From assembly GCA_947561715.1 (NCBI GenBank), contig OX387199.1, positions 16,125,001-16,189,000 of the forward strand: DNA of 64,000 nucleotides. The letters run 5' to 3'. Shown here one piece after another: positions 1 through 64,000 of this stretch (within the stretch, counting starts at the first letter, position 1; the number at the start of each line of letters is the position of its first letter). The DNA comes from Ascidia mentula (Eukaryota; Chordata; Ascidiacea; Phlebobranchia; Ascidiidae). Made by a program: the position numbers and the translations under genes. The notes under the pieces are model-generated. The model was not told the DNA's origin and made no database searches. It saw only the letters and a program-made list of their open reading frames with translations.

Positions 1-256
1 GGTCCTCGCATCAGGTATGTATTGTGATGCGGAAAGGTATAAAAATAAATTGCTTTTGAGCTTGAAATATTTTCGACAAAAAGTAACATTTCTTGTCAGT
101 TAAACTGTCAAAATAAAACTGCCTAACTTTTTATTTGCAATTTTTTCGAAAAAAGGTATATTTCAAACTGAGACGCACAATGTTTCATGCAATTGCCATG
201 CAATATTGTAGAAAGTTGTCAATCTTGCAGTAAGTTAAAATACACATAAATTACAG

Positions 257-2611
257 GTGTATGTCTGCTGGTGGCTCAAACTGACTACTCGGTAAAAATT
301 CGAAGTCATTTTGCTGGTGAAGACTTTCACTTCGGCCACAGTTTCAACATTGCTTGGGCAGCAACAATATTCGGTGTTTTAGGCGGTTTTTGGGCAGTCT
401 GGGTTCTAGTTGGTATGTTTTAGAAATGTTGGTCTTAGCAATAAAAAACGTATAGAGGTTGGATTTTGGATATTTTGTGTTACAGTTATTGTACGGAAAC
501 GGTTCGGACTTCCAGAAAGAGGAAACAAGGTAAGTAAATGCATTGCATTGCAAAATATCATTTCCAAAAATGTCATGGTATAAACAACAAGTGTAAAATG
601 AACGATAAAGGTGGTCGGAAAAACTAAAAAAACGTTGCATGAATTTCATGGTTGTGCATGTTAAGCCCTCACAAAAAAATAATTGGACCCACTTTTAGTT
701 TCGGACGTCGTTTATTAAAGAAACGGAAATCTCGCTAACTGACACAAAACTTGTGGTTTCTTCTTGTGTATTTTACCCATTACAATTTTTCAAAAAATAT
801 AACGTTTTTTGCGTTTTTCATTTCTTATTAAACACTAGCGCAAAAGTAGAATTAAAGGTCCTCGTGTTTTTAGGACCGATCTGGAGTAATTCAAACTGTT
901 AGCAGTGCTGCACCAGGAAGTCCGTTAGAGGGACACTTTGGATTTTTAACCCCCAAGAAGGCTACGATAAAGGTAAACAAAGCAGCTTCGTGTCACAGCG
1001 TTCTCATTTGTAATCCTAATAAAAATATAGCATAAATATCCAGTGATTCAACATGACATGTGGATTATTGTGTTTTAAATAAGCTTTATCAATCTTTCAG
1101 CACTCAAGATTTAGGATTCCAAGTGAATCGCAAACAGAAGGTCAACAATCGTTAAACACAAGTCCAAAGCAGGCATCAAAGGAACCTCATCAAATTTCGG
1201 AGATTGTAATCACAAAAACACAAGTAAGTTTGGTATTAAGAATTTGATAGCAATGTAGTTAAATTTGTAAATAAATTTTTCGTAGCTAATTTTGTTTTTT
1301 TCTCAGGAGCATGGCCTGTTGACAAGTTACAAACCAAAATCGGTGGATTCGACGCCAACCTCGCCAGTAGCCAGAAGACGCTCGAAATCAGATGCTGTGA
1401 GTTCTTTTGAATGTATTTTACCTAAACAGACAACGTACTCAGCACTTCCTTAAATAGGACAAGCCGCAGGTCACTATCTGCAGGCATGGGTTAGATCACT
1501 TTTAAACAAATGAAATCATGTATTTTTATCTTGAATGATCAACGTAAATTCTCGGGAAATATTTTAAACACATGATCACCAACAAAACAATGAATGCTAC
1601 TAAACCAGGCGTCATGTCAGTTGACTTACGTAAAGTGTGTTCATCGCAACGCTATTAAATGCAAATAAAATTCTTGTCCAACATACGTGCCAAGAAATGA
1701 CATGGTTTGCTTTATTTGTAGACACCTGTTATACGCGGGATACTAAAACCCCAGCAGTCAGAAACTTCTACTTCAAATGAACCACTCGACGACACAAATG
1801 TTGGGGATTCCAGAAGTTATTCACCTGGGGTATAATATTATCCTAGTAGTAGCCTAAAGAGCTTCCTGATTTTACGTCCATATGGCCCGAACTAAAATAT
1901 ATTTTTATTATTATACGGTGTATGGCCTATATACTGCATGGAAAGATCAACTAAACAACACCGTAAGAAAGTAGGACCAACACTTATAATATCCCGAGAA
2001 CTTCGATAGTCGTAACACCATAGAAAAAAATTGCTGAAAATGCAGTCTTTATAGGCAAATGTCAAACCTTTGTCGTTTTCAGGATTTTAGCCGCCTGAAT
2101 TCGCAGCAGGATTTAAAAAGCATGTCAGGTGAACTAAAGACGAAACAACCCGAGAAACCACCCCGCACTCCAGCGGGAGATAACAACTTTCATATAAACA
2201 TCGAACCTCTGGCTCAGAGAAGAAGGTATTCGCAAGAATCAAAGCAAAGCAGTTCTCGGAAGGGCGGTAGCGTCAAAAAAGGCCAGGACAATGGAAAGGT
2301 AAACCAACACCCTTTCAATTACTCGTGCGTACGGATTGTTTAAACCAGTTTATTTTGTTGTCATTTCCATGATCCATATAAGAACTTCACATTTCAAAGT
2401 AAAAAATAGTAAGTAAAGTTGCATTTTACGTAATCTTTTGCGATAGAACCAGAAACCTCACACTCTACGAGTGCTGGCGATGCCACGCCAGGTTGGACGT
2501 CATCGTACACGTCACGCGAAACACCACACTACCACCAAAAAGTACGCAACCGTTACGATGACCGACAAAGGAATGAAAGTTAAAACTGTGGAAGTGAAGC
2601 AAAGTGCATGA
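257..2611 (+). CDS. PMP22/claudin-superfamily membrane protein, 3' part
   Basis: Partial gene; earlier exons lie left of the window. Exons 257-412, 486-529, 874-972, 1101-1223, 1307-1396, 1722-1829, 2083-2298 and 2447-2611 all have GT-AG borders and consistent phases, giving about 332 residues to a TGA. The first exon encodes a loop ending FHFGHSFNIAW, then a hydrophobic helix and, across the next junction, a basic VRKRFG stop-transfer. This G-x-S-x3-AW...G...RKR pattern is that of transmembrane helix 4 in the PMP22/EMP/claudin/CACNG superfamily. The remaining ~270 residues are a polar Ser/Pro/Arg-rich cytoplasmic tail with no recognised domain. Subfamily cannot be fixed without helices 1-3. 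The last exon is open in two frames; splice phase selects the one ending VEVKQSA. It converges on the minus-strand gene at 3132. Confidence 0.75.
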
Positions 2612-3131
2612 CATTTGTGTAAATTGATATTGGAGAGTGCTTTTCCACACGAATTCAAGCAATCGTTTTCTCAGATAATCTTTCGAATTCCATTTTTTTT
2701 CAAACAATGATCGCGACCCAAATGTTGGATAGTAAGTAATTTTTTGTAAACTTTTGTTCAAAGTTTGTACTGAAACGGTTGATTCATGTTATAACAACGA
2801 AAGTGATTAAGTTTGTTTGTGCGTGCTTATTGAAAAATAACGAAGGTCAGGACATAATTTATCCCATACAGTTGAAAAAAGAGTCATTTCCAAACGTTTG
2901 ATCGTAAATTTACTAAACTTTTTTAAACTTTGCTGCAGGTATGCATAAGTACAACAGCAGGCAAAGTTTGAGTCAAATTTATTATTGCGTAACCTATACA
3001 TACATGCGTACACCGTATAGCCCAGAAAAAAGTTACACCATATTAAATGTATAAAATTGGAAGATAGCGATATTAACTTTACTAGTATAACAATGTATAT
3101 TCAGATCTGGTTTCAAAAATCACACTTAATA
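2612..3131. other. Intergenic region between convergent genes
   Basis: 3' flanks of the PMP22-like gene (plus) and the Ly6-sushi-VWFA copy A (minus). No coding signal seen. The segment around 2955-2990 recurs at about 8695-8740, so it belongs to the duplicated unit that also carries copy B. Confidence 0.5.
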
Positions 3132-6100
3132 TTAACCTCGTGTCGGGTGATCATGGAGCACGTGATCACAAGGATTCTTGCAAAAATGCTTCATCATATC
3201 CGCCACCTGTGCTTCGGTAACACCACCAAGACCTTCGTCCAGCATGAAAATATGTTCTGGTGCGCCAGTTATTTCTAGCAGTTGGTCGTAGTCAAATTTG
3301 TAGCCGTCGACTTGGATTGCAATGAAGTAAACCTAAAATTAAAGACCATAAGGTTTAAGCTAAAAACCGTACGTCAACTATAAACACATGGTCATCTATT
3401 GACGAACTACAATTGTAAACGACAACTCTAATAATTTAATGAGTTTTGTCGTTGAATTAGGATCAGCCTGGCCACTTATAAACAGGATGGAGATACCAGG
3501 ACGACAGGCTATCGTTGGTGTGGTATTTGAAGTCAGTTAACCATTATATGTCCTTACGTCTAAAGTAATTTTGACAGGTACGATACACCACGTTAGTTCT
3601 TATATTGCATGAATACCAGGTAGTTACGCCTCCTTGCTTCGTTGGCTGGCCCAACTACGTCATCGTCTGGCATTCTGTCACTCATCAAAGTGATGGTTTT
3701 TTGCACCCTATCGTCTCTCATACCAGCTTCTGGCGTCAGTAAGTTCTCCAACGCGTATAGAACCGCGGCACCCATGTTTACCGGACCTGCAAAATCGAAA
3801 ATAAGTTAAGGTTACGCATTACGATTTACTTTGTGAAACAAAAATTGAAAACCCTGATGAAGTCTGGCCGTATGGCAAACGAAACGTCGGAAGAATACAG
3901 TACATTAATTTTATGCCAGAAGATCAGTCTACTTTAAATTGTAATATGCCTGGCAGCAACAGAAGTCCAAAAATTGAAAACTCTCAACCAAATCGTTCCG
4001 CAACACAAAGCTTTACAAAACGTTTGAAAAACCTAAATTGGTAAAAAAAATGTAAGGAATATATAGCTGTAATGTCTCCCACCTTCATTAATGAGTTCAA
4101 TTCGTTCTCTCATAAGTTCTCCAAGTCTGGTGCCATCTGCTCCGTAATCATTGAACTTAACTATACTTGATATAATTGGTTGGCCGCTGAAATACATCAC
4201 CGATGTTTTCATGGCGTCTTCCGCAATAGCACCACTGGAAAAAATGTCAAAATATTTTCAAAAATGTACCACCTTTGATATGGGATAACATGGTTCACTA
4301 ATATCGCGGCGCGGCAGTTAAGATGTTACGGACAATAAAGCTCCCCAGTATGTAATAATTCGTTCCGCCACCACTGTGTCACTGCAATAGGTGTATTGTG
4401 ACGTAACAACCTTCGTATATCTTTCCTCTTGTTAAAGGCTTTCCTTTGTCTCAGAGACTTAGTACCGGTATGTATTGTAAAGTGGACAATTTTCGTAATT
4501 TCCAGTGATATATGTGTACAGTAGAGTGTAGGTTGATGCGAGGTATTGCAAATGTAGCCGAATCGCAAATCCGTTATAATGATATGCGATGCCAATCTGC
4601 TTACAATAAGGTCTAACACATAACAAAATCACTTACGAGAACAAATTTGAAACAACCTTGGATGTCTGGACGTGATTGTAATTAAAGTACATGTCAAATT
4701 CCGACCAACCTTATTCTATCAGTTGGAGAACCGAAAGGTTGAATATGACAAGTGTAAATTTGCCCAAGGCTGCGGTGTTCCAAAACCACTTACAACCTAT
4801 ATTTGCTCCATGCATGTGAATTAGTGTCAAGTATCATGTCAAGTTATTCATGTACAAGTTTCAAAAATTGCCCTGGCACATTTTCAATGATCCGTACATT
4901 CAAAGCTTATAGCTAGTACACGTACATTTGGGGTGCGGAGGTCGCACTCAACAGTTCTTCCTCGGCTTTCGAGCTTGCGAAATGCATTAAAATGACGTCG
5001 TCGAATAGAAAGTAAGGGGGACATGGTCCTGAAAAACAGACGAAAAACAAATGCAATTTAATCTGGATTGTGGTTTGTACAAATAATAATCGTACCATTG
5101 CCCAGTTGTGTTACAGCCGAAACCCATTACTTTGCAAAAGTGATAGAAGCATGCATAAATATTTCATAGCCTTACTTGCACAACAAGGCTCCTCGTGGGC
5201 CCAAGTGCCGTTTCCTTGACAGACATTCGTGTTGCGCTTAGGGGGCCACACGTCATAGTCTGTGGAAGTGCACTGATATTCGCACACGGCTCCAGCCTTG
5301 TTTTCGTTGTAACACTCGACCCTTCCGTGTGGTAATGTTTGTGACAAGGCCGGGCAGTCGTTTACTGAAAAAATAAAACGTAATGAGCACTTCGCCTCTA
5401 TTGTTGCTTGGTGAATGAAAGTAAAAGGTTAGGTAAAAAGGTATTTACTTTTCTAATATTTCTGCATTTAAAACTACCGTTCCCTAGTTATAAAAAGTAC
5501 TCCAAGTTGACAAATGTTACGCAAAAAATAATGATAAAAGTAAGTGTATTTGTTTGAAGTTTATTATTAAGATTGTGTCGCTTTCATATCTATCAATAAT
5601 AAATGAACAAAATCTTTGTTTTGGCATCGAAAGGTAAAATGTCTTCAAGTAAAGTTAAAGAAGATTGAAAGCATCAAATGTAAAGTATTTACGTGGCTGC
5701 GTTGACTGGAAGAAATCAACACAAACAGGCCTCCCAGCATTGCACAAATCCTGGTCACAGCAACATGTGCAAAACGAGTTAATTTGATCAGAGTTGCATT
5801 GACTCGATCGACCTGAGTTACGATTATTCTGCAAAGTCAGATAAAAACTACGTCACAAATCAACCATTATTAGGAAATCACTTGTAAGAACGAAAAAGGC
5901 CTCGCCTGCATTTGGTTATTGTTGCATGCATTTTCCTGTTTACAACCCTTGGTGACGGTCATATGATCGCCGGAACGTCTCACGACTGTTTCACATGTTT
6001 CCTGAAACGTGATGAAATGTGCGTTTAATTTATGTATGCAAAGCATCGTAAAGCACTTACTTAGTAACATACAAACCCCAGAAACACAAAAGTATTTCGC

Positions 6101-6334
6101 AGTAAACCAACGCTTACCTCAATTTGGAGGCATTCCCTAACAAACCCGTTCACATCACATTCTTCGAAGCTCGCAGCATCTTTGCACGTCATACATTTAA
6201 GCGCTAAAACCAAATAAATTTATTATTCACTTTAGTCATGTGCTTGTCTTTCATATTGTAATGATACTGAGGAAAAACTTACCCTCCGTTGAGGAAAGGC
6301 ACAAAATTAACACCGCAAAAAATGCCCCTGTCAT
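3132..6334 (-). CDS. Secreted Ly6/uPAR-sushi-VWFA protein, copy A
   Basis: Nine exons in minus order: 6334-6283, 6203-6118, 6001-5882, 5828-5693, 5364-5176, 5028-4926, 4234-4083, 3786-3617, 3332-3132. Phases close exactly, giving 402 residues and a TAA stop. Residues 1-18 are a signal peptide (MTGAFFAVLILCLSSTEG). About 20-115 form a Ly6/uPAR-type domain: CxTC near the start, a GCKQENAC stretch, and the terminal CCCDQDLCNAG. About 133-192 form a sushi/CCP domain (DCPAL...GRVECY...CEYQC...CQGNGTW...CC). About 197-395 form a VWFA fold (YFLFDDVILMHF, SVMYFSGQP, GMRDDRVQKTITLMSDR, VYFIAIQVDGY, PEHIFML). The metal-site DxSxS is absent (MHFASSK), so metal binding is doubtful. No GPI tail or C-terminal helix, hence probably secreted. 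Ligand unknown; a role in extracellular recognition is inference. Confidence 0.85.
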
Positions 6335-8335
6335 TTTGCTCTTGCTGCTTCGAACAGATGCTGACCTATGTGCAAGCTTTTGCAGGCAACCTCGTGATAA
6401 CCATCTGACTTTGATAGCATTTGGTAGCCTGGGGGAGGGGCAACATGGCAATTTAGGCATGTAAATAAAGGTCACCATTTTACGTCGTGGCGATGACGTA
6501 TGGAGGGTATGTCGGGTCCGAAGTAAAAAATGCCTGAAATATTATCGTTGTTATGGATGCTGGAAGTCATTCAACAGGTAGGGATGATCAGTGTAGGTCC
6601 TTGTCTTGCTGGGTCAGTGTATGGGATCTATTGTTCGTATGCTGGTATAATTGGATGAAATGCTGTGATTGGTATTTTTTATAGAGTGCTTCTGGCGTAC
6701 TTACACGGTTAAAACGTCATGGTTTCATGGTTACTAATTTCCATAACAAAAATGAATAATGATGTGCGTTAATGCCGACCAAACTTGTGCTACAGATGTT
6801 GCAAGCTTGAGAATTACTGTGGCCGTACATAGGCCAACTCGAGTAACAATTAGGTTTATTTTGGCTTACAGCACGATAAATGGTTAATCAAGTGCAATAT
6901 GGCAGTTTATACGCTTGTTTGAACTAGCGGGCACAGAAACATTCTCCATTTCAGTTTAAATTTTAAAATACAAAATAGTTTTTAAATGTATATATCGGTT
7001 ACTGTGCTGTTTTTTTTTACCAAACAAGATACTGCGTGGACCAAATAAGTTTGTCATGATTTAATCGAATCGATATGTCATTGTTTTTAACAGAACAAAC
7101 TCCACTATGGCACTGAGTACCGTAAGTCAGTTCTTTTTATCTTTTAAAAGACGATCCGACTTTTTCCTGGCATGAAAGTTTCACCCGCACAACGCTGCCA
7201 AACGAATCAAACTGTTTAAAGAACCCAACCATAATTTGAATACTGGCAAACAGATAAACAACACTAGAACGGATAAAATAAGTCGTATAAAAGAACATTA
7301 GCACACAAAATAGCTAAACCCGTTATTCTTCAGCTGCAATCTTTGCAAAGGAATCTTTAGTTTTGGGGAAATTATGAATTGCATTACAGACAGAATTTTT
7401 TAACTGCAATTTAATACGAAACCGCACAATAAACGCTATAGGCGATATATGGAGTTGTAATTGGGCCCAACACTTTTAATTGAAACCAGAAAATACGAGC
7501 ACTAACTAACATTTTGCCTATACTTTCACAAGTAGTGCATAAGAAAATGCCAATGTGCTTATTTTTAGGAATGGCGTGCATTGTTTTTTCTTAGTTTTCG
7601 TTTCTTCGATGTTTCAGGGGTGCTCAAGTACACCTTGAATATGTTTTTTGCACCTTTTTTCAGAGCAGCGCTTCAATGTGCGCTGACTAGACACAAACGC
7701 TTGCATCTTTATTTTATAAAATGATTAATTGTATTCGCCAAGCATAGTTTTTTTTATCACTGGAAGGTCGTACGATATCAAAAGTTGCAAAAATTCAATT
7801 ATAATCCGAATTCAATGAAAATGACATTAATTTTATTTTAATATTTCATTTTCTGTCGTGAACCAAAAATTATCCGAGACTTTGAAGTTTCCACGTTCCA
7901 GTAGACTGAAAAATCTTTTGTGTAGTTTTTACATTTTTTGAGGTTTTTGTGGCGTTTTGATTGCATTGAACAACGCTGCTGAGAGTAGCGAGATACAAAC
8001 AAGAATTGGCAGTTATGCGGCCCAAAATTATTGCCGCCCATTTAAATAAGAACTCTCATACTGCTCATACAAAAAAGGGCTTTTGAGACAGTCATTATTA
8101 ATTTGTCATGCTCTCGTCTAATATAACATGAGGCGTGTTTGGAGAATGGCTTGAGGCCGCCAGTTTGCCACCTTTGCAGTACATGTTTAAAACTGCCCAA
8201 CTAAACCATTCAAAGACTACTTTCGTTTCAAATGATCACTGCGTTTTATAACGCAACTTTACACAGCTCAAGATCGCCTGAAAAGGTGTAACCACGATTT
8301 TTTGCATGTTAACTGTATTTCCAATCTTAATATAT
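6335..8335. other. Spacer of the duplicated unit (decayed LCA5-side sequence)
   Basis: No gene supported. 6540-6900 resembles 12100-12420 (5' flank of copy B), and 6985-7110 resembles 14685-14760 inside an LCA5 intron. This stretch is therefore the left-hand duplicate of the DNA now between copy B and LCA5. The 7150-8140 part shows nothing I can assign. Confidence 0.5.
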
Positions 8336-8483
8336 TTGGGCTTCCTTATAAGTTGAACGCCAGGTGAAGGAGCATAACTGCCAAGTGATGTCTTCCGGGA
8401 AATTTTCTTGGTTTTTTTTTCCCCGTCAAGTGATGTTGGAACGCCTATGTATGAATTTTTCACCTTCGTGACAAAGCTCGTTT
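8336..8483 (-). pseudogene. Fossil copy of LCA5 exon 13
   Basis: The minus strand reads VKNSYIGVPTSLDGEKK...LGSYAPSPGVQLIRKPK, matching the LCA5 exon at 15107-15275 (VENLHMGVPSTHDGEKK...FGGYAPSLGVQPKRKPK). No other LCA5 exon is visible nearby, so it is a dead fragment. It lies left of a fossil of the PMP22-like gene, which makes it one side of an old duplication junction. Confidence 0.8.
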
Positions 8484-8516
8484 TTTTTCTAAGAGGCATG
8501 AACTGATGACAAGACA

Positions 8517-8640
8517 CAGACCATAATTGGTGGATTCGACACCAACCTCGCCAGTAATCAGACGACCGAAATCTCTTATGAATGCTTTTACCTTCATACA
8601 AATGAAATTCTTGTCATACCAGGAAATAACATGGCTTGTG
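8517..8640 (+). pseudogene. Fossil of the PMP22-like gene (exon plus intron)
   Basis: 8527-8573 closely matches 1340-1388, inside the exon at 1307-1396 (GGTGGATTCGAC, ACCAACCTCGCCAGTA and the CGAAATC end). The next ~60 bp match the following intron near 1665-1710 (TTCTTGTC, then ACATGG-TTG). The final three exons of that gene are missing here, so this copy is non-functional. Confidence 0.75.
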
Positions 8641-8867
8641 TTATGTATTTTTTAGATCGTAATTTTTAATTTACTATGCCATAGGCACGTTTAACTTAAG
8701 AAGGCAAAGTTTGAGTTAAATTTATTATTGCGTAAGTCATTTCGTTGGGACGATATTCGAGAAAGCGTTTCAAGCATGCTGATAAATGTATAAAACTAGC
8801 AGGTATAGTGACATTTACTCGACTAATGTAACCGTATATACACAAATGGTCCAGGTCACAATCAATT

Positions 8868-11800
8868 TTATCCTTGTGGCGGGTGGTCATGGAGCACGTG
8901 ATCACAAGGACTTTGACAAAAATGCTCCATCATATCCGCCACCTGTGCTTCGGTAACACCACCAAGACCTTCGTCCAGCATGAAAATGTGTTCTGGTGCG
9001 CCAGTTATTTCTTGCAGTTGGTCGTAGTCAAATTTGTAGCCGTCGACTTGGATTGCAATGAAGTAAACCTTAAATTCAAGAATATAAGGTTTAAGCGAAA
9101 AACCGTACGTCAACTATAAACACATGGTCATCTAATGACGAACTACAATTGTAAACGACAACTCTAATAATTTAATGAGTTTGGGTATTTAAAAAAGATC
9201 AGTTTGGCTACTATCACTGTTAGGGCAATGATCGTCAGTCTATCGTTGACTGTTGTGGTTTGTATCCACACACAATACTAAAAGTCATTATTTAATCATT
9301 ATGCGTCATATCTAAGAACAGAGTATTTTGACAGTTACCACACACACCACGTTAGTTCTTTATATAGTCGCATTCTAACATTCACGAGCAGCACTTAAAT
9401 ATTTTCACGAAAAATCCACGTGCAACAGTTATATGAACAATGTTACATCTCGTAGGGCAAAATATTGTATGAATACCAGATAGTTACGCCTCCTTGCTTC
9501 ATTGGCTGGCCCAACTACGTCATCGTCGGGCATTCTGTCGCTCAGCAAAGTGATGGTTTTTTGCACCCTGTCGTCTCTCATACCAGCTTCTGGCGTCAAT
9601 AAGTTCTCCAACGCGTATAGAACCGCGGCACCCATGTTTACTGGTCCTGCAAAATCGCGATAAAGTTTAGGCTAGGTGAAAATTTTACCCTTTTACTAAA
9701 ATCGTTTCGCATCACAAGGATCGAATAATTTAAACTCAAAAAGGTATTGAAGAAATATATGACAGTAATTTCCCCACCTTCATTAACAAGTTTTACTCGT
9801 TCTCGCATAAGTTCTCCTCGTCTTGTGATATTTGCTCCGTAATCATTGAACTTAACTATGCTTGATACGATTGGTTGCCCGCTGAAGTACATCACCGATG
9901 TTTTCATGGCGTCTTCCGCGATAACACCTCTGGAAAAAGGTCAAAAATTTTTTTGCAAATAAACCACTTTTGATGGTGAAATCATATGGTTTACTGACAT
10001 CACAGTCCATGTCTTACTTTCCCGCCATCACAGGAGGTGCCCCGCAATCGGGCATTGTGATGTAACAACCGCGCAATATTTGCTTTTGCTTAAAATTCTG
10101 AACGAAAGCGAAGTCTACTAGTTGAAGAACTGAATGTTGGAATTAGCCAAGTGCTTGAATTCAAGGCATTGCAGCCAGACTGGATTAGGCACCTTCTTAG
10201 TGAGATTGCTTAGTTTATTTAATTCAATGCTGCTCTTGCTGTTTGACCCTAAATTGCCCAAAGACTGTTTTTTGAAAAATACTTACAACCCGAGTTGGTG
10301 TCGTGCATCTGAACAAGTGTCAAGTAACAGAGGTAGTTATTCATGTACGTCACAAGTTTCAAGAATTAGCCTTACACATTTACACAGGACCGTGCATTTA
10401 GAGTTTATAACATAGTGCACATACATTTGTGGTCCGGAGGTTATTTCCAATAGTTGTTCCTCGGCTTTCGAGCTTGCGAAATGCATTAAAATGACGTCGT
10501 CGAATAGAAAGTAAGGGGGACATGGCCCTGAAAAATGGACAAAAAACAAAAACATTAATCTGGTTTAGGGACAAAAATTAAAGCCTAATACTTTGAAATA
10601 AATATTTAGTAAATATCAACTAACAAATAAATTATAGGCATAACCATTGCCCAAGTGTGTAGCAACCAAAACCCATTACAAAAGTGATAAAAGCATGCAT
10701 GGATATTTTGTAGCCTTACTTGCACAACAAGGCTCCTCGTGGGCCCAAGTGCTGTTCCCTTGACAGACATTCGTGTTGCGCTTAGGGGGCCACACGTCAT
10801 AGTCTGTGGAAGTGCACTGATATTCGCACACAGCTCCAGCCTTGTTTTCGTTGTAACACTCGACCCTTCCGTGTGGTAATGTTTGTGACAAGGCCGGGCA
10901 GTCGTTTACTGCAGAAAATGAAAAGTAATTAGCACTACGGGTCTATTGCTGCTTGGTGAATGAAAGTAAAATGTTTTGTAAAAAGGAATGTACTTTTCAA
11001 GTATTTCTACGTTTAAAACTACCGTTCCCTAGTTATAAAAAGTACTCCAAGTTGACAAATGTTACGCAAAAAATAATGATAAAAGGAAAGACCAAGTGTG
11101 TTTGTTTAAAGTTTATTATCTTAGTTAAGAAACTGAATTGTTACTAATATTGAATTGAACAGTAATTTTCGCAGCTATCAATAATAAATGAGCATTTTCT
11201 TTCGAAAATCGCCATCGAAAGGTAAAATGTCTACATTGTGAATAAATAATTAAGGAAGAATGAAAGCAGCAAATGAAAAATATTTACGTGGCTGCGTTGA
11301 CTGGTAAAAATCAATACAAACCGGCCTCCCAGCATTGCACAAATCCTGGTCACAGCAACATGTGCAAAACGAGTTAATTTGATCAGAGTTGCATTGACTC
11401 GACCGACCTGATATACGACTATTCTGCAAAGTCAGATGAAAACTACGTCACAAATCAACCATTGTTAAGAAATCACTTGTAAGAACGAAAAAGGCCTTGT
11501 CTGCATTTGGTTATTGTTGCATGCATTTTCCTGCTTACAACCCTTAGTGACGGTCATATGATCGCCGGAACGTCTCACGACTGTTTCACATGTTTCCTGA
11601 AAAGTGATGAAAAATGCATTTAATTTGTGTATGCAAAGAATGGTAAAGCACGTACTTACTTGGAGACAAACCCAAGAAACACAAATAGAGTATTTCGCAG
11701 TAAACCAACGCTTACCTCGTTTTGGAGGCATTCCCTAACAAACCCGTTCACGTCACATTCTTCGAAGCTCGCAGCATCTTTGCACGTCATACATTTAAGC

Positions 11801-11932
11801 GCTACAACCAAATAAATTTTTTATGCACATTTGTCATGTGCTTATCTTTCATATTGTAATGATATCGATGAAAAACTTACCCTCCGTCGAGGAAAGGCAC
11901 AAAATCAGCACCGCAAAAAATGTCCCTGTCAT
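8868..11932 (-). CDS. Secreted Ly6/uPAR-sushi-VWFA protein, copy B
   Basis: Nine exons in minus order: 11932-11881, 11801-11716, 11596-11477, 11423-11288, 10908-10720, 10527-10425, 9929-9778, 9646-9477, 9068-8868. Every exon has exactly the length of its partner in copy A (52, 86, 120, 136, 189, 103, 152, 170, 201 bp), giving 402 residues. Domain order matches: signal peptide, Ly6/uPAR, sushi, degenerate VWFA. Differences are mostly substitutions, for example NITRRGEL for DGTRLGEL in the VWFA domain and the C-terminus HDHPPQG for HDHPTRG. Retention of all frames and splice sites suggests both copies are under selection. The copies lie about 5.6 kb apart. Confidence 0.85.
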
Positions 11933-12833
11933 TTTGTGCAGATGCGCAAGCCTTTACAGGAAACCTCTGATGTAAAACATTTAACTTTATCAGCATTTTG
12001 GCAGTAGCCTGGGGGAAGGACAAGGATAATAGGTGTGACATGCAAGGGTCAGCGCGTTTCGTCCTGATGGACGTAGGTAAAATATGTCGTTTCGGAAAAT
12101 TTTTTTTATCCTAGTTATGGATGCTGGAATACATTCAACATGTAGAATAATCGGTGCAGGTTCTTGACTTGATGAGTCAGCATAGGCCCTGGTCGTATGC
12201 TGGTTGAAATTAAATGAGATTCTGTCATTGCGGTGTTTCGTGTGTTTTGTGCGTACTTGCACGGTCTCAACTAATTTCCGCAGCAAAAATTAACAATAAC
12301 GTCCATCCAAACTGGTGCTACAGATGTTGCAAGCTACTAAATTGCTGACGATGTGTATAGACCTACTCAAGAAACAATTGAGTTTTTTTTGGCATGCAGT
12401 ATGATGATCAATTTTACTGTTTCAGACTGCAGAAATTGAATGTCTTGAGGGCAGGACATTTTGTACTGGCGGGCATTTTGGCCCGCTTTTTTCTCAATTT
12501 CCTCCAATAAATAATTTTAATTAAAATCTCTGGCTTTTTGGGGCTCAAACCCTGTTAGTGCTGCGCGGGTCTTCTTTGGGTACATTTAGACCAGACATGG
12601 AAACACCCAATCTGACCCGTTGGATATTTCAATGCGGTTTTCCAGGAGCTGGTATAAACATTGTTCGTACTGCAGTTTTATAAAGGCTACTTTCTTTGTT
12701 TTGCAAACTTTTGGCATTTTTTGTCCGTAGCTAGCAGTGCTTTTCTGCTAATTTAACACTGAACACTTTTTCTTCGCTCAACAGTTATTGCAGAAACGGC
12801 CGCGTAATGTATACGTTGACCATTCAACTAAAT

Positions 12834-12960
12834 CAGTGATTCCCAACCTTTTTGTGGTTGCGTACCACTTGGAGGTAAACAATTTCGACGCGTACCACCT
12901 AGTTGAGCGTTACAAAATAACCTAGGGGATGAAGTAACCAACACTTTGATATCACTTACG
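12834..12960 (+). mobile_element. Half copy of a hAT-like MITE
   Basis: CAGTGATTCCCAACC, TTTTTGTGGTTGCGTACCAC and GGTAAACAATTTCGACG follow one another here. The same series occurs inverted at the right end of the complete MITE at 15379-15550. The second terminus is not visible, so the copy seems truncated. Confidence 0.6.
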
Positions 12961-13036
12961 ATTTTTTAAATTTGAACTAGATCACCAAATTACGGAAATG
13001 TGCTCGCGTAACACCTGCAGGGAAACACTAAACTAA

Positions 13037-13585
13037 ATGGTCACACTGTACTTGATGCACCTGCAGCCTCCTTTGAAAAAAAAAATCCAAAATGTAAAAT
13101 ATTTATTACATAACATCACAGTTCATGTTGATCGATCGCATCAATCCAGACAATTGATGCCACGATATGACGACGGTGATCGTACGCTCAACGTTTACAA
13201 CAAGTATATTAGAGATTGTCGATTTGGTGCCTGGAACGTAAAAGAAACAGGCAAGATTGCAATTACTTTTAACCAATTTAACTCAGTGCCACTTTTTTAC
13301 AAAAGGCGTTTTGTAAAGATTAAAAAACAATTTCATATGAAGTGCCTTTTTTCAAGCGAACTTTTGGAAGTAGAAAATAAACACGTTGGGGGTAACCAAG
13401 AAACGAGCGTTGTTGACGGTTTGTCACAAAAACCATTTTCACGCGTCCATGCATACTTTCATATTGTGCGTAAAAAAAACAGAATTAAAAGGTTCGTACC
13501 GGGAAAAAACGTTAAAAATATAAAAACAAATTTATACATGGCGGCATACGAGCGGCCATACATATACTGCACATGCGCCACCTAG
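13037..13585 (+). CDS. Unrecognised 182-residue ORF
   Basis: Open single-exon frame of 182 codons, unusually long for this AT-rich sequence. The product is rich in Lys, Arg and Tyr, with no signal peptide, helix, Cys pattern or known motif. It lies tail-to-tail with LCA5 (stop at 13748) and just right of a truncated MITE. It could be a lineage-specific gene, a transposon ORF remnant or a chance frame. I do not recognise it. Confidence 0.25.
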   Translation: MVTLYLMHLQPPLKKKIQNVKYLLHNITVHVDRSHQSRQLMPRYDDGDRTLNVYNKYIRDCRFGAWNVKETGKIAITFNQFNSVPLFYKRRFVKIKKQFHMKCLFSSELLEVENKHVGGNQETSVVDGLSQKPFSRVHAYFHIVRKKNRIKRFVPGKNVKNIKTNLYMAAYERPYIYCTCAT

Positions 13586-13747
13586 CGTATAGTATACGGG
13601 AAGCAAAACAAGCACACATTTGATACCACATACGCACATGCGCACCGAAACATCACGGAAATTTCTTGAGGTTTTCAGCCGATGTGTATTTTACAACTTT
13701 CAACAAGTTTTACTTTCAAATGAGGAAATAAACCGTCAAGTAAATTA

Positions 13748-16700
13748 TCATAACGTCATCTCCTCGATGTCGTCATCGTTGTAGGATGACGTCACAGGTT
13801 TGACGAGGGGAGTTGCAAACGTGTGTCCGGCGTCTCCGTTTCCTAGCAACGAAAATGTTTGATCAACAATTTACCTATGAGAATCGCAACATTTAAAGTG
13901 GCAACTGTTTATGACGCAACAATGGTACCTTTGTCACCTGTGGGGGCGGCGCGAACGTTCTGTTCCCACGGATAACCGGAATGAACCGGTTTGGCGCGAG
14001 GCATCGGCTTCGGTTCGGACAATTTTGAAATCTGTCAATAGTTCGTTTTAAAAAATTCTTGCAGAATAACAACTTAGACCTCGTTCGATAACAGAACACA
14101 CAAAAACAATTTACGTTTAGACAATGAATGTGTCGAACTATCAGGTCTCATCACCATGGTGATCGAGTGCACAGTCAGCAACTAACTGATTACATTTCTC
14201 TTATTATACGTTAAGTTGTCCCAAAAATCAGAGATCAAAGGCCTACGCAAAGTGAATTGAGAGTTTTAGATTTAAACACACACCGATTGAGGTTTGACGC
14301 CATTAGGTGACGTCACGGAGCTGGGTTGTTTTCCCGCTTGTTCACCAAACAGTTGGGATAGAAGGTCACTTTTCTTTGCCTTTCCACTGGTGAGATCCAG
14401 GAGCGGTTCGTCTGATTCAGATTCAGACGATTTCGACTGGGGACTTTTTAATGGTAACTGTTGACGACCTGAGGAACCAAAACCAAAACTTTAATTGAAC
14501 ATATTTACTCGTTTGACTGAATATAAGCTGCTCTCTTCTCGTTTTTGCCATAGATTGAATTTAAACCTTTTAACAAATTGTTTTTTTTTCATCATTTATC
14601 TGAAATCAACTTCAAAGTTTTTACTACCACGTACAGAAGGGGTGGAACACGCAGTTACTGCTGTGGGGTTTATTTAACAAGAAACTGCGCGAACCAGACA
14701 ACTTTGTAGTGGTTAAATCGAATCAATACGTCATGGTTTTCAGACCAGCAACCTCAACGGTAGCAGGTAACCTAAGTTATAATGTCACTATACGTCGTCA
14801 TAATGTAACCCTATGACATCATAATGAGCGTAACTTAACTTATTTTTGGGACGGTTAACATCAATTTGTTCTGCTCTAGACTTTACACGAGCTTAAAATT
14901 AACATGACGCGGTCCACAAATCGGTAATTGACAACGCTGTTGTAAAGTAAACCCCAACTAAAACATTGCTTAACTACTTTCGTTTTAATAACCGTCTTGT
15001 TTCACAACGCAAGATTTTTATATTCATTACAGCAGAAAAGGTGTGACAACTTTTGTTCATGAAACAGTCTGTCCACAAAATATTTACTAACAAATGCCAT
15101 CCACACCTTTGGGTTTCCGTTTAGGTTGAACGCCAAGTGAAGGAGCGTAACCGCCGAACGATATGTCAGGTTCACTTGCTTCCCGGGAATTTTTCTTTTT
15201 TTCCCCATCGTGTGTTGACGGAACGCCCATGTGTAAATTTTCCACCTTCGCGACAAGGGTTGGATCAAAAATCCGCTTTTGGTGAAAGAAATATTACAAC
15301 AGTATCGAAGTATCTCCGGATTTCGCAAATATTACTTTCAATTTCGAAAGTCTTTTGAAAAAACAACAATAGTTTAAACCAATGTTTTCCAACTGGGGGT
15401 ACGCAGTGGCATTCCAGGTGGTACGCGAGCACCACCAAAATGTTCGGAACTTCATCCTCTAGGTTACTTTGAAACACTTAACTAGGTCATAATCGTCGAA
15501 ATTGTTTTACCTCGAAGTGGTACGCAACCACAAAAAGGTTGGAATCACTGGTTTAAACAACTGAAAATTAGTTTAGGAATGTGAGTTTTTAGTACGTTAG
15601 TGCAGGACTTGTTTAAACCTGCTTGGTTCATTAACTCTCTCCCCTATTTTACCTAGTTTCACTCAAGTGCTTTGGTAAACTAAAACTCAGCAAACAGCTG
15701 TGTCAGAGCGCCACTATATTACTCTACCTGAAATATGCTCAACATATTAATTTACTGCACGTATTTCTAAAACAACCTCTTTTGGGAAAGTGTACAATTT
15801 CCTCGAAGACCTTGCGCTCAAATTCCCTCGTGCCAGGGTTTCTTTTTCTTTTAAACTCGTGCCCGAGAAACTGCTAGAAACTCCAATTTCGTTTCTTTTA
15901 GGCACTGGATTCGGCGAACTCTCTGTGCTTTTGTGACACTGTAAACATATCTACAAGCTTTTGTCTACTCTGATTTTCAGCTGACTGTTCTTTTAACTGG
16001 TCAAATTAAACTGCTACTTGTGGCCACAATCTAAAGTTTGAAGGTTTCCACAATAATATTGCAGGAAGATTATGTCTGGCTTGCGAAACGGCGCTCGCCT
16101 TTCCAACTATGTTATGTCGACATTGAAGTTAAATTCCCAACAGATTTTCCCCTTACATTAAAACGTACTAACGTGCCCTTGTGAAACTCAATTGCTTCTA
16201 TACTGTGCAAAAAAAAACAATTATGGCCCCAGAAAATTCAAATCAAATACTTTTTTACACAAGTTCCTTGTTAAAGCGAGCAGGATGGAAAAAAAATGAG
16301 GTTTTTATACCTTGGGGTCGTTGGGATTTACTCTGTCTTGCTTGGTCAGGACTTTGTTTCCGTGGGTGCCGTTGCTATGCAACTTTCGCATGTTAATACC
16401 ATTGACAGCTGGCTTAATGTCACCAAGGGGTGGTTTTGTGGAGTCATCTTCAAGGTCACGAAGTTTTGCCAGAAGATCAGCTTTTCTTCGCCGCTCTTCT
16501 TCCTCCTAAGCATAAAAAATATTCCAAACATTTCTGTTCACGCAACTATAACCACTGTGACACAGTTTTTCACTTAAAACTACCCAGTTGGATCAAAGAA
16601 AACGTTCTGCGAACCGAATTGGCGTTTTCGTTTTAATGGGTTTTGCTTGTGGTGTAAATGCGATTTTCGCTTTTGCAAGTGGTTCATTAACGCTGTGGTC

Positions 16701-19700
16701 TATTAACCAATTATATGAATTTGTTCAGAATTGCACTGTTTACGTAAGTAACATGCCTTACAGCATCAACAGCAAAGTTTCATAGTCAATATTACCATCC
16801 AGCAAATAAGGAAACTACACTTTAAAACATAAAAGCATGAAGCAATCATAACATGAAAAACATAAACTAATCACCACCCACAAGCACATATATGTTGTTA
16901 CAAATCTGTTGGTGAAACACATATTTATTTATGGTACAAACATGAAGAACTTGTTTTCACAAACCTTTTGTCTCGACATTTCCTCTTGTCTCTCCTTTCG
17001 TCTCGCCTCCTGTAAGTCAGGAACTTTGGTTTCTGTTAAAAAAATTGTGTTACTTAATGTGAACTAAGACAGCTCGTGTTTCATGTTAATACCCTTTGTA
17101 GGAAGGTAAGCTGGCGGTGTGTTGCTGAGACTATCTTGAAGAATTGGTTGGTTTGGTGGAGATGTTGGCTTTGTCTACGTTTGAAACAATATCATACAAA
17201 TTATTAAAAAGAGTACTGATCATATTATGCAATTTTCAAATATATACACAAAGTAGTACATGCGTAATGAATTACGCAGTTTTTATGCATATTCACTATC
17301 CACCACTGTTGCTTTGCCAACAAGTTATGAACAGATCCAATATTTATAAAAAATTTGTGCCAGTGTTGTAGATGTATTATAAGTATTATAACTAGTAGGA
17401 GTCAATGTTCAATAAGACACACATCGCAAACAATTAATTGATTTCCCAGGATAACAGACACAATTACTGTAGATTTGTTTTTCAAACGCACAATTCAAGG
17501 CAGTTACAAGTGTGTAATATTGGTTCAAGCAGAAATTAATTTGGAAATTTCCTATTTCTGACAAACCTTTTTTTCATCTTGGATAAATGAATGTGAAGGA
17601 GTTGTTAAAGGAGAGTCAAAGTTGGCTGTTAAGAACACTGACTGCCTCTTAGGATCTAAAAAGTAAGCCATGAAAAGTATTTTTGTCATCGACCTTTAAA
17701 CAGTGGAATTGCAACTTGAGAGCAAAATACATAGTTATCTGTAAAATTGTGTTTTCATAAAAAAAAATAGTCAGTCGCTTCTCAACCTATATGCCAAAAA
17801 CGTTTAATAGGATGTTTCTAATTACAACAAAACACAAATATACTATTTAGAACTGTTACCAACATGTAGCACAAGTGGTCAAATATTGGCCAATACCTTC
17901 TTTGTCTTTCCTTTCAAGTTTGGGTTTTTGTTCATGCAAGTGAAGTCCATTCAACCCTCTTGATATTTCCTTTTCTTTTGGGGTCGTTGCCAAATCAAGA
18001 AGTGCAGAATTTTCACGGACACTAGGCTCCGGTGATTTAATTGTTTTTCTGACTTCAGTTGTATCTCTGTTGGCTTTTGTTTCATAAGATGAGGGCTCTG
18101 GGCTCTCTTGTATGGCCAGAGGTGATTTGTAAGCTTTTGGTGGTGTCTCTGCCTTCGGAGTCGAATGTTTTTCGATTTGACGGGGGCTGATTAAAGCTAC
18201 CTTACCACTCAAAAAGGACTTTTCAGGCGACTGCTTAACTCGTAGTGCATAGATATTGCTCACTTCAAGTGCACGCTCTTTCTCCTGTGACAAAACATGC
18301 CAAAGATAAGTATTTGTTTGGTTGTAGAGGACCGAGTGTCAAATAATGGATGGCAGCAAAAAAACTTGAACTCTTACTTTGAGCTTTGCTTGGAGCACAA
18401 GGTGTTCATCCCTTAATAAATCAAAATTTTCTTTTGTGTCACGATGGCGAGTTCTCTCGGCATTAATTTGTCGAGTGAAACTATTGGTCGTCAGTTCTAG
18501 CTTTTTGTTAAGTTCCTTGAAATAAAAAGAGCACTTACATTAAACCTGATAAAAATAGTTGATAATTAGTCATATAATATAGATATTAAATACTATTAAT
18601 ATTAGAAATTGGACTCCAAGAAAGAAGCTGATGAAAGTACCAAGTTTGTTTTTGCAAGCTTGGGTAGTCTGGTTTATGTCACTGAAAACATAATCTGCTG
18701 CCAGTGGGACTGTTGGCTATAACAGAAGAGAATAAACACAATTTTCGAAAGGGCCCTGGAACCAAAATGTACATCAGTGGTCAAACAGTTTGGTGATCAT
18801 TACACAAAAAGTGGAAAAGGGAGAATGGCCAGCATATTGTCCAGCAAACCCCAATGACATGTGCTTAAGTGGGCAAGAAAACACTTGAACTGATTTAAGG
18901 TAGGTGTGTAAGTTTTTCTCAAGTATTCACCACATAACAACGCAATTGAAGTGAGAATACTACTTTCACATTTCAAGATTTTATCAAAATAAGCATCATT
19001 CAATTTTGCCATAGTAATGTATTGAAATATCTAAACACAAATTTAAAAATGTGAGCATATGGTTCCCAACCTGGGGTTTGCAGACACCCAAGGGGGCTGT
19101 GGAATGATCCTAGGTGGTTCATTTAAACAAAAATTGGTTTCTGATCTTTCCTGAATGTCATAATGCACACATTTTTTATTCAAAGAAATATACACCTTTG
19201 TCTGTACATCACAAGAGGTATATATATATAAATTGTATTAAGTAGTCTGCAGACTTGGATGTTTTTTAAAAAAAGGGCTGGTTACTAAAAGGTTTGAGAA
19301 CCATGGAACTAGCATACACTAGTCAAGCATCCAAAAATAAACAAACAATCTAACTAACCAATGTTTACGTATTAAGCTATTGGATTAGGTATTAAAATTT
19401 GAGAATATTGACAGTATTACTTTAAGTGGAATAAGTAATACAAAAAAAGATACTAAGGAAAGATTTCCTGCGCTTTGTGTTGGGCAATTTCATGCTGCTT
19501 ACACATGAATGGCAATCCAATAGTCTACAAACTATTTGTAACAATAGGCAAGTCTTACTTAATGCTTCAGTGCACTTAAACGGTATCACCACTGAACAGT
19601 TGAAACTAACAATTTAACAGATTCCAGGCATGCTGTTGGCAGACTTTTGGCCAGAAATGTTATTGCTATGGTAACAAGACATAACAGAAAATCTTTCATC

Positions 19701-21741
19701 ATGTGTTGGCAAAAGTTTCAATGCTATTAAGGCACAAAATCACAACCTAGACAAACAATGGAAAAGAATGGGGCATGTTTGCCATAGAAGCCTAAACTAA
19801 TGGGGCTTGGCCATATGACTGTAGCTTCACAAAAGTTAGTAAGTGTAGCAAAACAACAGTATTTTGACACACACGTCCACAAAACGTGACAGCACAAAGG
19901 TAGACATATGTTGGTGTTACCACAAGCACAGTCTAGAACAAAAAAGTTTAGCAATATATGTGAACACTGAATTAACAACTTACACCGAAATGTAAACAAT
20001 GGAAACAAAGATAAAATCACATCAATACCTGTTGTAAATGTACACTGGTGAGAAATATTATAAACAAAAATCACATAAGCAACATTTTGGGGCAGAAAAC
20101 AATACACACTATTACCTTGTTTTTTCGTTCTGTGTCTTCTAATCTCGTTTCAGCAACAGAAAGTTGTCTTGCAAGTTCTGACCTTTCACCCAGGTTTTTG
20201 TCGTAAACCATCTTTTTCAGTCGCCTCAGAACGTTTTCCATTTTCTGCATTTCCTCATTTGTTTCTCGCAATCTTTTCTCTGCACACACCCAAGCATTTA
20301 TTTGTACATTTTTATGACTATCGATTTAATGTTTGTCCAATGACCACATCAAAGTATTTGTGGTGTCAAAATAGGTATATACAAAGTAGTTGAAGACCTC
20401 AGTTTTAATAACCACACAATATGTGCCACTATGGTTTGGTTTGACCATATGTTGCCTTGCACGCAAAGTGTAAATTAAACATGGCAGCACTTGTTTATAT
20501 GAATAACATGTTTTAGGTGATTTTGCCATAACTTGCTTACCAAGATGTCGTTCTGAGTCTTGTGACTTTCGTAACCTGACTTTTAATACTCGCTGTTCCT
20601 CTGAATGTTGGGATATTAAGCGTGGTAGATCATTTTCTTCATCTTCAAATTTACGCAGAGCTCTATCCTAAAGGAATACATAAAGCTAACATTAACATAG
20701 AGGTAATATATGCTAAAATGGACACAGGGTTTGAAAAACAAGAAATGAATAATGTGTTAAAATATAACACGAAAAAAAATAAGCAAACTACCCTTGCATT
20801 TGTAAGCTGTAGCTGCATACATATTAGTTAAATTGTGTATATAAATTATTCATGTTTGTATTGCATACAAAAAATACCAACAGTTTGGTGAAATCAGTGG
20901 ATATTACCTGGCGATGCTGTAAAGTTTTAAGAAACCGGTTTTCCTTGGTAAGTTCTTCAAGTTTTATCTGCACTTCACAAAGTTCGTTGTTCAGGGTGTT
21001 TATTCGGTGTCGTTTTGCAGACAACATCCGCGACTGGACGGAATCCTAAAAATGAAAAAATGCTTCTTTATTCCAAGCAGTCTTTAGAATATACATATTA
21101 CTTTCAACCCACAATGTGTTGAAAACATTCATAAAAGGTGCAGCAAAAAAGTCCAAATTTTCTTACTTTCATACTAAACTTCTTTTTTGAGTCTTTGGTA
21201 AAGCTATTTGATCTCCACCCATGTCTGTTATATCCAGACTGCTTTGTAGGTCGCCTGCGGCCTTCACTTTGTGTTGCTGGGGAAAACAATGTATTACAAT
21301 ATACACCATGTTATAAGTAAATTATCAACCAGCATATTTCTTACATTTCTTGGCACTGCGTGTTGTTGTGGCAATACTGCTTGAAGTTAAATCATCAGAA
21401 TCATGTTTGTCAATAAGTCGCGTTTTGTTTCTGTGACAAACCAATATTATAAATTGATAAACATATATCTTCGGCATTTTTACGCAAATTAATTGTGGTG
21501 CTTTACCACATTACACAAACACTACATTGTAAAGGCAAACAAATTCACTGATTCGATCATTAACATTTAAGATTAAATCCAGATGTGGGTTTAAATGTAT
21601 GACTTACCTTATATTTGAACGAGTATGGCCAGGTGATGACGGTGGTGAATCATTTTCAAAATCCTCGGAATAATCTGAATAGTCATCATCATTACTTGAT
21701 GTGAATGCCTGACTACGCTCTTTGCCACGTTTTCGGCTCAT
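13748..21741 (-). CDS. LCA5: Lebercilin (ciliary protein LCA5)
   Basis: Sixteen exons in minus order: 21741-21608, 21430-21345, 21276-21167, 21045-20908, 20667-20541, 20279-20116, 18515-18378, 18284-17897, 17655-17567, 17174-17093, 17032-16965, 16505-16311, 15275-15107, 14468-14284, 14031-13929, 13842-13748. Phases close throughout, giving 756 residues (human about 697). The conserved coiled-coil lebercilin domain spans about residues 111-310 (RMLSAKRHRINTLNNEL, LRKSQDSERHL, ELARQLSVAETRLEDTE, ending KERALEVSNIYALRVKQSP). The C-terminal half keeps family islands: a Glu/Arg-rich EEEERRRKADLLAKL, the FGGYAPS box, SDLLSQLFG, and the final DDDIEEMTL. Lebercilin associates with intraflagellar transport at the ciliary base and axoneme in vertebrates. 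The start is the first ATG of an acidic Ser-rich N-terminus. The gene diverges from PCIF1. Confidence 0.92.
15371..15558. mobile_element. hAT-like MITE with perfect 8-bp target duplication
   Basis: A 172-bp element (15379-15550) in an LCA5 intron. Left end CAATGTTTTCCAACTGGGGG; right end, inverted, CAGTGATTCCAACC. It is flanked on both sides by GTTTAAAC (15371-15378 and 15551-15558). An 8-bp duplication and CA(G)TG termini fit the hAT superfamily. No coding capacity. Confidence 0.8.
19068..19305. mobile_element. Probable MITE in LCA5 intron
   Basis: Left end TATGGTTCCCAACCTGGGG; right end, inverted, CATGGTTCTCAAACC. The imperfect inverted termini resemble the hAT-like MITE at 15379. No convincing target duplication. 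Non-coding interior with a TA repeat near 19220. Confidence 0.4.
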
Positions 21742-22309
21742 GGTGTAAATTCAGGCAGAAAAATGATTTCACAAACAAAACATCAAATTTTCACATTTTG
21801 TTTTCTGACCTAACACAGGATTTTAACAATGATAAGCATATCAAGATTTTTTCAGGCATAAACAACCTCATTTCTTTAATTAAACACATATTTTTTGTGA
21901 AAAACTTCTGCTTCAACATATACACAACTTACGCACATTGCATGAATGTTATATTTTCATGGATACCACATTAAATTACTACAATGATAAACCTGGCACA
22001 TAATGGGCCTATTCATAAATTCAAATCAGCTACATTGTCAATAGGTAAAAAACATACAATTACAACAACAACCAATTACTACCAAATATTGACGAAATTA
22101 CAACCAGTGCGTGGCGCACAACACTGTAAGATTGATTATTTTTCTTGTTAATTAGGCTAATCTGTTCGAATACTCTATCACGTTGGTCGCGCAAACCATA
22201 ATGTTGTTGCTAAGACACAGAAACACTGGTGTTTGTGATGTCATAATCTGCATTTTATTCTAAATGTAGCTGTTCAGCCAAGCGTGCAGTTTAATGTTGT
22301 GGTAGAGAT

Positions 22310-22954
22310 CTTTTTCGTAACGCAATTTTTTGTTTTAAGGTTGTTGTAATTTATTGCAAAAGTGGCTGCAAAACGTTGTAAAGAAATGCAAACTTTATCA
22401 TTAGAAAAAACCGTTGTTGATTTGTAAACATCTTGAAAAATACATTGCAAAAGTGCAAACCTACAGTAAATGATAAACTGCGGGCTTACTGCTGCGCTGT
22501 CTGTTGCGTCCATGTTTTATTTATGCGATACGAAGTCAAAGACAGCGTCAATTTTGAAGCAGATGTCTTGAATGTAAAATTATCCAATACCTAACTTCTA
22601 ATGCCTTCCGTTTTTTGTGAGGAAACTTGTGCCTTGAGCTTTTTCGTAACGCACTTTTTAAGGTTGTTGTAATTTATTGCAACAGTGGCTGCAAAACGTT
22701 GTAAAGAAAGCAAACTTTATCAATAAAAAAATCCGTTGTTGATTTCATAAACATCCTGAAAAATACATTGCAAAGTGCAAACCTACAGTATGATAAATTA
22801 CGGGCTTACTTCTGTGCTGTTGCGTCCATGTTTTATTTATGCGATACGAAAGCAAAGATAGCGTCAATTTTGAAGCAGATGTCTTGAATGTAAAATTATC
22901 CAATACCTAACTTCTAATGCCTTCAGTTTTTGTCAGGAAACTTGTGCCTTGAGC
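22310..22954. repeat. Two-copy direct repeat, about 0.32 kb each
   Basis: Copy 1 is 22310-22638 (329 bp), copy 2 is 22639-22954 (316 bp); they abut. Both start CTTTTTCGTAACGCA and end AAACTTGTGCCTTGAGC, differing by a few substitutions and small indels. On the minus strand each carries ATGGACGCAACA followed within 20 bp by GTAAGC, a start codon plus splice donor that could be an alternative LCA5 first exon. Confidence 0.85.
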
Positions 22955-23133
22955 AAGGTTGATTTAAATTTCATAGTTTAAACCAGCACCCACAACACAT
23001 GTATGAACGTCACAGCCTATTAGTTGGGTGCGTATCTTGTAACTCAAAACTTAAGTACAAGGCAGGAAGCAACTGTGAAAAACAGGTGGTATATCCTATT
23101 AGTTCTTGTAACCACACATTGTTATGTATGTTT

Positions 23134-23146
23134 AGGCTTACCTACA
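23134..23146 (+). promoter_or_regulatory. Splice acceptor just before PCIF1 ATG
   Basis: TGTTATGTATGTTTAG precedes GCTTACCTACA and the ATG at 23147. A T-rich AG acceptor 13 nt before the start codon suits either a 5' UTR intron or trans-splicing of a leader, which is common in Ciona. It is the main reason for rejecting the upstream in-frame ATG at 23024. Confidence 0.45.
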
Positions 23147-24691
23147 ATGGATGATCACATTACCCATCATAATTGGATAAGTAATGGTAGTCTGTGGGAT
23201 TTTAGCCTTACTTCAGATTACCTGGTAATAGAAGGGTCGCCATGTGTCCTTCTACCACCAATCCCGGAGGTGGAATTGCTTCGTGCAAGAGTTGTAAAAG
23301 AAATGAGGGAAACCTACCAAGCTCTTTGCATATCACATGAAGGTATTGACGCACCTGCAGAGTCCTTCAATCGCTGGATTATGGAAAGAAAAGTGTTTGA
23401 CAGCGGTTTTGATCCCCTGCTTCCAACTAAATGCAGAGAAGACGTGTCACCAGCCATGTTTCGTGAAATTATTCACGACATACCTATTAGACTCTCAAAA
23501 ATTAAAAGCACTTCCGACGCAAGAAAAGATTTGTTTAAATATGCAGAAGGTGCAAGAAAACTTTTGGAGAAAAGAGTGGTTGATTTTGAAAGCAGCAAAA
23601 TTGTTAAATGGCATACAGATGAAGCTCTAAAGTGGCTGAGGAAAGACGAAAATGCATTATTAGAAGACTATTTGTCACATTTGCACAGATTGCGGAGAGA
23701 GTGTCAGCCGTACTTAACCAAAGTATCAACATCCTCTGTTGAAAACATTTGTCGGGAAATGTATTATATGTCACAAGAAAAATCAAAGTTGATTCTAGAT
23801 AAACACATGAGCATTTTGCGACAATGGAACATTAATATGCCAAGCGCAATTCAATCAAATGGAAAAATTGTTCCGGTAAGACCAACTACATTAATTTGCC
23901 CCAGTCCTGCCCCAAGTGAAATTTCTGTTCTGAAAGGAAGAGGAATTGTTTCACTGTCGTACAACTCTGAAATGGTCAAACTAAATGAATTCCATTATCA
24001 AAAGTTGGAACATTTGTACAGACTAAGTTGCAAAGATGATCCTAAAATGGAACTAATACATGGCCGAATGTGGTGTCTGTTGCAAAGGTACCACACCTTT
24101 TTTGGGCCAAACCAATATGAAGGCATCATGTTACACGGGTCATTGCCAACTGCCGTGTTTAAATGCCTAAACAAAGACTTTGGTGTTGCAATGGAGTGTT
24201 TTGCCTCTCCATTAAACTGTTACTATAAGCAGTATTTGTCTGCATTTGCAGATACGGACTCCTATTTTGGTTCCAGTGGCCCTGTTATGCAATTTTTCCC
24301 TGTTCAGGGTTCTTTTGAAGCCAACCCTCCATTCTGTGAGGAGCTGATGGAAGCCATGGTGGAGCACTTTGAAAAACTTTTGGCCCAATCCAACAGCCCA
24401 CTTTCTTTTATTGTTTTTGTGCCAGAATGGCGGGATCCAACCCCACTGTCCATATTGCGTATGGAAAGTAGTCGCTTTAAGAGAAAACAAGTTTTGGTTC
24501 CAGCTTTTGAGCATCAGTATCGCAGTGGTTTGCAACATGTCACATCAGTTGTGAAAGAAGTTTATTTTAAGGCAGTCCATGGAACAATGGTTTTCTTTTT
24601 ACAAAACGATGAGGGATTTATGAAGTGGACTCCCACACAAGATAGACTGAGAAACTTATTCCGGGCCTTTTGTCCTGATGCATGTTCTTAA
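23147..24691 (+). CDS. PCIF1: PCIF1/CAPAM cap-specific m6A methyltransferase
   Basis: Single-exon gene of 514 residues from the ATG at 23147; the frame stays open upstream to 23024, but that extension reads as untranslated leader. PCIF1 N6-methylates a 2'-O-methyladenosine at the first transcribed position of capped mRNA. The catalytic NPPF motif is at residues 393-396 (24323-24334) within FPVQGSFEANPPFCEELMEA. Around it are the conserved FGVAMECFASPLNCYYKQY, FIVFVPEWRDPTP, SRFKRKQVLVPAFEH and MVFFLQNDEGF blocks. The helical N-terminal half starts near EVELLRARVV. Human PCIF1 is 704 residues with an N-terminal WW domain that binds RNA polymerase II; no WW domain is visible here, and the Ser-rich C-terminal tail is also absent. 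An upstream exon cannot be excluded. Confidence 0.9.
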   Translation: MDDHITHHNWISNGSLWDFSLTSDYLVIEGSPCVLLPPIPEVELLRARVVKEMRETYQALCISHEGIDAPAESFNRWIMERKVFDSGFDPLLPTKCREDVSPAMFREIIHDIPIRLSKIKSTSDARKDLFKYAEGARKLLEKRVVDFESSKIVKWHTDEALKWLRKDENALLEDYLSHLHRLRRECQPYLTKVSTSSVENICREMYYMSQEKSKLILDKHMSILRQWNINMPSAIQSNGKIVPVRPTTLICPSPAPSEISVLKGRGIVSLSYNSEMVKLNEFHYQKLEHLYRLSCKDDPKMELIHGRMWCLLQRYHTFFGPNQYEGIMLHGSLPTAVFKCLNKDFGVAMECFASPLNCYYKQYLSAFADTDSYFGSSGPVMQFFPVQGSFEANPPFCEELMEAMVEHFEKLLAQSNSPLSFIVFVPEWRDPTPLSILRMESSRFKRKQVLVPAFEHQYRSGLQHVTSVVKEVYFKAVHGTMVFFLQNDEGFMKWTPTQDRLRNLFRAFCPDACS

Positions 24692-25274
24692 TTGCATCAG
24701 TAATTTGTATCATGGCTGATGGATGAAAAAGCGGAATGTTAAATTTACCTGCTGTAAAGTAGAGGGAGATGACCCAAGTTTATTTACAGACATTCCACTG
24801 CCAACTAAATTTGTTCAAATGTATAAATTTTTTATCTGTGTTGATAATGGAATATATTTTCCTCTTTGTGACTTTTTTTCACTGCAAAATTCGTATTAAA
24901 ATTCTTATGTGCACAGTCATATTTAAATGGAAAATGCCCTCAGTTGTCAATATTTTACCTTAGTTGTGTGTTAACAGGTAATCTGTTGTTTTAAGGCTTA
25001 TTGCAAATGTGTTTAAAACTGTGCAAAATAGGAATAAAATAAAATCTGATAAGTTTGCCTTAGGCTACAACAATTTACTTTTAAAGGAAACCTACTGCCT
25101 CAATTGGAAAGCTGGCTGGTTCTGTTGTGTTCTGTTTAGTAGGAATGTTTATTCGAATGCTTCCCACTTTTATTGCCTGCGTTCACTTGTGTTTTAAATG
25201 GAGCTGCTTTTTATATGTTAAATCTAGGTATAGGTAAACTGTAGTTTCAAATACAGGCAAACTAATATTACAAA
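24692..25274. other. PCIF1-PLGRKT intergenic region
   Basis: 583 bp between two same-strand genes. A T-rich stretch ending TTTCAAATACAG, then GCAAACTAATATTACAAA, precedes the PLGRKT ATG; this is a good acceptor 18 nt from the start and may be cis or trans. The gap is too long to argue for an operon. Confidence 0.45.
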
Positions 25275-27143
25275 ATGGGACAAGTTGCAAGCTCCATTCA
25301 ATCTGGCATGAAAACCACCATGGATGAAAATTTTAAGCGACAGATGGATTTCCAGATGGATGCATTTCAAATGCAATTGGAACGCCAACTTGCAATGCAG
25401 GTTTGTTCGGACTAAATGATGTGTCTTGGCAATAAAACATGCTTTTATATATACACTGTAAATCATGTGATTATTTTACAACTTTGCAGAATGAAATTCG
25501 TGAAAGACAGATGAGTTTTCAGATTGCACGAGCAAGAGAAATTGTCAAATATTATGGAACATTTTATGGAGTTCTCGCAATTGGTTGCACTTTAGGGTAA
25601 AAACAGTTTAAAGTATTTCAGCCATTTGTTCTAATATTCATGGTCTATACTCAGCACCAAACTATCATGTACATCAATTTCATTGTATGTATTAAAAGTA
25701 TATATATATGAACTCATTGGAGATGTAAACTGTCCCTTTTTACAATAATGTTAATGGTCACCTTCATATGACAATGAATAGTATCAGTGTATGTTGCTGT
25801 TACCATTTTGATTTCCTGATTCCATACAGAGCAATGAAGACGAAGAAACCCACTGCCCTAATTCCACTTGTTCCACTGGGGTTTGTCTTGGCCTTTCAAC
25901 TCGACTCTGCATATGGAGGCCTGATGCAAAGAGCTAGAAGTAAGGAGTCGTAGTAATTTTTTAAGCATGTACATAATTAAGGCCCATTCCCTATGTGAAA
26001 TAGCTGAGTTTCATGTAATTGTGAATTGTTTGTTGTAAATGGCTGTAATATTTATGTGGTTTCCTAGAATTTAATGAGCCACCTCCTATTTCAAAGTAGT
26101 AATGTGTTACCATGTTACTGGTGTTCATGCGTTTCCAGTAATCATTGAGCAGTACATTGCTAAGCAAAGAATATTATTTGTTCCACTCCTTCTGTAAAGT
26201 GGAGTTTATGATTTGATTTAATGCTTTTGTAAATCAACTGAATACCTCATTTACAACATTCCGTGTAAACGTTCAATATACCACGACTAAATCAGCTGCA
26301 AGCCTAAAGGAAACTAATAACACAAATTGTAAATTATAGAAAAAAGACTTCGCAGAAAAGAACAGAACAAAAAATGCAATTAATTTATGCAAATGCTGAC
26401 ACTAGGTTAAATTTCAAATTAAATTATATCAAAAAATACTGATCTTTCCCCCAAACTTGAATGTGTTTATGTACAAAACAGTGCAATGTAAATTAGTATA
26501 TACCTAGTCTTTGTCCTGACTCCAACTGAGTAGAAACCAGTATTACAAGTTGCCCTACAACCTCCCAGACAGGATGTTTTGCCCAGTTTGTGATCAAGTT
26601 GCACACAGCAAAAAGCATTGTCGTTGAACCTTTAAAACATGAACCAAAAAACTTTTGTTATTTGAGCCCCCAAGGACTTTTCAAACAATGTGAGGTCACA
26701 TACAACAATAATACAGACAGTGACTTTTCATTGTTTGAAAATACAGCCACACATACAAGTAGTTACAATCACAAACTTTGTTTAAATCTAAATTGTAGAA
26801 TTGGTACGTACTGTTACTGGTTTATTTCCTACAAAATCTATCATTAAATGTCCATGATGATGTGAATTGTTGACTCACCATCCAAACCTTTGAAATGGTG
26901 GAAAAAATACTGTTACAAAAATTGATAAATTCTAGAAGTTGTGGGGTTTGAGGCCTCCATATAACTTATAGGTTTTAGCCTATGATACACTAACAACGCA
27001 TTTAGTTTTACCAGTGATCCATTTTTACAGCTGAAGCTGAGAAAATAATGGTTGAAGAGAGAGATATGTTAAAACTACCACACAACATGCCCACCTTCAA
27101 TTTGATCGAATCCAAGAGACTGGAAGCAAAGAAGAATCAATAG
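25275..27143 (+). CDS. PLGRKT: Plasminogen receptor (KT), PLGRKT
   Basis: Four exons: 25275-25400, 25490-25596, 25830-25939, 27031-27143; phases 0, 2, 1 close, giving 151 residues (human 147). Family blocks are clear: QLERQLAMQNEIRERQMSFQ before the first helix, REIVKYYGTFYGVLAIG, a KTKKPTALIPLVPLGFVLAFQLD loop and second helix, YGGLMQRA, then LKLPHNMPTFNLIESKR. It is a small two-helix membrane protein which in mammals exposes a C-terminal Lys that binds plasminogen. Here the end is EAKKNQ, so the terminal residue is Gln, with lysines three and four from the end. The plasminogen-binding role therefore may not apply. A poorly defined ~1.1-kb intron precedes the last exon. Confidence 0.92.
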
Positions 27144-29102
27144 AGTTATATGCCTCAAGTCATGTGTGTTGCAATTAATTACATACAAATATAAACGGGC
27201 TTGTGTTATGCAAGGGTTTACTTAAAACCTCATTTAAAAAAGTATCGTGTTTTTCAGTGGTTCAATACATTGTTTGGTGTTCTTTACATATACTAAACTT
27301 ATACCAATTTTTGTTACATCCGTGTTGTTTACTGCCTATGTTATGACTCCCCAAATTTGTCCAGAATAATTTAAAATTTGCTGTACTATGGGTTTGTTAT
27401 GAAACCTATGTATTGTTGTGTTAACTGTGCTACATTTATTACTTGAATTTTCAATACCATTACAACACCCGTCAGTATTTTTCAATCTACGATTACAGAG
27501 GGTGTTATATTCTGCGTAATTCTCTGACGTTCATTTGAATTTTTCAGCATTTCCAACGCTTTAAAAGGTGGTGTATTGAAGTGATTGGTTTCCAAAATTG
27601 TTGTGAAGCAACATTTGAAATTATTTTCATGATCATTTCACAATGCCCAAGCTTGAAAAACTTTTGGTTATCGTGGATGTTTTGGTCGCTATACAGCAGT
27701 CATGATAGTATTGCCAAACTCAACCTCTTAAATTGCGTGCAGTATCATTGAGAAGATCTGCTGTATACCGACAATACGTCGATCAAAATTAATAGGGATT
27801 TCGACCTTTTAAGTTATCTGTAATGTATACGCCCCCCAAATTTTGTTGTTGCCCGTGTCACAGCATGAACCACGCACACACCTTTTTACGTGGACCAGCA
27901 TGGCACATCCTTTGCGCTCACCCTATTCTCGACTTTTGCTTCATTTCCCTTTAGTGCCATGACACGAAAATTTGTTGCCTGTTTAATTTTCGGTTTCGGT
28001 GTTTCCCCTTTTTCATCAGTCGTACATTACCTGAACTGTTTGGCGCGTACTTTTCTCTTTATAATTCAAGAGAATAATATTCAATATTGTGTGGATACAG
28101 ATAGAGACAGACGTAGCAGGGATCTGTATAACTTTCCGCGTGATGCAAATCTGGGGTTGCCAGACGTGTGGAAATTTGCTACCTGCGTCCGAGAAAAATA
28201 ACAAGAAATGTCCCAATGTCCGAAATTTTGAACATGAGCTAAAGGCTGTGAATCAACGTCACGTTCTGTGGTTGTGACGCCCGAGACTGAAACAAACCGT
28301 CAGGAATTCCACAGCAGTGACATACGACGATTTTTATGTTACAGCATGTTTTTTTGTCATATTGCTGCTCGTATGTTATTGGAATTTCCTCCCCCCAACT
28401 TTCTTACAGGAAGTCGTTTCCTAGCGTTTATTAACACGAGAACCTCGTAACCACGTTATCACTTCCAACATAAACAAAGTGACGCATTATAACGTATGAC
28501 GCTTTTGTAAAGCAACATTTTTATCAATGGAACCTCTGTTAACTATAATAGGCTATGTCTAAATGTTAAGGGTTAAAAAACGACTCGCATTAAGAATACA
28601 AAAAACGGGGACTGCGGCGGGATTTTATATAGAGTTGTAGACTCTTGACCTAATGACTGGATTAGAATGCATCTCTATATTGAAATGTAGGCTACGTGTT
28701 GTGAATTTTCCAAAAGTAGTTATCTTGTGTATGATAGGTCGTATACTTTGTCTTGAAGGGTCAACTTCGTGATTGTATGTGTTATTTTTGGGAAATACCT
28801 GATGGAATACCTAAAATTGTACCTCATGTACAACGGTTAGTGTGAGCGTTCAGTATACCACGACCAAAATATATCAAAAAAATGTTTCAATATTGGAGAC
28901 AAAAAGTTGGTGACTGGCATAACTCTGTCTGGAATTGTGGCCGAAATGGTAACCCTACGTAAATAAGCCATGATACCTAATTTATAGTTTGTTCTTCTTT
29001 TATTCCACTGGCATGTAGGAATAATATAAAGACCTATGTTTTTTGTGTGTGTCTGTATAGGCTATTGAGGCAACAAGGGCTATAAAAACTTGGAGGCGAT
29101 TC
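27144..29102. other. Gene-poor stretch
   Basis: About 2 kb of AT-rich sequence after PLGRKT. Only short open frames without splice context or recognisable similarity. I see no supported gene, RNA or mobile element. Confidence 0.4.
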
Positions 29103-29204
29103 TTAAAAATTGACTTTTTTTAGGATTTCTTCACTGTTTTGAGTCCCAGGGTCACCGGACTGCGGTTTAGTAAATTTGCTTGGCCAGAAACCAAATCCAA
29201 TGTA
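29103..29204 (-). CDS. Candidate terminal exon of an unknown gene
   Basis: Minus-strand exon with a strong acceptor (CTCTTTCTGTTTTAG before 29204), open for 33 codons in phase 0 to a TAA: YIGFGFWPSKF ... EEILKKVNF. A second phase is also open, so the frame is uncertain. No partner exon identified. Could be a chance frame. Confidence 0.25.
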   Translation of the reverse strand, partial: YIGFGFWPSKFTKPQSGDPGTQNSEEILKKVNF

Positions 29205-29711
29205 CTAAAACAGAAAGAGTTTATCATATAAAATGCACAAATAGGTGCCAGTAAACAGCCTATAAGTTATCACTGCAACTATAACTTGCCAACGGTAAAT
29301 TACTGCTTCACGATATCGCGTTGCAGATGCTCTTGCAACAATCGCCAATTGTTCTTTCACTCATTATCACAACAATATCGGTTTCCAAACAAACTTCATC
29401 GCTATAGACCTTCGATCAACAGCCGAGCATCATTCAATTGGGAAATCTTGTCAATATTTTTAATGCAATACTGGTTTAATGCGCCTTTGCTTAACACCAA
29501 AAAAATTATTATATTGCACAACAAAACTAGCACTAAGTAACAAAATGACATATTAAACATATGCATAGTACACACAGCTACAAGGGAGAGCTAAGTAAAG
29601 GCTTGCAATAGCATTGTTAGAAACACGAAGTTGATAGAGGTAACTCATTGCAAAACCTAAGTGAAGTAGTAGCCAAAATTATGCCATGGCTGTGAGGATG
29701 CATTGAATCTT

Positions 29712-30305
29712 TTAAGGGAGCAGCATCAGTTCGCTGTTGCGATTTTGATTATTTGATGAAACTCCAAAGCGAAGCCAGACAAGAGACTCCCGACCAAAAA
29801 AGCATGCCGCAATTTCCGCAAAATCCTCCAATTCCCTTTGCTGTGAACCTATGAGCGTACCATGATAAGACTCGGTAGGCAACTTCTTTTTCCACAATTT
29901 TAGCAGCAGGCCATTTTCATTTAGCATTGCTATGGACGGATACTGCCAAGGTTTGCTGTTCAAAGCAAAATCCGCACACGAACGTTCATCTGGCTGCTGA
30001 AAATCGACCAGAATTCGATGGTTGCTTAACTTCAGTCGTTTGGCCGTTGGAAATGCCTCGTTCAAAACTTGCCGGGCCTTTCCGCGCCCGAAAACTTGCT
30101 TCGAAGTGCTGTCGTTGATGCTGAAATCAAGCAATTGAATCAAACCTTCTGCTTTTTTGTGTTCGCTGGTCGGTGTAATGCTGATGTGAAAGAGTTCGCG
30201 GCGCGCGAAACTCTCTTTGAAGGAGTAGAAAAGTGTGTAGCCATTGTCATGTCCAGCGCTCAGCTCAAGCTTGACGATGAAATGGTATGAAGAGTGTTTT
30301 CTGCC
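29712..30305 (-). CDS. C-terminal exon of an unrecognised protein
   Basis: The minus strand is open for 197 codons from an acceptor (GGTGGATTCAG) at 30306 to a TAA, with no ATG in the first half, so an upstream exon must supply the start. The composition is protein-like: KLELSAGHDNGYTLFYSFKE, LKLSNHRILVDFQQPDE, ELEDFAEIAACFFGRESLVW. No domain recognised. The same-strand kinase gene to the right has its own stop, so this is probably a separate gene, or an alternative 3' end reached through unseen exons. Confidence 0.45.
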   Translation of the reverse strand, partial: GRKHSSYHFIVKLELSAGHDNGYTLFYSFKESFARRELFHISITPTSEHKKAEGLIQLLDFSINDSTSKQVFGRGKARQVLNEAFPTAKRLKLSNHRILVDFQQPDERSCADFALNSKPWQYPSIAMLNENGLLLKLWKKKLPTESYHGTLIGSQQRELEDFAEIAACFFGRESLVWLRFGVSSNNQNRNSELMLLP

Positions 30306-31916
30306 CTGAATCCACCTTCAGTAAGAAAGAAAAAGAAAAGGTTTGCCTTTTGTTAATTCAAAACAAGTTTGCATTTATCCTTTTTTAACAACTGATTAGG
30401 ACAGTCTTGCTTAATCAAAGACATTTTTGTCTGATTAAGCGCAATGTGGCGTGCTTAATTTTTCAAATATCGCTTTAACACATTTATCAGGAAATAGTGG
30501 CTATTGTGCAAGCTGCATACAGATGGCCACTATTTCGACTTATAAGGTCTCATCAGTGCAGCTAGTGGCTATGATTCAGCTTCGCGGCAAACTGATAAGA
30601 CCGAGTCCACACAGAAACTGGGATATGTATTGGAAAACTAAAATCGCCAAACGGGCGCCTTCGCAGTATCATATATGACAATACTGCCTTCAAAGCTCAA
30701 ATTTGAACAACGCCGAACAAAGCGCGGAAAAGAAAAGAAAAAACATAAACATTTTAATGTTGTGGCATGGAATAAAAAATAAATATACTTAAACTCCAAC
30801 CTAATCCCGCAAGCAATATCGAATACACAACATCTTTCATTTTAGTATTTTGGTTCGTGAGTAATTTGGAGCCGGTTCCCAAAGAAGGAACAGAACCTTG
30901 CCATAGATGCGACACTAACAATGTATTGAAGACAAAAAAACTTAATCTTTAGGTCTTGTATATGTCAAGGCTCTCGGAAGTGATATCTTGAAAGACGGTC
31001 CGTAAAATTATCGCCGTATACGTTGAATACGTTAAATCGCTCCGTGGTGCAAAAAATGTTCGTTATAAGTATCCAGTTATAAGATGGTTACAAAGGTAAA
31101 TAATGCCTTATTCGCTTTCTTTGACTTACCATTAGGTCTGGTTGATACGCTATTGTTTGGATAGCGTTTTTTGGATGCGCTCTACCTTGTTTGTAGCAGT
31201 AATAGATGTATTAATACTCAAAACCGTAATAACAAAAAATAAATAAAACTTTAAACATGTCTAACGTATATCTAACAACAACAGTTATATTTGATTCTGG
31301 TAGAACCTGAAACATTATTTAAAACAAAAGTAGTTTCTATTTTTACCTTGTCGGTAACACGGATCTAAACATTCGATTTATTCTTGAAGTTTTCCTGCAA
31401 CAACAAAGGTTATTGTGACATGAACGTAACATGTTGCGAAAACAAAAATAAAATAACTATAGTTGTTTTCATTATAATGGAGATCATTTTAATTCCTCAG
31501 CTTTAAATAAGCAACACAACAAACTCCTCTTTCGAAACAATATTTATATTTTTCCGTTTCCGCCAACAGCAATAAATACCTGCGTGTTGATTGTACAAGT
31601 TCAACAGAAGCGCCGTCAGCATCAACGGGAAAAATTGACGAACCTAATAATTTAATCAAAGTTAAATGTTGTATCAAATTTCAAAGGAAGAGGGAATCTG
31701 TAACAGTACAGTTTATAAGGTAGCACAATTTGCACGCTGTCTTAATCTTGCTTCATATTTTTGATCGGGCGTCGAAAAAAAGAAGAGGGGCACCTTTTCA
31801 TTATCATCACAAAGAATTTGTTAAGCTTTTAAATTTTTTAATGGATTTTGTGTACCAAGTAATGGAAAGGCAGAGATCAAGCTGCAGACAGCCAGAGATA
31901 GATCAACTCAAAGTAA
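30306..31916. other. Spacer with a possible small exon
   Basis: No gene supported. A minus-strand exon-like piece near 31575-31632 (acceptor TAAATTATTAG, donor AG/GTATTTA) reads SSIFPVDADGASVELVQSTR, but it does not join in frame to 29712-30305. A short inverted copy of the dispersed repeat seen at 39110-39265 lies at about 30533-30572. Confidence 0.35.
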
Positions 31917-34076
31917 TTATCCCAGCCAACCTTTCAAGCTTTCCAAAATACGGGAAGAGCGAGCATTTGAATCTCGGAATGGGGATTCGAAAGTGTGGAG
32001 ACCAACTCTCATGCCTGGAGTCGCAGATTGGCTTTTGGTAACAAATATAGGAGCAGCATTGGAATGGATGTTGTGCGTGTCCTTAAATTCCTCGAAGATG
32101 TTTGCAACTGCAGGTATTTTAGTAATATAATAAATCATTTTTTCGTTGTTTATCAATAAAATATTTAAAATATAAAGTTACGGTGATATTGTTTTCACAC
32201 TGCATCATGTTAAGTTGCGCTCAATATGAGCATGGAACGAAGACGCGTCCCTGTACAATAGAGCAGTTTTGTTTACAAGATCTTAATTGCACGAAAGAAT
32301 TACATGCTACTTCATATTGGACCTTGTCTGCTTGTGTGACGACGTTTTGGTTCTTCGTCCCAACAAACAGTCATGATATCTTTCAGTAGTTGAAATATTT
32401 TCTTGTCATCGGGATTTGCAATTTTTTTCTCAACATCCTCAACAAGGCAGATATTAGGTCGAAGCTTTCGTTCGGTTGATATGATCAGCAATAAAAGACA
32501 ATCGTTTCGTAGCCCGCAATCTTCGTACACCGATTTTCTGGTGATAATTTCGAACAAAACCATACTGTAGCTGCGGAGAAAATCATTCCTTGTGATCTTT
32601 TAAGTCATTTGAAACACTAAGACTCAATAATTTCTTCTATTGCTGCAATACGGCTCTTCTGGCAATAATTTTATTACACCGACGTTTCGGCCACCATACA
32701 ATAAAATTAGTGCCAGAGGAGCCGTAATGAGGCAATAAAAACATGACTGGCAGCATTAGCGATAATAATTTCTTCACTAGGCAGCAATGCCAAACAGCTT
32801 TAATGTCATTTGCAATTGTGTGTTAGTGGCCATTGAACACAAGATTTCCTTAACTTTTTTATGAGTTTTGCGCTTTAACATACATTCCTGTGGTAGGGCT
32901 ATATAGCTACAGTGTTTTTGTCATAGTAATCCGGTATTGATGATCTCACCTGTACATATCTGTGGCAGGAGTGCGCGTAGCTTGGCACGGATTTCGAAGA
33001 AATTCTGGTGATGTGTATGCAGGGGTATGTTGTTGGGTCGGAGGTGCTTCCATTGTAGTGGTTTGCAAGCCTGTCGCTCTAATGATTTTTGCAGCTCCAA
33101 AATCGGCTGGAAATTAGGACAGGCAAAATATAATTGGCTTTCGGAAAAACGATGTTGTTTATATTATTATTATTTTGTAATCACAATGGTTTTAAATTTT
33201 TCATTGCCTACCCAGTTTGATATCAAGTGTTTTGGTCAACAACACGTTGTCTGGCTTCACGTCTTCGTGACAAACTTCCTTTCCCGGAGCGAAGTTGTGC
33301 AAATACTCCAAAGCTGAATCAAGCTGGAAGGCAAATTTCAGTCTCGTTGACCAACTGATGTTAGGAACGGTTTCATTCTTGAGGTAAGTATCCAAGTTTC
33401 CCCCGTTCAGGTATTCGAGAATAATGCAAACGTTGTTTGACCAACTTGCAACTCCGCGTACTTGAACGATGTAATCGTTTTCCGTAAGTCTGGAGAGTAT
33501 GTTTGCTTCTCGTTTGACACTAAAAGAAATTGAAAAATGTTTTTGATTCCAGATAGGAATAGTAGTTAAAAAGTCCACACATTCCTCATCAATAAATAAA
33601 CAAACAAATCATTCCAGAATGGCAATCTTACTTTCTGATGCGCTTTTCTATCACCGCCTTAGCACCAGTTAAGCTGAAGCATTTCACTACAACTTTGCCG
33701 AGTTCCGGATGATAGCAGACTCGGGCGGAACCGAAAGTTCCACACCCAAGGTAATCGTCATCGTTAAAACTCGTCATTAGTTCACACGCATCATGGTCAT
33801 TCAACCGTGACGAAAAACGCAACTCCTCGTCCTGGAAATGCAAATAGGAATGAGAGGTGATTTTTTTAAATACATTTTGTCGCTGAGTTTTTAACTTTAC
33901 TAAGAAAACCTTGTATTCATGGTTCCGACTTCGCGTCAACAGTGGGTCTGACGTCACAATGCAAAAATTTACCTTTAGGCGAAGTAAATCGTCTGGAATT
34001 AAGCGCAACTCGCGCGAAAATCGCAGAATATGAGGCAAAAAACTCTTAATCAAATTATAAATGTTTTCTCCTAATC
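31917..34076 (-). CDS. TKL/RIPK-like protein kinase
   Basis: Six exons in minus order: 34076-33973, 33831-33632, 33519-33212, 33106-32950, 32570-32323, 32107-31917; phases close over about 401 codons to a TAA. The first coding exon is incomplete: this model opens in phase 1 without an ATG. All kinase elements are present: LGCGTFGSARV glycine loop, VVVK lysine, KREANIL alpha-C Glu, CHEDVKPDNVLL catalytic loop (HED instead of HRD), ADFGAAK, and TPAYTSPEFL in place of APE. It should be an active kinase. The overall style (LEYLNGGNLDTYL, TPATDMYSYSMVLFEI, DIMTVCWDEEPKRRHT) places it in the tyrosine-kinase-like group near RIPK. The ~60-residue C-terminal tail has no recognised domain. Confidence 0.8.
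32646..32730. mobile_element. Short palindromic MITE in kinase intron
   Basis: Inverted arms CAATACGGCTCTTCTGGCA...ATTTTATT and AATAAAATTAGTGCCAGAGG...CGTAATG surround CACCGACGTTTCGGCC. It lies between kinase exons. The ACCGACGTTTCG core is shared with the larger element at 60576-60741. Confidence 0.6.
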
Positions 34077-34563
34077 CTGTAGGTCACACTAAGACAAAAA
34101 ACATAGGAGATGAGCTTTGGTGTCCGTCTGCTGTCAGTTTAAGACTTATTCGCCGCAGTAAAACCGCACACAACAGCCAAGTTGTTGCGTAAAATCTCCC
34201 AAAAAAGTGATTTAGGGTTGCGCTACACGCGTTTCAGAAAATAACTCTATCTAAATTAATGCATTTAGTCAATCTTTATCTGCAACATTGTGACGTCAGA
34301 ACGATTGATGACGTGTGGTCGGAGTCATGAATAATGACCTCCACATATTGTATTCCTTACACAACTTGAAACAAACGCTGCGACATAAAATGATATACTG
34401 CTTTCATCCGTATAATTATGTACAAAATTATTATGTACAAAATTTTGTAAAGATTTACTATATATTGACAAACACTTGGTCGATTTACATTGACTAATAG
34501 ACCTCACAATAGAAGCTTTTATGCCATTTCATCTGTATAGCGATTAGGCAATTATTTACATAC

Positions 34564-34581
34564 CACTGTATCGTCATCCAT
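34564..34581 (-). CDS. Possible first exon of the kinase gene
   Basis: The minus strand reads ATG GAT GAC GAT ACA GTG followed by GTATGT, encoding MDDDTV. It lies about 490 bp upstream of the kinase exon at 34076. Its phase (0) does not match that exon (phase 1), so another small exon or a different start would be needed. Weak. Confidence 0.2.
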
Positions 34582-34689
34582 TTTTTGCCTTCTTCGGTTG
34601 TTATTGACAAACAGGTGATGCTCTCCGTTTGTCTTGTCGGTATCTCATACTTCCATCATGCAGAAAACAAAACATAAAGTACCTATTCA

Positions 34690-35750
34690 TGGTCTATTAC
34701 CCATATTTGACTGTCTACAAAAATCGTGTTTTTCATTAACAAAAATCACGTCCCTTGTTTGTCAAAAACCATCGTTGGCCTGTCTGCTCAAAAATCATAT
34801 GACGTTTGTTTAACAAGCCTTACTTTCAACTACAACGTTTCCCATACTTTTCCTTTAGTTCATGTTCTACAGGACTGTCTTTCAGCTTCGACGCGACCAA
34901 ATTCTTGAGGTTTTCATTCAAATAGAAAATACTCGAAGCGTGACCACGTGAAACTTGATCAGCAAAAAGTGTTACTAAGTTTAAAACTGTTACCTCACTA
35001 ACATCCTATGGTGAAATGTTGTTTTAGTGAGTCTACCTAACCTACATGACTATCCCTGTTCTGGGACGCGTACGTAGATCATTAACAAGATCTCTTTGTA
35101 AAGATTTCGGAAATTCCTAGAGTAAAATACGTGTATGTAACCCGGCCCCACAGGTACGAGAAGTTTATGTACGGCAAACAAAGCGGGGCGTTTAATTTTT
35201 AACACGGTTTTCAATGATTGAGCCGAACAGCTTTTCAGTTGCGCGATTATGGGATACAAATTTAACTTGGTAATTCTGTAATGAACACAATTGAGTATTA
35301 CTGCAAGCCATCATATACGCGTCTGATGCATGATATTAAGGCGAATCACTTTTACGTTGCCTGCAGCTCTGCAACACTGTTGTTGTGAAACCACTTCATA
35401 TTTAAATGAACATTTACCGTCAATGCTTGAACAAAAACAAAGGTTGTATTGCACTCAGGAGTCATGATATAAAAGCGAGTGTTGTTATACTTAGGGAGGA
35501 AATCTTTCCACAATATATATTTTGTATATTTGTTTCGCACGCACATGGTTATTAATTATCTTTTGTTTCACCCAACGTTTTGTACATTTCACTTGAAATT
35601 GAAGGTACAACTTTATCAAACATATTTTTGATCAATTTTGAAGGATATAATTGCAAAAAAAGTAGCGGCGACAAAAAATCTTAAAAAAGTTTTGCTGTAT
35701 CGAATGACGTCAGACAAGGCGTGTTTCCTCAGGAGAAAAGGCTTTACTTA
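34690..35750. repeat. Truncated outer unit of the sulfotransferase array
   Basis: Shares long blocks with 36660-37350 and 41085-41840, including CTGTTCTGGGACGCGTACGT, GGCAAACAAAGC and the TTCAATGATTGA...AACAGC stretch. No sulfotransferase exons follow it; the minisatellite does. It is the remnant of a third repeat unit. Confidence 0.65.
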
Positions 35751-36059
35751 CATGTGACAAGCGCCTCATTTGCAAATTGCCGAAGCAGCAAAATATATAT
35801 ATAGTAAGACGGGGAAATCAACGCGGACCGGCGGAAAACTAGTTGTTATTTGAATACACACACACCATTATTTTGGTGATTTTAAAATAACAGTCTATAG
35901 ATTAGATCGCTACAAACTGAATTTTGCGGAACCTTAATGTCCCAGGAAGCACTCCAAGGGGTTCTGTCAACTTAAAAGGTTCCATATAAGTCAATAAATA
36001 CTGAAATATTCTGTTGAAAGGCGTATTTGTGAAACGACACCACACGGACGTAAAAAAAA

Positions 36060-36655
36060 TTATCTTTTAGCTCAATCGAGTGAATATTACTTACAATAAC
36101 CCTCTAGCTCCATCACGCGAATGATAAAAAAGATAGTCCTTTAGCTCCGCCACATGGATGTTACTTTAAATAGACCTCTAGCTCCACCAAATGGGGGATG
36201 AAAATAGATTGTCCTCTAGCTCCACCACACGGATGTTACTTTAAATAGACCTCTAGCTCCATCACGCAGAGGATAAAAAAAGATAGTCCTCTAGCTCCAC
36301 CACACGGATGTTACGTTAAGTAGACCTCTAGCTCCACCAAATGGGGGATGAAAATAGATAGTCCTCTAGCTCCACCACACGGATGTTACTTTAAATAGAC
36401 CTCTAGCTCCATCACGCAGAGGATAAAAAAAGATAGTCCTCTAGCTCCACCACACGGATGTTACTTTAAATAGACCTCTAGCTCCATCACGCGGATGACA
36501 AAAAAGATAGTTCTTTAGCTCCACCACACGGATGTTACTTTAAATAGACCTCTATCTCCATCACGCTGAGGATAAAAAAGATTGTCTTCTAGTTCTACTA
36601 CACGGATGTTACTTTAAATAGATCTCCAGCTACACCACAGGGAGGATAAAAAAAG
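36060..36655. repeat. Minisatellite, ~75-bp dimeric unit
   Basis: About eight copies of a two-part unit. One half is CTCTAGCTCCACCACACGG plus ATGTTACTTTAAATAGAC; the other starts CTCTAGCTCCATCACGC and ends GGATAAAAAAAGATAGTC. The halves (about 40 and 35 bp) are related to each other. Diverged single units recur at 41875-41925 and 42456-42560 in the next array unit. Confidence 0.9.
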
Positions 36656-36659
36656 ATTA

Positions 36660-37584
36660 AGGTTTTATGATAGTCCACGTTTAATGTGTTTGCAAAGTGC
36701 CAGCTCAGTCCGTGGTTTTAATGATGAAACAACTCTTTGATATTCTGCTCTACGGGGTATCACTTATTCTCCGGTATTCTCGTTCACTTGATGCACACAA
36801 CGTTCCCCACACTTCATTAGTTTTAAGTTCTACATGAATGATTTCCAGACCAGATTCTTGAAGTTGTTTTTCACATTCGTAAGAAAACACTCGAAGCGTG
36901 ACTGCGTGGAAGATGAAATCTTTACCTTGCTAACATTCTTTGATGAATTGTTGTTTTAGTGAATTTGTACATAAATAGCATGCCTATCGCTGTTCTGGGA
37001 CGCGTACGTACATTACTAACAAATCTCTTTGCCAACAGTTACCAGAAGTTTTCGTATGGCAAACAAAGCAGCGCGTTTAATTTTCTACACGGTTTTCAAT
37101 GAATGAACCAAACAGTTTTTTCGGTTGCTCGATTCTGGGATACAACTTTAACGTGTTTAAATACAAACACAATTTTATATTACTGCAAGCCATCATATAC
37201 GCGTATGGTGCATGATATTAAGGCGTATCTATTAGTCCGTTGCCTGCAGCTCTGCAAAACTGTCGTGAACTGCTTCATGTTTAAATTAACATTTACTCTC
37301 AATGCTTAAACAAAAACATAGATTGTATTGTAATTTACAAAACGTAGCGGTTGCACTGGTGATTGAGGTGAAACTTTACAAATTTGATAGCTAAATTATT
37401 ATGGTGATAGCAAAATCCTTGCAATCGCACTTTGTTTGAAATAAGCAGAAATACGTTTTACATCAGATCGGGAAAATGTACAGGCCACCATATCCCACTT
37501 TATCCACGGAGATGTTACATTACAGTTTGACGACTATATACACACACTAATTTTGTGGCTTGCTGGTGTTCGCAAACGACTCTC
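36660..37584. repeat. Array unit flank, 3' of sulfotransferase copy 1
   Basis: Homologous to 41085-41840 plus 42570-42871, the flank of copy 2. No coding feature. With the gene it makes a tandem unit of about 4.4-5 kb. Confidence 0.6.
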
Positions 37585-40500
37585 TCACGGAACAAGTTCG
37601 CCAACCCCTGATATATGGCATAAAAGTTTGTAAACTGCGAAGGCAAACAATACAAACAAACACCCCAGTGAGAATTTTAACTCCATGTCCAATCGTTTCA
37701 TGATTCGATTTTCTTTTCTCATTTCTTGAACAAAGTTTCCTCGTTTATTCTTGTGAGGAAAGGGAACATCTGGAATGGGGAGACCGAGGAATTCACACAG
37801 CGGTTTCCAACCTTCTTTCACTTCATAAACCAAAAGCTGCTCCTCAGGGACTACCTGAACAAAAAGGTGTGTTTTTTGATGGTGCAGTGTTAAAAAAAAT
37901 GATTATCTGTTTATTGATTTATTTTCCAAAGCAAACTTTAACCACACAGAAAAAAAAATCACTTTCTTTAAATTTAACCAGATCTGTAATTACCGCCTGA
38001 AATCACCTTCTATCACGAAGTAACGAGGTGTTTGAAAAACCCACTGATACATTTTCGAAGCACGTTAAAATCTTGCCAGCAACAGTACATGCATATATGC
38101 ATATATGCTCAACCCGCAGGCGAGACTTATTTCAATAGAAATATAATGTGTGTTCGAAATCAGTGGTTCACCAAATTTCATATGCGTTCGATCACATGAC
38201 TAGAAAAGATATTGGGGAATACATACCTGTCGCACGTGCTTGCAGTGTCTCCGATACATTCTTCTTATCGACTCCTCATGTTTTAGGTAAATTTTGTACC
38301 ATGGCCACCGATTGCATCCATTTACGTTGCATTTTGCGCCGGCTAAAAAGTTGTCAGATGATTTATTCGTACATTTTCCCCTTGTTGACGGAAGTCACAA
38401 TTACAAATACACATAAGAAAATGCCCAAAGTTTAACTGTTCCTTAAAGTTAACTATGGTTAAATGTGAATAATATAATATTACCTGCTTCTTCAAAGAAT
38501 GTTCGAAAACGACGGCCGTTGTAAGTAAGGAGGGCCATAAGTCGCAGGATAATGTCATTATTTGTGTTGATAGTTTGATGCTGAAAACTCTGGTACCAAG
38601 AATCCTCATCTCTTACGTTCAAAATCACCTGCCGTAACAATAATCGGTAGTTAAAAATACGCAGAAGTAATGCTGATCCAGCTTGGCTGTAATGCCTTGG
38701 CTGCGAATAATGCCTTGGCTTCATAATGAACTTTCATTGCATTCTGTGAATTTGGAGCAACGTTATCGAACTCATCAGAGTCCCCATACTTGATGACAGA
38801 ATCTTCTTTAGAAGGATTTCCAAATTTGGAATAACTTTCAATTGTGTTTGATGGAAGTTCAACGTTTGTTGTTTGTGTCACAGTCTTGTAGGGTGAGTAA
38901 TAGAAGTGGTTGCCACGGTAAATGAGACCTTACAGGTCGAAACAGTGCGTGTAGACACCCTGTCTGCAGCTTTGCAATATTATGGCTTTTTTTGCACATA
39001 TATTACATTGGTGTTTTATGCCTTTTGCACTATCGGTTACCAATCAGTTCCGTTTGGCCATAGTGCGCTCCGCAGTGGTTCGTCGTCTCTGTTGTTCGGT
39101 ACCTAGTATAGGGTACCCTGCAGATCGACGTTGACCGAAAGGTACCACAAAGTGGAGACTAGTGTGCCTGCTAGTGTGAAAGCTAGCACAGTGCCACACA
39201 ACAGCTGCACTGATGAGACCTTACAGGTCGAAACAGTGCGTGTACACACCCTGTCTGCAGCTTTGCAGTGTTTCTTAAACTTTTTTTCTGCACCGCCCCC
39301 CAAACACCTTAGTCATTTAACAACGCCCAACAGAACAAACAAAAAACACAACGAATTTATTTGTTGTTGTCAATTAACGCGATGTGTGAGGTTGGTGCAA
39401 TGACACTAATATCTCAATATAAGGTTTCATGTCGGACAAAAACAATCGTAAGTCCCCTCAATTGTCGATATCAAGACGATTTCTTTTTCCATCTAAAAGA
39501 GTGGTGTATGCGCTGAACGCACGTTCCACCAAGTTTAAGCTAAGAAAATTACGAAAAGGTGCTCACGTACCACCTGGAATGCGGTCGCATATCACTAGTG
39601 GTAAACGTACCACCGTGGGAAACACTGACTTACGCTATAAGAGAAAATTTGCCATTTCACCAAGCGCCCCCCAATCGCCCATTCAGTCTCCAGCGCTCCC
39701 CTAGGGGGGCGCTGGCGCCCACTTTGGGAACCACTGATGTAGATGTTGTGAATGACAGCCAAAAATCGAAAGAAATTAACTGTTTTGTTTCGCCAGATTG
39801 GCCTTTCTTATTATTAATATATATCTGGCACCGTAAGCGACATATTGTCTATTCCCGTCTTGTGAGTCTTTTGTGGCGAAAATTGGCCGGAATCCTATCC
39901 TACGTTTATTTTGTATGTTTCTGAGTTAAAAAAGCAAACCTATTTACGGGTGAAGTTATGCAACTTCAATCAACCTTTGTCCGATACGTTTGACCACTGG
40001 CAGGAAAATAGTGAAAAGCAAAAACTCACTGAGTTAAATCTTTTACATGGTGAACTGGGAGTAACCTCACACTTGTTTCCAAATGCCTTGTGGTCACATA
40101 GCGTATCTATTTTACTGCTGAGGATGCTTGTTCCGGACATTATTTAAACCCTTGTATTTTGAATTTTTACGTTTTAATGCAAACATATTTCGTTTGTAGT
40201 GTATGGTACATTACACAAACATCTTCTACAGCACATAAAATGCAAATGGTTACACTTTATATTTACTCTCAGCACGTCTTTTTTCCCACCTTCTCACACA
40301 GGACTAACTTTGATGCCCGTGCGTGACCAAAACAATTAATTGCAATGGTTAAGTGTGACGTCATGATAACTTAGAAATTTTTTTCAGTTTTATTTGTTTC
40401 GCCCAACATTTCACGTTTACTTTTATACTCTGATTGTTCAGGATGCTACGCTAAAACACTCTGGTGGTAGCGGTGTTTGAAGGTGTAATAATGATGGAAT

Positions 40501-41043
40501 AGGACAGCCAGACACACACCGCTGGCCACTTCGCACACCACAGCACAGCACAACACAGCACAGCACCTTATCGTTACGCATGGATGCTTTGTGTTAATAC
40601 GGAGCATTATAAGAAAGATAAGCTTTATGTAATACAATTTACTTCAAATGGTGGTGCTCTTTTACAAGTCAATAAGAACCCCCGTCATTTTTTTGCACGC
40701 CAAACAAAATATACAGATAGGTATTTATCGTTTAACGCTAGTCAAAAATGAGATTTGTAGTATTTTGTAAATGGTGTGTTGTGGTTCTTACTTTTGCACC
40801 CGGAAACGCGTCGAAAATTTCCTCCCAGTAATAGCAGCAAGGGTTTTCGATTACTGCGTCCACATTTTCATACATCCGTCTCATATCTTCTATTCTGAAA
40901 CCTTCCCTCACTTGTTTGATCCAATCATCACCAAGGTACCAGAAGTTTTCCATGATGTCATAAACTTCGTATCCAAGCAGCGTCAGAGCCGCATTAATTG
41001 ATTTTGTTCCAGTCTTCGGCAAACCAACAACCATCACCTTCAT
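37585..41043 (-). CDS. Sulfotransferase-like P-loop protein, copy 1
   Basis: Four exons in minus order: 41043-40792, 38628-38484, 38342-38227, 37854-37585; phases 0, 1, 0 close, giving 260 residues. The N-terminus MKVMVVGLPKTGTKSINAAL holds the PAPS-binding P-loop (GLPKTGTKS), as in Sulfotransfer_4-type proteins. VILNVRDEDSWYQS in exon 2 fits the family's second strand and 3'-phosphate-binding region. EEQLLVYEVKEGWKPLCEFL and PIPDVPFPHKN fit the conserved C-terminal part. A hydrophobic segment near residues 234-251 (SLGCLFVLFAFAVYKLL) suggests a C-terminal membrane anchor. Acceptor substrate unknown. The ~2.2-kb first intron carries insertions absent from copy 2. Confidence 0.85.
38905..39265 (+). 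repeat. Dispersed repeat, two nested partial copies
   Basis: The block ATGAGACCTTACAGGTCGAA, then ACAGTGCGTGTA and ACCCTGTCTGCAGCTTTGCA, occurs at about 38922-38983 and 39210-39268. The longer copy also has TTGACCGAAAGGTACCACAA at about 39130. Diverged copies lie at 56670-56815 and 61325-61382, and an inverted fragment at 30533-30572. Non-coding; family unknown. Confidence 0.6.
39267..39737. mobile_element. hAT-like MITE in sulfotransferase copy 1 intron
   Basis: Left end CAGTGTTTCTTAAACTTTTT with GCACCGCCCCCC; right end, inverted, CAGTGGTTCCCAAAGTGGGC with GCGCCCCCC. The intron of copy 2 resumes homology right after it (ATGTAGATGTTGTGAATGAC at 44110). No clean target duplication seen. The interior holds further CGTACCACC motifs, so it may be nested. 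Confidence 0.5.
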
Positions 41044-42871
41044 TTTTATCGCTTAGTTAAGCTGAAATCCGCTGAAACACACCACAGATTCTAAAGGGTG
41101 TTTTGATGGCCCACGTTTGATATATTTGCAAGGTGCCAACTCAGTCCGTGTATTTAATGATCAAAAAATTGTTTGATATTCTGCTCTATGGGATATCTCC
41201 TATTCTATATTCTACAATATTCTTGTTCATTTGATCCACTCCGTCTTCCTGCAATAATGTATGACGATTGTTTAACAAGTTTTACTCTCAACTGCAACGT
41301 TTCTCATACCTCTCTCCTTTAGTTAAAGTTCTGCATGAATGATTTCCAGCACAACTTTGTCTGGATCAGATTCTTTTTCAGTGGAAAATACTCGAAGCGT
41401 GAAGTTTGAATCTGTTATCTTACTAACGTTATATGGTGAAATGTTGTTCCTGTGAGCATCCTAACACACATGCCTATTCCTGTTTTGGGGCGCGTACGTA
41501 TATCATTAACAAAATCTCGTTGTGAACATTACGGAAAGTCATGGATTAAAATGCATCACCGCAATACAACAGTTTTTGACCGGCAAACAAAGCAGCGTGT
41601 TTAATTTTCAATCCAGTTTTGAAAGATTAAACCGAACAGCTTTTTCAGTTGCGTGATTATGGGATACCAATTGGTAATCTTGTAAAAACAAATTTAATTT
41701 ACTCATGATTCGGTAATAAACACAATTGAGTATTACTGCAAGCCAATATATTCTTATCAAACATACTTTCGATAAATTTTGAAGAATATAATTGCCTAAA
41801 AGTAGCGGCGACAAATAATCTTAAAAATTGTAAAAATTATTATCATGCTTCGTTGAGCGAATGTTGTTAAAAATAGCCCTCCAGCTCCACCACACGGAGA
41901 ATGAAAAAAGATATTCTTCCAGATCATAGGCGTTTATTTAGGGGTGATTGGGGTGACATATCACCCCTCACAAACAAACAGGGGTGACAACGTGTGTATT
42001 GTCACCCCTGGATTTCGTTTAAATTAAAATTTATTGTCAGAAAAACGACATACATGCGTTAAGCTAGTTTCAAACGACCTGTATTATCACCGTCACAATC
42101 ATGACAAACACAAGTGTCTCGTGGATTGTTATGCAGCGCAGCAATTGATGTAGCATAATGGTAAGAATCGGCATTGTTGCGTAATAGACTTGTTTGTCAA
42201 TTGATCATTATCAAATCTGGAATAGACCGAGTAAAACAAAAATGTGCCGCTTTCAGTAAGGGTGTCTGTAATAAAAGTGTTGAAAACTTAGTGCTACAAC
42301 CACAACAACATGGTTCAGTGTAAAAACAAAGTGACACGAAACGGAATTCGCACATATTTTAGGCAATACAACTGACGAAATGCTTTTTGTGTTTTTCTAC
42401 AACCTGGAAAGGTCACCCTTAATATTTTCCAAAATGTTAAAAAATCGACGCCTATCCTCTAGCTCCACCACACGGATATTACTTTAAATAGACCTCCAGC
42501 TCAATTATGCGTATGTTATTGAAATAGTTCTCTGGCTCCATCCCGCGTGTATTATTTAAAATTAATTGAGCAAATATGCATGTGCTGTTGCCAGGGAGAA
42601 TTCTAGCCAGCTTGCTTAACGCAGTAAACATTTTACACAACCTAGCGGTTGCCCTGGCTAATATGGTGGAACGTGACAAATATTTGCACTAAATTATGTT
42701 TGTTATTACCAAATCCTTGCAATAGCACTTTATTTGAAATAAGCAGAAACACGTGTACAGGCCACAATATCCAACTTTATCCACTTAAATGTTGCATTAC
42801 AGTTTGACGACTATATACACACACTGATTATGTGCCTCGATGGTGTTTCTGTTTTCTCGCAAATAACTTTG
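41044..42871. repeat. Array unit flank between the sulfotransferase copies
   Basis: 41085-41840 repeats 36660-37350; 41875-41925 and 42456-42560 are minisatellite remnants; 42570-42871 repeats 37310-37584. A 530-bp insertion interrupts the minisatellite remnant. No genes seen. Confidence 0.6.
41926..42455. mobile_element. Candidate non-autonomous DNA transposon
   Basis: 530-bp insertion in a minisatellite remnant, starting ATAGGCGT and ending ACGCCTAT, a perfect 8-bp inverted terminus. Near the left end it has a GGGGTGACATATCACCCC palindrome. Flanks TCTTCCAG and TCCTCTAG could be an eroded 8-bp target duplication (6 of 8). The homologous minisatellite in the neighbouring unit lacks it. No long ORF. 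Confidence 0.55.
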
Positions 42872-45800
42872 TCACTGAACCAGTTCGCCAACCCCTGATA
42901 TATGGCATAAAAGTTTATAAACTGCGAAGGCAAACAAGACAAACAAACACCCCAGTGAGAATTTTAACTCCATGTCCAATCGTTTCATGATGCAATTTTC
43001 TTTTATCATTTCTTGAACAAAGTTTCCTCGTTTATTCTTGTGAGGAAAGGGAACATCTGGAATGGGGAGACCGAGGAATTCACACAGCGGTTTCCAACCT
43101 TCTTTCACTTCATAAACCAAAAGCTGCTCCTTAGGAACTACCTAAACATAAACTTGTGTTTTTAAATGATGCAGTATTAAAGAACTAATTATCTGTTTTT
43201 TTGATTTATTTTCGAAAGCAAACTTTACTCAAAAATAAAAAAAAATTCTTTCCTTAGCATTTGTCTAGAATGCACAGACAAGGGAAGGATCCATAATAAA
43301 ACCACAAATGACTGGGCCCATAAGCGATTCATTTTTCAGTAATTACAGCCTGAAATCAGCATCTATCACCAAGTAACGAGGTGATTTAAAAACCCTCTAA
43401 AACATTTTCGAAGCACGTTAATATCTTGCCAGCAACAGCACATGCATATATGCTCGCTCAACCTGTAGGCGAGACTTATTTTAACAGAAATAAAGATATG
43501 CGTTCGAAATCAGTGGTTCAACAAACATCTTTTGCGTTCGATCACATAACTAGGAAAGATACAGTGGAATACATACATGTTGCACGTGCTTGCAGTGTCT
43601 CCGATACATTCTTCTTATCGACTCCTCATGTTTCGGGTAAATTTTGTACCATGGCCACCGATTGCATCCACTTATATTGACTTTTGCGCCGGCTAAAAGG
43701 TTGTCAGATGATTTATTCGTACATTTTCCCCTTTTTGATGGAAGTCACAATTATAAATACACATAAGAAAATGCACACAGTTTAACTGTTCCTTAAGGTT
43801 AACTACGGTTAAATGTGAATAATATAATATGACCTGCTTCTTCAAAGAATGTCCGAAAACGACGGCCGTTATAAGTAAGGAGGGCCATAAGTCGCATGAT
43901 AATGTCGTTATTTGCGTTGACAGTTTGATGATGAAAACTCTGGTACCAAGAATCCTCATCTCTTACGTTCAAAATCACCTGACGAAACAATAATCAGTAG
44001 TTAAAAATACCGTACGAGGTTAATGCAGTTTTTTCGTGTGCAATAATGTCTGTGCAATATTTTGTAACGTAGTTCTTTGAACCTGCCCGCTCCTGATTTT
44101 TAGGTGAACGATGTAGATGTTGTGAATGACAGCCAAAAAGCGAAGGAAATAACTGTTTTGTTTCGCCAGATTGGCCTCTTTTTTATTATTATTATATGCC
44201 AGGCAATATATATCTATTTTGTATGCTTTAAAAAAGCAAATCGAATTACGGGTGAAGTTGTGCAACTTCAATCAACCTTTTGTTCGATACGTTTGACTAC
44301 TGGCGGGAAAATAGTGAAAATAAAAAATCACTGAGTGATTTTCGTGGTGAACTGGGAGTAACCTCACACTTGTTCTTCAGTTTCCAAATGCCTTGTGGTT
44401 ACATACTGTAGATTTTCGCCTCCATTGTTTTGGTTATGGGTGCTGGGAGCACAATCATTATACTTACAAAATAATGCGTGCGTACGTCAATGCCTTTCTT
44501 GGTCATTAACGTGCTATTGTCTTGGTATGATGGCGGGCTTTCTTTCGTTAGTTTAGTTGTCGTGTTTTGGCCGTAGTGCACGTGCTCTGTTTAATCTGCT
44601 GCTTTTATAGATTCTATTTGAATAAGGAGACGGTTAACATAACGCTGTTTAAAATGAATGCACAGTTCGGTAAGTTTGTTGGTTTAGTTATGTGGCGCTG
44701 TTTGTTGGTAGGTCGTGTCATGTACCCAAACCTTGTGTTACAGAAAACCGCGTTATTTTGTGTGACGCGCGTCTTTTGATTTTGACAATAAGCTGTACGA
44801 GCACTGGCAGTTTGGCAAGCGCTGCCCAAGTGTGCGGCGTAACATAGCGTATATCTTTTTGACTGCTGAGGATGCTTGTTCCGGAAATTATTTCAACTCT
44901 TGTATTTTGAATTTTTACGTTCTAATGCAAACACATTTCGTTTGTAGTGTATGGTACATTACACAAACATCTCCTACAGCACATAAAATTCGAATGGTTA
45001 CACTTTATATTTACTCTCAGTACATCTTTTTTCCTATCTTCTCACACATGACTATCTTTGATGCCCGTGCGTGACCAAAACAATTAATTGCAATGGTTGA
45101 GTGTGACGTCATGATAACTTAGAAATTTTCTTTTTTGAATTTAAAGTCAATGGAGCTACAGAACAAACATAATGCGTCGAAATGCAAAGAACAACACCTT
45201 TTGGTAACTACGTTTACCCCTTACATATATCGGCGTAATTATTTTTAGGTTCGAAAAAGTTCTTCCCATGGGCTCTTTAAACACTTTTTAACGACTTGCT
45301 TTTCGTTTTGCACATTTGGTTTATCTGTCTTTATTTTCACCCCCTACCTCTTCAGTCACTTTTACTTACATATTTTCACGTTTATCTCCCAGCACTCTGT
45401 ATTTTTTCAGTTTTATTTGTTTCGCCCAACATTTCAAGTTTAGTTTTATACTCTGATTGCTCAGGATGCTACGCTAGAATACTCTAGTGGTAGTGGTGTG
45501 TGAAGGTGTATAAATGATCTAATAGGACAGCCAGACACACACCGCTGGCCACTTCGCACAGCATAGCACAGCACCTAATCGTTACGCATGGATGCTTTGT
45601 GTTAATACGGAGCATTTTAAGAAAGATAAGCTTTATGTGATCCAATTTACTTCAAATGGTGGTGCTCTTTTACAAGTCAATAAGAATCCCGTCATTTTTT
45701 CTTGCAAGCCAACAAAATATACAGATGGGTATTTATCGTTTAACGCTAGTCAAAAATGAGATTTGTAGTATTTTGTAAATGGTGGGTTATGGTTCTTACT

Positions 45801-46051
45801 TTTGCAGCTGGAAACGCGTCGAAAATTTCCTCCCAGAAATAGCAGCAAGGATTATCGACCACTGCGTCCACATTTTCATACATCCGTCTCATATCTTCTA
45901 TTCTAAAACCTTCTCTCACTTGTTTGATCCAATCATCACCAAGGTACCAGAAGTGTTCCATGACGTCATAAACTTCGTATCCAAGCAGCGTCAGAGCCGC
46001 ATTAATTGATTTTGTTCCAGTCTTCGGCAACCCAGCAGCTATCACCTTCAT
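42872..46051 (-). CDS. Sulfotransferase-like P-loop protein, copy 2
   Basis: Four exons in minus order: 46051-45800, 43978-43834, 43692-43577, 43141-42872. Exon lengths (252, 145, 116, 270 bp) equal those of copy 1; 260 residues, all frames intact. The P-loop is unchanged (GLPKTGTKS). Substitutions such as MKVIAAG for MKVMVVG, and a few in exon 3, show that the copies have diverged slightly at protein level. The C-terminal hydrophobic segment is kept. The first intron contains a 441-bp insertion bearing a spliced-leader match. It forms a tandem pair with copy 1 about 5 kb away. Confidence 0.85.
44406..44846. mobile_element. 441-bp insertion in sulfotransferase copy 2 intron
   Basis: The copy 1 intron reads TGGTCACATAGCGTATC near 40091, an empty site. 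In copy 2 this is split into TGGTTACATA (to 44405) and TAACATAGCGTAT (44840 on), leaving an imperfect 7-bp duplication. Inside are the spliced-leader match and, on the minus strand, an exon-like frame ending at a GTAAGT donor near 44465. No inverted termini. Confidence 0.6.
44611..44626 (+). other. Exact match to Ciona 16-nt spliced leader
   Basis: ATTCTATTTGAATAAG equals the Ciona intestinalis trans-spliced leader as I recall it. A genuine SL RNA gene would continue with a GT donor; here it continues GAGACGG, then an ATG at 44654, as in a spliced mRNA. It may be a retrocopied mRNA 5' end inside the insertion. Confidence 0.55.
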
Positions 46052-47564
46052 TTTTATTGCTTAGTAAAGCTAAAATCCGCGGAAACACACCACAGATTCT
46101 TAAAAGTTTTATGAAATGTTTTACGTTTAATGCGTTTAGTGCCAACTCAGTCCGTGCTTTTATTGGTCAAACAACTCTTTGACCTTCTCCTCTACGCTTT
46201 ATCTCCAATTCTCCAATATTCTCTTTCACTTGATTGGACTATATACCGTTCCGCTGCAACAATGTTAGATTACTTTTTGATGATAAAAAAACTTGTTTGC
46301 AGATTACAATTTTTTATTTTGCAGATAACGCTTTTCTCACCCTTGTTAAAATGTGAGAGAAATCAAAACATTACATACACCTGACATCTTCTGTACAATG
46401 AACCCAGAATCGTAAACTGTGTTTCTGACACAGGCCTGTTGTTTTCTAACCGTTACGCCTCATTGGACGATTACGAGATGTAACCTACTTAAGCAGAAAA
46501 AATTACGGTCTAATAGGCAGAGCGTTCACCAATCGCAGGCGTGTAAACAATAAAAAATACCGCGATGTACAAGAACATTGATATTGTAACTTGATAGAAT
46601 GATTTACGCGAAATTATGTTGTTTGTTCTGTTTAAGGTCAAAGTTACAGTGTAAATTTATTTCGTTGTTTCGAAAAGCGTAACCTACTATCATCGTTTTG
46701 AGGTTGCAGAAAACGCGTAAAAGGCAAACCCGTTGGTCAATGCCAACCTTCACAGGCGGGAGTCATTCGTGACACATTTTTTCTTGTTTTTCGTTATGTT
46801 GTAATTTTAACGTTTTTCGCGTATGGATCTTCCACATCCTGCAAATTCGGTCCATATCCTTCCAGTACTTCTGTCTGCTCATAGTGGTTAATTTACTCAC
46901 AACTTCACCTTTGACACGAGGCGAGGGTATCGCTGTGCAAATTTTGCGTGGCTAAGTTTTGCTATGTGCGACCGTAGAAGGCGCCTTACTTTCACTGATT
47001 TAGGATTGATAGTCGAAGAGCTCGTCCGTGCGCCTCAGGGCACTTGAAATTAAAAAAAAAGTTTTTCTTGAGACTGGCCACGTTTTTGCTTGCCGTACTT
47101 CTTGCGGCACAAACATTGTGACTGTAAACCAAAAACGTTTTGACATCACTTATTTGCAGAGCCCTACCTGCTCTGGACATTAGGAGCATGCAAAAGATTA
47201 GGTGCGTATATAATTCGCTACATATGAGAAAACCATATAATTTTCAGTGAAGGAAACAACCCAAAAAAGTTATATTTATTGACGAAATCGAGAATTGCAT
47301 TTGCAAGTTGCCACCTAATAACAAAACTATTGATTTAGAAAAGCAATTCAATAGCATGTTGTTTCTCCATTGCGCTTAAACATAAATACAATACAGGTTT
47401 GAGAGTATTGTAATCTTGCAAAGAAGTTTTGCTATAAGTTTCTTAGTCCATTGGTATAAACGAGTGGGGTTCACCAAGTATAACCTTAAAGGCCATGTAC
47501 GTATATGCAAACAATAATGAGATAAACTTTCTCAAACATCTTTAGGAAAAAAATGGTAAAGAAA
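46052..47564. other. Boundary between sulfotransferase and precursor arrays
   Basis: 46110-46240 is a partial copy of the sulfotransferase-unit flank (TGCCAACTCAGTCCGTG). 46380-47060 shows nothing assignable. From about 47080 the sequence becomes homologous to 47940-48150 and 52360-52520, the 5' part of the precursor repeat units. Confidence 0.5.
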
Positions 47565-47584
47565 GCACACGATGGCGCTAAAGG
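47565..47584 (+). promoter_or_regulatory. Conserved upstream element, degenerate copy 1
   Basis: GCACACGATGGCGCTAAAGG, exact. Only 47 nt from the ATG of the pseudogene, against 113-125 nt in intact genes. Confidence 0.55.
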
Positions 47585-47631
47585 GCTGTATGATAGCGTG
47601 ATCAAAGATTTTGGATATTGTGATTGAAAGC

Positions 47632-47918
47632 ATGGAAGGAAAGTTCGCAGTATAGTAATCTTACTACTTTTCTGTGGATTGTGCTTTTGTTCCCACGGAA
47701 AAAACGTTTGATGATAATCGGCTGACAGCGATTTTGAAAAACATTTAGTTCACTCGCAAGTATTTAATGATGATATGCAAATTCGACTAAACAGGGACTT
47801 CGAGTAACGTGGAACAGATTCAACAACAATGCAGAAAATCGACAAAAAAGGGATTCAATAATAATGCAGAAATAGGACCTCTGTTGGAATTACATAATTA
47901 CAAAATTGTGGAAAAATA
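47632..47918 (+). pseudogene. Secreted precursor, L type, degenerate
   Basis: The ATG is followed by a signal-peptide-like sequence (TGTGGATTGTGCTTTTGTTCCC) matching the intact genes, but an in-frame TAG occurs at codon 8 and frameshifts follow. Remnants of the L-type linker and of two NNAENRQKRDS-like units are visible across frames. It lies 1.1 kb before the large intact gene and carries its own upstream element. Confidence 0.75.
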
Positions 47919-48573
47919 CTAAACTATCCTTAAAACTTGAAATATAGTAGTTTGGCTTTTTTTGCACCGTGCTCAGCGCAGTGATGGCAGAAACTATTAA
48001 TCTTACCTGACTTTTGCCTGGAACATGGCTAGGATTTTGCCTTTCCGCCTTCATTGCGACACGGACTCTGTACCGGACCAAAAAACTCCAATAAACGTTT
48101 AGATATCACCTATTTGCAGAGTTCTACCAGCTCTTGGTAGTGGATATTGTAAATAAGTAATTTATGTGTGTAGCAAAATGTTACGTGCATATATAATTCG
48201 CTGAATATTAAAAGCACATTGAATTTTCAATAAAGGAAATAACCGGAGAAATTAACATTTATTGACGAAATCGAGACTTGCATTTACAGGTGGTCACCAA
48301 AAAATATTGTTATTTTAACAAAACTACATAATGCAATGTTGTTTCTCCTGCGTTAAAATGTAGATACAACACATGACTGTCAGTATTGTAAACGTGCTGA
48401 GAAGTTTTGCTATAAGTTCCAAAACCATTGATATTAATAAGTGAGATTTACCAAGTAAGACTAGAAAATCCATGTACATATATAATAAGAAAGGTGGTAA
48501 AAATTTTCTCAAACATCTTCAAGAAGAATATTGAAACTGGGCGCAGTAAAATAGAAACTGTATGGAAATGATT

Positions 48574-48593
48574 GCACACGATGGCGCTAAAGG
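48574..48593 (+). promoter_or_regulatory. Conserved upstream element of the 389-aa gene
   Basis: Exact GCACACGATGGCGCTAAAGG, ending 124 nt before the ATG at 48718. The interval contains further conserved blocks (CCCAGACCAAAATCACTTATAC and ACGAGTATTTGATATTG). Confidence 0.6.
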
Positions 48594-48717
48594 GTTGTAT
48601 GTGCATCACCTCCTTCAGTGTCAAGTCCCTTTTTTCTCCCAGACCAAAATCACTTATACTTGGAAACTTATGAAAACACGAGTATTTGATATTGTAAGTT
48701 GAGAGACTTCGAAAAAC

Positions 48718-49887
48718 ATGCAAGGGAAAGTTAGCATTACGTTAATTTTCCTAATTTTGTGTGGATTGTGTTTTTGTTCTCACGGAAATGATTTGAACGA
48801 TAATCGGCTAAAAACGATCTCGGAAAACATTGGAGGTCTTACACGATTATTCAATGATATTGTGGAAAATCGACAAAAAAGGGATTCGGATAGTGTGAGA
48901 CTTCCTCCACTAGGTTTCAATGATAATGCAGAAGATCGACAAAAAAGTGATTCGGATAGTGTGAGACCTCCTCAACTAGGTTTCAATGATAATGCAGAAG
49001 ATCGACAAAAAAGGGATTCGGATAGCGTGAGACCTCCTCCACTAGGTTTCAATGATAATGCAGAAGATCGACAAAAAAGGGATTCGGATAGTGTGAGACC
49101 TCCTCTACCAGGTTTCAATGATAATGCAGAAGATCGACAAAAAAGGGATTCGGATAGTGTGAGACATCCTCAACTAGGTTTCAATGATAATGCAGAAGAT
49201 CGACAAAAAAGGGATTCGGATAGTGTGAGACTTCCTCCACTAGGTTTCAATGATAATGCAGAAGATCGACAAAAAAGGGATTCGGATAGTGTGAGACCTC
49301 CTCCACTAGGTTTCAATGATAATGCAGAAGATCGACAAAAAAGGGATTCGGATAGTGTGAGACCTCCTCCACTAGGTTTCAATGATAATGCAGAAGATCG
49401 ACAAAAAAGGGATTCGGATAGTGTGAGACCTCCTCTACCAGGTTTCAATGATAATGCAGAAGATCGACAAAAAAGCGATTCGGATAGTGTGAGACCTCCT
49501 CTACCAGGTTTCAATGATAATGCAGAAGATCGACAAAAAAGGGATTCGGATAGTGTGAGACCTCCTCTACCAGGTTTCAATGATAATGCAGAAGATCGAC
49601 AAAAAAGGGATTCGGATAGTGTGAGACCTCCTCTACTAGGTTTCAATGATAATGCAGAAGATCGACAAAAAAGGGATTCGGATATGATGGGACCTCCTCT
49701 GCCAGGATTCAATGATAAAGCAGAAAATCGACAAAAAAGGGATTCGGATATGATGGGACCTCCTCTACCAGGATTCAATGATAAAGCAGAAAATCGACAA
49801 AAAAGAGATTCGGATATGGTGGGACCTCCATCCGGATTCAACGAAAACGCAGGAATATCCCCTCCGCGGGGATTACGGAAGGCCTAA
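48718..49887 (+). CDS. Multi-unit secreted peptide precursor (L type, 15 units)
   Basis: Intronless 389-residue ORF. Residues 1-23 form a signal peptide (VSITLIFLILCGLCFCSHG). A ~30-residue linker (NDLNDNRLKTISENIGG...) ends at the first RQKR. Then come 15 units of about 22 residues, typically DSDSVRPPPLGFNDNAEDRQ plus KR. Nearly every unit ends in RQKR, a furin-type RXKR site, so the secretory pathway should release a series of ~20-residue peptides. Two units end in RQKS, predicting uncut double-length peptides. The last three units switch to DSDMMG or DSDMVG, and the protein ends in the array-wide cap GISPPRGLRKA. The near-identical 66-bp DNA repeats point to unequal crossing over. Few Cys outside the signal peptide, so not a disulfide-rich peptide. 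Function unknown: neuropeptide-like, antimicrobial or gamete-related are all possible. Confidence 0.8.
   Translation: MQGKVSITLIFLILCGLCFCSHGNDLNDNRLKTISENIGGLTRLFNDIVENRQKRDSDSVRLPPLGFNDNAEDRQKSDSDSVRPPQLGFNDNAEDRQKRDSDSVRPPPLGFNDNAEDRQKRDSDSVRPPLPGFNDNAEDRQKRDSDSVRHPQLGFNDNAEDRQKRDSDSVRLPPLGFNDNAEDRQKRDSDSVRPPPLGFNDNAEDRQKRDSDSVRPPPLGFNDNAEDRQKRDSDSVRPPLPGFNDNAEDRQKSDSDSVRPPLPGFNDNAEDRQKRDSDSVRPPLPGFNDNAEDRQKRDSDSVRPPLLGFNDNAEDRQKRDSDMMGPPLPGFNDKAENRQKRDSDMMGPPLPGFNDKAENRQKRDSDMVGPPSGFNENAGISPPRGLRKA
48880..49800 (+). repeat. 66-bp coding tandem repeat
   Basis: About 14 head-to-tail copies of a 66-bp unit (GATTCGGATAGTGTGAGACC ... AATGCAGAAGATCGACAAAA). Internal copies are almost identical; the end copies are the most divergent, as expected for homogenisation by unequal exchange. 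Confidence 0.9.
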
Positions 49888-52800
49888 AATTGTAGAAAAA
49901 TACTAAACGCTTCTTATAAGGTGTAGATTTTAACTAACAAAAAAAGAAATGTAATCGCTTGGCTTTCTATATACCATATTTTAGCCTACCCACGTTTTTT
50001 TAGTTAGATTTTATTACCGCAAATATTTATCAGAATATTGTTATGAAGACAATCATTTCAAAAACTTCCACATTTGAAATCTAACGGCTGTAAATATCCT
50101 AATCTTTGGAAAAAGTGGAAATGATGATTATAATTTTGATGCCGCAACTTGCAAATTTCCGGAAGCACGACGCTTGTCTGGCTTAGCTGTAAAAAAACAA
50201 ATACAAAACCAAACACAAAAGTGTTGTATGAACTTTGCTGATTTATTTTACATATTTCAGATCCGCTTATGGATCTAGTGGGGTTGTAGGTGAGGACTGG
50301 AATAAATGTACTGAACATTGTTGGCCTCCAAATATCAAAATTTAAAAAAATATAATCGCATTGGAAGTAATTAAATAACCTAAAGTTGAAATGGACGTAC
50401 AACAGAAAATCCTGTTCCCAGCCAAAGGCCCCACCATGTCATGGTCCAATGCATAACTACAAAGCTGTCTAAACCAATTTCGTACGGAACACTGCTGAGT
50501 GAACGCCAAGTCAGCAAAAACAAACTTGACACACCTCAAAATACAACTTTGGCAGCTATGTAGTCGATTTTTGGATGGGCAAGCAAGCGGAACTCTTTCG
50601 TGTGATCTCGGACAAAGAACACTTAACGCTCAAGTTCTTTCAATCTTCTGGTAATGTAAGTTTTTCCCGAAAACTAAGCGAAAAAAGTATGAGTTGTGCT
50701 TTGCTTTATATACCAATGGCATGTCAATTCATTTTTTGCAATTTGTTGATCTTTAACTGACCTTTAGATGCAACACAGTAAAAAGTAGGTACGCAACATT
50801 TTAGCCGCCATCTCTACGAGCAACCAACCGGAAATATTTTATTGATCTTAGGTAAAAATTATTTGTGCCATGCCTGACGGTTTAATAATTATATTTCATA
50901 AATTGTTGTGTTACAAAAATTTGTGGTACGATAACGGCTTTATATTTCTATTTTTGTGTAATTATCATGATCAGAATTATATATAAGCACAAAAAATTTG
51001 TATATATATAAAAGACTTATAAGGACCTCTGTACAAATAGAAAGCAATGGAAAGCATTTAACCCAGCGCCACATTTGGCTCCACAAGCTTTTCGTAGAGA
51101 CTCGCGTGCAACGTTGTCACGCTCAAGTTCACCACACAATGTTAATACATCCAGGCCGGCGGACAAAACCTTAACCCCAGCACAAGTCGCTTTCTTCATA
51201 AAAACTTTTCGCCTTCTGACTTATTGGTCGCCCATTAATAGGTTTGTATTAGTCCATATTGTGTGTATGTTCTTCTTTATAAGTTTCGAGTCTATTTTCT
51301 ACTAATTTTACGTTTTTATAAAAATATAAATTTTATTGTTTGCTCAAACGAGAAAACTGCCGTTAGTAACTCGTGCTAAAATTTTGGACAGCATAGAATT
51401 TGTTTTGTTTTTTGCAATATGCGCAATTTACAAATGAAATATGTTTTTCCCGCACCAATGTTGGAAGCCAGGTTCGACAGGAAAAAAAAAACAAATCAGG
51501 TTTTCCATCTGTTATATGGGTCGGGCGCTTGGCCGCAAAACCCGCCCTGTTGTGAAAGTTTGGTCAAAGTCGCAAATAAATGTGCTCTCGAGCTCGCTCT
51601 TGCGTTCAACTTCAACTGGTTCAAAGGTAACGTCAGATTGACACAACAGATTATAAAAACGTGCTCCACAGTAAACTTTGCGAAACTTTAGGGCTCATAA
51701 CAACATTTGAAAAGATGTATGGGGTAATAACTACTTTTATGCAAAAAGTTCTCAATATAATTCATGACGTTAGTCAGCTTCATAATGATAAGCTTGACAT
51801 TAGAGTGGTTAATCAGAGAACTTAGAGTGCTGGTTATTAGTCTCAAAAAAGAATGTTAGACATTTGTGTACAAAAAAAAAACACATTGACTGTAACAATT
51901 AGTAACGGATTTGCCTCTAGCTGTTGTGGTATGCTGTTAATGTTAGCTTCCTACCAGTCAAGCTTAGGCCTATTGATAATATATATTCTGCTATACCTAA
52001 AATACTTATGAATTAAGACACGACAGAAATTTGTACGTAGACTGTGAAATGCATTAAAGAAAAGCAGTCGTCCGCGTGGTGGTAATATTGCCTGCAGCCT
52101 GCACAAGCGTAACAGGTATGTCTTCAATAAGCGTGTTAAGCAGTTGGTTCACCTCCAGTTTGGGTGACCTTAAAAGCAGGTAAGCATATGTATATGCAGA
52201 TCCTTGACAAGTGAGGAATTTAGCAGTCTGACCATCAGGCTCATACTTTTCCGTTCATAAATTTCATGCTTGTTATGTGTCTGAGCATAACATCATCAAT
52301 TATGGCGACAGTTTGTCGTAGGCCCCCTCACAAACTTTTCGCACCAGGCCTTACTATGCCAGTGAGGTTTTATGGATTCATGTTTTACGTTAAAAAAAAC
52401 CTGGCCAGGTTTTTGACCGCCTGTCTTAATTGCGACACGGACTCTGAACCTGTGAAAAAAACTCCCATATCTTCCATAAACGTTTTGATATCACTTATCT
52501 ATTCTACCAGCTCTGGGTCGTGGACATTATAAATATGTATGATTCGTCGGTAGAAAAGTGTTAGGAGAGCATCTACTTAGTTGAATATCAAAAGCCCACA
52601 AAGTTATCAATAATGGAAATAACAGGAGAGATTTACATTTACTGTTGTAATCGAGACTTGCATTTGCAAGTTGCCGCCTAAGAATAAAGCTATTCTTTTA
52701 ACGAACAATTAAATGCCATGTCGATTCTCGTGCGTTGTCAGTATTGTAAAGGTGCTGAGAAGTTCTGCTGTAAGTTTCCAAAACTATTGATATTAATATG

Positions 52801-52933
52801 TGAGATTTACCACGTAAAACTACAAAAAGCAATATCTGTATGCAATAAGAGATGCGGAAAAAAGTTTCTCAAACAGCTTCAAGAAGATTATTGGAATTGG
52901 GCGTGGTAAAATAGAAACAGTATGGTAATGATA
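49888..52933. repeat. 3' flank and spacer of precursor unit 1
   Basis: Conserved with the flanks after 53501, 58206 and 61898: TTCAGATCCGCTTATGGATC near 50260, a block with a minus-strand open frame (50405-50590), and CACAAGCTTTTCGTAGAGAC near 51080. 52020-52330 (minus) resembles 55600-55880. From about 52360 the 5' part of the next unit begins. No intact gene seen. Confidence 0.55.
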
Positions 52934-52953
52934 GCACACGATGGCGCTAAAGG
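52934..52953 (+). promoter_or_regulatory. Conserved upstream element of the 140-aa gene
   Basis: Exact GCACACGATGGCGCTAAAGG, ending 125 nt before the ATG at 53079. Confidence 0.6.
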
Positions 52954-53078
52954 ATTGCATCTTCTTCACTTCCAATATTATGAAGTCCCTTTTTCTCACA
53001 GACCAAAATCACCTGCTTGAAGTCGTATGAAAACAGGAGTATTTGATATAGAGGTCTAAAAATCTAGATTCGAAAAGC

Positions 53079-53501
53079 ATGGAAAGGAAAGTTCACGTTG
53101 CCTTAATTTTCTTGATTTTGTGTGGAATGTGCTTTTGTTCTCACGGAAAAGCGTTCAACGGTAAAATGGATTCAGATATTGTCCGACATCCAGCCGGATT
53201 CAACGATAATACAGAAAATCGACAAAAAAGAGATTTGGATATTTTGTTACCTCCAGTCGGATTCAACGATAATGCAGAAAATCGACTAAAAAGAGATTTG
53301 GATATTTTGTTACCTCCAAACGGATTCAACGATAATGCAGAAGATCGACGAAAAAGGGATTTGGATATGCTGAGACCACCACCAGGATTCAACGATAATG
53401 CAGAAGATCGACAAAAAAGGAGTTCGAATATGGTGGCACCTCCAATGGGATTCAACGAATACGCAGGAATAGCGCCTCCGCGGGGATTACGCAAGGACTA
53501 A
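53079..53501 (+). CDS. Secreted peptide precursor (S type, 5 units)
   Basis: Intronless, 140 residues. Signal peptide (VHVALIFLILCGMCFCSHG), then directly KAFNGKM and the first unit, with no L-type linker. Five units follow: DSDIVRHPAGFNDNTENRQ, two DLDILLPP.. units, DLDMLRPPPGFNDNAEDRQ, and a terminal SSNMVAPPMGFNEYA with the cap GIAPPRGLRKD. The four sites are RQKR, RLKR, RRKR and RQKR, all RXKR. Units differ more here than in the 389-residue gene, so this copy has not been homogenised. The GFNDNAE core and Pro-Pro are kept in the first four units. Confidence 0.8.
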   Translation: MERKVHVALIFLILCGMCFCSHGKAFNGKMDSDIVRHPAGFNDNTENRQKRDLDILLPPVGFNDNAENRLKRDLDILLPPNGFNDNAEDRRKRDLDMLRPPPGFNDNAEDRQKRSSNMVAPPMGFNEYAGIAPPRGLRKD

Positions 53502-56500
53502 AATTGTGAAAAAATAGTAAACTCTTCTTGAAATGTGTAGATTTTAACTAACTCAAATGAAATGTAGTAGCTTGTCTTTCTATATTCCGTGTTTAGGCCT
53601 GCCGACGTTATTCAAAGTAACTATTTATTACTGCAAAAATTTCTCATAATATTGTTACAAAGAAACAAATTTTAAAATCAAACCTTCAAAATGTAACGAC
53701 ATGAAATAATTAATCTTTGAAAAAAGTAAAAATGACGATTTAAATTGTGACTTTGCAACTTGCAAATTTCCGTAAACACGACGCTCATCTGGCTTAGCTG
53801 CAAAAAAATACAAAACCAAGCACAAAAGTTTTGTGTGAACTTTCTGATTTATTGTACACATTTCAGATCCGCTTGTGGATCTAGTGGGATATTAGTTGAG
53901 GAATGAAACAGATGTAGATACTGAATGTTGGTCTCCAAATCACGAAATTTATACAAATTGATAAGCGGATTGAAAGTAGTTACATAACCTAATGTTAAGA
54001 TTTACGAACAACAGAATATCCTCGTCACAACCAAACGAGAGGTTTGTCCCATCATGTCATGGTCCAATGCACATCCACAAAGCTGCCTAACCCAATTTCG
54101 TGCGGAACACTGCTGAGTGAACGCCAAGTCACCAAAACCAAACTTGACACTCCTCAAATTACAACTTCGGCAGCTTTGTATCCGATTTTTGAATGGGCAG
54201 GCAAGCGGAACGCTTTTTCGTAAAGGACATTCATCGGTTAAATATTTCAACTGTATCTGTAGTCACCACGCAGAGTTATTGTAGATTTTCCTAAATATGT
54301 GCTTTTTTGCTTGATATACTTTTGATATGCCAATAAATTATTGTGCAATTTTTGATATCATTGAACGACTGAGTAGGTTTAAATTTGTTGCAACAGCGGG
54401 CACGAATCCCGGTCAGGTTTTCTTCTTTGTACACGGGTCGGGCGCTTGGCCAATGCTGCCAGTCACCCCCCCTGATTTTTTTTTAGTGTCGATGTGTCGC
54501 AAATGAATGTGCTGTCGAGTTCGCTCTTGCGGTCAAATTCAAATGCCACGAACATAACGTCAGATTAACACAATAGATTATGAAAGCCAATTGCACAGTG
54601 GATTTCGCGGAACTTCAGAGTTCCAGAAAAACCTCCTGAAAAGCTTCATGGGCTTATAGTAGCTAGTTTGATGCAAAAATATCCCAATATGATTTAAGCC
54701 TTTGTGCAGCTGACGCATTTGCAACGAATTCATAATTAACAAATCTAATCGATGCATATTGTTATGACACGAAAGCCAAGTTGGTCGTTGTGTTGTGAGT
54801 AATTTCCAGTATATCGTCGTTGGCCCAAGTCTGAACATGTCAACGCCAGTGTGCTTTGCCTTCAATGTATGTTGTACAACGTTGTTTCAAACTGGCGCGG
54901 CCATTTCCTCTCTGACCATAGTTTGCGTTTGCGCTGTGCCAGACATTCTGTTCTACACTATTTCGGTTGCCTCGTAAACCGCGTATGTAAAAAGGATTGA
55001 AGTTAGCATTGCCTGCCTTGTGTCTTCATGTTGGCACTCGGCAAGAATAAAATTGTATGTACAAATTGGAAGATTGATTAGTTCGAAAGGAGATTGCCAA
55101 ATTTTAGTCCTAGGACTCATGCCTTTTAAAGGTCAAGGACCTTAAACTCTAGTGTGTGAGATTCACCTAGGAAGTCTATGCCTAAAGTAACCGCTAACAT
55201 ACGTTGCACATTCGTCAACGGTTGTAAGCAACACTCACGACAGCAATAAATTTTATTGTTGCGCATTTTTGACCATGTTTGTGGCAAATGCAAGTGATGT
55301 AAAAGTGTCGTTCCGTCGTTTTGCTGCGTTCTTCCAAACTTGGCCCATGTCAAGTCAATCATTGTATTAGGTGACCACATTTTCGATGGTGAAGTTAGTG
55401 AGGTTTGAAAACAATACGCTTGACGTTATCATAGTTCTTAGTGTGGTTATCAATCGCATTTTTGTAGAAGATTTTAACAAAGAATGCAGAAATTTTTTGG
55501 TATAATGAAACCATATCGACAATAAATAAACGATTGCCTCTGAATGTTGTTGTATGCTGTTAACGTTAACTTTTTCCTAGTCAAGCATATTGATAATATA
55601 CAATCTGCTTTATCTGCACATCTCATGAATTAAGGTACGGCCGAAATTTTCCTCTATAAATGTAGACAGGCAGTAGCCCGCGTAATGGTAACATGACCTA
55701 CGGTTCACCTCCAGTTTGTGTATCCTAAAAATCAGGCTTGCAAATGCAGATCCTTGACAGGTAAGGAATTTAGCAATCGGACCTGATATGCGTTCATATT
55801 TCCCGTTTACAAGTTTCATACTAGTTACGTGTCTGAGCATAGCCTCAGTGTGTTTTATAACTTCATGGTTCAAGTCCAATTTCTTCATTCGTTATATTTC
55901 TCTTTTCATAATGTTGTTGTACGATGTCTCGTTGAGAATGACCAGTACCCCATCTTTGTCAGATTTACATTATACGATGTTATTTCGTGTCACCATCCGT
56001 AAAATCTTACGTAGACTGCATCTCAGGAAGGAGATTATGAGGGAAATTGTTTTGTTTGGGAAGCATTTGCTGCTTCTGCTTGTTTATTGAGTACCTTGGT
56101 AAATATCGATTCCGTGTAGTTCTTGATTTTCAAATACCGATTATGTTAAAGCGCGAAACGTCTGGAATTGAAAGTTTTTCTTTTCTTTTGCACTGAGTGA
56201 AGAAACCCGTCTTGTTGAAGTACAGAGTAATGTTGTTATGCTACTGAACCTTTCGATTTGCCAATAATCGGTCAGAAATAGCCTTTGGTGTGTGACGTCA
56301 CAGCTTGCCCAGACATTTGATGAAACGTTATTTGGGGGTTTTCTAGATTTGAATTCGCTACAGCGATAAAGGTTAATGATCATTGATCGCCGCTATTTTC
56401 AGTGCAGTTTTCAATCTCATTAAGTTGCCATAGCCTAACCACATGCACTTTAATCCTGGCCGGAATTTCGAAACGAATTGTCGCATGTTATTGTTACAAC

Positions 56501-56906
56501 TGTATTACAGTTTTTTCAACCAATGCGTCACGACCTTAAGTTTGGTCGCCTGAGAATTCACTTGGAATGCCAGTAATTGTAATTAAAGCATAACAGACCG
56601 ATTTATGTTTTTTTAGGGCCATAATACTCATTGAGAGCTGCAGATAGGTGGTTTGTCCATATTGGTTTGTACCCAGTTGGGTTGACCGGAAAGTACTACG
56701 AAATGGAAATCTGTTTACCTGCTAGTGTAACTGCTATCGCAATACCACAGTCAACAGCTGAAATAATAATAGCTTGCAGGTCAAAACCGTGTATACATCC
56801 TGTCTGCAGCTGTAGATTTATGTTTTCTAATGCAGCATAAATTAGGGTTTATCTTCAAAAATTTGGAAGATGACTGCAGCAAAATAGAATCGGTATGGTA
56901 AGGAAA
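53502..56906. repeat. 3' flank and spacer of precursor unit 2
   Basis: Repeats the flank of unit 1 (TTCAGATCCGCTTGTGGATC near 53865; the minus open frame at 54030-54250; GGGTCGGGCGCTTGGCC near 54438). Minus-strand frames at 55126-55380 and 55610-55888 are open but unrecognised; the latter has a decayed partner at 52.1-52.3 kb. A dispersed-repeat copy lies at 56670-56815. Confidence 0.55.
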
Positions 56907-56926
56907 GCACAAGATGGCGCTAAAGG
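56907..56926 (+). promoter_or_regulatory. Conserved upstream element, degenerate copy 2
   Basis: GCACAAGATGGCGCTAAAGG, one mismatch; ends 161 nt before the pseudogene ATG. Confidence 0.5.
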
Positions 56927-57087
56927 GTTGTATCAACTTAACTTCGATCATTTATGAAGTCCTTTTTTCCCCAGGTCTGGGAGAAAAAAAGACTTTATGA
57001 ATGATCGACGTTTGTACTTGGAAACGTATATGAAAACACGAATATTCGATAATATGTTTTGAGAGTTTGGATATTGTGATTAAAAGC

Positions 57088-57410
57088 ATGGAAGTTCGCA
57101 ATATGTTACTTTTACTTATTATGTGTGGAATATTCTTTTGTTCCCACGGAAAAGAGTTTGATGATAAACGGGTGAAAACGATTTTGAAAACATTAGATTT
57201 CTTTCGCGAGAATTCAATGATCATGCGAAAATTCGACAAAAAAGAGATTCGGACTTTGTGAGACCTCAACACGGATTGAACAATAACCCAGAAAATCAAC
57301 AAAAAAGTGATTCGGATATTTTGTTACCTCCCTTTCTGTGACAATGTAAAATATAGAATAAACAGAGATTGGGATAGTGTGAAACCTCAATGATAATCCA
57401 GAAATAGACC
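57088..57410 (+). pseudogene. Secreted precursor, L type, frameshifted
   Basis: The signal peptide (MLLLLIMCGIFFCSHG) and the L-type linker start (KEFDDKRVKTILK) are intact, but the frame shifts within the linker and stops at 57261. In another frame the unit pattern continues (FNDHAKIRQKRDSDFVRP, then NPENQQKSDSDILLPP) to a second stop near 57341. Relics of a further unit and of the cap follow. Non-functional as a multi-unit precursor, although a 57-residue secreted product could still be made. Confidence 0.7.
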
Positions 57411-57834
57411 ATCCGACAGGATTAGGCAGGAAATTTGTGAATATCAACTAACCTTTCTTTAAAACTAAATTTGTGAAAATCAACTAACCTTTTTTTAAAA
57501 CGCGTAAATTGTTTTTATAACAGACAGGATATAGTAATTTAGCTTCCTTTGCAATGTGTTTAGAGCAATGATGTGCAATATTTGCCAAGTTACATTTTGC
57601 TTTCATAAACGTTTCTTAATTACTGTTGTCTTAGTGAAATGCATATCTACAAAGCTGACTTACCCAATTAAGTTTCCGAAACCATTGATTAATATGTGAG
57701 AAGTATAAATCACCATGTAAAACTAGTACAGCCATATTTGTATGTAATAAGAGAAGTGGTTATTTTCTCTATAAGCGCTTCAAGAAGAATATTGAAATTG
57801 GGCATAGTAAAGTAGAAACAGTATGTTAATGTTA

Positions 57835-57854
57835 GCACACGATGGCGCTACAGG
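57835..57854 (+). promoter_or_regulatory. Conserved upstream element of the 75-aa gene
   Basis: GCACACGATGGCGCTACAGG, one mismatch; ends 124 nt before the ATG at 57979. Confidence 0.55.
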
Positions 57855-57978
57855 ATTGTATCCACTTAATTTCCGTCTCAAAAATACCTTTTTCTCCCCG
57901 AACAAAACACTTGTACTTGGGAACGTACGAAAACACGAATTTTAGATCTTGTTAGTTGAGAGTCAGGATTTAAACAGC

Positions 57979-58206
57979 ATGGAAATGAAAGTACACATTA
58001 CGTTACTTTTCTTGATTTTGCGTGGATTGTGCTTTTGTTCTCACGGAAAATCATTCAACGATAAAAGGGATTCGGATATGGTGGCACCTCCACCAGGAAT
58101 CAACGATAATGCAGAAAATCGACAAAAAAGAGATTCGGATATGGTGGCACCTCCACCAGGATTCAACGCAGGAATATCCCCTCCGCAGGGATTACGGAAG
58201 GACTAA
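57979..58206 (+). CDS. Secreted peptide precursor (S type, 2 units)
   Basis: Intronless, 75 residues; an in-frame ATG at 57949 is possible, but the 57979 start matches the other family members. Signal peptide (VHITLLFLILRGLCFCSHG), KSFNDKR, one full unit (DSDMVAPPPGINDNAENRQ plus KR) and a terminal unit DSDMVAPPPGFNAGI joined to PPQGLRKD. This is the minimal form of the family: one RQKR site plus a KR dibasic after the signal peptide. The 5' leader GAGAGTCAGGATTTAAACAGC is nearly identical to that of the 94-residue gene. Confidence 0.8.
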   Translation: MEMKVHITLLFLILRGLCFCSHGKSFNDKRDSDMVAPPPGINDNAENRQKRDSDMVAPPPGFNAGISPPQGLRKD

Positions 58207-59683
58207 AATTGTGGAAAAATACCAAACTCTCCGAATAACGTGTACATTTTAACTAACCTAAAAAGAAATGTAGTAGCTTGGCTTTCTATATACCGTATTT
58301 AGGCCTACTTACGGTTTTAAGTTTTTTTTAGATTTGATTACTGCAAACATTTCGTAGAATGTTGTTATGAAAACAAAAATTATAAAACTTCAACCTTCAA
58401 AATCTAACGAAAGTTAATTTCCTAATCTTTGAAAATGTGAAAATTACGATTTTAATTTTGATGTCGCAAGCACTACGCTTATCTGCCTAAGCTGTAAAAA
58501 GCAAATACAAAACCAAACACAAAAGTTTTGTGTGAACTTTTCTGATTTCACAAATTTCAGATCCGCTTATAGATCTAGTAGGGCAGTAGGTGAGGATTGG
58601 AACAGTTGAACTGAACATTGTTGGTCTCCAAATCACAAAATTTATAAAAATTTATAAGCGCATTGGAAGTACATAAATAACTTAAAGTTAAGATTTACGA
58701 ACAACGGAAAATCCTCGTCCCAACCAAACGAGAGGTTTGTCTCGTCGTGGTCCAATGCCCATCCACATAGCTGTCTAACCGTATTTCGTGCGGAACGCTG
58801 CTCAGTGTAGGCCAAGTCAGCAAAAACAAAAATGACGCACCTCCAAAAGCAACTTTGTAGCCTATTTTTGGATGGGCAGTCAAGCGGAACTCTTTTGCGT
58901 GATCTTGGACAAAGAACACTTAACGTTTACGTTCTTTCACTGTTCTGGCAATGTAAGTTTTCCTGAAGATTAAGCCAAAAGAGTATGAGTTGTACCCTTT
59001 TTTGCTTTACATACCAATAGCATGCCAATTCATATTTGCAATTTGTTAAACTTAAATGACTTTTAGATGCGACACAGTAAAAACCAAGCGGAAAACTTTT
59101 ATCGATCTCAGGTAAAAATTATATATGCCTGCCTGACGGTTTGATAATTATATTTCCAACGCTGTTGTTTTACAAAGATTTGTGGCACGATAACGACTTT
59201 ATATTTGTTTTTTTGTGTAATTACCATGATTGGAATTATATGTAAGCGCAAAAAATCTGTACATATGTAAGGCTAATCAGGACTTCTGTACAAATAGACA
59301 ACAATGGAAGGAGTTTAAACATAAGTTATTAAAATCCTAAGGCCACATCTGACTTCACTTGTTTTTCGTAGAGACTCGCGGGCAACGTTGTCACGCTTAC
59401 ATTCACCACAAAATGTTAGTTCAACTAGACCGGCGGACGAAACCTTAACCACACAACTCGCTTTCATCGTCCGTCAACGGGCTTTGTAATTGTTCATATC
59501 ATGTGTGCGTTTTTTTAATTAGTTATGAGTCCATTTCCACCTAATTTTATAAGTTTTTTTTACTATATTATTCCCTGTGGAGAAAAAAGCACTTTATAAG
59601 TGATCGATGGTAATACTTGGGAACTTATGAAAACACTAATATTCGATATTGTGTTTTAAGAGTTTGGATATTGTGATTAAAAG
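58207..59683. repeat. 3' flank of precursor unit 4
   Basis: Same order of blocks as after the other genes: TTCAGATCCGCTTATAGATC near 58557, the minus open-frame block at 58700-58900, then GTAGAGACTCGCGGGCAACG near 59368. No independent gene seen. Confidence 0.55.
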
Positions 59684-59850
59684 CATGCAAAGAAAAGTTA
59701 CTTTTACTTATTTTGTATGGATTGTGCTTTTGTTCGCACGGAAAATAGTTTAACGATATTGGGCTAAAAACGATTTTGAAGAACATTGGTGTTCTTTCGA
59801 TATAATTCAATGATAATGTAGCAATTCGACAAAAAATAGATTCTCTCTGT
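59684..59850 (+). pseudogene. Secreted precursor, L type, degenerate
   Basis: An ATG is followed by signal-peptide DNA (TGGATTGTGCTTTTGTTCGC) with a deletion that shifts frame near codon 6. L-type linker remnants (GGGCTAAAAACGATTTTGAA) and one GACAAAAAATAGATTC unit remnant follow. No upstream element was found, unlike the other copies. Confidence 0.7.
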
Positions 59851-61480
59851 TTGCCGTGTTAATGTCAACCGATGTTTTTCATAGTAACATTTTTTCACTG
59901 CAAACATTTCTCATAATATTGTTATGAAGCCAAAATTGTTAAACTTTAAACTTTGAAATCTAACGACAGTAAAAATCATTAAGTTCTACACAGCATTTGT
60001 GTTGAGTTAAGGCCGTAAATAGCATGCGAAAACGGACCGATAGATTACGCACGTAAACGGAACGAATTTTCGTCCCGAACCATCCGTTAAAAGGCACTGT
60101 ACACAGTATCCGTTATCGTTCGAATTTACGCTTTTGTGCGCAGGTCGCTGGGAAACCAAATCCAACTGCTGTGTGTGTAAACAGTTCCAAAACTATCATT
60201 TTAATTGTTCTCCATGACATGTTGGTCAACTATTGAAAAGAAAAAATCCTTAGAATGTTTGATAGCTACGAAATGCTTCTTATTTTGTGATCAAATGTAT
60301 TTGTTGTACTGAGAAAAAGGAAAAGACACATACAAACTGCCACACACTGATAACACCAGGATATTTAGCTTGAATATACCATTATCACATATTTGAATCT
60401 GGAGGTAAACTGACTATTAAATTGGTAGAACGTGCTTTTCACAAATGCTAACCACCTGCACATGGTTGCAAGTCATATGATTCAGAACCATGCTGCATTC
60501 TTGGTGATCACAGGAAGTGTCACTAACTGTATGATTGTTTTCCATGTATTAAAAACTTGACAAATCAAAATTACATTTAATAGTCTGTTCTTCTGACACA
60601 CTAAAAACGTAACTTTATTGACCGACGTTTCGCCTGTTATTCAACAAGGCTTCCTCAGGGTACTAGTCCAGAACACAACAGTTGTGTTTCGTCGGTTAAT
60701 GAAGTTACGTTTTTATTGTGCCTGAAGAACAGACTATTAAATTACCACATCCCTGGCAGCAACAGAAACATTATATTTCAAAATTACATGTTTGTAAAAC
60801 CAATTGCTATCTTTGCCGTATTGTAGACATTGAGACTCACAATAATAGTAAATATTAAACTGTCAGTTTTGCAACAATATAAATAATATAATATGATCAT
60901 AAAAAAGAAGCACTGCAAATGGAGGACAATTATTCACGGAAAGCAAAACAAATTGTAGAAAAAACTTATATCTACTTGAGTTGACAAATACCTATTTCTC
61001 ATGATTTTTTATAATTATATTTCATGAACACATTGCAATTGCTGTATTTAATGCTTATTCCAATTGTCCCAATGCATCAATGTGTTTGTTGTCTACGTAT
61101 GCAAGCTGGCAGTTGTTCTTTTGTCATGACAAAAATGTTTCCGGATCATTTGAACTGTCATGAAAATTCCTTGCCTATGATGTAAAATACCCTAAGCCAA
61201 CACACGACCATAAGCACATTATTAACCAACTAATGCATTGTAATTGTCCATTTAATAGCGGTAGCCTTCGAATTAAAACTTTTCAAGTCAAATTTTATAC
61301 TTTCTGGTTCGTCTGTATTGGCGGATCCACGTTAACCGAAAGGCACCACAATATGGAAGCCTACCCTCTGTCTGCAGCTCTTAATACATGTTTACTTTTA
61401 TCACATAAAACTGTTTTTTCGACAAAAAATGTAAAAATTTGACTGGTTTACAGCAAAGTAGAATCGTTATGGAAAGTTAA
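59851..61480. other. Spacer between precursor units
   Basis: Less related to the array than other spacers. Contains the palindromic element at 60576-60741 and a dispersed-repeat fragment at 61325-61382. No gene seen; probably a non-array insertion. Confidence 0.45.
60576..60741. mobile_element. Palindromic MITE
   Basis: Inverted arms TTTAATAGTCTGTTCTTC ... AAAAACGTAACTTTATTGAC and GTTAATGAAGTTACGTTTTT ... GAAGAACAGACTATTAAA. The ~60-bp centre holds GACGTTTCGCCTG and GGCTTCCTCAGGG. The whole can fold into a long hairpin. Confidence 0.75.
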
Positions 61481-61500
61481 GCACACGATGGCGCTAAAGG
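61481..61500 (+). promoter_or_regulatory. Conserved upstream element of the 94-aa gene
   Basis: Exact GCACACGATGGCGCTAAAGG, ending 113 nt before the ATG at 61614; the downstream CCCAGACCAAAATCACTTATAC block is also kept. Confidence 0.6.
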
Positions 61501-61613
61501 TTTTCCGTTATTATAAAGCCCTTTTTCCTCCCAGACCAAAATCACTTATACTTTGGAACGTATGAAAGCACGAGTATTTGATATTGCAAGTTGAGAGTCA
61601 GGATTTAAACAGC

Positions 61614-61898
61614 ATGGAAAGTAGAGTAGACATTACGTTACTTTTCATGATATTGTGTGGATTGTGCTTTCGTTCTCACGGAAAAGCGTTCAACGATAAA
61701 AGGGATTCGGATATGGTGAGACCTCCATTGGGATTCAAGGATAATGCAGAAAATCGACAAAAAAGAGATTCGGATATGGTGGGACCTCCAATGGGATTCA
61801 AGGATAATGCAGAAACTCGACTAAAAAGGGATTCGAATATGGTGGGACCTCCAAATGGAAGATCCTCTTCGAGGGGATTACGGAAGGACTACAATTAA
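61614..61898 (+). CDS. Secreted peptide precursor (S type, 3 units)
   Basis: Intronless, 94 residues. Signal peptide (VDITLLFMILCGLCFRSHG), KAFNDKR, then DSDMVRPPLGFKDNAENRQ-KR, DSDMVGPPMGFKDNAETRL-KR and the terminal DSNMVGPPNG, followed by a changed cap SSSRGLRKDYN. Asn in the GFNDN core is replaced by Lys (GFKDN) in both complete units, a shift unique to this paralogue. The cap extension by YN comes from loss of the usual stop position. Confidence 0.8.
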   Translation: MESRVDITLLFMILCGLCFRSHGKAFNDKRDSDMVRPPLGFKDNAENRQKRDSDMVGPPMGFKDNAETRLKRDSNMVGPPNGRSSSRGLRKDYN

Positions 61899-64000
61899 GG
61901 AAAATACTAAATTCTCCTTAAAAAAAGTGTACATTTTGACCAAAAAAAAATGTAGTTTGGCTTTCTGTATACCGTGTTTAGGCCTGCCGACGGTTTTACG
62001 TTTTTTTTTACATTTGATCACTGCAAACATTTCTCAGATTGTTGTTATGAAAACAAAAATTATAAAATTTCAACCTTCAAAAACTAACGGCAATTATTAT
62101 CCTAATCTTGGAAAAATGTAAAAATGACGATTTTGATTTTGATTTCGCAATTTGCAAATTTTCGTAAGCACGACGCTTATCTGGCTAAGCTGCAAAAAAA
62201 ATCAATACAAAACCAAAAACAAAAGTTTTATGTGAACTTTTCTGATTAGCTTGTGGATCTAGTGGGGTATTAGGTGAGGAATGAAACAGATGTACTGAAC
62301 ATTGTTGGTCTCCAAATCTTAAATTTATTAAAGTTCATGAGGGCATTGGTAGTAATTAGATAAATCAAAGTTGAGATTTACGAACAATGGAATATCCTCG
62401 TCCCAACAATCGCGAGGTTTGACCCATCATGTCATGGTCAAATGCACATGTACAAAGCTGTCTAACCTAATATCGAGCGGAACGCTGCTCCAAGTCAACA
62501 AAAACAAACATGACGCACCTCCAAATGCAGCTTTGTAGCCTATTTTTGGATGGGCAGGCAAGCGGAACTCTTTCGCCTGATCTCGGACAAAGAACACTTA
62601 ACGTTTAAGTTCTTTCATTGTTCTCGAAATGTAAGTTTTCCTGAAGATTAAGCCAAAAGAGTATGAGTTGTACCCTTTTTTGCTTTACATACCGATGGCA
62701 TGCAAATTCATATTTGCAATTTGTTGAAACTTAGCTGACTTTTAGATGCAACACAGTAAAATGTACGTGCGCAACATTTTAGCCGCCATCTCTACGAGCA
62801 ACCAAGCGAAAAACTTTCATTGATCTTAGGTAAAAATTATATGTGCCATGTCTGACGGTTTGATACTTATTACTCATAAATTGTTGTTTTACAAAAATGT
62901 GTGGTACGATAACGACTTTATATTTTTATATCTGTGTAATTACCATGATCAGAATTATGTATGGGCGCTATACATTCTATATATATAAGACTCATCAGGA
63001 CCTCTGTACCAATAGAAAACAATGAAAAGCATTTAACTATAATTTATTAAAATTCCATCGCTACATCTGGCTCCACAAGCTTTTCGAAGAGACTCGCTGG
63101 CAACCTTGTCACGCTTAAGTTCACCACAATTTTACTTAATCCGGAGAGCCGGAGAAAACCTTGACCCCACTACTCGCTTTCTTCGGGAAAACCTTGTAGC
63201 CTTCTGGTTCATTGGTCGTCCGTCAACGGGCTTTGTAATTGTTCATATCATGTGTGTGCTTTTCCATTTCAACCCAAGTCCATTTCCACCTAATTTTGTA
63301 AGTTTTCATAAATATATCAATGTAAGTCAATTTTCCCTAGGTCTGGGAGTGCGAGCTTACTAACCCAAAAATTGCGGAACACTGTCGAATGAACCCCAAG
63401 TCAGCAAAAACAAACATGACACACCTCACTATGCAGCTTTCTAGCCTATTTTTTGATGGGCAAGCAAGCGGAACTCTTTCGCGTGATCTCGGACAAAGAA
63501 CAATTCACGTTTCAGTTCTTTTTCCTGTTTTGGCTCCATAAATAATTTTTTTTTGACAATGTAGGCTTTTCTGAAAATTATGCCAAAATATTATGAATTG
63601 TGCCTTGTTTTGCTTTATATAACAATGGCATACAAATTCATACTTGCAATTTGTTGAAACTTAAATGACTTTTAGGTGCAACACAGTAAAAAGTACGTAC
63701 GCAAATAGAAAACGTACGCAAATAGAAAACAATGAAAATCATTTAACCATAAGTTAAAATTCCAAAGCCACATCTGTCTCCACAAGCTTTTCGTAGAGAC
63801 TCGCGTTCAATGTTGTCACGCTCAAGTTTCACACAATATTAGTACATCCGGACCGGCGGACAAAACCTTAACCCCAAGACAACTTGCTTTGGTCGTGAAA
63901 ACCTTGTAGCCTTCTGATTCATTGGTCGTCCTTCAAACGGGCGTTATATGTGCACTTTTGTTAAAGTTTTGAATCTATTTCCAACTAATTAAATTAGATT
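61899..64000. repeat. 3' flanks of the last precursor units
   Basis: 61899-63340 repeats the flank seen after 58206. From about 63360 a further copy of the same flank begins (AAGCAAGCGGAACTCTTTCG, then CACAAGCTTTTCGTAGAGAC near 63780) without a gene before it, so a partial unit is present and the array probably continues beyond the window. Confidence 0.6.

What the first reader, a model, noticed from the sequence alone, without database searches (positions are those of the whole stretch)
47565..61898. Tandem family of multi-unit, furin-processed secreted peptide precursors
Seven family members in 14 kb share a signal peptide (CGLCFCSHG), a ~21-22-residue unit of the form DSDxVxPPxGFNDNAEN/DRQ bounded by RXKR, and a C-terminal GIxPPRGLRKD cap. 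Four are intact, with 15, 5, 2 and 3 units. This is the architecture of repeated peptide or pheromone precursors, yet I recognise no known family. It is the best candidate here for an undescribed signalling or defence system.
Basis: partly seen in the sequence, partly recalled or inferred. Interest (0 to 1): 0.9.

Follow-up and report, generated by a model that had tools for sequence, protein, structure and literature searches.

The report
Sea squirt many-copy secreted peptide genes
A sea squirt genome holds a large gene family, so far without a known relative, whose secreted proteins look built to be cut into many near-identical 20-residue peptides (in one gene, 226 of them); what the peptides do is not yet known.

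Summary
The seven window members sit at one end of a ~380 kb tandem cluster, of which I read part: 30 intact intronless genes plus broken ones. Divergent relatives lie at 15.57-15.58 and 17.80-17.88 Mb of the same chromosome and at 7.46 Mb of another. The last encodes one 5014-residue precursor: signal peptide plus 226 head-to-tail 22-residue units. Five subfamilies with regular arrays share the unit tail (G/R)F-x4-E(N/D)-RQKR while the head changes. An upstream element is exact in 18 of 19 intact genes checked. Signal peptides differ more, per site, at silent than at replacement positions, so the protein was probably under selection. Inside arrays units drift at the neutral rate, and one giant array is frame-shifted yet kept expanding. 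Best reading: concatemer precursors cut by furin-type convertases into high doses of small secreted peptides, more likely effector (defence or barrier) than hormone. Expression and function were not testable here.

The parts
47565..47584 (+). upstream 20-mer element (GCACACGATGGCGCTAAAGG) before broken member 1
   Evidence: genome-wide counts
47632..47900 (+). broken member 1: signal peptide (FCGLCFCSHGK) recognisable, several in-frame stops
48574..48593 (+). upstream 20-mer element, ~140 bp before the ATG
48718..49887 (+). intact precursor gene 1: signal peptide, linker, 15 DSD..GFNDNAEDRQKR units (last carries the cap), 389 aa, one open frame
   Evidence: tandem array 66 bp x 14.8 at 95%
52934..52953 (+). 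upstream 20-mer element
53079..53501 (+). intact precursor gene 2: 5 units, 140 aa
56907..56926 (+). upstream 20-mer element (1 mismatch) before broken member 2
57088..57420 (+). broken member 2 (signal peptide MEVRNMLLLLIMCGIFFCSHGK, then stops)
57835..57854 (+). upstream 20-mer element (1 mismatch)
57979..58206 (+). intact precursor gene 3: 2 units, 75 aa (missed by the strict test, added by hand)
59685..59860 (+). broken member 3; no upstream element found before it
61481..61500 (+). upstream 20-mer element
61614..61898 (+). intact precursor gene 4: 3 units, degenerate cap, 94 aa

Best explanation
These are genes for concatemer precursors. An intronless gene makes a protein with a signal peptide and 2 to 226 head-to-tail copies of a ~20-residue acidic, proline/asparagine-rich peptide. 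Most copies end in RQKR or a variant. A furin-type convertase in the secretory route cuts after RXKR and a carboxypeptidase trims the KR, so one transcript yields a large molar dose of peptides such as DSDSVRPPLPGFNDNAEDRQ. Copy number per gene grows by expansion of the array and gene number by tandem duplication. I think the products are high-dose extracellular effector peptides (defence or barrier, made by haemocytes or epithelia) rather than hormones. SHOWN: architecture, gene and unit counts, long-term conservation of the signal peptide and, less firmly, of the unit tail, and a shared upstream element. INFERRED: transcription, cleavage, secretion, effector role (architecture about 0.8, effector role about 0.45).
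For: 30 intact genes were read in the 16.17-16.55 Mb cluster (29 by a strict test, one added). The 5014-aa precursor has 226 units, all exactly 22 aa, with no stop or indel. Signal peptides (last 18 codons) of six divergent loci: pS 0.636, pN 0.219; those six against four cluster genes: 0.643 and 0.327. Third-position excess in the signal peptides of five loci: p 0.0095. Unit tails of five subfamilies, anchoring KR left out: pS 0.569, pN 0.161. The core GATGGCGCTA is exact 117-141 bp upstream in 18 of 19 intact genes with 400 bp of upstream read. All 53 genome matches to the 20-mer with at most 2 mismatches lie in the cluster. Units lack Gly before KR, so no amidation signal, and in the cluster lack cysteine by inspection. 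Precedent: Drosophila Baramicin is cut at RXRR into tandem 23-residue peptides with net charge +1.1 to -0.9 and helps against fungi (PMC8423362 passages).
Against: No transcript or peptide was seen; none could be tested here. Third-position excess of the unit tails alone is not significant (p 0.13). Single signal-peptide pairs range widely (pN/pS 0.05 to 0.70; one close pair has pS 0 and pN 0.047). Within arrays, silent and replacement changes occur at the neutral ratio (73 of 281 silent, 70.0 expected), so single units are not visibly constrained. Predicted peptides are anionic (-0.5 to -4.2 for nine typical units), unlike classical antimicrobials. 75 of the 226 units of the giant read CQKR, which loses the furin site.
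Confidence: 0.45

Rival explanations
1. Reproductive peptides: egg, follicle or sperm-acting peptides, multiplied to give a strong, species-specific signal in sea water, as sperm-activating peptides of echinoderm egg jelly do.
For: Asterosap is an egg-jelly peptide acting on a sperm guanylyl cyclase (PMC3528131 passages).
Against: No expression data; no direct comparison with named sperm-activating peptides was made; no array-level excess of replacement changes except in the giant (0 silent of 16, p 0.011).
Confidence: 0.2
2. Bulk or structural product: the precursor supplies a matrix, tunic or metal-binding acidic repeat, and cutting only breaks a polymer into monomers.
For: Very high copy number; low-complexity acidic P/N-rich units; no confident fold predicted for gene 2 (mean pLDDT 52.7, pTM 0.16, alignment of 4); vanadium accumulation in the haemolymph of the species is cited in PMC11109543.
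Against: RXKR sites are kept, with exceptions, across five subfamilies whose heads have changed; units seldom hold Tyr or Cys that could cross-link (by inspection).
Confidence: 0.15
3. Neuropeptide or hormone precursors.
For: Multi-copy precursors with basic cleavage sites are a usual form; cnidarian precursors with 19 and 21 copies are described as very high copy number (PMC9545775 passages).
Against: No amidation signal; furin-type RXKR sites rather than plain KR; at least 30 genes and 226 copies exceed the examples that I saw; unit sequences within arrays drift freely.
Confidence: 0.1
4. Mostly non-functional coding minisatellites spread by segmental duplication, with at most a few working genes.
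For: Neutral silent/replacement ratio inside arrays; a giant array at 16.3395-16.351 Mb has 114 of 180 unit spacings at 62 bp, which breaks the frame, and has still expanded; a second forward frame of the 226-unit array is almost as open as the coding one (4984 codons), so frame length alone proves little; 3 of 7 window members are broken.
Against: Signal peptide, and less firmly unit tail, conserved by amino acid across loci whose silent sites are far diverged; upstream element kept; 30 intact genes.
Confidence: 0.1

Closest known systems
Drosophila Baramicin A (PMC8423362, passages)
   Same: Tandem ~23-residue related peptides between furin sites, a distinct C-terminal peptide; peptides not strongly cationic.
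   Different: Only three IM10-like peptides named; also carries a long Gly-rich IM24 domain; its VXRPXRTV motif is not seen here; insect.
Apidaecin and ant hymenoptaecin multipeptide precursors (PMC3415428, passages)
   Same: Head-to-tail peptide copies with dibasic cutting sites; the hymenoptaecin copies lie in one exon, proposed to amplify the response.
   Different: EAEP spacers and RR sites; hymenoptaecin domains of about 100 aa, seven in the example; not compared directly, but no hit in the general searches.
Cnidarian Antho-RFamide preprohormones (PMC9545775, passages)
   Same: High-copy peptide precursors; acidic residues precede each peptide.
   Different: Amidated RFamide peptides, 19 to 21 copies; here no amidation signal and up to 226 copies.
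Echinoderm sperm-activating peptides (asterosap; PMC3528131, passages)
   Same: Secreted peptides of a free-spawning deuterostome; that their precursors are multi-copy is recalled, not seen in a call.
   Different: Asterosap is a 34-residue peptide with a disulphide ring; units here mostly lack cysteine.
Ciona PEP51 and CiEMa (PMC10570924 passages; PMC10888236 part 1 of 6)
   Same: Ascidian peptides described as Ciona-specific.
   Different: CiEMa is a single 14-residue amide, PEP51 a 51-residue peptide; no likeness to the units on inspection.

Membership tests
Furin/convertase-processed multipeptide precursor (general kind) | N-terminal signal peptide | tested here: met
   Hydrophobic N-terminus in the 30 intact cluster genes and six divergent loci, by pattern and inspection; no signal-peptide predictor was on hand
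Furin/convertase-processed multipeptide precursor (general kind) | Repeated peptide units separated by RXKR or similar | tested here: met
   exceptions RQKS (2 of 15 in gene 1) and CQKR (75 of 226 in the giant)
Furin/convertase-processed multipeptide precursor (general kind) | Free peptides detected in tissue | not testable with these tools
   needs peptidomics
Baramicin | IM10-like motif VXRPXRTV and IM24 domain | tested here: not met
   motif not seen on inspection of the units; no Pfam family above cut-off in the four window genes; no direct sequence comparison
Baramicin / insect AMP precursors | Induction by infection | not testable with these tools
   no expression data
Amidated neuropeptide precursors | Gly before the dibasic site | tested here: not met
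   units end RQKR or a variant, no Gly
Echinoderm sperm-activating peptides | Sequence relation or disulphide ring | tested here: inconclusive
   no relative in the general searches; units lack paired Cys; no direct comparison made
Ciona PEP51 / CiEMa | Sequence similarity | tested here: not met
   the CiEMa sequence and a 20-residue PEP51 fragment differ on inspection

The most novel reading that the evidence does not exclude
A lineage-specific secreted peptide repertoire built on a constant tail ((G/R)F-x4-E(N/D)-RQKR) and a replaceable head, multiplied both by gene duplication (dozens of genes) and by array growth (up to 226 peptides per protein), so that a chordate makes many related peptides in very high dose for chemical defence or species-specific communication.
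Probability: 0.35. Interest if true: 0.85.

Novelty: new variant of a known kind. Interest (0 to 1): 0.62.

Why it matters
A precursor with 226 peptide copies is about ten times the 21 copies that a review of cnidarian peptides gives as an example of very high copy number (PMC9545775 passages), and it lies in a tunicate, a close relative of vertebrates. Intact, broken and frame-shifted arrays in one genome let one watch how peptide precursors gain copies, and separate the mutational process (arrays expand even when the frame is lost) from selection (signal peptide and tail are kept). If expressed, it is a ready source of a new class of secreted peptides.

Tried and rejected
Known family by profile: Pfam on the four window genes gave DUF1179 at E 0.11, 12.9 bits against a cut-off of 25. 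NCBIfam on six proteins gave CsgA (E 2e-5, 24.4 bits, cut-off 160) and an alginate lyase (E 7e-6, 25.1 bits, cut-off 429), which I take as repeat or composition effects. The only hit of the first protein search (P0001, E 0.19) shares VRPPLPG-like stretches with an otherwise different protein. No solved structure; no relative in viral contigs (126 pattern stretches, none confirmed) or prokaryote genome contigs (62, none confirmed). The AlphaFold model of gene 2 is not confident and was not used for a fold search.

Selection for diversity inside arrays: suggested by the giant alone (0 silent of 16 distinct changes, p 0.011), not borne out by all 18 arrays tested (73 silent of 281, 70.0 expected). 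At least three near-identical gene pairs are counted twice there; without one of each pair it is 66 of 249 against about 62 (my arithmetic). Frame length as evidence was rejected: a second forward frame of the giant is open over 4984 codons.

Upstream element as a marker for other peptide clusters: six 3-mismatch copies at 10.02-10.06 Mb; the one read precedes a sequence that I recognise by eye as glycogen-branching-enzyme-like (not searched). That the element resembles a CTCF or YY1 site is from memory only and untested.

Ten paper searches listed nothing on this family by title or abstract; three of them listed no paper, one search was for the genome note, and only open-licence papers are held.

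Limits: protein searches scored only the 7997 and 7989 candidates sharing most words, so a relative could be missed. The units compared were picked by a pattern that includes PP, G and KR, which biases them; I rely, where only KR was used and then dropped. In one search two signal peptides (17.8569 and 17.8406 Mb) are one residue longer and were aligned from their right end, which adds differences of both kinds. Not every match to the upstream element was checked to precede a family gene.
Full report
WHAT IS THERE. The window lies at C52:16,125,001-16,189,000 of a 195.8 Mb genome in 79 contigs. C52 is 23,172,987 bases and C67 is 22,722,200; chromosomes 3 and 4 of Ascidia mentula kaAscMent1.1 are 23.17 and 22.72 Mb (PMC11109543, part 1 of 3 of the text read). 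[quoted passage not shown] The seven members in the window are real: four open from signal peptide to cap, three broken. Units are 21-22 residues and most end in RXKR, with two RQKS exceptions in the first gene.

THE FAMILY IS MUCH LARGER. DNA and protein searches of the own genome place relatives all along C52:16.17-16.55 Mb. I read 16.150-16.3525 Mb completely (and the first stretch), then 17 targeted stretches and L004 up to 16.551 Mb. In these, 29 genes passed a strict test of signal peptide plus cap, and one window gene that the test missed was added: 30 intact, 75 to 389 residues, each in one open frame. Thirty is a lower bound, since the rest of the cluster was not read and the search lists are capped. 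A simple cut at dibasic sites gives 136 internal units, 77 of them distinct, from the 29. Other members are broken by stops or frameshifts. A block of about 15 kb recurs 205.4 kb away; spot checks show 4 differences in 3004 bases. One array at 16.3395-16.351 Mb has 180 unit spacings, of which 114 are 62 bp and 62 are 63 bp, so the frame is lost after the first units; yet the 62-bp unit itself has been amplified.

THE GIANT AND OTHER DIVERGENT RELATIVES. At C67:7,459,626-7,474,670 a single frame of 5014 codons encodes a signal peptide (MESKSNKALIVLLLFGLWLCSNG), a short linker, 226 units of exactly 22 residues (consensus SEENVLPPLPGFNNNMENRQKR) and an 8-residue end. Blocks of up to 62 units repeat identically at a distance of 61 units, so the array grew recently by large steps, and the exact count should be confirmed with long reads. 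Searches with the divergent signal peptides add members at C52:15.573-15.579 Mb and 17.797-17.880 Mb, including open frames of 1624 and 753 codons (the weakest matches have E up to 1). I read one of these and parts of four more. Units there are NLGNVPPPPGFTSDVENRQKR, SKENAPPANVGFNSYMENRQKR and SLEHHSDLQDLPGGRFNGNVENRQKR; the parts read at 15.579 and 17.8406 Mb have irregular units. In the five subfamilies with regular arrays the head of the unit is replaced while the tail, (G/R)F-x4-E(N/D)-RQKR, stays. A degenerate pattern for ENRQKR has 411 matches in the genome against 28 for the reversed control; in its capped list one match is on C2 and the rest are on C52 in the cluster.

IS IT UNDER SELECTION? 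Across six divergent loci the last 18 signal-peptide codons have pS 0.636 and pN 0.219 (ratio 0.34), and against four cluster genes 0.643 and 0.327 (ratio 0.51). Single pairs range from 0.05 to 0.70, and one close pair (17.8427 and 15.579 Mb) has no silent and 0.047 replacement difference. For five loci the excess of third-position differences has p 0.0095 by column shuffling. Among 17 distinct signal peptides of the cluster dN/dS is 0.47. Consensus unit tails of five subfamilies, with the anchoring KR left out, have pS 0.569 and pN 0.161, but on ten codons the third-position excess is not significant (p 0.13). Inside arrays the picture is different: 73 of 281 distinct changes are silent where 70.0 are expected (18 arrays). 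In the giant alone all 16 distinct changes alter the protein (p 0.011), one of them R to C at the cutting site in 75 of 226 units. So the protein type appears to be kept over long times, while individual units within an array are expendable. Frame length is weak evidence: a second frame of the giant is open for 4984 codons.

REGULATION. A 20-mer, GCACACGATGGCGCTAAAGG, precedes the genes of the cluster: its core GATGGCGCTA is exact at 117-141 bp before the ATG in 18 of 19 intact genes with 400 bp of upstream read. Of 71 genome matches with up to 3 mismatches (reversed control 2), 56 lie in the cluster, among them all 53 with at most 2 mismatches; one more lies ~196 bp before the ATG of the 17.8745 Mb member, and 14 lie elsewhere. 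The 17.8427 Mb gene has a 6-mismatch version at -136; the C67 gene has none better than 9 mismatches in 600 bp. Part of this is shared descent of duplicated DNA: two of the three broken window members have the element too, while silent sites in the cluster genes differ by ~0.25-0.28.

IS IT KNOWN? No Pfam, NCBIfam or PDB family above cut-off; no relative among 5.8 billion proteins with one gene or with an eight-sequence alignment; none in viral or prokaryote contigs. As a control, the PCIF1 gene at 23,024-24,691 of the same window found Phallusia mammillata at 86% identity and also Ciona, Clavelina and Styela, so ascidian proteins are in that collection. Ten paper searches listed nothing on this family.

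HOW IT MOST LIKELY WORKS. The architecture is that of a concatemer precursor: secretion signal, near-identical peptides in a row, convertase sites between them. RXKR favours furin, which works in most secreting cells, over the plain KR sites and Gly-amide ends of many neuropeptides (established knowledge). One transcript would then give a large dose of ~20-residue acidic peptides (net charge -0.5 to -4.2 for nine typical units). Dose amplification, many genes, high turnover and no detected relative in other ascidians fit extracellular effector peptides best, and Baramicin (passages) and hymenoptaecin (passages) show that insects use this design for defence, in the first case with peptides that are not strongly cationic. 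Egg or sperm peptides are the main rival. None of the steps from transcription onward is shown here.

VERDICT. Observation confirmed, interpretation partly supported, family larger and stranger than reported; a new, extreme variant of the multipeptide precursor, with function open.

Noticed in passing
window 23024-24691 (+): Open frame for a PCIF1-like protein (PF12237), 86% identical to a Phallusia mammillata protein over 90% of the query; no separate WW domain listed for it.
   Followed up: partly
window 45746-46060 (-) and 33201-33608 (-): A Sulfotransfer_4 exon and a protein kinase exon, ordinary neighbouring genes.
   Followed up: partly
window 36087-36657: 75-bp tandem array, 7.7 copies, 85% matches, of unknown nature.
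   Followed up: no
L054 (C52:10018100-10019300) and C52:10.019-10.063 Mb: Six copies, spaced in multiples of about 5.47 kb, of a 3-mismatch version of the upstream element; the one read precedes a sequence that looks by eye like glycogen branching enzyme.
   Followed up: partly
C52:16.3395-16.351 Mb (L027, L028, L032): A frame-shifted 62-bp unit has been amplified to most of a ~180-unit array: array growth does not need an open frame. Could serve as a neutral control.
   Followed up: partly
C52:16227475-16242193 and 16432888-16447585: Block duplicated 205.4 kb apart with 4 differences in 3004 compared bases; recent duplication or a retained haplotype.
   Followed up: partly
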